This document shows positions 1 through 32,306 of a DNA stretch of 32,306 nucleotides, in pieces. Positions within the stretch are counted from its first letter, which is position 1, and each line of letters begins with the position of its first letter. A program made the translations under genes and the position numbers. The notes beneath the pieces were generated by a model, which ran no database searches, was not told the origin of the DNA, and was given only the letters and a program-made list of their open reading frames with translations. The stretch comes from Myxococcales bacterium. GTDB taxonomy: Bacteria > Myxococcota_A > Polyangia > Polyangiales > Polyangiaceae. Location: positions 1 to 32,306 of the forward strand of contig JAJYCT010000019.1 in the NCBI GenBank assembly GCA_021778125.1, read 5' to 3'.

Positions 1-1
1 G

Positions 2-1321
2 TCGCCGCCGCCGGACAAGCAACCCAAGAAGCGCGGCGCCAAGAAGCCGACGGCGCACGGGCGCCCCCAGCTCCCCGCTCACCTGCCGCGCGTGCCCGAC
101 GTGCGGCTCGTCGCCGACGACAAGCGCACCTGCCCGCACTGCGACGTCCCGGTCGAGCGCCTCTGCATCAAGACCACCGCCGAGAAGCTCGACGTGCAGC
201 CCTCGCAGTTCATCGTGGTGCAGACCCAGGTCGAGACGTGCAGCTGCCCCAAGTGCCATCGGTACATCGTCGCCGCCGACAAGGGCGACGAGGTGCTCGA
301 CCGCGGCATCCTCGGCAACAACCTCCTGGTCGAGGCCCTGGTCGACCACTACGACGACGCCGTCCCCTGGGAGCGCATGGAGCGAAACGCGCGCCAGAAA
401 GACGTCCCGCTCGCCGCCAACACGCTCGCCTCCTCGGTCGGCCGCGTCATCGATCTGTTCGACCCCGTCGTCCGCCACATCCGCGACGCGTGCCTTTCCT
501 CGACCTTCACGGCCCTCGACGCCACGCGCATGCCCGTGCTCGATCCGGAGCATCCGCTGGGCATCCGCACCGCGGCGCTCTGGCTCATCGAGGGCGACCA
601 CCGATACGCCTGCTTCCTGTACGCGCCCAGCGGGCACGCCGAGCATCTGCGCACGTTCCTCGAGGGGCGCACGCTCGGCAGTGTCATGTGCGACGGCTCG
701 CCTACCAACAACTGCGTCGAGGACGTCGGCGGCCGGCGTGGCGGGTGCAACGCCCACGGACGCCGCGGCCTGGTCGATGCCCTTCGCCGTGGCGACGCAC
801 GCGCCGTCGAGGGACTCGAGCTGTACGCACAGATCTTCCACGTCGACGCCGAGGCCGCGCGCCGGGGCGAGAGCCTCGAGCTGCGCTTCGCGCGGCGTCT
901 TCGCGACAGCGCGCCGCTCATCGCCCAGCTCCGCGACTGGCTCGATCGACGGCTGGGCGACGTCGAGCCCAAGACACCTCTGGGCCAGGCCCTCGGCTAC
1001 CTCGACCGGCAGTGGTCGCGCCTGACCGCCTTCCTTCGCGACCCCCTCATGGAGATGACCAACAACGAGGTCGAAGGCGGCCTTCGCACCTGGGTGCTCG
1101 ATCGCAAGACGTGGCTGTTCGTCGGACACGAGCTGAGCGCGCGGCGCGCCGCCGATGCCCTCACGCTCCTGCGCACCTGCAAGCGGATGGGCATCCCCGC
1201 GCGCGACTACCTGCGCGACACGCTCGCGAGGATCCTCGCCGGCGAGAAAGACCTCGCGGCGCTGCTGCCCGAGACCTACGCCGCGGCGCGCGCCAAGCGC
1301 GCCCCTGCCATCGCCGCGTAG
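2..1321 (+). CDS. IS66-family transposase (TnpC), 5' end outside window
   Basis: Frame is open from the window edge (SPPPDKQPKKRGAKKPTAHGRPQLPAHLPR...), then Zn-finger-like CPHCDVPV...CSCPKCHRYI, DDE-domain features (ALDATRMPVLDPEHP, MCDGSPTNNCVEDVGGRRGGCNAHGRR) and C-terminal NNEVEGGLRTWVLDRKTWLFVGHE...ARRAADALTLLRTCKRMGIPARDYLRDTLARI, typical of IS66 transposases. Confidence 0.93.
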   Translation, partial: SPPPDKQPKKRGAKKPTAHGRPQLPAHLPRVPDVRLVADDKRTCPHCDVPVERLCIKTTAEKLDVQPSQFIVVQTQVETCSCPKCHRYIVAADKGDEVLDRGILGNNLLVEALVDHYDDAVPWERMERNARQKDVPLAANTLASSVGRVIDLFDPVVRHIRDACLSSTFTALDATRMPVLDPEHPLGIRTAALWLIEGDHRYACFLYAPSGHAEHLRTFLEGRTLGSVMCDGSPTNNCVEDVGGRRGGCNAHGRRGLVDALRRGDARAVEGLELYAQIFHVDAEAARRGESLELRFARRLRDSAPLIAQLRDWLDRRLGDVEPKTPLGQALGYLDRQWSRLTAFLRDPLMEMTNNEVEGGLRTWVLDRKTWLFVGHELSARRAADALTLLRTCKRMGIPARDYLRDTLARILAGEKDLAALLPETYAAARAKRAPAIAA

Positions 1322-1376
1322 ACCGACTCCGCAGAGCTGACGCGCCGGCGCAGGCGTGCTTGGTTGCGCGCACCCG

Positions 1377-1829
1377 ATGTTGCCGCTCGAAGGAACGCTG
1401 CTCGAGAAGCTCCGCAAGATCGAGGCGCTGCACGCCGGCACCACGGTCGACGGCGAGCGTGAAGCCGCTCGTCGTGCCGCCGAGCGCATTCGCGCCCGAC
1501 TCGCCGAGCTACGCGCACGCGAGCACGACGAGGAGCTCTTCTACTCGCTGCCCGATCCCTGGAAGCGCAAGCTGTTCGTCGCACTCTGCCGGCGCTACGG
1601 GCTCAAGCCCTACCGCGAACGGGGCCGGCGCTACAGCACCGTCATCGTCCGTGCGCCCAAGGCGTTCCAGCAAGCCACCTTGTGGCCGGAGTTCCTCGCG
1701 CTGTCCGAGGAGCTACACGCGCACCTCAACGCGCTGACCGAGCGCGTCATCTGCGAGGCCATCAACGAGGACGTCAGCGAGCCGACCGAGCAGCCGCCCA
1801 AGGCGCTGCCCGAGGCGAACGGCGCCTGA
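1377..1829 (+). CDS. Small protein accompanying the IS66 transposase, N-terminus DUF2786-like
   Basis: Intact ORF; MLPLEGTLLEKLRKIEALHAGTTVDGEREAARRAAERIRARL then YSLPDPWKRKLFVALCRRYGLKPYRERGRRYSTVIVRAP; about 55 bp after the transposase on the same strand. The DUF2786-like N-terminus is my reading and is unconfirmed. Confidence 0.6.
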   Translation: MLPLEGTLLEKLRKIEALHAGTTVDGEREAARRAAERIRARLAELRAREHDEELFYSLPDPWKRKLFVALCRRYGLKPYRERGRRYSTVIVRAPKAFQQATLWPEFLALSEELHAHLNALTERVICEAINEDVSEPTEQPPKALPEANGA

Positions 1830-1913
1830 ACTCACGCCCGCGCCGAGCACGCGGGCGACGCCTGCGTCAACTGCTCTCCGGGGACGTCAGTCGCCGATGG
1901 GATACGGTGCAGG

Positions 1914-3166
1914 TCTACCTATACTCATCGCCTCGCGAGCCTGCGCGCGCAGGGAGAGGGCCTCGCCGCCGACGCGCTCACGCGAGGAGGACTGCGCGCG
2001 CTCGCGCTTCTGGCCACGGTGGGCACGGTGGTGGTGTTCGCAGCGTTCGTCGCGACTGGGCGCGGCGTATGGCGGGCCCTTCCCTACCAGAGGCGCTGTT
2101 TGCGGCGCTGGCGCAGGTGCTCGCCGGGGGCGCGTCTCTCGCCTCGGGCTCCTGGTGCACGGCGGTGGACTGCGGGCGCGAGCGCTACCTTCGCATCCAG
2201 GTCTTCGGCCTCGCCCGCACCCTTGTCACGACCGCGGGAGTCGCGCTACTGGCGCTGGGAGGTCTCGGCCCGGCCCGAGCGCTGATCATCGTGAGCTTCG
2301 CGCAAGTCGTTCTCGAGCTGTCGCGCTTCGTGGTCACGCGCGCAGGAGAGCCACGAGACGTCAAGGAGGCAGTGCCGGCCCGCCAGGTCCTCCGCGAAGG
2401 GCGGGGGAGCTTGGTGTACGCGTTCGCGGTGACGACCCAGAACGGGCTGCAGCCGTACGTCACGGCAGCTCTCTCTCCCTCGGTCGTCAGCGTGGCGGTC
2501 CCCGGCCGAACGCTGGCCAATAGCACGCGGACGCTGTCCACGGCGATCTTCAACGTCGTATGGGTCCCCGTCGCGGCCCGCTTCGCCGAGCTCACCGACG
2601 GACCACGCCGGCACGCCTTCTGGAGTCGCAACGCTCCGCTCCTGTCCCTCGTGCAGCTGGCGGGAGTCGCCGCGCTCCTGGCCCTCGCTCCACTCGTCGT
2701 GCCGCACTGGCTTCCGTCCAAGGCCGACGACATCCTCCGGCTTCTTCCTCTGTACTGCGTCGAGCAGGGCGCGTATGCCGCAAGCCTCCCGGTGCTCGTC
2801 TTGGCGCTGGCCAACGGACGCTTCGGGCTCCTTGGCGCCGTGACCCTCGCGTCCGCTACGGTGTCCATCGTGGGGACGCTGGTCTTCGTACCTTCCCACG
2901 GCGCCGTTGGATTTGCAGCGGCGAACGCAGTGGCCGGAGCCGTCGTAGCGGCGCCCCTGCTCATTGCGTGGGAGTGGCGGTACTGGCGGGAGCAAGGCGT
3001 CGTTGGGGTGGGGACGACTGGCACCCGGGCCCTGCTGCTCCTCGCGTCCATCGCGATCAGTATTGCCCACTGGCGCTCGCCGCGCCTCGGCGTGTGCCTC
3101 AGCCTCGTCCTGGTAGCCGTCGTCGGCGGGGCTGTCGTGCGTTCACGACGACGCGTGACCGCTTGA
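1914..3166 (+). pseudogene. 5'-truncated polysaccharide flippase (Wzx/MOP-type), disrupted next to IS66; longest clean ORF 2069..3166
   Basis: One frame gives THRLASLRAQGEGLAADALTRGGLRALALLATVGTVVVFAAFVATGRGVWRAL, like the N-terminal third of flippases. A different frame then continues as SLPEALFAALAQVLAGGASLASG...RYLRIQVFGLARTLVTTAGVALLALGG...(multiple TM)...VVRSRRRVTA. No start or first TM segments. Confidence 0.6.
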
Positions 3167-4693
3167 GGGGAGGTCGCGCCGGTACGCCACGCCGGGACAT
3201 GGCTCGTTCGGTGCGGGCCGCGACTCTGCCTGGCGCGGAGCGTGAATGCTACCAACTCTCGCAAGCGCTCCCGCCACCACGTCGGCAATGACCTGGAGCA
3301 GGACGTCCACCTGCGGGGAGACGTCCGGGGCACCGCTGCGCCATCGGAAGCGCAGGTCCGCGCACGCCAACGCGTCGGCGCCCAATGGATACCTTGCGGA
3401 GACAGCCTCCGGATCACGCGACAGATCGTCGCCCCTCCCGGTCGACTCCGCGACCGGGACCTTGGCGCCATCGGAACGCACCACGTCGAATGCGTCGATC
3501 TGCGCCCGCGAGAGTACCTCGCGGAGCGCCCGCCATACGTCCCGCTCCGAAGTCGCCAGTTCGAACAGCCCGGGAACCTCGGGGAGCACGGTTCTAAGCC
3601 GCTCTACCTCGGGACTGCGAAGGCGGCTCTTTTGTCGCCGAGCCAGCAACGCGTACTCGTACTGACCAACGAACCGCACGACCCCCACGACGAGTAGCGA
3701 GCCACCGAGCATCGCTGCTCCCACCTGCCAGCTGTGACCGAGAGACACGGCGATCGCCGTCACCGTGAAGAGCACGGAAACCCCATAGAGCGTCAGCACG
3801 GCACGCCGGTGCGTGAGCCCCATGTCGAGCAGCTTGTGATGGATGTGCCCGCGATCCGGCGAGAAGAGCGGACGTCGCTCCAGAAAGCGGCGGACCATGG
3901 CGAACGACGTGTCGACGATCGGCAAGCCCAGCGCGAGCACCGGGACGAGCAGCGACACAGTGGTCGACGCTTTCTGCGCTGCCCCCGCCAGCGACATCGT
4001 CCCGAGCAGGAACCCCAGGAAGTAGCTCCCCGAGTCGCCCATGAAGATGCGCGCCGGGTTGAAGTTGAAGAGCAGGAAGCCCACCACGGACCCCAGCACG
4101 GCTATCATCGTGATCTCGACAAACATGGCCCCGGTGACGTGCGCCACGACGAGATTCGAGATCGCGGCAAAAACGATGACACCACCAGCGAGCCCATCGA
4201 GGCCGTCGATGAGATTGATTGCGTTGGTGATCCCGACGATCCAGAAGACCGTGACGGGGAGCGCGAAAATCCCCATCGACATGGACCCCAGATAGGGGAG
4301 CAAGATGGAGTCGATCCGGAAGCCCAGCGCAAAAGCCAGGAGCGCCGCAGCGATCTGCGCGTAGAGCTTGTAAAGGGCCCGCACCCGGCGCGTGTCGTCG
4401 ATCACCCCCACCACGCACAGTCCGATGCCCCCGACGACCAGGGCGAGTAGTCGCTTCGCCTCACCGTGAATGGCGACAGCCACGACAGCCTCGGTCGCAT
4501 ACAGGGCCCCCACGGCCACGAAGAACGCGATACAGATCGCGACGCCGCCAAAGCGCGGGATCGCCCGCGCGTTTACGTTACGTCCCCCCGGGTGGGACAC
4601 GGCCCCGAGCCGAAACGCGAACGCCCGCATCAATGGCGTGAGCAGCGCGCTGACGACAGCGCTCACGAAGAAGAGGGCGACGTAGGACCTCAT
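3143..4693 (-). CDS. Undecaprenyl-phosphate GlcNAc-1-phosphate transferase family (WecA/TagO/MraY-like) with long C-terminal extension
   Basis: SHPGGRNVNARAIPRFGGVAI, NAINLIDGLDGLAGG, NFNPARIFMGDSGSYFLGFLLG, DRGHIHHKLLDMGLTHRRAVLTLY are hallmark motifs of the PNPT family. Confidence 0.95.
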   Translation of the reverse strand: MRSYVALFFVSAVVSALLTPLMRAFAFRLGAVSHPGGRNVNARAIPRFGGVAICIAFFVAVGALYATEAVVAVAIHGEAKRLLALVVGGIGLCVVGVIDDTRRVRALYKLYAQIAAALLAFALGFRIDSILLPYLGSMSMGIFALPVTVFWIVGITNAINLIDGLDGLAGGVIVFAAISNLVVAHVTGAMFVEITMIAVLGSVVGFLLFNFNPARIFMGDSGSYFLGFLLGTMSLAGAAQKASTTVSLLVPVLALGLPIVDTSFAMVRRFLERRPLFSPDRGHIHHKLLDMGLTHRRAVLTLYGVSVLFTVTAIAVSLGHSWQVGAAMLGGSLLVVGVVRFVGQYEYALLARRQKSRLRSPEVERLRTVLPEVPGLFELATSERDVWRALREVLSRAQIDAFDVVRSDGAKVPVAESTGRGDDLSRDPEAVSARYPLGADALACADLRFRWRSGAPDVSPQVDVLLQVIADVVAGALARVGSIHAPRQAESRPAPNEPCPGVAYRRDLPSSGHASS

Positions 4694-4807
4694 AGGATCA
4701 CAGGATTCCGGCGAGGCAGGGGGTCTCGTCGTTCGTTGCGCGGCCTAGGCCGTGCGTTCGTAGGCGCCCACGCTACCACATCGCCCGAAAGCCCCCGGGA
4801 GCAGAGG

Positions 4808-5407
4808 TCACGACGACCTCGGCGGTCGCTCCCGTAGCGTCGCCAGAGGAGGGGCGAAAGCTCCGAGTAGGGCCAGATACGCTCGGCGCAGCCGCCCAAC
4901 GCTCCGCCGCTCCGCCCTACCCTCTCCCAAAGCTGCCCGCAGGCTGGCAAGGGCGTCCGCCTGCGCCCTCTCGCCGGCGGTGCGCCCCCGGCGCTCCCCC
5001 CGAGCAAACGCTCCCAGCAGCGCGGCGAGATCGTCCTCGTCACCAGCGACCAGCACCCGCTCCGTGCGCGCGAATTCTTGCACGAGCTGGAGCTGGTGGT
5101 CATCGACGATCTCTCCCAGCCCGCTCCGCCGCGCCATCACGATGGGTACGTGTCCCGCCCGCAGCGCCGTCTGCACAGAGCCGACCCCCGCGTGCGTCAC
5201 CACGACCTCTGCCGCCTCGACCTCCGCGTCGAACTCCGTCCGGCTGAGCGACGCCACGGTGCGCAGGCCCCGCGGCCTTACCGCCGACGGCCCATGTTGG
5301 CACGTCCCCACAAAGGCCCCCGGGTGGCGCGCGAGCGCGCCATCGACCGCCCGCAGCATCCGGTCGAACGACTGCTGCGCGTTGCCGACGGTGACGAAGA
5401 CCCTCAT
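4808..5407 (-). CDS. Glycosyltransferase catalytic half, Alg13/PssE-like (GT28 C-terminal domain)
   Basis: MRVFVTVGNAQQSFDRMLRAVD...VVVTHAGVGSVQTALRAGHVPIVMARRSGLGEIVDDHQLQLVQEFA; ATGA overlap with the upstream PssD-like gene at 5404-5407. Confidence 0.85.
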   Translation of the reverse strand: MRVFVTVGNAQQSFDRMLRAVDGALARHPGAFVGTCQHGPSAVRPRGLRTVASLSRTEFDAEVEAAEVVVTHAGVGSVQTALRAGHVPIVMARRSGLGEIVDDHQLQLVQEFARTERVLVAGDEDDLAALLGAFARGERRGRTAGERAQADALASLRAALGEGRAERRSVGRLRRAYLALLGAFAPPLATLRERPPRSS

Positions 5408-5850
5408 CCGAACACCACTGGAGCGAGGCGCCCCCGCGGGAAGAAGCGCTCGAGGGCAGGCCACTGGTAGAAGAAGTCGTGCGCGAGGGGGTACATCAGC
5501 CGGCCGGTCAGCGTCGGCTTTACAATCGCCGCGGCCGACTCGAGGAACACGATCCGGGTGCCGAGCAGCACGCGCGCGACGACCGCGAACGGCACCACCG
5601 GCCCCGCCCCCGCCGACACGATCACGTCCGGATCCTCGCGCCGCAGGATTCGCGCAGCCTCGGCGAAGTTGAGCAGCACGCGCCAGTCACGCTCGGCGTG
5701 CGCGATGCGGTACACGCGCGCGAACGGAAACGCCGGCAGCTCGGCCCGGTCGTTGACCACGAGCACGACCTCGTGCCCCGCGAAGAGCGGGGCGAGTTGC
5801 ATGACCTCCGTGAGGTGCCCCCCTACGGACGAGACGACGAGGACGCGCAT
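5404..5850 (-). CDS. Membrane-associated glycosyltransferase half, Alg14/PssD-like
   Basis: MRVLVVSSVGGHLTEVMQLAPLF...DPDVIVSAGAGPVVPFAVVARVLLGTRIVFLESAA; paired with the PssE-like gene. Confidence 0.87.
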   Translation of the reverse strand: MRVLVVSSVGGHLTEVMQLAPLFAGHEVVLVVNDRAELPAFPFARVYRIAHAERDWRVLLNFAEAARILRREDPDVIVSAGAGPVVPFAVVARVLLGTRIVFLESAAAIVKPTLTGRLMYPLAHDFFYQWPALERFFPRGRLAPVVFG

Positions 5851-5973
5851 GGGCCGCGCCCGACAGTCTACCCACCGTCCGGTGCCCGTCCACGCGCCCT
5901 GAACGCCCGGAGCGGCCGCCGCACCCGATTTCCGCTACTACTGGGCGCCCTGCTCCGACCGACGCCTCGCCTG

Positions 5974-7218
5974 ATGCCTCGCCGCGTTCTCCTGGCCCAC
6001 CACTTCTTCCACCCCGACGACGTGGTGAGCGCACGCCTGTTCACCGATCTGGCCCTGGGCCTGCGCGCGCGCGGCTGGGACGTCACGGCGCTCACCAGCG
6101 ACCGCGCCTGGTCGGATCCACGCGCGGTGCTGCCCCCGCACGCCCAGCTGCACGGCGTGCGCATCGAGCGGGTGCACCGCCCCGCCTGGGGACAGGCCCG
6201 GCCTGTCGAGCGCCTCGCCAACTCCGCCTGGGTGCTCGCGACCTGGACGCGCCGCATGACGGACCTCGAGCCGGCGGACGTGGTCGTCGTGGGCTCCGAT
6301 CCGGCCTTTGCCGCGACGGCGCTGGTCCCCTGGCACCGCCTGTGGCCGCGCGCGACGCTCGTACACTGGTGCTACGACGTCTACCCGGAGGTCGTGGTGG
6401 CCGACAGCGACAGCGCTGCCGTGCGCGCCATCGCGCCCGTGGCTCGTCGCATGATGGCCGAGGGCTACCGCCGCTGCGACGCGCTGGTCGATCTCGGCCC
6501 TGGCATGCGCAAGCGGCTGGAGGAGTATGAGACGCGCGCGCTCCGGGCGACCATCTCGCCGTGGGCGCTCGTCGAGCCGGAGGGGGCTCCTCGCCCGCCC
6601 GACGCCGCGATGCGCAGGGAGCTCTTTGGCGACGCGCAGCTCGGCCTCCTGTACTCGGGCACGCTCGGGCGAGCCCACGACTTCCGCGCCCTGCTGGAGC
6701 TGGCGCGCGCCTGCCGCCGGCGATCCGGCGACCGCGTCGCCCTCACCTTCTCGTGCCGCGGCCACCGCCTCGAGGAGCTCGGGGCCGCGCTGCGCCCCGA
6801 CGACACCAACGTCCGCCTCGCCTCGTTCTGCTCGGAGGAGGATCTCGCGGTGCGGCTCGAGGCGGCCGATCTGCACGCGCTGAGCCTGCGGGCCGAGTGG
6901 TCCGGCCTCGTCGTGCCATCGAAGTTCTTCGGCTCGCTCGCGGTCGGCCGCCCCGTGGTCTACGCCGGACCGGCGGGCTCCGACATCGCGCAGTGGGTCG
7001 CCTCCCTCGGCGTCGGCTACGAGCTGCGCGACGACACCATGGACGCGACGGTCGACGCGCTCCACGCCCTCGCCGGCTCGCCCGGGACGCTCCGGACGCT
7101 GCAGCTCCGCGCCCGGCAGGCCTACGACGCCGAGTTCCGGCGGAGCCACGGCATCGCGGCGTGGGATCGGCTCCTGCGCACGCTCCTGGGCGACACGCCG
7201 CCGGAAGATCGAGGGTAG
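5974..7218 (+). CDS. Glycosyltransferase family 4 (WbuB-like)
   Basis: MPRRVLLAHHFFHPDDVVSARLFTDLALGLRARGWDVTALTSDR...LGLLYSGTLGRAHDFRALLELAR...LRAEWSGLVVPSKFFGSLAVGRPVVYAGPAGSDIA. Confidence 0.88.
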   Translation: MPRRVLLAHHFFHPDDVVSARLFTDLALGLRARGWDVTALTSDRAWSDPRAVLPPHAQLHGVRIERVHRPAWGQARPVERLANSAWVLATWTRRMTDLEPADVVVVGSDPAFAATALVPWHRLWPRATLVHWCYDVYPEVVVADSDSAAVRAIAPVARRMMAEGYRRCDALVDLGPGMRKRLEEYETRALRATISPWALVEPEGAPRPPDAAMRRELFGDAQLGLLYSGTLGRAHDFRALLELARACRRRSGDRVALTFSCRGHRLEELGAALRPDDTNVRLASFCSEEDLAVRLEAADLHALSLRAEWSGLVVPSKFFGSLAVGRPVVYAGPAGSDIAQWVASLGVGYELRDDTMDATVDALHALAGSPGTLRTLQLRARQAYDAEFRRSHGIAAWDRLLRTLLGDTPPEDRG

Positions 7219-7226
7219 CGAGCACC

Positions 7227-9089
7227 ATGTGCGGCATCTTCGGCTACGTCCTTCGCGGCACCCCGGCCGCCCAGCGCCCCTCGCTCGAGGCCGCCGTCAG
7301 CGCGCTGCGCCACCGCGGCCCCGACGGCAGCGGCGTCTTCGAGGACGCTGAGGGCGAGCCTGCGTGCGGCCTGGCGCACACGCGCCTCGCGATCATCGAT
7401 CTCTCGCCCGCCGGTCACCAGCCGATGCGCTCTCCCGACGGGCGCTACGCGATCACGTTCAACGGCGAGATCTACAACTACGCGGACGTCCGTGCGGAGC
7501 TCCAGGCGGCCGGCGATGTCCTGCGCGGCGGCTCGGACACCGAGGTGATCCTCGGCGCCTACGCCCGCTGGGGCGAGCGCGCGCTCGAACGCCTGCGTGG
7601 CATGTTCGCCTTCGCGATCTGGGACCGGATCGAGCGGCGCCTCTTTCTCGCCCGGGATCGCATGGGGGTGAAGCCCCTGTACCTGGCTCGCACGCCCGCG
7701 GGGCTCCTGTTCGCCTCCGAGGTGCGCGCGCTGCTCGGCACGGGCCTGGTCGAGCGTGTCCTCGACCGCAAGGCACTGGCGGACTACCTGGCGTTCGGCT
7801 CGGTGCGCGAGCCGCGCACGCTCGTGAAGGGCGTCACGATGCTCGCGGCGGGCAGCCTCGCCGAGTACCGCGACGGCGAGCTGCGCGAGCGGCGCTACTG
7901 GACGCCGCCTCTGCGCATCGACCGCTCCGTCTCCGCCACGCAGGCGGTCGAGGAGACACGCCAGCGCCTGCTCGACTCGGTGCGTCTCCGCCTCGTCGCC
8001 GACGTGCCCGTGGGGATCTTCCTGTCGGGCGGCATGGACAGCGGCGCGACCGTGGCCCTCGCCACCAGGGTCGCCACCTCCCCCGTGCACACCTTCACGG
8101 TGACGTTCGACGAGGCGGCGTACGACGAGTCGTCCTTCGCTCGCGACGTCGCCCGCCGCTTCGGGGCGCAGCACCACGAGCTTCGCCTCGTGGGGCGCGA
8201 GGCCCTCGCGCACATCGACGACGCGATCGGGGCGCTGGACCAGCCCTCGGCCGACGGCACGAACACGTACTTCGTCTCGAAGGCCGCGCGCGACGCCGGG
8301 CTGGCCGTCGCGCTCTCCGGGATCGGCGGCGACGAGATCTTCGCGGGCTACGCGGGCTTCCGCCGCTTTCCTCGCCTGCTGGCGACGTCGCCGCTGCTCG
8401 GGCACGTCCCTGCCCTGCCTCGCCCGCGCGGCAGCGCCTTCGCCCTGCCCGCCCGCCTGCGCAAGGCGACCGACCTGCTCGGAAGCAGCGGCTCGGCGTT
8501 CGCGCTCTACGCGCTCCTGCGCGGGATGTTCACTCGCGCCGAGCGCGCCGCGCTGATGGGCGAGGATCCGGGGCCCGTCCCGCCGCTGGAGGGCGACGAC
8601 GCGGTCGCCCGCTGGCTGGGCGGCCCCGACGCCGATGCCATCGAGGGCTACGGCCACTTCGATCTGACCAACTACCTTCGCAACACGCTGCTGCGCGACT
8701 CGGACGTGATGGGCATGGCGCACGCGCTCGAGATCCGCGAGCCCTTCCTCGACGATCGGCTGATTGAACGCGTGATGACCCTGCCGGGTCGCATGAAGCT
8801 CGCGCGCGGCGTGAACAAGCCGCTCCTCGCCCGGGCGGTGCCCGAGCTGCCGAGCGACACGAGCCGTCGCCGCAAGATGGGCTTCACGCTGCCGCTCGAG
8901 GCGTGGCTCCGCGGGGAGCTCCGCACCTGGGCGAGAGACGCTCTGCTCGACACGGGCTCATCCTCGCCCCTCGACGCGTCGGCCGTGCGCGACGCCTGGC
9001 GGGCCTTCGAGCACGGCAGGCTGTCCTACTCGCGCGTCTGGGCGCTCATCGCCCTCGCGCGCTGGTGCCGGCGGCATCGGATGTCGTGA
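7227..9089 (+). CDS. asnB: Asparagine synthase (glutamine-hydrolysing), AsnB family; likely sugar amidotransferase by context
   Basis: MCGIFGYVLRG (catalytic Cys2), LRHRGPDGSGVF, FNGEIYNY, PP-loop VGIFLSGGMDSGATVAL, GIGGDEIFAGY, RRRKMGFTLPLEAW. Confidence 0.95.
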   Translation: MCGIFGYVLRGTPAAQRPSLEAAVSALRHRGPDGSGVFEDAEGEPACGLAHTRLAIIDLSPAGHQPMRSPDGRYAITFNGEIYNYADVRAELQAAGDVLRGGSDTEVILGAYARWGERALERLRGMFAFAIWDRIERRLFLARDRMGVKPLYLARTPAGLLFASEVRALLGTGLVERVLDRKALADYLAFGSVREPRTLVKGVTMLAAGSLAEYRDGELRERRYWTPPLRIDRSVSATQAVEETRQRLLDSVRLRLVADVPVGIFLSGGMDSGATVALATRVATSPVHTFTVTFDEAAYDESSFARDVARRFGAQHHELRLVGREALAHIDDAIGALDQPSADGTNTYFVSKAARDAGLAVALSGIGGDEIFAGYAGFRRFPRLLATSPLLGHVPALPRPRGSAFALPARLRKATDLLGSSGSAFALYALLRGMFTRAERAALMGEDPGPVPPLEGDDAVARWLGGPDADAIEGYGHFDLTNYLRNTLLRDSDVMGMAHALEIREPFLDDRLIERVMTLPGRMKLARGVNKPLLARAVPELPSDTSRRRKMGFTLPLEAWLRGELRTWARDALLDTGSSSPLDASAVRDAWRAFEHGRLSYSRVWALIALARWCRRHRMS

Positions 9090-10230
9090 CCGCCCGGCCC
9101 GCGGCGCCGCGATACATCCGCTCCAGCGCGCCGGCCATCGCCTCCACCGTGAAGCGCTCCTGGACGAGCCCACGCGCTCGCTCCCCCGCACGCGCACGCA
9201 CGGTCGGGTCCAGGTACCGACCGAGCGCCGCGGCGAGCCCACCGGCGTCTCCGTCCCGAAATCGGATCCCGGCGCCCGCGGCGTCGATCTCGGACGACAG
9301 GGCGACGCCGTCGCTCACCACCGCCGGCAACCCGACGCCCATCGCCTCGAGCGCCGCGAGCCCGAAGTTCTCGTGGTGGCTGGGCAGCACGAAGACGTCG
9401 CTGTCGGCGAGCAGGCGCGCCTTCTCGTCGCCGTGCACGAACCCGAAGAACCGGACCCGCGCCGCGATGCCGAGCGACCGCGCCTGGGCTTCGAGCTCGG
9501 CGCGGTGCGCGTCGTCGCCGCCTCCGCCGATGTCGAGACGCCAGGCGCGCCCGCTCATGTCGGGCAGCTTCGCGACGGCGTCGAGCAGCACCGGCAGCCC
9601 CTTGATCGGGTGCAGGCGCCCGATGAACAGGATGCGCAGGGTCTCACTTGCGGACCGCTGGACCGCCCTCGGCAACTGTACGCCGTAGCCGATCGCGCAG
9701 GTCCGGGCCCCGAACCCCAGGTCGTCGAGCGCCTGACGCTCCATCTCGGACGTCACGTGCACGACCGCCGCCGCGCGCAGGTTCCGCTTCTCGAGGAGCT
9801 GGTAGTAGGGCCACTTCTTCCACGCCCGGTGGCGGAGCGACCAGGGGTCCATCGTGCCGAGCGTGCGGTAGACGTAGGGCACGCGGCGGTAGCGTGCCGC
9901 GGAGCACGCCGCGAGCGAGGGATACGAGAACGGAGCGTGGACGTGCAGCACGTCGTAGTGCCCCGCGCTGGCGTAGAGCCAGCGCGTCAGCGGCAGCGAC
10001 AGGTTCCAGCCCGATCCGGTCACACGGGGGAACAGCCGGTAGCGCACCGCCTGCTCCTCGTAGGTCCACACGCGCCTCGGATCCTCGTGCCCCTGTGGCG
10101 TCCCGAAGCTCGTCGCCGCGACCTCGACCTCGAGCCCGCGCGCGGCGCACGCTGTCGCCATCATCCGGACCCCGTGGCTCGGTCCCCCGTGCTCCAGCGC
10201 GATCGTCGGGATGACGTGCAGGATCTTCAT
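9046..10230 (-). CDS. Glycosyltransferase family 4
   Basis: MKILHVIPTIALEHGGPSHGVRMMATACAARGLEVEVAATS...LRILFIGRLHPIKGLPVLLDAV...DVFVLPSHHENFGLAALEAMGVGLPAVVSDGVALSSEIDAAGAGI; coupled ATGA with the carbamoyltransferase; 3' end overlaps asnB by 44 nt. Confidence 0.93.
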   Translation of the reverse strand: MKILHVIPTIALEHGGPSHGVRMMATACAARGLEVEVAATSFGTPQGHEDPRRVWTYEEQAVRYRLFPRVTGSGWNLSLPLTRWLYASAGHYDVLHVHAPFSYPSLAACSAARYRRVPYVYRTLGTMDPWSLRHRAWKKWPYYQLLEKRNLRAAAVVHVTSEMERQALDDLGFGARTCAIGYGVQLPRAVQRSASETLRILFIGRLHPIKGLPVLLDAVAKLPDMSGRAWRLDIGGGGDDAHRAELEAQARSLGIAARVRFFGFVHGDEKARLLADSDVFVLPSHHENFGLAALEAMGVGLPAVVSDGVALSSEIDAAGAGIRFRDGDAGGLAAALGRYLDPTVRARAGERARGLVQERFTVEAMAGALERMYRGAAGRAVTTSDAAGTSARGR

Positions 10231-11975
10231 CCCGCGTCGCTCTTCTCCATCCAGAACGATCCCACCCCCAGGCAATCCATCCGCGTCCGCCGGAAGCAGT
10301 CGATCGCCTGCTCGGGCGTGTGCACGATGGGCTCGTTCTCGTTGAACGAGGTGTTGAGCACCACGGGCGTTCCGGTTCGCTTCTCGAAGGCCGAGATGAG
10401 GTCGTAGTACAGGGCGTTCTCGTCGCGGCGGACGGTCTGCACGCGGCCGGTCCCGTCCTCGTGGGTGATCGCGCTCAGGCGGTCCTTCCACTCGGGGCGC
10501 ACCTTGTAGACGACGATCATGAACGGCACCTCGTGCGTGCCGCGGAAGCAGGTGTCGAGCTTCTCGGCGAGCACCGCCGGCGCGAACGGCCGGAACGGCT
10601 CGCGGTTCTTGATGCGCGCGTTGAGCGTGGCCTTCATGTCGGGCCAGCCCGGGTGGCAGAGGATGCTGCGGTTGCCGAGCGCGCGCGGGCCCCACTCCTC
10701 GCGCCCCTGGAACCAGCCCATGATGCGGCCCTTCGCCAGCGTGTCCGCCGCGCGCTCGATGAGCGCCTCGCGCCCGAGCTTCTCGAACCGCAGGCCGGAC
10801 GCCGCGGCGGCCCTCTCGATCTGCTCGTCGGTCCATTCGGACCCGAGGTACGCGTGGCGCAGCGGCTCGGCGCGCCGGACGCCGTGCTTCTGGTGCTGCA
10901 CGAAGAGCGCCGCCCCGGCGGCCGTGCCGTCGTCGGAGGCCGCGGGGTGGAAGTAGGCGCGATCGGCCACGCGCTCGGTGAGCATCCGCCCGTTCGCCAC
11001 CGAGTTGAGGACGCTGCCGCCGGCCATGACGACGTCCCGGACGCCCACCGCGCGCACGGCGTCCTGCACGTACGCCAGGTACATGTCCTCGAAGTGCGTC
11101 TGCATCGACGCCGCGACGTCGCGCTCGCGATCCTCGACCGGCGCCGGCCGCCGCCGCGCGGTCCCGAGCAGGCGCTCCATCTCGGGCGACCACAGCGCCG
11201 GGACCGACACCTCCTGCCCCTCGACGATCTCGAGGCCCCGCGTCTGCTCGTGGTGCTTGAAGTATCGGAGGTTCAGGCGGAACCCCTCGCCCGGCGCGTA
11301 CGAGGCCAGCTCGCGCATCTCGCGGACGTAGCGGTTCACGCCGTACGCCGAGAGGCCCATCACCTTGTACTCCTCGCCGAAGCGGTCGAAGCCGATGAGC
11401 TGGCAGATCGCCGTGTAGTAGACGCCGGGCGAGTGCGGCCACAGCGTCCGCCGCTCGACGTCGATCCGCGTCCCCTCGCAGCGCGCGATGAGCCCACTGG
11501 CGAAGTCGCCGGCACCGTCGGCCGTGATGCCGGTCGCGCGCTCGAAGGGCGAGCAGAAGAACGAGCTCGCGACGTGCGCGACGTGGTGCTCCACCTGGTG
11601 GAAGCCGGCGCGCACGTCCGCGGCCGCGGCGCCCATCGCGTCGGCCACTTGATCGGACGTGGACGCCACCTCGCGGTGGATGCGCAGGCGGTCGAGCACG
11701 CGGGGCAGGGTCGTCGCCGGCCGCCTGGCCACGAACGCCGCCTTGGCCGCGAGGTTGGCCTTCGGATCCCGCGCGACGGCGATGTCGGTCACGTCGCGCA
11801 GGCTCGCCCCGGCGATCCGCAGCACCTCCTGCACGGCCAGGCGCGGGAAGCCGGCGCAGTGCTTGTTGCGGTTGAGACGCTCCTCGGCGATGGCGGCGAG
11901 CACGCCGCGCTCGCTGACGAGGACCGCCGACGAGTCGGCGTGGGCGGAGTTGATGCCGAGGACGAGGCGGGCCAT
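10227..11975 (-). CDS. Carbamoyltransferase, NodU/CmcH family
   Basis: MARLVLGINSAHADSSAVLVSERGVLAAIAEERLNRNKHCAGFP...VVMAGGSVLNSVANGRM...GREEWGPRALGNRSILCHP...VLNTSFNENEPIVHTPEQAI. Confidence 0.95.
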   Translation of the reverse strand: MARLVLGINSAHADSSAVLVSERGVLAAIAEERLNRNKHCAGFPRLAVQEVLRIAGASLRDVTDIAVARDPKANLAAKAAFVARRPATTLPRVLDRLRIHREVASTSDQVADAMGAAAADVRAGFHQVEHHVAHVASSFFCSPFERATGITADGAGDFASGLIARCEGTRIDVERRTLWPHSPGVYYTAICQLIGFDRFGEEYKVMGLSAYGVNRYVREMRELASYAPGEGFRLNLRYFKHHEQTRGLEIVEGQEVSVPALWSPEMERLLGTARRRPAPVEDRERDVAASMQTHFEDMYLAYVQDAVRAVGVRDVVMAGGSVLNSVANGRMLTERVADRAYFHPAASDDGTAAGAALFVQHQKHGVRRAEPLRHAYLGSEWTDEQIERAAAASGLRFEKLGREALIERAADTLAKGRIMGWFQGREEWGPRALGNRSILCHPGWPDMKATLNARIKNREPFRPFAPAVLAEKLDTCFRGTHEVPFMIVVYKVRPEWKDRLSAITHEDGTGRVQTVRRDENALYYDLISAFEKRTGTPVVLNTSFNENEPIVHTPEQAIDCFRRTRMDCLGVGSFWMEKSDAG

Positions 11976-12111
11976 GCGCGTAAGGAGGGACCTGGTTCGT
12001 TGCGGCGCGGGGTTCAGGCGTTCGGTCGCGTGCAGCGTGCTAGCCTGCGGCCGATTCACCTGAACGCGGGCGCGGTTTGCCGCGTCTTATCATGGGGAAG
12101 CCCCGTCTGCG

Positions 12112-15100
12112 ATGCCCCGACGCGAAGACCTACGCAGCGTAGCCGTCATCGGCTCGGGCCCGATCGTCATCGGGCAGGCGTGCGAGTTCGACTACTCGGG
12201 CACGCAGGGCATCCACGCCCTCGCCGAGGAGGGCGTGCGGGTCGTCGTCGTCAACTCGAACCCCGCGACGATCATGACCGATCCGGACCGCGCGGTCCGC
12301 ACGTACCTCGAGCCGCTCGAGCCCGAGAGCGTGCGGCGCGTGCTCGAGCGCGAGCGGCCCGACGCGCTGCTGCCCACGCTGGGCGGCCAGACGGCGCTCA
12401 ACCTGGCCCTCGCGCTGAGCGACGACGGGACCCTCGAGCGCCTGGGCATCGAGCTGATCGGAGCGTCGGTGCGCTCGATCCGCATGGCGGAACAACGCGA
12501 TCTCTTCCGCGCGGCCATGCAGGGCATCGGCCTCACCTGCCCTGACGCCGAGTACGTCGGCTCCGTCGACGACGGTCTGCGCTTCGCCGAGCGCGTCGGC
12601 CTGCCGGTCATCCTGCGGTCGAGCTTCACCCTCGGCGGCGGGGGCAGCGGCATCGTGCGCGACGAGGCGCCCCTGCGCGAGATGCTCGAGCGGGCGCTGC
12701 GCGGCTCACCCGACGGCCGGATCCTCGTCGAGCAAAGCGTCCTCGGGTGGAAGGAGTTCGAGCTCGAGGTCATCCGCGACGAGGCCGACAACTTCATCGT
12801 CGTGTGCGCCATCGAGAACGTCGATCCGATGGGCGTGCACACCGGTGACTCGATCACCGTCGCCCCCGCGATGACGCTGACCGATCGCGAGTACCAGCGC
12901 CTGCGCGACGCGGCGCGCGCGGTGATGAGCGAGATCGGCGTCACCACGGGCGGCGCCAACGTGCAGTTCGCGGTCGATCCGCGCACCGGCCGCTTCCACG
13001 TCATCGAGATGAACCCGCGCGTCTCACGCTCGAGCGCGCTCGCCTCCAAGGCCACCGGCTACCCGATCGCGCGCGTCGCCACCAAGCTCGCGCTCGGGTA
13101 CCGGCTCGACGAGGTCCGCAACACGATCACCGGCACCGCAGCGGCCATGGAGCCGGTGCTCGACTACGTGGTGGTCAAGTGGCCTCGCTTCGACTTCGAG
13201 CGCTTCCCGGGGGCCGACCGCTCGCTCGGCACGCAGATGAAGAGCATCGGCGAGGTCATGGCGATCGGGCGGACGTTCGCCGAGGCCGCGCAGAAGGCGG
13301 CGTGCTCGCTCGAGACCGGCGCCGACGGCCTGGTGCGCCACGCCACCGATGCGCAGCTCCTCGCGCGTGCGCCGCAGGCGCCGGACGCCGACGCGGCGCT
13401 GCGCGAGCTCGTCGCGACCCCCAGCCCCGAGCGTCTGTTCGACGTGGTCACCGCGCTCGAGCGCGGCTGGTCCGACGCGCAGCTGCATGCGGCGACGGCC
13501 ATCGATCCGTGGTTTATCGCGCAGCTGCGGCGTCTGGTCGCCGCCGAGGCACGCATCTCGGCGAGCGCCGAGGGGTTGCTCGAGGCCAAGCGCCTGGGGT
13601 TCAGCGACGCTGCGATCGCTCGGCGGGTCGGCGAGACGCCCGCGGCCATCGCGGCACGGCGCCATCTGGCGGGTGTCCGCGCGAGCTTCTCGCGCGTCGA
13701 CACGTGCGCGGGCGAGCTCGACACCCGCACCCCCTACCTCTACTCGCACTACGACGGCGGCGACGAGGCGCAGCCGAGCGACCGTCGCAAGGTCATCATC
13801 CTCGGCGCGGGCCCCAACCGCATCGGCCAGGGGCTCGAGTTCGACTACTGCTGCGTGCATGCCGCCTTCGCGCTGCGCGAGGCGGGCGTCGAGTCGGTGA
13901 TGGTCAACTGCAACCCCGAGACGGTGTCGACCGACTACGACATCGCCGACCGGCTCTACTTCGAGCCGCTGACGCTCGAGAGCGTGCTGGCGATCTGCGA
14001 GGAAGAGCAGCGCCAGGGGACGCTCGAGGGCGTCATCGTGCAGCTCGGGGGGCAGACGCCCCTCAAGCTCGCGACGGGGCTGGCCAAGGCGGGTATCCGT
14101 CTGCTCGGCACGTCGGCCGAGACGATCGACCGCGCCGAGGACCGCGAGCAGTTCGAGGCGTTCCTCGAGTCGCTGGCGGTCAGGCGCCCCGAGGCGCGCG
14201 CGGCCCGCTCAATGCCCGAGGCCATCGCCGTCGGGCAGACCCTCGGCTATCCGCTGCTCGTCCGACCGTCCTATGTGCTGGGCGGCCAGGCGATGGCGGT
14301 CTGCCACAGCGCCGACGAGCTCGAGACCTACGGCCGCAGGGCGTTCGTGGGGGCCACCGGCCCCCTGCTGATCGATCGCTTCCTGGGCGAGGCCGTCGAG
14401 GTCGACGTCGACTGCGTGTGCGACGGCGATGACGTGTTCGTCGCGGGGATCCTCGAGCACGTCGAGCGCGCCGGCGTGCACTCGGGCGACTCGGCGGCCG
14501 CCATCCCGCCCTTCTCGCTCAGCGAAGACGTGCAGGAGCGGCTGGCCGAGCAGAGCCGCCAGATCGGCAAGGCGCTGCGCGTCGTCGGCCTGATGAACAT
14601 CCAGTTCGCGGTCGTGGGCGACCAGATCTTCGTCCTCGAGGTCAACCCGCGCGCCTCGCGTACGGTGCCGTTCGTGGCGAAGGCGACGGGCGTGCCGATC
14701 GCGAAGATCGCCGTGCACGTGATGCTCGGGCGCAAGCTCGCCGAGTTCGGGCTCGTCGAGAGGCGACCGCGCTTCACCGCGGTCAAGGAGGCGGTGTTCC
14801 CGTTCGCGCGGCTGCCGGGCGCCGATCCGGCGCTCGGGCCGGAGATGCGTTCGACCGGCGAGGTGATGGGTATCGCGCCGGCGTTCGGGCGCGCTTTTGG
14901 CAAGGCGACGCTCGCTGCCGGTCTTCCACTCGCGTGGGAGGGAGACGTTCTCCTCAGCCTGCCCGGGACCGCCCCTTCGGTCGCCGGAGAGATCGGTCGG
15001 CGTCTGTCGGCGCTGGGCTTCCGACTCGTCGCCACGCCGTCCACCGCCGAGGCCCTTGCGCGCCAGGGACTGGCCGTGGTGCCAAGAGACGACGCCGCCG

Positions 15101-15354
15101 CGCTCGACGAGCTCCGCGCGGGGCGCGTCGCCACGCTGTTCGTGACGGCGACCACGCGCGCCGAGACGGCCGCAACGCGTCCGCTTCGTTGCGAGGCGGT
15201 CGCGCGTGACGTCCCGTACTTCACGACGGTCGCCGCGGGATGCGCCATCCTGACGGCGCTGGAGGCCGGGCGACAGCACACCGAAGCGCCGCTGCTCAGC
15301 CTCCAGGAGTGGCAGGCGGCCCCCAGAAAGGAACGAGGCCGTTTTCTGCTATGA
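12112..15354 (+). CDS. carB: Carbamoyl-phosphate synthase large subunit
   Basis: 1080 aa; [66 protein letters not shown], second half [54 protein letters not shown] and C-terminal MGS-like domain. Confidence 0.97.
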
Positions 15355-15361
15355 GGACGCC

Positions 15362-16408
15362 ATGAAGCGCGCGCTGATCACCGGGATCACCGGCCAGGAC
15401 GGCTCGTACCTCGCCGAGCTCCTGCTCGAGAAGGGCTACGAGGTCCACGGCATCGTCCGGCGGGCGAGCACGTTCAACACCGACCGGATCGACCACCTCT
15501 ACAAGGATCCGCACGATCCGACGGCGCGCCTCTTCCTGCACCACGGCGATCTCTCCGACGGCACGGGTCTGCGGCGCATCCTCGAGCGCGTGCGCCCCGA
15601 CGAGGTCTACCACCTGGGCGCGCAGTCGCACGTGCGCGTCTCCTTCGATGAGCCCGAGTACACCGCCGACGTCGACGGGACCGGGACGCTGCGCCTGCTC
15701 GAGGCGCTGCGCGACTCGATGGGCGGCTCCGGCCGGAGCACGCGCGTGTACAACGCCGGCTCGTCCGAGATGTTCGGCGCCGCGGAGCCCCCGCAAAGCG
15801 AGTCCACCGCGTTCCACCCGCGCAGCCCGTACGCGGTCAGCAAGGTCGCCGCGTTCTGGTACTCGGTGAACTACCGTGAGGCGTACGGGATGTTCGTGTC
15901 CAACGGCATCCTCTTCAACCACGAGTCCCCGCGCCGCGGCGAGACGTTCGTCACGCGCAAGATCACGCGCGCCGCCGCGCGCATCAAGCTGGGCCTGCAG
16001 GACAAGCTCTACCTCGGCAACCTCGAGGCGAAGCGCGACTGGGGCTTCGCGGGCGACTACGTCGAGGCGATGTGGCGGATGCTGCAGCAGGACCGGCCAG
16101 ACGACTACGTCGTCGCCACCGGCGAGGCCTACTCGGTGCGCCAGTTCGTGGAGGCCGCCTTCGCCTTCCACGGCCTCGAGTGGACGCCCTACGTACAGAT
16201 CGAGGAGCGCTACTTCCGCCCCTCCGAGGTCGACCACCTGTGCGGCGACCCGCGCAAGGCGCGCGCGGCGCTCGGATGGGCGCCCCGCGTGAGCTTCCAG
16301 GATCTCGTGAAGATGATGTGCAGCCACGACCTCGAGCTCGCGCGCCAGGAGAAGACGCTGCGCGACGCGGGGCACACCTTGGGCGTACGCGGAGGCGGTC
16401 GCGAATGA
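15362..16408 (+). CDS. gmd: GDP-mannose 4,6-dehydratase
   Basis: [49 protein letters not shown]...[37 protein letters not shown]. Confidence 0.97.
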
Positions 16409-17334
16409 ACAAGGGCGACCGCATCTACGTGGCCGGCCATCGCGGCCTGGTGGGCTCGGCCATCGTGCGCCGCCTCGAGACCGACGGCTTCGACCATCTC
16501 GTCCTGCGCACGCGATCCGAGCTGGATCTGCGCCGCCAGGACCAGGTCGACCGGTTCTTCGAGCAGGAGCGGCCGGACTACGTGTTCCTCGCCGCAGCCA
16601 AGGTCGGCGGCATCTATGCGAACAACGCGTATCCCGCCGACTTCATCCGCGACAACCTCCTCATCCAGACGCACGTCATCGACGCTGCCCACCGGGCGGG
16701 CGTCGAGAAGCTCCTGTTCCTCGGGTCCTCATGCATCTACCCGAAGCAAGCGCCCCAGCCGATGACCGAGGAGTGCCTGCTCACGGGTCCCCTCGAGGCG
16801 ACCAACCGGCCCTACGCGCTCGCCAAGATCGCCGGCCTCGAGATGGTTCGCTCGTACCGCCGGCAGTTCGGTTTCCGGGGTATCGCCGTCATGCCCACCA
16901 ACCTGTACGGCCCGCACGACAACTTCGATCCCGAGACGTCGCACGTGCTGCCGGCGCTGCTCCGCAAGATCCACGAGGCGCGCGCTGCGGGGGCAGCCGA
17001 GGTCGAGGTCTGGGGCACCGGTCAGCCGCGGCGCGAGTTCCTGCACGTCGACGATCTGGCCGACGCCTGCGTGTTCCTGATGCAGCGCTACGAGGGCGAG
17101 CTCGCGCTGAACGTAGGCGTCGGCGACGACGTGACCATCCGGGAGCTCGCCGAGCTGATCGCCGGGGTGGTCGGCTTCGAGGGGAAGCTCCGATTCGATG
17201 CCTCCAAGCCCGACGGCACTCCCCGCAAGCTCCTCGACGTCTCCCGGCTGCATGCCCTGGGCTGGCGCGCGCGCATCTCGCTCGAGAAGGGCGTCGCGGA
17301 CACCTACGAATGGTTCCGGAGACGCGCGACGTGA
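16405..17334 (+). CDS. fcl: GDP-L-fucose synthase
   Basis: [21 protein letters not shown]...[22 protein letters not shown]...[44 protein letters not shown] overlap with gmd. Confidence 0.96.
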
Positions 17335-17399
17335 AGGGGGCCGCAGTCACGCCTGTTGCAGGGGTGCGCTCGTTCGCCACGAAGCGTACACTGGACACC

Positions 17400-18062
17400 A
17401 TGAGGGCTCGTTTCGCTCGCGGATGCGTCGGCGCGATTGCAGTGTTGGCCATGCTGGGGTCCTACGCCTGCAGCCTGTCCAGCAACGGGGAAGGGACTGT
17501 CGGGCCCGATGGTTCGACGACCGATACGGGCGGGCCGGCGGAGGACGGGGCCACGGAGGCCAGCGTCGTGACGGATTCCTCCATCGTGGACGCGGTGACG
17601 ATGGATGCTCAGTCGGTCGATTCGGGGCCACTCCAGGAGTCCGGCGTGCTCGAAGCGGGCCCTGACTGCGGCGCGGGGTTCCGATGCGGGAACGACTGCC
17701 TGCCTCCGGGCACCGATCCGTGCGGCGCGTGCGACGCGGGACACCTCGCCTGCAACGACGACCAGTCGTGCGTTAGCGACTGCGTCCAGTGCACCGGACG
17801 CCCCGTCGAATGCTGCAACGCTCAGGGGGCTCCGTCCGGAGCGTGCCTCACGTTCTACCTGATCAACACCTTCTACAACGGGCAGTGCCCGACGAACCAG
17901 GTACGCTGCCCCTGCGCAAGCGGCGACGCGGGGTCGTGTCCGAGCGCCAGCCAGGTATGCCTGCAGGATGGCTGTAACGCCTGCGGCGAGACCCCCGGTA
18001 CCGATGGCCTGACGTGTCACGGTTCGGGGACGTGCAGCCTGGAGGCGGGGGCTTGCCTCTAG
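17400..18062 (+). CDS. Secreted Cys-rich protein / putative lipoprotein
   Basis: N-terminal hydrophobic signal MRARFARGCVGAIAVLAMLGSYACSLSS, Asp/Gly/Ser-rich linker, then Cys-rich domain CGAGFRCGNDCLPPGTDPCGACDAGHLACNDDQSCVSDC. Lipobox is non-consensus (SYAC). Confidence 0.7.
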   Translation: MRARFARGCVGAIAVLAMLGSYACSLSSNGEGTVGPDGSTTDTGGPAEDGATEASVVTDSSIVDAVTMDAQSVDSGPLQESGVLEAGPDCGAGFRCGNDCLPPGTDPCGACDAGHLACNDDQSCVSDCVQCTGRPVECCNAQGAPSGACLTFYLINTFYNGQCPTNQVRCPCASGDAGSCPSASQVCLQDGCNACGETPGTDGLTCHGSGTCSLEAGACL

Positions 18063-18922
18063 GCCAGGCCCAGGATCCGCGCCTCGCGACCTGGGTTCGG
18101 CACCAGTACGCCGCAGTAGCGCTCGAACAGGTACTGGTGGCCTTCGACCGAGAAGGCATCGACGCGCTCCCCGTGAAGGGGGTGGTCCTCGCACCGCGGC
18201 TGTACGGCAGCCTCGCTGACCGGCCGATGGGGGACGTCGATCTGCGCGTCCGCCCTGCGGACCTCCAGCGCGTCGCGCGCGTGGCTTCGGCGTCTGGATG
18301 GCCCGTTCGCCGGACCTCCCGACAGCTCGGAACGCTCGATCTTGATGTCTGCAACACACTCATCGAGATCGAGACGACAATCGGTCCACCAGGGGTGTGC
18401 GCGGTGGACGTGGATGCCATGCTCCGCCGTTCGACCGTCCAGACGGCGCCCTTCGGCTTCCGGCACAGGGAGCCGGAGGTCCATGACCACGCGCTCGTCC
18501 TCTGCGTGAACGCGTTCAAGGACCAGCTCCGCTTCGCTCCTCCAACGTGCGCGACCGATCTGGCTCTGCTTGCGCGCCGTCCGGAGTTCCACGCGGACCG
18601 CATGGTGTCGAGAGCCCGCGAAGCCCGCCTTACGGCGCTCGTCTGGCTCGTGGCCGACTGGCTCGAGCGCCGGACACCGGGCACGACGTGGGGCGAGGTG
18701 CTCATCCGGCTGGGAAGCGTGCCTCCCCGCCCGGTCTACGCCCGCGCCTTTGCGGCCACCATCCGGAGCCCGTCGGCGTCCTCGGTTGCCGCAGCGGCCG
18801 TGCTGGCCCGGACCTGCTCGGACGACTGGTGGATGCGCTGCAAGGCACTGGGCCTCGGCGCCCTGGGAACTGCACTGGCCCTCGGTCACCACAAGGGCTG
18901 GGCCGCTCGCACGAGCGCGTGA
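18014..18922 (+). CDS. Nucleotidyltransferase family protein (PF14907-like), of the type found in lasso peptide clusters
   Basis: GIDALPVKGVVLAPRLYGSLADRPMGDVDLRVRPADLQRV (GS...DxD-type motif) ...VHDHALVLCVNAFKDQLRFAPPTCATDLALL; start uncertain (GTG 18014 overlaps the upstream gene by 49 nt). Confidence 0.8.
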   Translation: MSRFGDVQPGGGGLPLGQAQDPRLATWVRHQYAAVALEQVLVAFDREGIDALPVKGVVLAPRLYGSLADRPMGDVDLRVRPADLQRVARVASASGWPVRRTSRQLGTLDLDVCNTLIEIETTIGPPGVCAVDVDAMLRRSTVQTAPFGFRHREPEVHDHALVLCVNAFKDQLRFAPPTCATDLALLARRPEFHADRMVSRAREARLTALVWLVADWLERRTPGTTWGEVLIRLGSVPPRPVYARAFAATIRSPSASSVAAAAVLARTCSDDWWMRCKALGLGALGTALALGHHKGWAARTSA

Positions 18923-18987
18923 ATCTTAGGGGTGGCTCATGACACCAACGTCAGGTAGGGTCGGTGTCCTGTGATGGAGGAGAACCC

Positions 18988-19164
18988 GTGACGGATCGCA
19001 AGCAAGATGGGCTCGAAGCCGCGTGCTCCGGCGCCGGCGAGCAAGCCGCGGCGCGGCGCAAATACTCGCGCCCGACGCTGCGGCATCTAGGCTCGGTCCG
19101 CGAGATCACGCTCGGCGGGACCAAGGGCACCTCCGAGACCGGCGGGCACCGAACGAACGGATGA
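18988..19164 (+). CDS. Lasso-peptide-family precursor (A), 58 aa: leader 1-42, predicted core GGTKGTSETGGHRTNG
   Basis: GTG start with strong RBS (tggaggaga). Leader has YxxPxLxxxG (Y26-S-R-P29-T-L31-R-H-L-G35) and T41 at -2; predicted core starts at G43 with Glu at core position 8, as expected for a G1-E8 macrolactam. Followed by the cyclase gene with ATGA overlap. Confidence 0.88.
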   Translation: MTDRKQDGLEAACSGAGEQAAARRKYSRPTLRHLGSVREITLGGTKGTSETGGHRTNG

Positions 19165-20942
19165 TCGCTGCAGTCCTGGCTCCGAGCGTCGCCGACCGCG
19201 ACGAGCGGATGGCCAGGATCGTCGCGTGGGCGGGGCCCACGAGCGCCCGCTGGACGGTGGGCCGCGCCGTCTTTGCAACGTGGCCGCATTGCGGGCGAGC
19301 GGGCCGCACGGGCGATGGCGCCGTGTTGGGCCGTCTGGATACGGCGGTCGATCACCTGGGGCTGGACCTAGGGCGTGCGAGCGGAGACTTCGCGCTCGTC
19401 AGTCCTGCCGCCGATGACGGCCTCCTGCTCGCCCGGGCGCAGCTCGCAGGCCGCCCCCTCTACTACTGGCGCGACAGGGCGACGGGGGCCGTCGTCGTGT
19501 GCTCGCAACTCGCCGGGTTGCTGCATGTCATCGGGCACCGGCCCTCCTTGAACGTGCAGCGGCTCGCGTCACTCGCGGTCGAATGGCCCCACTTCGATCC
19601 GACCGCGACCGTCTACGACGCCGTCTCCCGTGTGGACCTCGGCCAGGCGCTGGTGTTGTCCCTGGAGCGCCGCGTCGCGACCCGGACCCATGCCATCGGT
19701 GTGGAGCCGCTGCTCGAGGGGACGGCCGAGGAGCTCGCCGACCAGCTCCGGGCACACGTCCTTTCTGCCGTTCGCCGCTCGATCGAGGGTGCGACCCGGG
19801 TGGCCGTGATGGCCGGCGGAGGCGTCGACTCGAGCGGCCTCCTGGCAGCCGCCGTGGCCATCGCTCGGGGGGCTCCGAAGCGCGACGTCCAAGCGATCGC
19901 CTTCGACTTCGCCGGCCCTGGCGACGACCGTCCCTACCTCCGGGCGCTCGCGTCCGCCCTGGGCCTCGAGCCGATCCGGGTCGGAGCGAGTGGCCTGAGC
20001 CCCTTCCTCCGGAAGACGCTCGTCATCGATGCGTCGCCCGCGGCATGGCCATCGATAGCGGTGGACGTAGGCCTCGCGGCGGCAGCCCGGGAGGCCGGCG
20101 CCGATCGCCTGATCTCTGGTGTCTGCGGGGACGATCTCATCGATGGCGAGCCACGGTTCCTCGCCCAGGTCGCACGCGGGGGGCATCTCGTGGAAGCGCT
20201 GCGGGATGCGGTCCGCCTGCGACTCTACTGGAGGACGTCCGCGGCCGAGCGAGTCGTCTCGTTCGTCCTGCGCCCCCTCGCCGCGACCACGCTGCCCTGG
20301 TTGGCCCTCGCGACACGCCGCATGCGCAACCGGGTGGATCAGGACTGGCTCGGACCCGAGCTCCGCGCTCTCGTGGAGACGACTGCGGCGAGGGATCGGC
20401 GTCGCTATCCGCAGGACGTCCATCTGAGGTCGCGGCATCGCATCCTGGCCGCGCGCTACCTGCAGAGCGTGATGGAGGTCCAGGCGCAGGTCACCGCAGC
20501 GACGGGGCTCGCCACGGCGAGCCCCTTCTTGGATCGCGAGCTCGTTTCCTTCGTTACCCGGATCCCTCCGACCATGCTGTTGCACGGAGGTCGCCTCAAA
20601 GGCTTGTACCGGTTGGCCATGCGCGGCCTGGTACCCGACCAGATCCTCGATCGCCCCGACAAGGCGGAGTTCGTCTGCGGCTACGACGAGGTCGTCCAGG
20701 GCGCCGGGGGGTTCGGGGCGCTCGAGGATCTGGCGACCATGAGGGAGCTCGGTAGGCTCGGGCTCGTCGAGCCGGCCCCATACCTGCGCGCGTACCGGAA
20801 GCTCACGGGCGAGGCCCGCGCGAGTGGGGAGTGGCTCCTGCTGTGGCCTGCCCTCGCCGTGGAGGCATTCGTGCGAGCGTACGAGCGGGGAGATCTGACA
20901 CCGCGACCTCCGCGCACTGTCGCCGCGGACGTAAGGGCCTGA
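19161..20942 (+). CDS. Lasso peptide cyclase (C), asparagine-synthase-like (McjC/LarC-type)
   Basis: AsnB-like architecture lacking the N-terminal catalytic Cys; ARAQLAGRPLYYWRD, PP-loop VAVMAGGGVDSSGLLAAAVAIA, LISGVCGDDLIDGEP, TASPFLDRELVSFVTRIPP, GRLKGLYRLAMRGLVPDQILDRPDKAEF. Confidence 0.9.
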   Translation: MIAAVLAPSVADRDERMARIVAWAGPTSARWTVGRAVFATWPHCGRAGRTGDGAVLGRLDTAVDHLGLDLGRASGDFALVSPAADDGLLLARAQLAGRPLYYWRDRATGAVVVCSQLAGLLHVIGHRPSLNVQRLASLAVEWPHFDPTATVYDAVSRVDLGQALVLSLERRVATRTHAIGVEPLLEGTAEELADQLRAHVLSAVRRSIEGATRVAVMAGGGVDSSGLLAAAVAIARGAPKRDVQAIAFDFAGPGDDRPYLRALASALGLEPIRVGASGLSPFLRKTLVIDASPAAWPSIAVDVGLAAAAREAGADRLISGVCGDDLIDGEPRFLAQVARGGHLVEALRDAVRLRLYWRTSAAERVVSFVLRPLAATTLPWLALATRRMRNRVDQDWLGPELRALVETTAARDRRRYPQDVHLRSRHRILAARYLQSVMEVQAQVTAATGLATASPFLDRELVSFVTRIPPTMLLHGGRLKGLYRLAMRGLVPDQILDRPDKAEFVCGYDEVVQGAGGFGALEDLATMRELGRLGLVEPAPYLRAYRKLTGEARASGEWLLLWPALAVEAFVRAYERGDLTPRPPRTVAADVRA

Positions 20943-20952
20943 AGGCCCCGCC

Positions 20953-21744
20953 ATGGCCGCCCTTACCTGGCTCTGCGAGCAGCGTGAGCGCGACGAGCTG
21001 ATCTTCCGGGTCGGACGTGACGGAGAGAGCCTCGTGGCCGACTTCGTGGGCGTCGGAAGGCTCAGCGCTCGCCCGGGCGATCCGGCGCCGACGTTCGAGC
21101 CCTACCCGGATGCCTCACCGGCGGCGGTCGCCAAGCTGCTCGAAGGCCCGGTCCCGGCCTTGCTGCGCACCCTCGAAGGGAGGCTCGCCCTGCACGGCGC
21201 GTCGGCCGCGCGGAACGGCCGCGCCATCGTCTGCGTGGGCCCGAGCGGAGCCGGAAAGTCGACGACGATCGCAGAGCTCGCGCGGCGTGCGGGCGTCGAG
21301 CTCGTGAGCGACGACGCGGCGGCGCTCGATGCCGTGGAGGGGCGGATCCAGATCACGCCGACCGAGCCTACGAGCTGGCTGTTGCCCGCGGCGCGAAGGG
21401 CCTTGGGACTCGATGCCTCATCCGAGTTCAAGACCCGGGTCGCTCCACGAGCGCGGTGCACCGGGCGGCCAGACGTCATCGCGATCTGTGGTCTCACGTT
21501 CGACGACTCGGCGGAACCGAGTCTTCGTCGACTCGCGGGGGCCGAGGCCTTCGCCGTGCTGGCCGGTTGCGCGGTTCGATTCGACATCGACGACCCGACG
21601 GCGCGCGTCCGGGAGCTCGAGCAACTCATGGAGGTCTGCCGACGAGTCTCGATCTTCGAGCTGCGCCGTCCGCGCGCGTTGGAGAAGCTGTCCGCCCTCG
21701 GCGACCTGCTGGAGGCTCTTCTGACTGCCGGGGGGAATCCATGA
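20953..21744 (+). CDS. HPr kinase/phosphorylase homolog (lasso precursor kinase type)
   Basis: LEGRLALHGASAARNGRAIVCVGPSGAGKSTTIAELARRAGVELVSDDAAALD: Walker A GPSGAGKST and downstream SDD motif of HprK-like kinases; sits between cyclase and B1. Confidence 0.88.
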   Translation: MAALTWLCEQRERDELIFRVGRDGESLVADFVGVGRLSARPGDPAPTFEPYPDASPAAVAKLLEGPVPALLRTLEGRLALHGASAARNGRAIVCVGPSGAGKSTTIAELARRAGVELVSDDAAALDAVEGRIQITPTEPTSWLLPAARRALGLDASSEFKTRVAPRARCTGRPDVIAICGLTFDDSAEPSLRRLAGAEAFAVLAGCAVRFDIDDPTARVRELEQLMEVCRRVSIFELRRPRALEKLSALGDLLEALLTAGGNP

Positions 21745-22034
21745 GGCTCGGCGACCACGATCGCGTCCTCGTCGCTACGGGGGTCCACGTGCGGGAGTTC
21801 GAAGGGGAGCTGATCATCCTCGACCTGGCGCGCGGCGACTACTTCGGGCTCGACGAGGTGGGGGCGCGCATGTGGGTCCAGCTCGCGGCCGGACGGACCC
21901 TGCGTGAGGTGGCCGAGGTGCTCTCGGCCGAGTACGGTGAACCCGTGGATCGAGTGCTCGACGATGCGCGCCATCTGGTCGAAGCGCTCCTCGAGCGCGG
22001 CCTGGCCGTGGTAGCAGCCAAGGCCCAGCCATGA
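21741..22034 (+). CDS. PqqD-family RiPP recognition element (lasso B1)
   Basis: 97-aa; VREFEGELIILDLARGDYFGLDEVGARMWVQLAAGRTLREVAEVLSAEYGEPVDRVLDDARHLVEALLERGL is a PqqD/B1 fold signature; ATGA overlaps on both sides. Confidence 0.92.
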   Translation: MRLGDHDRVLVATGVHVREFEGELIILDLARGDYFGLDEVGARMWVQLAAGRTLREVAEVLSAEYGEPVDRVLDDARHLVEALLERGLAVVAAKAQP

Positions 22035-22384
22035 GGGCCGTCGCGGCCGCACACGCGCTGCACGCCGTGGCCCGGATGGCTCTTCGGCTGGCCTCCCCGT
22101 TGAGGGCGAAGCGCATCGTCGATGCCGTGGGGCGCCGTATGCCCCGCCTGCTTGCGCACGAAGCGCGAGCCGTCGCGAACGCCATCGACTCCCGAGGAAC
22201 GTGCCTGAGCCGGGCCATGACGGTTGCGGCCATGGTCCCGGGCGCGGCCGTCGTGATCGGGGTCGATCCGCTCGCCCGTCGTCCGCTGTTCGGTCACGCG
22301 TGGGTAGAACTGGCAGGCCAGCCCCTGCGCCCGGGCGACGTCGACGGCTTCGAAATCGCGCGCCTGGTGACGGATCAGCCGTGA
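22031..22384 (+). CDS. Lasso peptide B2 leader peptidase (transglutaminase-like)
   Basis: DSRGTCLSRAMTVAAMV (catalytic Cys), GHAWVELAGQPL (His) plus downstream Asp; typical short B2 protein directly after B1. Confidence 0.92.
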   Translation: MRAVAAAHALHAVARMALRLASPLRAKRIVDAVGRRMPRLLAHEARAVANAIDSRGTCLSRAMTVAAMVPGAAVVIGVDPLARRPLFGHAWVELAGQPLRPGDVDGFEIARLVTDQP

Positions 22385-22447
22385 CGGGGTACTCTCGGGT
22401 TGAGCTGCTTCCCGCTGGAGGCGACTGGGGATGAAAGGAGACTTGCC

Positions 22448-23482
22448 GTGAAGAACTTGCTGCGCGTGGCTGGTGCCTTGGGGGCCGTCGGTACCGTGGT
22501 TGGAGCTCTGGTCATGACGGGAGCGGGGTGTTCCGGTTCGACGGCTACGTCGCCGGGCTCCGACGCGGGGGAGGACGCAACGGGGGACTCGGCAGCCGAC
22601 GGCGGCGAGGACGTCACGTCGACCGAGACCGGAACCGACTCGGGAACGGTCGACTCCAGCACGGTCGACTCCGGGACCAGGGACTCCGGCACGGTCGACT
22701 CGGGCACGGTGGATTCGGGGATCATCGTGGACTCCGGCTCCGTTGACTCTGGCACCGGCGACGGCAGCCCGGAAGCGGCCCCGTCCTACGCCTTCTTCCC
22801 CAACGAGGTCGTGCAGACCATCTGCAACCACCTCGCAACATGCTGCGAAGGCTCGAACACGTCCTCCTTCAACATGCAGCAGTGCTTCGCGGTGTTCACG
22901 TCGTTCGGCGGACTCAACGGCGACGGCCTCTACCTCGCCGAGCCGGCCCTGCAGGCCGACGGCGGGGCCGCGGTGGCGTACAACCCGAGCGCGGCGGCAG
23001 CATGTCTAGCGGACATCTCCGCGCTGCCCTGCGGCAGCGTCCACGACACGTCATGGCAGCAGGTGACCAGTCAGTGCTTCGCGGCGCTGACGGGGGGCAT
23101 TCCGGTCAACGGCACGGGCTGCCACGGGTCGATCGAGTGCGCGCCCGACTCTTATTGCAGCAACGGGACGTGCACTCCCATCCTCGCGCTGGGGGCGCCG
23201 TGTACGACGAACGACCAGTGCCAGTACCGTGGCACGGCACCCAAGACGGCGTACTGCGACTACCAGTACCCGAACCCGGACGCGGGCACGCAGACCTGCG
23301 TCGCGGCGCAGCCGACCGGTTCAGTCTGCGGGTACACGTTCTATTATCCCAACGAATGCCAGACGTTCGTGTGCAACGCGAGCTCGGGTCTCTGTGACAC
23401 GGCCCAGCTCTTCAGCGATCCCGGTGTGTCGCAGGGTCTGTGCGACTCGTTGACCATCAAGGACGCAGGCGGCGGCGGCTGA
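22448..23482 (+). CDS. Putative lipoprotein with Asp-Ser-Gly repeat linker and Cys-rich domain
   Basis: GTG start with RBS aaggag; VKNLLRVAGALGAVGTVVGALVMTGAGCSGS (lipobox-like TGAGC); linker ...DSGTVDSSTVDSGTRDSGTVDSGTVDSGIIVDSGSVDSGTGDG; then Cys-rich domain. Confidence 0.75.
   Translation: MKNLLRVAGALGAVGTVVGALVMTGAGCSGSTATSPGSDAGEDATGDSAADGGEDVTSTETGTDSGTVDSSTVDSGTRDSGTVDSGTVDSGIIVDSGSVDSGTGDGSPEAAPSYAFFPNEVVQTICNHLATCCEGSNTSSFNMQQCFAVFTSFGGLNGDGLYLAEPALQADGGAAVAYNPSAAAACLADISALPCGSVHDTSWQQVTSQCFAALTGGIPVNGTGCHGSIECAPDSYCSNGTCTPILALGAPCTTNDQCQYRGTAPKTAYCDYQYPNPDAGTQTCVAAQPTGSVCGYTFYYPNECQTFVCNASSGLCDTAQLFSDPGVSQGLCDSLTIKDAGGGG
22630..22760 (+). repeat. In-gene low-complexity repeat encoding (T/S)VDSG units
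   Basis: Recurring gactccggcacggtcgactcgggcacggtggattcggg-type units, about 15-18 nt each. Confidence 0.7.
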
Positions 23483-23505
23483 GCCCGGATTTCTCGTTCG
23501 CCCCC

Positions 23506-23533
23506 GTGCCGGCCCTCGCGAGGCGTCCGGCAC
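23506..23533. terminator. Strong inverted repeat, possible terminator or cruciform
   Basis: gtgccgg-ccctcgcgaggcgt-ccggcac: 7-bp stem, with the loop containing the self-complementary cctcgcgagg; between lipoprotein and tviB-like gene; no U tract. Confidence 0.35.
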
Positions 23534-23602
23534 CGGGCCCGAATGTTCTCTTGACGCGCGGACACTGAGAAGCGCGAGTATTCTCCGCGGCCTGAGCGCC
23601 TC

Positions 23603-24883
23603 ATGAACGAACGCATCGCGGTCATCGGTCTGGGCTACGTGGGCCTGCCCGTGGCTCTGGCCTTTGCCCGGAGGTTCCCTGGCACCATCGGCTTCGACGT
23701 CAACGCGGAGAAAGTCGACGAGCTGCGACGCGGCTTCGATCGGAACCACGAGCAGCCGCGCGAGGTGCTCGAATCCACCTCGTTGCAGATGACGGCCAAC
23801 CTGGCCGATCTTCAGGGCGCAACCTTCTTCGTCGTCGCAGTGCCGACGCCCGTCGACCAGAACAACCTCCCCGACCTCACGCCGGTCGAGCGCGCCAGCG
23901 AGGCGGTCGCCCGGGTCCTCTCCAAGGGCACCGTGGTCGTCTACGAGTCGACAGTCTACCCCGGGGTCACGGAGGAGATCTGCGGTCCGATCCTCGAGCG
24001 CGTGAGCGGATTGAAGCAGGGCGTCGACTTCAAGCTCGGCTACTCTCCCGAGCGGATCAACCCAGGAGACAAGGAGCACACGCTCGAGCGCATCACGAAG
24101 GTCGTGAGCGGGGAGGACGCCGCGACGCTCGAGCGCGTTGCGTCGGCCTACGGCGCGATCATCGACGCCGGTGTCCACCGCGCGCCGAGCATCCGCGTCG
24201 CCGAGGCGGCGAAGGTCATCGAAAACACTCAGCGCGACCTGAACATCGCCCTCATGAACGAGCTGGCGATCATCTTCGACCGCATCGGGATCCGTACGTC
24301 CGACGTCCTGGCGGCGGCGTCCACGAAGTGGAACTTCCTGCGCTTCCGCCCCGGGCTCGTCGGCGGTCACTGCATCGGCGTGGATCCGTACTACCTGACG
24401 ATGAAGGCGCAGCAGCTCGGCTACCAGCCCGAGGTCATCCTCGCGGGGCGCCGCATCAACAACAACATGGGGCCGTACGTTGCGGCGAAGGTCGTCAAGC
24501 TGCTCATCGACGCGGACCTCAGCGTGAAGGGAGCGCGTGTGGGCGTGCTCGGCCTGACGTTCAAGGAGGACTGCAGCGACATCCGCAACAGCCGGGTGCC
24601 GGACATCCTGCGGGAGCTGAAGCAGTTCGGTATCGAACCGCTGGTGCATGACCCGATCGCGGACGCCAGCGACGCGGCGCATGAGTACGGAATCAAGCTC
24701 GTGTCGGTCGACGAGCTGGCTCGCCTCGATGCGCTCGTGCTTGCAGTGAGCCACCGCTGGTACCTCGACCGGGGAACCGAGGCGTTGAACTGCATGCTGC
24801 GCAGGGGCGGGGTCCTGATCGACGTGAAGAGCGCGCTCGAACCTGCTCAGGTCCGCGCCGACGTGAGGTATTGGAGCCTGTAG
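23603..24883 (+). CDS. tviB: UDP-N-acetylhexosamine 6-dehydrogenase (TviB/WbpO-like nucleotide sugar dehydrogenase)
   Basis: IAVIGLGYVGLPVALAFARRF, VPTPVDQNNLPDLTPVERASEAV, YESTVYPGVTEEICGP, GYSPERINPGDKEH, AKVIENTQRDLNIALMNELAIIFDRIGIRTSDVLAAASTKWNFLRFRPGLVGGHCIGVDPYYLT. Confidence 0.9.
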   Translation: MNERIAVIGLGYVGLPVALAFARRFPGTIGFDVNAEKVDELRRGFDRNHEQPREVLESTSLQMTANLADLQGATFFVVAVPTPVDQNNLPDLTPVERASEAVARVLSKGTVVVYESTVYPGVTEEICGPILERVSGLKQGVDFKLGYSPERINPGDKEHTLERITKVVSGEDAATLERVASAYGAIIDAGVHRAPSIRVAEAAKVIENTQRDLNIALMNELAIIFDRIGIRTSDVLAAASTKWNFLRFRPGLVGGHCIGVDPYYLTMKAQQLGYQPEVILAGRRINNNMGPYVAAKVVKLLIDADLSVKGARVGVLGLTFKEDCSDIRNSRVPDILRELKQFGIEPLVHDPIADASDAAHEYGIKLVSVDELARLDALVLAVSHRWYLDRGTEALNCMLRRGGVLIDVKSALEPAQVRADVRYWSL

Positions 24884-25018
24884 CCGAGGCAAGCCGGCGC
24901 GCGAACGCACCCATATCCCGACGGCGAGGCGTCCGAGGCACGATGTCACGTTCGCCGGAACCTCTTCCCGTGCCCGTCAGCAAGGAGACCTGCATCGAGA
25001 GCACACATTGCAAGTGAG

Positions 25019-25033
25019 CGCGCACCTTGCGCG
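25019..25033. other. Short hairpin cgcgca-cct-tgcgcg
   Basis: 6-bp perfect stem with triloop, upstream of the collagen-like lipoprotein. Confidence 0.35.
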
Positions 25034-25118
25034 GTTCGTGGCGCGTGGCGGTGCCTCGTGGGCCCCCGGGTGCGGGCGATCGCAAGTCGCGCAATGGCGC
25101 CCAGCCGTGGCCCGCGCA

Positions 25119-25137
25119 ATGCACGCTTCGCGTGCAT
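25119..25137. other. Short hairpin atgcacgc-ttc-gcgtgcat
   Basis: 8-bp perfect stem, triloop, ending 31 nt before the ATG at 25169. Confidence 0.45.
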
Positions 25138-25168
25138 CTCGAGGTGCAAGACGGACTGGAGGTAGGTC

Positions 25169-26659
25169 ATGCGCAGCGCAGCGGCTTGGGCCGCGGTCGT
25201 CGTTCCGACGCTGACCGCGACGATGCTCGGGTGCTCCGGATCGACGGGCCCGCTGGGGCCCACGGGAGCGCAGGGCCCGCAAGGGCCGGAAGGTTCCCAG
25301 GGCGCACAGGGGCCCCAGGGCGACGCAGGAGCGCCCGGAGCGCCCGGCACCAGCGGGCCGCAGTCCCTCTCCGGCGTGGTCCCGGCGGTGGGGTTGCTCG
25401 ACCGAGGGGTCGACGTCGTCTTGCTGGGCAGCGGCACCGCGTTCACGTCGTCCACGAGCATCGACTTCGGGCCGGGTATCGCGGTCTCCAGCGTCATGCG
25501 CCTGTCTGCGAGCGCCTTGTCGGCGCACCTCGCGATCGACGCCACTGCAGCAGTGGGGGCGAGAGCCGTGAGCGTGACCACGGGCGATCAGAAGTTCCTC
25601 GCGGCCGGCGCCTTCCGCGTGGCTGCGCCGATTGACGTGGCCATCACGGCGGGCAATGCCATCCAGGGAGGGCTGGTGCAGCTCGACGTGGTCGACCAGG
25701 ACGGCGACTCCTTCAGCACCAGCTCGATGGCGATCATCGGTTCGGTGAGCACGCTGGGAACCGTCTCCGCGGAGACAGCTACACGCGCGTCGGTCATCGC
25801 GTTCGTCGACCCTCTGGCCCCTGCGGGCGCAGCGCAGCTCGAAGTGGCGAACGTCGAGCTCAGCCTCGGAGGCGCAGTCGTCTTTCCGGAGACCTTCTTG
25901 AGCACGCCGAGGGCGGTGACCGTAGGTACGGGCGCGCTGCTCTGGCTCAGTCCGGGAAGTCCGCTCGCCAAGGAGCGGATCGACGCCGTCGCCGGGACCC
26001 GAGCCTACAAGACGTACACGACGGGCCCCGGCGTGGTGTCCGTCGCTGTGACGCCGACCTCGGGCAGCCGCATGGCACCGCGGCTCAACGTGTATCCGAC
26101 GAGCGGCCGCTCCGCCGACCTCGTGGGCTCGGTGGCGGCCTCGATGCCGAGCATCGCCTATCCGGTGCTCGACAAGACGTGGACGTACTCGGTGGTCAGC
26201 GACCAGACGCTCGGCGGCGGCTCGTCCCTGTACGGCTACGGCATCGCCGCCGACTTCCGCGGCGCCGACGCGATCCAGACCGAGGCGCCAGGCCTGCACT
26301 TCAACGCGGCGAGCGCGCAAGTGATGTGCGCGACCGTGGCGGCGCAGGGGGCGGGCGTTTGCCTGTTGACGGGCGCAGTGGCGCCCGTCACGGACTTCGA
26401 CGTCTATCAGCTTCCGGCCACCGGACAGCCGACCGATGTCTACGTTTCGAGCGCGTTCGACACGCAGGCCTGGCTGACCCAGGACCAGACGCTCGTCCGC
26501 GTGGACGGCGACCTGTCCCCGGTCTGGCCGGCGCACGTGGCCGCGCACACCATCGACGGGAGCGCTCCCTGGTACATCGTGGTCGAGGGCCGGAGCGGTG
26601 GGTCCGCCCCGACGGGCAACTACGCGATCGGCGTCGCCATCCACGCGGCCGATCCCTAG
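25169..26659 (+). CDS. Putative lipoprotein with collagen-like Gly-X-Y segment
   Basis: Signal MRSAAAWAAVVVPTLTATMLGCSGS, then GSTGPLGPTGAQGPQGPEGSQGAQGPQGDAGAPGAPGTSGPQ (14 Gly-X-Y triplets), followed by a large beta-rich-looking extracellular region. Confidence 0.82.
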   Translation: MRSAAAWAAVVVPTLTATMLGCSGSTGPLGPTGAQGPQGPEGSQGAQGPQGDAGAPGAPGTSGPQSLSGVVPAVGLLDRGVDVVLLGSGTAFTSSTSIDFGPGIAVSSVMRLSASALSAHLAIDATAAVGARAVSVTTGDQKFLAAGAFRVAAPIDVAITAGNAIQGGLVQLDVVDQDGDSFSTSSMAIIGSVSTLGTVSAETATRASVIAFVDPLAPAGAAQLEVANVELSLGGAVVFPETFLSTPRAVTVGTGALLWLSPGSPLAKERIDAVAGTRAYKTYTTGPGVVSVAVTPTSGSRMAPRLNVYPTSGRSADLVGSVAASMPSIAYPVLDKTWTYSVVSDQTLGGGSSLYGYGIAADFRGADAIQTEAPGLHFNAASAQVMCATVAAQGAGVCLLTGAVAPVTDFDVYQLPATGQPTDVYVSSAFDTQAWLTQDQTLVRVDGDLSPVWPAHVAAHTIDGSAPWYIVVEGRSGGSAPTGNYAIGVAIHAADP

Positions 26660-26734
26660 GTCCTCGGTTGGGTGTAGGCCGCGAAGGCGTGAGGACGTGG
26701 ACGCCCGCGGACCCCTGGCGATAGCCTGCGGCAC

Positions 26735-28414
26735 GTGCGTGCGCGAGTCCGCGAGACACTAGGGCTCCTTGCGTCGGTCTCGTCGCCAGCGGCGGGGCCC
26801 GGCGCTCGGGCGGTGGCAGCGCTGGCGCTCCTCGAGCGCCTACTGACGCCAGCGACGGCCTGGTTCGTCCTGCAAGGCGGGCTCGCCGCGAAGATCGGCG
26901 CGACGGCCACGCTGGCGGCCGTCTTCACGCTAAGGAGCTTCGCGCAGCGTACGCTGGCGGCACGACGCGAGGCGCAGCTGTTCGAGCGGGTCATCTCGAC
27001 GCTCATCGAAGGCGAGGTTCTCCGCGCCAGAGTGCTGCTGAGGCGCGACGCCCGCAGTGACCTACCGCAAGCAGTCCACTACTCGGCCATCACCCAGGCG
27101 CAGACCGTCCCCAACCTGCTCGCCGACACGGCAGCATCGATCCTGCTGATGCTCGTCGTGCTGACGATCGAGCCCGTTCGACTCGTGCTGTCGGCCGCCG
27201 CGCTGACGGCGGTGGCAGCTGCCGGCGTCGTCTGGTCTCGAGGGCGCCTGCAGCGAGCCGCGAAGCGTGCGTGGGCTGCACAGGAAGCGGTGATTCTCGC
27301 GCTCGTCGACGCGCTCGAGGGTCGCCTCGAAGTCGTGGCGGCTGGCCGAGGTGACGCCTTCCTGGACGAAGCCCGTGCACGGGCGCGTGCCTGGTGGCGG
27401 GCCAGCTCGCGCGTGGCCTCGGCGACGCTCGTGTCGGGTCGCCTTCCCATGCTCGCGGTGGCCGCCGCCGTCGTGGTCCTCGTGGCGCTGAGCTCTCGTT
27501 CGCGCGGGGTGCTCGCGATCACGCTCCCGGACCTCGCGCTCTTCGCGAGCGTCACCCCCGCGTTCGCGGGCATCGCACAGGGCCTCTATGCGCTCACACA
27601 GGCCGAACCGTGGTTAGGCCTGGTCGCTGAGACCCTTCGTCTGTCGAAACGGCCTCCGGGGGGCGCGCGACCGGTGCCGCAGCTACCCGCGACCGTCGAC
27701 TTTGCCCGCGTATCGTTCGAGTACGGCCCCTCGGGAACCCGCCGCGCGCTGCAGGACGTTACCTTCGCCTGGGATCGCGGCCGCGTCTTGGCTCTCGCTG
27801 GCACCAATGGCTCGGGCAAGAGCACGTGCCTGCGCCTTCTGCTCGGTCTTGCCCCGCCGATCGCGGGCCACATCACGATCGGCGGAGTCTCGCTGTCCGA
27901 GCTCGACATCGAGGCCTGGCGCCGCGGCATCGCGTTCCTCCCCCAGCGCGCGTACATGCCGCCGCAGGCCGATCTCGGTGCCGCGATCCGTTTCCTGGTC
28001 CCCGAAGCGACTGATGATCGGATCCTCGCCGCCCTCGACCGCGTCGGCCTGCTCGCATCGCTCCACCGCTTCGGGGACGCTCCCCTCGCCGCCCCCATCG
28101 ACGCCCTCTCCGTCGGCGAACGCCAGCGCGTCGCGATCGCGCGCCTGCTCTGCCACGACGCCGCGGTGTACCTTCTCGACGAGCCGGACGCGAACCTGGA
28201 TCGCGCGGGGATCGCCTTGTGCGCCCGGCTCGTACGCGAGCTCTCTCAGGGCGCGATGGTCGCGTTCGCGGCACACACCCCCGAGCTCATCGAGGCTGCG
28301 GATGACGTGCTGACCCTGGAGCGCGGGCGCGGGGTCGCCAATCTCGAGCCCGACGTGTCCGCGTTACGTCATGGCAAGGTCGACATCTCCGGAGGCGGCG
28401 CAAACTCCGAGTAG
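26735..28414 (+). CDS. ABC transporter, fused TM-ATPase half transporter (exporter type)
   Basis: GTG start; N-terminal TM region then VDFARVSFEYGPSGTRRALQDVTF, Walker A GTNGSGKST, Q-loop LPQRAYMPP, signature LSVGERQRVAIARLL, Walker B AVYLLDEPDANLD, H-loop AAHTPE. Confidence 0.9.
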   Translation: MRARVRETLGLLASVSSPAAGPGARAVAALALLERLLTPATAWFVLQGGLAAKIGATATLAAVFTLRSFAQRTLAARREAQLFERVISTLIEGEVLRARVLLRRDARSDLPQAVHYSAITQAQTVPNLLADTAASILLMLVVLTIEPVRLVLSAAALTAVAAAGVVWSRGRLQRAAKRAWAAQEAVILALVDALEGRLEVVAAGRGDAFLDEARARARAWWRASSRVASATLVSGRLPMLAVAAAVVVLVALSSRSRGVLAITLPDLALFASVTPAFAGIAQGLYALTQAEPWLGLVAETLRLSKRPPGGARPVPQLPATVDFARVSFEYGPSGTRRALQDVTFAWDRGRVLALAGTNGSGKSTCLRLLLGLAPPIAGHITIGGVSLSELDIEAWRRGIAFLPQRAYMPPQADLGAAIRFLVPEATDDRILAALDRVGLLASLHRFGDAPLAAPIDALSVGERQRVAIARLLCHDAAVYLLDEPDANLDRAGIALCARLVRELSQGAMVAFAAHTPELIEAADDVLTLERGRGVANLEPDVSALRHGKVDISGGGANSE

Positions 28415-29109
28415 TCCGGCTGCGCCCCGATGTTCCCGCCGATCCCGGCGACGTACACCCACGACTCGACGCCGTTGAGCTCGTGCATCACCGTCACCTC
28501 GGGCTGCCACGAGAACGTGTCGCTCGTGCGGATGTTGACCCCGAGGCCGAGGCGGGCCCCCACGCCCCCCGTCGCGAAGGCGAGCACGTCGGAAGTGGGG
28601 CTCGTGGCCTGCGGGTTGTTCGCGCCGGTGACGAGCACGTCACCCGCGGTCGCCGTGGCCACGAACCCCGGCGTGAGCACCAGCGTCCGGTCCTCGTCGA
28701 AGTTGTAGCCGAGCAGCAGCGGCAGGTGGACCTGCAGCACCTCGACGGGGTTGGCAGACGCGTTGCCGAGCGTCGGGCCCAGCAGCCGGAAGGCCTGCAC
28801 CCCCGGATCGAACGCCACGTCGAACCGCCCGCGGACCACGTTGAGCTTGAGATCCCCTCCGAGCCCCGTGAAGCCCACGATCCGGGCCCCCACGTCGACC
28901 CGGTCGACCAGCCCGTAGCGGATCCCCACGCTCGGCAGCCCGGGCGACAGCCCCGTGCTGCCGCTCGCCGTCCCGCCCCACGCGCCGAGCGCCGCCTGAA
29001 ACTGCAAGTCCCCCGGCGCCAGCGTCCGCGGCGTCCCGTACGTGTTGGGATCCGGGCACCCGCTCAGCAACACCAGCGCCGCCGCCGCCGCGAGAACCCG
29101 GGGGATCAT
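28369..29109 (-). CDS. Putative outer-membrane lipoprotein / beta-barrel protein
   Basis: MIPRVLAAAAALVLLSGCPDPNTYGTPRTLAPGDLQFQAALGAWGG...: clear lipobox LLSGC and alternating beta-strand-like sequence; 3' end overlaps the ABC transporter by 46 nt. Confidence 0.72.
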   Translation of the reverse strand: MIPRVLAAAAALVLLSGCPDPNTYGTPRTLAPGDLQFQAALGAWGGTASGSTGLSPGLPSVGIRYGLVDRVDVGARIVGFTGLGGDLKLNVVRGRFDVAFDPGVQAFRLLGPTLGNASANPVEVLQVHLPLLLGYNFDEDRTLVLTPGFVATATAGDVLVTGANNPQATSPTSDVLAFATGGVGARLGLGVNIRTSDTFSWQPEVTVMHELNGVESWVYVAGIGGNIGAQPDYSEFAPPPEMSTLP

Positions 29110-29229
29110 CGGAGCGCCCGACGCTAGCGCAGCCCGCCCCTGCTTGCGAGCCGACGATCGCCGTCGCTTCCTGCCCGTTGAGGGCGCCGGCCTCGCGCTC
29201 GGGTCAGCCCACGCGTCGACGCCTCCCTG

Positions 29230-29545
29230 TGACCGCACACCCCGGACTTGTCTCCCGCACACCCCGGACTTGTGGCCCGACGATCCCGCTCTTGTCGCCG
29301 ATCGGCACGCCTTTCGTCGCCCGCGATCCCCGGACTCGTCGCCGGCACGATCCGGACCTGTCCGCCGGCACCTTCGCACCTGGCGCCCGCACGATCCGGA
29401 TCGTGCGCCCGGCCGATCGACCTTTCACCCACGCCTCATCTCGATCCCTCTCCCGCGTGCCCCGGTGTCGTCGCGCCCCATCTCTGCTCTTGTCCCGCGC
29501 AGGATCGAGACTTGTCGCCCCTGGGATCCGGTCTTGTCCCGCGCA
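29230..29545. repeat. Degenerate tandem array, ~22-bp units
   Basis: e.g. ccgcacaccccggacttgtctc / ccgcacaccccggacttgtggc / ccgacgatcccgctcttgtcgc / cgatcggcacgcctttcgtcgc / ccgcgatccccggactcgtcgc / cggcacgatccggacctgtccgc ... cgcgcaggatcgagacttgtcgc / ccctgggatccggtcttgtcc. Confidence 0.75.
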
Positions 29546-29559
29546 GCAAACGGTTTCCT

Positions 29560-29640
29560 CTCCGTACAAAACCGTTCCCATGCGCGACAAACCTTTCCCA
29601 TGCGCCGAAATGTTCTCCCTTGCGCGACAAACCTCTTCCC
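29560..29640. repeat. Degenerate tandem array, second variant (plus orientation)
   Basis: acaaaaccgttcccatgcgcg / acaaacctttcccatgcgccg / aaatgttctcccttgcgcg / acaaacctcttcccg. Confidence 0.7.
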
Positions 29641-29904
29641 GTCCACACGTGATCAAGTCCGCCCCCTCGGCCGGTACGATCGCCCTCCCCCACGCCCCAA
29701 GTCCCCTCGACGCGCGAGACAACTGCCGATCATCCCACGACAAAACCGATCCCCCGGGCCGACAAGACCGCCCTCTCCGGGCCCCAAATCGCCCTTCTCC
29801 ACCCATGAAGTCCTGATCCTGCGTGGGACAGATCGCCCCGATCCGCGCCCCAGATCCTCCCTCTCCACCGCTCAAATGCGATCCGATCGCGCCCCAAGAC
29901 TGGT

Positions 29905-30005
29905 TTCTCCGCGCACGGGAACGGTTTCTCGCGCATGGGAACACTTTTTGTCGCACGGGAGAAGATTTCGCCGCACGGGAGAACATTTCGCCGCGAGGGA
30001 GCGCT
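29905..30005. repeat. Degenerate tandem array in inverted orientation relative to 29560-29640
   Basis: cgcgcacgggaacggtttct / cgcgcatgggaacactttttgt / cgcacgggagaagatttcgc / cgcacgggagaacatttcgc / cgcgaggga; gggagaacatttcg is the exact reverse complement of cgaaatgttctccc in the plus-oriented block. Confidence 0.75.
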
Positions 30006-30090
30006 CCCCCGCGCGTCATTCCCCCCCCGGCTGCGAACCGCGGCCCCATCACCCACGCCTTCCGCCGCCCCTCGAAGCTCCGCAGCAGCC

Positions 30091-30543
30091 TCACGGGTTG
30101 AGATTGAGCACGCCGCGCTGCTGCCGGGCGGCCATCACCGCCGTCATCAGTCGGTCGTAGACGTCGCGCGAGCCGGGAGCGCCGAAGATGACGAGCGCCG
30201 GCTCCTCCACGTCGTGCGCGCGGAGCGTGAGCGTCGCCACGTCGAGCATCCGCTGCAGCGCGGTCTGCCGGAGCTCGACGTCCTGCACCTTCCACAGCTC
30301 CAGCGTGTCGAGCGATCGCGACAGCCACCCGCTCTCGGTCTCGATGCGCCGCGTGGTCACCTTCCAGGACATCGAGCGCTTGCGGACGGCGAGCACCAGC
30401 AGGAGGACGATGCCCACCAGGACCGGCGCGAGGACCCAGCCGAGGATCGTCAGCCCCGGCCAGGCGCGCCAGTCGGGGCGCCCCGTCCAGATGATCTCCT
30501 CGCCGGGAATGAGGGCCTCGGTCACGACGACCTTCCATACCAT
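30091..30543 (-). CDS. PH-domain (bPH2-like) membrane protein
   Basis: MVWKVVVTEALIPGEEIIWTGRPDWRAWPGLTILGWVLAPVLVGIVLLLVLAVRKRSMSWKVTTRRIETESGWLSRSLDTLELWKVQDVELRQTALQRMLDVATLTLRAHD. Confidence 0.85.
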   Translation of the reverse strand: MVWKVVVTEALIPGEEIIWTGRPDWRAWPGLTILGWVLAPVLVGIVLLLVLAVRKRSMSWKVTTRRIETESGWLSRSLDTLELWKVQDVELRQTALQRMLDVATLTLRAHDVEEPALVIFGAPGSRDVYDRLMTAVMAARQQRGVLNLNP

Positions 30544-30736
30544 CCCCCTCGCGACGGGTGGCGTGCGTCTCTCGCGTGGGCTCGCGAGCGGCGTCCGAGG
30601 GGCTCCCGCGGGGAGCGTGGATCCAGACGCTGCGCGCCGCGACGGTGTCGATTTGCCGTGGGTCCGGATGGCACGACCTCTGCTATCCGAGGCGGCCCTT
30701 CCACCGCGCCGAGCGCCCCTGGAGCAACGACGATCC

Positions 30737-31759
30737 ATGCTGCACCCTGATCTGCCGACGCTCTTGCCTCGCACGCTGCTCGCGACGTGCGCCCTCGCGT
30801 GGATGGCCGCGTGCTCGTCGAGCGCATCGACCGAGGCGAGCGGCGACGGTGGGCTCCCGGATGCCGGCACGTCCGGGGACGCGTCGGGCTCGGATCCCGC
30901 GGACGCCGCGGCCGACGCCAATCACCACGACGGCGCGGCGTCCACCGCCCCCGTCCCCTCGTGCCAGGCCGGCGATCGAGAGGAGTGGTCGGGCCCCGTC
31001 GGGACCACGGGGATCGCGCTCGCCGTCTGCTCGGCATGCGGCGCGAGCTACGTCGTGGCCGCGAACGGCAACGCGGGCGACGGGCAGGTGTCGGTCGACA
31101 ACGCGAGCAAGACGATCACGCTCGCGGTCCCCGCCGGCGGGACCGCGACGTCGGCGAAGCTCGCCGACAACCCGGCCGACGGCACGGTGAACGTCTGCGC
31201 CACCGGCGCCTCGCACGCGTGCCTGCCGAACGCGCCGCAGAACCAGCGCTACTGCAACCCGTATCGCGACGTCACGAGCCTCACGCCGGAGCGCATCGAT
31301 CAGGGCGTCGACTACGCCGGCGCGGGCCCCATCTACGCCATCGGCCCGGGGACCATCGACCTCTATCGCAACCGGGACGACACCGGCTGGCCCGGCGGGA
31401 CGTTCGTCTCCTACAAGCTGACCGCCGGTCCCGGCGCGGGACGCGAGATCTTCCTCGCCGAGAACATCGACCTCGATCCGAGCCTGAAGTCCGGATCGTT
31501 CGTCTACGGCGGCACGGTGCTCGGCACGCAGGTCAACGCCTCGCCCGAGTCCGAGTCGGGTTGGGGCGTCGCCGGCGAGGGCGTCACCGCGGAGTACGGC
31601 TGCTACACGGAGGGCTGCACGACGCCGCTCGGGCAGAACTTCAACCAGCTGCTCGGTTGCCTGGGCGCCCCGTCGGGGATCGTCGAGACCGGCGGCTGCT
31701 GTCCGCAGCCGACCGGTTGGCCGACCGACTGGTGCAAGGACCTGGCAGGGTGGCAGTAG
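30737..31759 (+). CDS. Putative secreted lipoprotein with possible lytic/M23-like C-terminal region
   Basis: Signal MLHPDLPTLLPRTLLATCALAWMAACSSS (lipobox MAAC), Asp/Ala/Gly linker, then ERIDQGVDYAGAGPIYAIGPGTIDLYRN...YGGTVLGTQVNASPESESGWG, resembling the layout of M23/duplicated-hybrid-type domains; enzymatic assignment uncertain. Confidence 0.6.
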   Translation: MLHPDLPTLLPRTLLATCALAWMAACSSSASTEASGDGGLPDAGTSGDASGSDPADAAADANHHDGAASTAPVPSCQAGDREEWSGPVGTTGIALAVCSACGASYVVAANGNAGDGQVSVDNASKTITLAVPAGGTATSAKLADNPADGTVNVCATGASHACLPNAPQNQRYCNPYRDVTSLTPERIDQGVDYAGAGPIYAIGPGTIDLYRNRDDTGWPGGTFVSYKLTAGPGAGREIFLAENIDLDPSLKSGSFVYGGTVLGTQVNASPESESGWGVAGEGVTAEYGCYTEGCTTPLGQNFNQLLGCLGAPSGIVETGGCCPQPTGWPTDWCKDLAGWQ

Positions 31760-31767
31760 CGGCCGCC

Positions 31768-32306
31768 GTGCGCCATCGAGCGCCATCGAGGCTCGCCCGC
31801 GAGCAGGATCACGCCAGAAAGTGCTGGTCCGAGTTCACCGAGGTCAGCTGCCAAGGCCCGGGCACCCTTTGGGTGTCCCGCTCGGGCTACTTCGACGTCA
31901 ACGTGCCCCCCAATCCTCCACCCGACGCGGGCTACCCGCTTGACCGAATCATCGCGCACCCGGATGCGTACGTCGACTCCGGCGCGTGTCAGCCGGGCCA
32001 GCCGATGAGTTGCCAGTACACTCTGCACGACGAGGGCCCGGGATGGAACTACGGTGGTGCGATGGACGAGGCGCTGTTCCACTTCCACGTGGATCCCGGA
32101 CAGCCGACGCCGTCGGACCTCGGGATCGTCCCCATCCCGATCATCACCAGCCTGAGCGATTCCGGCAAGACCTCCTGTACGCCAGGGGCGACCACCCTGC
32201 CGTTCTCGTCCACCGCGTCGGATGGAGCGGCGGTTCACGCGTGTATCGATGAGACGATCGACTTCGGGGCAGGGGCCAACACTCAGGCCTGGCCCGTGGG
32301 CCGAGG
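31768..32306 (+). CDS. Secreted-type protein or fragment, runs off right edge (absent from ORF track)
   Basis: Continuously open frame to the window end: ...EQDHARKCWSEFTEVSCQGPGTLWVSRSGYFDVNVPPNPPPDAGYPLDRIIAHPDAYVDSGACQPGQPMSCQYTLHDEGPGWNYGGAMDEALFHFHVDPGQPTPSDLGIVPIPIITSLSDSGKTSC. No clear start or signal peptide; GTG 31768 or 31750 possible. Confidence 0.45.
   Translation, partial: MRHRAPSRLAREQDHARKCWSEFTEVSCQGPGTLWVSRSGYFDVNVPPNPPPDAGYPLDRIIAHPDAYVDSGACQPGQPMSCQYTLHDEGPGWNYGGAMDEALFHFHVDPGQPTPSDLGIVPIPIITSLSDSGKTSCTPGATTLPFSSTASDGAAVHACIDETIDFGAGANTQAWPVGR

What the first reader, a model, noticed from the sequence alone, without database searches (positions are those of the whole stretch)
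18014..22384. Compact lasso-peptide-type RiPP cassette with kinase and nucleotidyltransferase
Seen: precursor with YxxPxLxxxG...T leader, AsnB-like cyclase without catalytic Cys, HprK-like kinase, PqqD-like B1, transglutaminase-like B2, preceded by a PF14907-like nucleotidyltransferase, all on + strand. Established: A/C/B1/B2 suffice to define a lasso pathway (B1 binds leader, B2 cleaves, C cyclises). HprK-like kinases occur in paeninodin-type clusters, and nucleotidyltransferases also accompany lasso clusters. Inference: a functional tailored lasso peptide or lasso-like RiPP from a (likely) myxobacterial host.
Basis: partly seen in the sequence, partly recalled or inferred. Interest (0 to 1): 0.92.

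Follow-up and report, generated by a model that had tools for sequence, protein, structure and literature searches.

The report
Myxobacterial phosphorylated lasso-peptide gene cluster
A myxobacterium carries a complete set of genes to make a small knotted peptide that is probably phosphorylated on its ring rather than at its tail, and relatives show that a cysteine-rich surface protein is a regular, overlooked part of the set.

Summary
In detail: 18014-22384 holds NTase-A-C-K-B1-B2 on the + strand, with all families placed by HMM and start/stop overlaps at A/C, K/B1 and B1/B2. The precursor (18988-19164) has Y(-17), P(-14), L(-12) and T(-2), giving a predicted 16-residue core GGTKGTSE-TGGHRTNG with a G1-E8 ring. 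The host is a Polyangiaceae myxobacterium.

Paeninodin and pseudomycoidin kinases act on a C-terminal Ser; this core ends in Gly. In 25 precursors of this kinase clade, acidic residues sit at core 8/9 in 24, the C-terminus is Met in 15 and Ser in 2, and position 3 is Thr/Ser in 16. A characterised lasso kinase (BsfK; PMC10368454) phosphorylates exactly residue 3. Best reading: Thr3 phosphorylation.

The cassette is larger than reported. A Cys-rich lipoprotein (22448-23482) lies beside the cassette in 23 of 25 related cassettes, and an ABC exporter (26735-28414) matches the exporters of those cassettes.

Expression, lasso fold, phosphosite, and the roles of NTase and lipoprotein remain inferred. 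In two sister species the precursor is fused to a Ser/Lys intramolecular-chaperone domain that would set a C-terminal Met.

The parts
18014..18922 (+). N: PF14907 nucleotidyltransferase-like protein with GDVDL (DxD) motif; candidate for adding a group to the phosphate (start codon uncertain)
   Evidence: Pfam 90.6 bits; the only PF14907 gene in the genome; 65 nt upstream of the precursor
18988..19164 (+). A: lasso precursor, 58 aa, GTG start with GGAGGA upstream; leader residues 1-42
   Evidence: Y(-17) P(-14) L(-12) T(-2) spacing
19114..19161 (+). predicted core GGTKGTSETGGHRTNG, ring G1-E8, putative phospho-acceptor Thr3
   Evidence: inference
19161..20942 (+). C: asparagine-synthase-like lasso macrolactam cyclase, no glutaminase Cys
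   Evidence: PF00733 120 bits; TIGR01536 and NF033535 (lasso cyclase) best NCBIfam hits
20953..21744 (+). K: HprK/PEPCK-fold peptide kinase, catalytic His/Lys/Asp-Asp retained
   Evidence: AF2 model pLDDT 92.9 and Foldseek hits to HprK/P and PEPCK
21741..22034 (+). B1: PqqD-like leader-recognition (RRE) protein
   Evidence: PF05402 52.5 bits, NF033530
22031..22384 (+). B2: transglutaminase-like leader peptidase, Cys58/His89
   Evidence: PF13471 35.1 bits; alignment
22448..23482 (+). Lp: secreted lipoprotein with Asp-rich linker and about 20 invariant Cys; conserved neighbour of this cassette type
26735..28414 (+). D: ABC exporter (about 330 aa N-terminal part + ATPase); best matches are the exporters of related lasso cassettes; separated here by two other genes
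   Evidence: PF00005 98 bits; phmmer 1e-92 to 1e-54 in cassette loci

Best explanation
It is a complete lasso-peptide biosynthetic cluster of a kinase-bearing type that is widespread in Polyangiaceae. B1 binds the YxxPxL leader. The kinase, helped by B1, phosphorylates a ring hydroxyl of the linear precursor, most likely core Thr3. B2 cuts after T(-2)-L(-1). C closes the Gly1-Glu8 macrolactam around the 8-residue tail TGGHRTNG. The linked PF14907 enzyme may then add a group (hexose in pseudomycoidin) to the phosphate. The ABC protein at 26735 exports the product. A Cys-rich lipoprotein encoded directly downstream probably acts outside the cytoplasm as a dedicated partner, immunity or receptor protein. 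Shown here by sequence: gene content, leader and core anatomy, intact catalytic motifs, conserved lipoprotein and exporter. Inferred: threading, phosphosite, NTase reaction, lipoprotein role, expression.
For: HMM placement of all enzymes. Leader spacing Y-17/P-14/L-12/T-2. Acidic residue at core 8/9 in 24 of 25 relatives, p < 5e-5. Kinase catalytic residues invariant; PEPCK/HprK fold. C-terminal Ser in only 2 of 25; T/S at position 3 in 16 of 25, p = 1.5e-4 against ring shuffles; the window kinase's four nearest relatives by path (L054, L104, L103, L143) all pair, like the window, with GxT cores; L069, L107 and L147 have position 3 as the only hydroxyl in the core. BsfK, in an A/B1/B2/C/D/K/N cluster, was shown to phosphorylate Ser3, accepts Thr3 and is accelerated by B1 (PMC10368454). 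Lipoprotein in 23 of 25 related cassettes with enough flank; a single-sequence family-wide search puts 11 of 16 hits inside these cassettes, and one further hit (L190) lies beside a B2 and an ABC gene. Exporter homology.
Against: No product has been detected. Position 3 is not Ser/Thr in 9 of 25 relatives (they have S/T at 2, 4 or 5), so the site may vary; the 25 are related, so shuffle p-values are optimistic. BsfK falls outside the window kinase's clade (though on a long branch), so its specificity cannot simply be carried over. One of three kinase-free cassettes also has Ser3 (L198). The PF14907 gene is unlinked in several close relatives. D is separated from B2 by a UDP-glucose dehydrogenase and a collagen-like lipoprotein gene.
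Confidence: 0.72

Rival explanations
1. Lasso cluster as above, but the kinase modifies another site: Thr6/Ser7 in the ring, Thr9/Thr14 in the tail, or variably any accessible ring Ser/Thr.
For: The window core has five hydroxyl residues; 9 of 25 relatives lack S/T at position 3 but all have some ring hydroxyl.
Against: Position 3 is the only enriched hydroxyl column in the ring (16 of 25; others at most 6 of 25), it is the sole core hydroxyl in three relatives (L069, L107, L147), and BsfK is strictly position-3 specific.
Confidence: 0.2
2. Paeninodin/pseudomycoidin-type cluster in which K phosphorylates, and N glycosylates, the C-terminal residue.
For: Same K+N gene pair.
Against: No C-terminal Ser: the core ends in Asn-Gly; 23 of 25 relatives also lack one.
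Confidence: 0.02
3. A lasso-like RiPP cassette whose product is a non-threaded macrolactam, or a silent cluster.
For: Only sequence evidence exists; threading cannot be read from sequence; the tail has no bulky plug residue except His/Arg.
Against: All enzymes are intact with conserved motifs, gene overlaps are preserved, and the same gene set recurs across many Polyangiaceae genera.
Confidence: 0.12
4. The PF14907 gene is an unrelated neighbour and not part of the pathway.
For: PF14907 occurs above cut-off in 79 of 108 family genomes, often unlinked to the cassette.
Against: It is the only copy in this genome and sits 65 nt from the precursor on the same strand; PF14907 genes lie within 6 kb of the kinase in 11 related cassettes; N genes occur in the bsf and pseudomycoidin clusters.
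Confidence: 0.35

Closest known systems
bsf cluster of Bradymonas sediminis FA350 (PMC10368454)
   Same: A, B1, B2, C, D, K and N genes; Y(-17)/P(-14)/L(-12) leader; Gly1 with acidic residue 8; no C-terminal Ser; hydroxyl at core position 3, shown to be the phosphosite there
   Different: bsf has Ile(-2) (here Thr); BsfK is in a different kinase clade; bsf is described with seven ORFs and no lipoprotein
Pseudomycoidin (psm) cluster, Bacillus pseudomycoides
   Same: Kinase plus nucleotidyltransferase tailoring pair in a lasso cluster
   Different: Phosphate and hexoses sit on a C-terminal Ser, which is absent here
Paeninodin (PadeK) and ThcoK/SyanK clusters
   Same: HprK-like kinase with the His-Lys-Asp-Asp motif acting in a lasso pathway
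   Different: They require a C-terminal Ser; here the C-terminus is Gly, and mostly Met in relatives

Membership tests
Lasso peptide biosynthetic cluster | Precursor with YxxPxL leader, T(-2), residue 1 amine and Asp/Glu at core 7-9 | tested here: met
Lasso peptide biosynthetic cluster | AsnB-like cyclase lacking a functional glutaminase site | tested here: met
Lasso peptide biosynthetic cluster | B1 (PqqD-like RRE) and B2 (PF13471 Cys-His protease) | tested here: met
   B2 is just under the NF033537 cut-off (32.2 vs 33) but over Pfam's
Lasso peptide biosynthetic cluster | Threaded lariat product | not testable with these tools
   needs MS/NMR
Paeninodin-type phosphorylated lasso | HprK-like kinase with His, Lys, Asp-Asp | tested here: met
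Paeninodin-type phosphorylated lasso | C-terminal Ser in the precursor | tested here: not met
   core ends ...TNG
Pseudomycoidin-type phosphoglycosylated lasso | K and N genes linked to the lasso genes | tested here: met
Pseudomycoidin-type phosphoglycosylated lasso | C-terminal Ser acceptor | tested here: not met
bsf-type (position-3 phosphorylated) lasso | Ser/Thr at core position 3, no C-terminal Ser | tested here: met
bsf-type (position-3 phosphorylated) lasso | Kinase of the BsfK clade | tested here: inconclusive
   BsfK groups with the other kinase set (SH-aLRT 99) but on a very long branch
bsf-type (position-3 phosphorylated) lasso | Ile at leader position -2 | tested here: not met
   Thr(-2)
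bsf-type (position-3 phosphorylated) lasso | Phosphate on residue 3 of the precursor | not testable with these tools
   needs co-expression and MS/MS

The most novel reading that the evidence does not exclude
Polyangiaceae use a distinct lasso pathway in which a ring-phosphorylated lasso peptide works together with a dedicated Cys-rich outer lipoprotein (receptor, carrier or immunity partner). In many members the core C-terminus is a conserved Met, which two sister species generate by fusing the precursor to a self-cleaving intramolecular-chaperone (S74/ICA) domain.
Probability: 0.35. Interest if true: 0.68.

Novelty: new variant of a known kind. Interest (0 to 1): 0.47.

Why it matters
It extends ring-phosphorylated lasso peptides, so far shown for one Bradymonas enzyme, to a myxobacterial family with many sequenced examples whose cores make the position-3 site testable by simple co-expression. 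It also shows that a lipoprotein is a regular member of the gene set, giving a first handle on what these phosphorylated lasso peptides do outside the cell, which is an open question. The natural lasso-chaperone fusions in sister species would be a new way to define a lasso C-terminus.

Tried and rejected
Paeninodin-type C-terminal phosphorylation: rejected, no C-terminal Ser. The idea that the lipoprotein neighbour is mere background: rejected after the family-wide single-sequence search and after inspecting nine of its relatives outside the collected cassettes: L190, L193, L196, L197 and L198 lie beside lasso genes; L191, L192, L194 and L195 do not, so a few non-lasso paralogues exist. Kinase-free cassettes as a control for position 3: only three, with Ala, Ala and Ser, too few to decide. 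Orthology of BsfK with the window kinase: not supported by the tree, so the position-3 inference rests on conservation here plus analogy. An alignment search of the class with the kinase profile failed on the server and was replaced by a single-sequence search. The genome-contig scan found only three relatives.

Full report
What is there. The window is one whole contig (C161) of a 5.9 Mb draft genome; named relatives are Myxococcales/Polyangiaceae. Six genes on the + strand run from 18014 to 22384. HMM searches place them as PF14907 nucleotidyltransferase, lasso precursor (NF033521 leader model, over its cut-off), asparagine-synthase-type cyclase, HprK-related kinase, PqqD-type B1 and PF13471-type B2. 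Junctions are tight: the precursor stop overlaps the cyclase start, and K/B1 and B1/B2 share ATGA. PF13471 occurs only once in the genome, and so does PF14907.

Precursor. VTDRKQDGLEAACSGAGEQAAARRKYSRPTLRHLGSVREITL | GGTKGTSETGGHRTNG. Tyr, Pro and Leu fall at -17, -14 and -12, the positions described for B1 recognition (PMC10368454), with Thr at -2. Cleavage there leaves Gly1 and Glu8, an 8-residue ring. The predicted lasso is 1497.692 Da.

Relatives. PF13471 was searched in 184 genomes of the order and the window kinase in 290 of the class, and loci were fetched. Twenty-five precursors belonging to the window kinase's clade were collected. Core position 8 or 9 is acidic in 24 of 25, against 3.2 expected from shuffled cores. 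This is the strongest sequence evidence for a real lasso family. The C-terminal residue is Met in 15 and Ser in 2. Position 3 is Ser/Thr in 16, more than in ring shuffles (p 1.5e-4, optimistic because the sequences are related); no other ring column exceeds 6. In L069, L107 and L147 the position-3 hydroxyl is the only one in the core.

Kinase. Catalytic His81, Lys102, Ser103, Asp120 and Asp121 are invariant and match the residues shown to matter in BsfK and in PadeK/ThcoK. The AlphaFold model is confident (pLDDT 92.9) and matches the PEPCK/HprK superfamily. In a tree of 44 lasso-linked kinases the window kinase lies in a well supported Polyangiaceae group, separate from a second group that includes BsfK and kinases whose precursors do end in Ser (L074, L080, L081, L083). 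The window's nearest kinases all go with GxT cores.

Mechanism. The literature has two acceptor types: a C-terminal Ser (paeninodin, ThcoK, SyanK, pseudomycoidin; PMC8498205, PMC9266682) and Ser3 (BsfK; PMC10368454). The position-3 enrichment was computed before the BsfK paper was read, so the two lines are independent. BsfK also accepts Thr3. I therefore predict Thr3 phosphorylation on the linear precursor, promoted by B1, before leader removal and cyclisation. This step is inference.

Larger cassette. The gene directly downstream of B2 (22448-23482) encodes a lipoprotein: signal peptide with lipobox Cys, Asp-rich linker, about 20 invariant Cys. A homologue lies close to the cassette, usually directly after K/B1/B2, in 23 of 25 related cassettes with enough flank; L054 lacks it and L146 has an unmatched 340-aa ORF in the same slot. 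A search with the window protein alone over 108 family genomes gave 16 hits, 11 of them inside these cassettes; another (L190) lies beside a B2 and an ABC gene, and hits of the wider profile search in L193, L196, L197 and L198 sit in further lasso loci, three of them without a detected kinase. The lipoprotein thus tracks the lasso pathway rather than the kinase. Its role is unknown; partner, receptor or immunity protein are guesses. The ABC protein at 26735-28414 is most similar to the exporters of these cassettes and is probably D.

The nucleotidyltransferase. PF14907 genes lie within 6 kb of the kinase in 11 cassettes, the window included, but short relatives are unlinked in other cassette-bearing genomes. 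Participation is likely here, not proven.

Fusion precursors in sister species. In L103 and L104 (two species of one genus, same cassette) the leader and core continue in frame into a ~110-aa domain. Pfam gives sub-threshold Peptidase_S74. Homologous domains end many Polyangiaceae lipoproteins, with a Ser and a Lys five residues later invariant in 15 sequences. The model's best PDB match is the MyRF intramolecular-chaperone auto-processing domain (TM 0.79). Cleavage before that Ser would leave ...TMMM or ...GMGM, the same C-terminal Met that free-standing relatives encode. This is inference, but specific and testable. In a 2026 review the term search found only engineered lasso fusions (PMC13352647), and a text search for lasso peptide plus Peptidase S74 found nothing.

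Verdict. The finding is real and correctly recognised as a tailored lasso cluster. The paeninodin analogy needs correction, and the cassette should be extended by the lipoprotein and exporter. It is a variant of a known kind rather than a new kind.

Noticed in passing
L103:4135-4761 (+) and L104:4724-5326 (+): Lasso leader-core fused in frame to an S74/MyRF-ICA-like Ser/Lys auto-processing chaperone domain; predicted self-cleavage would leave a C-terminal Met like that of unfused relatives.
   Followed up: yes
L143-L154 and L158-L162: Many related cassettes (A-C-K-B1-Lp) have no recognisable B2; in G145 a B2 50% identical to the window's lies in trans (L072:8086-8571), while most g37 genomes are not among the PF13471 hits at all, so their leader peptidase is unknown.
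   Followed up: partly
L196, L197, L198: Minimal lasso loci without a detected kinase, with precursors such as GGASGFAEGAGSFIRPMM, in L197/L198 with a cyclase, and with a large lipoprotein downstream; in L196/L197 next to a CarB-like gene; L196 has Ala at leader -2.
   Followed up: partly
L159:1222-1883 and L087:10642-11135: Two tandem, similar lasso precursors in one cassette.
   Followed up: no
window 17400-18062 (+): A second Cys-rich lipoprotein just upstream of the NTase with the same kind of Asp/Ser-rich linker; no homologue in the other loci fetched.
   Followed up: partly
window 3143-17334 and 23603-24883: The cassette sits among surface-glycan-type genes: GT4, glutamine-dependent AsnB, carbamoyltransferase, CarB, GDP-mannose dehydratase, a second sugar epimerase, UDP-glucose dehydrogenase.
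   Followed up: no
window 25169-26659 (+): Collagen-repeat lipoprotein between the lasso genes and the exporter, without relatives in the related cassettes.
   Followed up: no
L104:3312-4577 and L147:4524-5657: A PrmA/arginine-methyltransferase-like gene directly upstream of the lasso precursor in two cassettes.
   Followed up: no

Follow-up and report, generated by a model that had tools for sequence, protein, structure and literature searches.

The lasso peptide kinases reported so far act mainly on a C-terminal serine, with one published exception, and the locus described here raises the question of what such a kinase does when the precursor encoded beside it lacks that serine. The locus lies in the window, a 32,306-nucleotide stretch of Myxococcales DNA (contig C161 in a draft genome of 5.9 Mb), and a first-pass annotation pointed out that it pairs a lasso kinase homolog with a precursor that has no C-terminal Ser. 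The pairing holds: the kinase gene is an intact open reading frame for a predicted HprK-fold protein, and the core ends in Gly. We consider it probable that the product is a leader-dependent HprK-fold lasso-precursor kinase whose target, in a reaction aided by B1, is Thr3 of the precursor while this is still linear.

Organization of the lasso cluster

The lasso genes are tightly grouped, all on the + strand, in the order N-A-C-K-B1-B2-lipoprotein, with an ABC protein gene further on:

18014–18922, + strand: N, nucleotidyltransferase-like protein (NTP_transf_5; PF14907, E 1.6e-25), motif GSLADRPMGDVDL
18988–19164, + strand: A, lasso precursor (NF033521 lasso_leader_L3, above cut-off), with a GTG start after GGAGGAG
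19114–19161, + strand: predicted core GGTKGTSETGGHRTNG, with its putative start set by the T(-2)/Y(-17) leader register and a predicted G1–E8 isopeptide ring
19120–19122, + strand: Thr3 codon, predicted phosphorylation site (BsfA Ser3 equivalent; position-3 Ser/Thr enrichment)
19161–20942, + strand: C, lasso cyclase of the asparagine-synthetase family (PF00733, E 2e-34; NCBIfam lasso cyclase models)
20953–21744, + strand: K, putative HprK-fold peptide kinase, 263 aa (H81, GPSGAGKST 96–104, D120-D121)
21741–22034, + strand: B1, PqqD-like leader-recognition protein (RRE; PF05402, E 6.5e-14)
22031–22384, + strand: B2, leader peptidase (Transglut_core3), short at 117 aa (PF13471, E 1.4e-8; NF033537 just below cut-off)
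22448–23482, + strand: Cys-rich lipoprotein with lipobox GAGC, conserved beside the kinase in the window's clade
26735–28414, + strand: D, ABC transporter, probable exporter (PF00005, E 7.2e-28)

There are four-base overlaps at A/C (ATGA at 19161), K/B1 and B1/B2, and the stop-start overlaps at A/C and K/B1 suggest a single transcriptional unit. The components are those of a lasso cluster with a class II type precursor: a leader with YxxPxL and T(-2), a core with Gly1 and an Asp/Glu at 7–9, and B1, B2 and C proteins. B2 has both the Cys in GTCLSRAM and the His in GHAWVE; B2 and C score under the NCBIfam equivalog cut-offs and over the Pfam cut-offs. Homologues of D are found in most loci of the kinase clade described below. 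Genes for GDP-mannose dehydratase/GDP-fucose synthase (15362–17334) and a UDP-sugar dehydrogenase (23603–24883) flank the cluster, and a gene for a collagen-like Gly-x-y repeat protein (PF01391; 25169–26659) lies between the sugar dehydrogenase and the ABC transporter.

The precursor leader carries YSRPTL and ends in T(-2)-L(-1), directly before the core; an alternative longer A frame from 18964 is likewise open. The core ends R-T-N-G and has hydroxyls at T3, T6, S7, T9 and T14, exactly as listed in the first-pass annotation, and the precursor does not end in the Ser that marks the paeninodin type. A C-terminal Ser missed through a frame error was considered and rejected, because the stop of A is fixed by the overlap with C.

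The kinase has a predicted HprK fold and intact catalytic residues

Profile matches to the kinase cover only its P-loop half and fall below cut-off, both in Pfam (Hpr_kinase_C, E 5.7e-4) and in NCBIfam (best match HprK-related kinase A, E 1.9e-9). AlphaFold predicts an HprK/PEPCK-type P-loop kinase (mean pLDDT 85.9, pTM 0.82); the top Foldseek match of the model is the HprK 3tqf (E 1.3e-5), and structure alignment with L. casei HprK 1kkl gives Z 12.2 and rmsd 3.1 over 135 residues. PEPCK, which has the same fold as HprK, is also matched in the structure comparison. Across 20 aligned sequences there is no variation at His81, in the P-loop GPSGAGKST at 96–104 (including Gly101-Lys102-Ser103-Thr104) or at Asp120-Asp121, and the predicted fold, His, P-loop Lys and Asp-Asp of an HprK-fold kinase are all present. 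These residues align with H148, K169, S170, D186 and D187 of the lasso kinase BsfK, where mutation of the aligned catalytic residues lowers activity (PMC10368454). A plasmid search returned one weak partial match.

A kinase clade whose precursors mostly lack a C-terminal serine

The survey drew kinase homologues from 317 genomes at the level of the class and, for BsfK relatives, covered 377 genomes at the level of the phylum, and the precursors in the retrieved loci were read by means of the leader motif. In a careful tree of 49 kinase sequences the window falls in a 22-member clade (support 100/100), and the Bradymonadales form a second (100/100). The precursors of 21 of the 22 members of the window clade have no C-terminal Ser, the exception being L055, whereas all four proteobacterial comparators (L136–L139) have one. 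Scanning with a four-sequence kinase alignment gave 12 loci, all distant, which served as C-terminal-Ser comparators. On an earlier, quicker tree the C-terminal-Ser trait requires 6 changes; shuffling the labels gives 10.9, and none of 500 shuffles came down to 6. In two kinases with C-terminal-Ser precursors, L067 and L070, the Asp-Asp pair reads Asp-Gly (SDGMTP and CDGMTA). Many cores of the window clade (within L037–L057) end in Met (MAM, GKM, RAM, MNM), which is an unusual-looking lasso C-terminus.

The same A-C-K-B1 order recurs in related genomes, and we therefore rejected the idea that the kinase is a chance neighbor of the lasso genes. Inactivity of the kinase was likewise set aside on the basis of its intact catalytic residues, whose loss the first-pass annotation had named as an observation that would overturn its proposal. 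More broadly, it is very unlikely that the kinase is inactive or has some other role without peptide modification. The substrate positions are not fully kept, and we found no experiment on this clade in the open-access literature; however, the catalytic residues are invariant throughout the clade alignment, the kinase gene overlaps B1, every one of the 22 clusters places it with C and B1, and peptide phosphorylation has been demonstrated for related lasso kinases (PMC9266682; PMC10368454).

Core position 3 is the best candidate for the modified residue

The first-pass annotation started from the premise that characterised lasso kinases target a C-terminal Ser. This is correct for PadeK, ThcoK and SyanK, but it is incomplete because BsfK, from the myxococcotal Bradymonas sediminis, phosphorylates Ser3 within the ring of BsfA (Duan et al. 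2023; PMC10368454). BsfA ends in Asp without a C-terminal Ser, and the bsf cluster includes an N gene; BsfK accepts S3T and refuses S3Y, does not use the core alone as a substrate and so depends on the leader, and is enhanced by B1 (PMC10368454). Kinases whose precursor does not have the C-terminal Ser are thus a known kind. Translated here, the BsfA core is GTSGNEVDGSTPADRGNNPGD, and the window residue in register with its Ser3 is Thr3. The Bradymonas genome G322, with 100% identity to BsfK, falls in the same phylum as the window.

Across the five closest clusters (the window and L031–L034) core conservation is limited to G1, Thr3 and the ring acid (D/E, at position 8 or 9); read by column from position 1 to position 8 the cores are GGGGG, GDPGG, TTTTT, KGGAG, GSNGR, TLNSR, SGGRS and EDDKD. 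Since a control set of kinase-less Myxococcota lasso precursors was too small, the ring positions of the same cores were used as the control. With p-values that correct for relatedness only in part, Ser or Thr occupies position 3 in 15 of 25 clade cores compared with 7.2 expected when ring residues 2–7 are shuffled (p 0.0007), and in 11 of 20 non-redundant cores (p 0.012); with one core per subclade the fraction is 0.53, versus 0.19–0.34 elsewhere in the ring (median p 0.036), and adding the Bradymonadales, six of whose seven cores have Ser/Thr at this position, gives p 0.0008. None of the C-terminal-Ser lineage has Ser or Thr at position 3. The two residues interchange there, with Ser in L053 and Thr in L055 and L058. 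In three members of the clade (L038, L053 and L058) and in the Bradymonadal L076, residue 3 carries the sole core hydroxyl, and their kinases, if core-acting, must act on it.

There are departures from this pattern. In about 40% of the clade cores Ser/Thr is missing from position 3 and found at 2, 4 or 5 instead (GSPSG, GAGS, GALGS), and the modified residue may therefore differ between clade members. In a separate Myxococcota kinase lineage (L059–L065, L068, L107 and L114) it is ring position 5 that has Ser/Thr, in 7 of 9 cores (p 0.0013), a pattern noticed post hoc. Together with the presence of T6, S7, T9 and T14 in the window core and a conserved LGS in the leader, these departures are what favors phosphorylation of another precursor hydroxyl, whether one of those four or a Ser/Thr of the leader, for example Ser(-7), which we regard as unlikely. 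No other core position is equally enriched in the clade, tail hydroxyls are missing altogether in L033, L034, L038, L041, L044, L050, L053 and L058, and T6, S7, T9 and T14 are unconserved in the closest clusters. As for the leader, LGS is typical of lasso leaders in general, and we found no evidence for the leader as target that the first-pass annotation had also entertained; its suggestion of an internal Thr/Ser gains support and can be narrowed to ring Thr3 by the BsfK precedent and the conservation of position 3. Given the exceptions, and that the window clade is not the sister of the BsfK clade, Thr3 is a best bet only.

Phosphorylation of Thr3 would proceed by B1 binding the leader and delivering the linear precursor to the kinase. 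With its P-loop, His81 and Asp120/Asp121 the kinase would use ATP to phosphorylate the Thr3 hydroxyl before this residue becomes part of the macrolactam ring. B2 would then take off the leader, C would close the Gly1–Glu8 ring, and the ABC protein would export the product. A role for the phosphate as a tail plug was rejected, the predicted site being in the ring, and the earlier proposal that phosphorylation supplies missing steric bulk finds no support, because residue 3 belongs to the macrolactam ring and not to the threaded tail.

The nucleotidyltransferase may act on the phosphate

N adjoins A and retains an intact nucleotidyltransferase motif (GS...DxD). Genes for a kinase and a nucleotidyltransferase, as in the pseudomycoidin cluster, are both present in the window. 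N may act on the phosphate after the kinase, perhaps attaching a sugar to it in the way that PsmN does to phospho-Ser. In its full form, with the phosphate a transient handle and the mature product bearing a phospho-sugar or nucleotide on residue 3, this is a possibility that we put forward tentatively. It draws on the phospho-hexosylated pseudomycoidin made by PsmK and PsmN, in which PsmN adds a hexose to the phospho-Ser (PMC9266682; PMC8498205), on the position and motif of N, and on the GDP-fucose and UDP-sugar acid genes that flank the cluster. However, N is present in just 10 of the 22 clade loci within the locus DNA retrieved, which would make it an optional second step, and we found no report of nucleotidylation or sugar transfer by a Myxococcota N in the open-access literature. 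The link to the nucleotidyltransferase raised in the first-pass annotation is accordingly plausible from PsmK/PsmN and weakened by this patchy occurrence. Such a handle and phosphorylation at Thr3 are mutually compatible.

A conserved lipoprotein and other features of the clade

The Cys-rich lipoprotein has a lipobox and about 20 near-invariant Cys residues, and it matched no named family. Of the 22 clade loci 20 carry it, and all 62 other kinase loci are without it (Fisher p 2e-17, uncorrected for relatedness); one of the two loci without it, L055, stops at a contig edge. Homologues are present in L031, L032, L034–L044, L046, L048, L050–L054 and L056–L058, and the window gene is single-copy in its genome. 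The lipoprotein is probably part of the lasso system, perhaps with a role in immunity, surface display or export.

No recognisable B2 was found in the retrieved DNA of L035, L037–L039, L041–L044, L046, L048, L054 and L056. These loci keep A, C, K and B1 and include in particular those of one genus, within L037–L048, alongside L035, L054 and L056; in those inspected the lipoprotein gene directly follows B1.

The precursors of L031 (3813–4416) and L032 (3785–4412) are fused at their C-termini to a Peptidase_S74-like domain, a self-cleaving intramolecular chaperone (E 0.003 and 0.0067, below cut-off), which begins at a Ser directly after the core, past ...MMM or ...MGM. The fusion was sought in the 317 genomes, and among the 30 loci read it occurs in only two genomes of one genus. 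The domain could free the core C-terminus by self-cleavage. A search of the open-access literature for lasso peptides that carry an intramolecular chaperone found no papers.

Implications

In the Myxococcota surveyed here the exception among lasso kinases appears to be the rule, and the substrate position appears to track kinase lineage. This relationship amounts to a testable code for predicting modification sites in genome mining, and it points to a set of natural kinases that could introduce phosphate into the ring rather than the tail. For the function of these peptides, the conserved lipoprotein offers a lead. One may combine lineage-specific kinase addresses (the C-terminal Ser; ring position 3 in the window clade and the Bradymonadales; ring position 5 in another Myxococcota lineage) with a ring phosphate as a handle for N and envelope handling by the dedicated lipoprotein; this combination is improbable in its entirety, and if true it would describe a surface-linked phospho- or phosphoglyco-lasso system, not an ordinary secreted antibiotic.

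Comparison with known systems

Among the closest known systems is bsf, which shares with the window an HprK-like kinase with the H-K-D-D residues, the A, B1, B2, C, D, K and N gene set, membership of the same phylum, and a precursor that lacks a C-terminal Ser and has Ser/Thr at core position 3. The two differ in gene order (C-A-D-B1-K-B2-N in bsf and N-A-C-K-B1-B2 in the window), in leader position -2, where BsfA has Ile and the window has Thr instead of the Ile/Val of the BsfK type, and in the lipoprotein, which the window clade has and the Bradymonadal loci lack. The kinases belong to separate clades and are not sisters in the tree, and their pairwise similarity is confined to about 65 residues around the P-loop. 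The paeninodin-type kinases PadeK, ThcoK and SyanK are also HprK-like, act on linear lasso precursors and have the same catalytic motif (PMC9266682), but they act on a C-terminal Ser that the window precursor does not have. The pseudomycoidin cluster likewise combines a kinase and a nucleotidyltransferase, although its target is a C-terminal phospho-Ser and it is from Bacillota. The pairing of kinase and precursor therefore already has a precedent in BsfK, and what is new is the window clade, its lipoprotein and the apparent lineage-specific choice of site.
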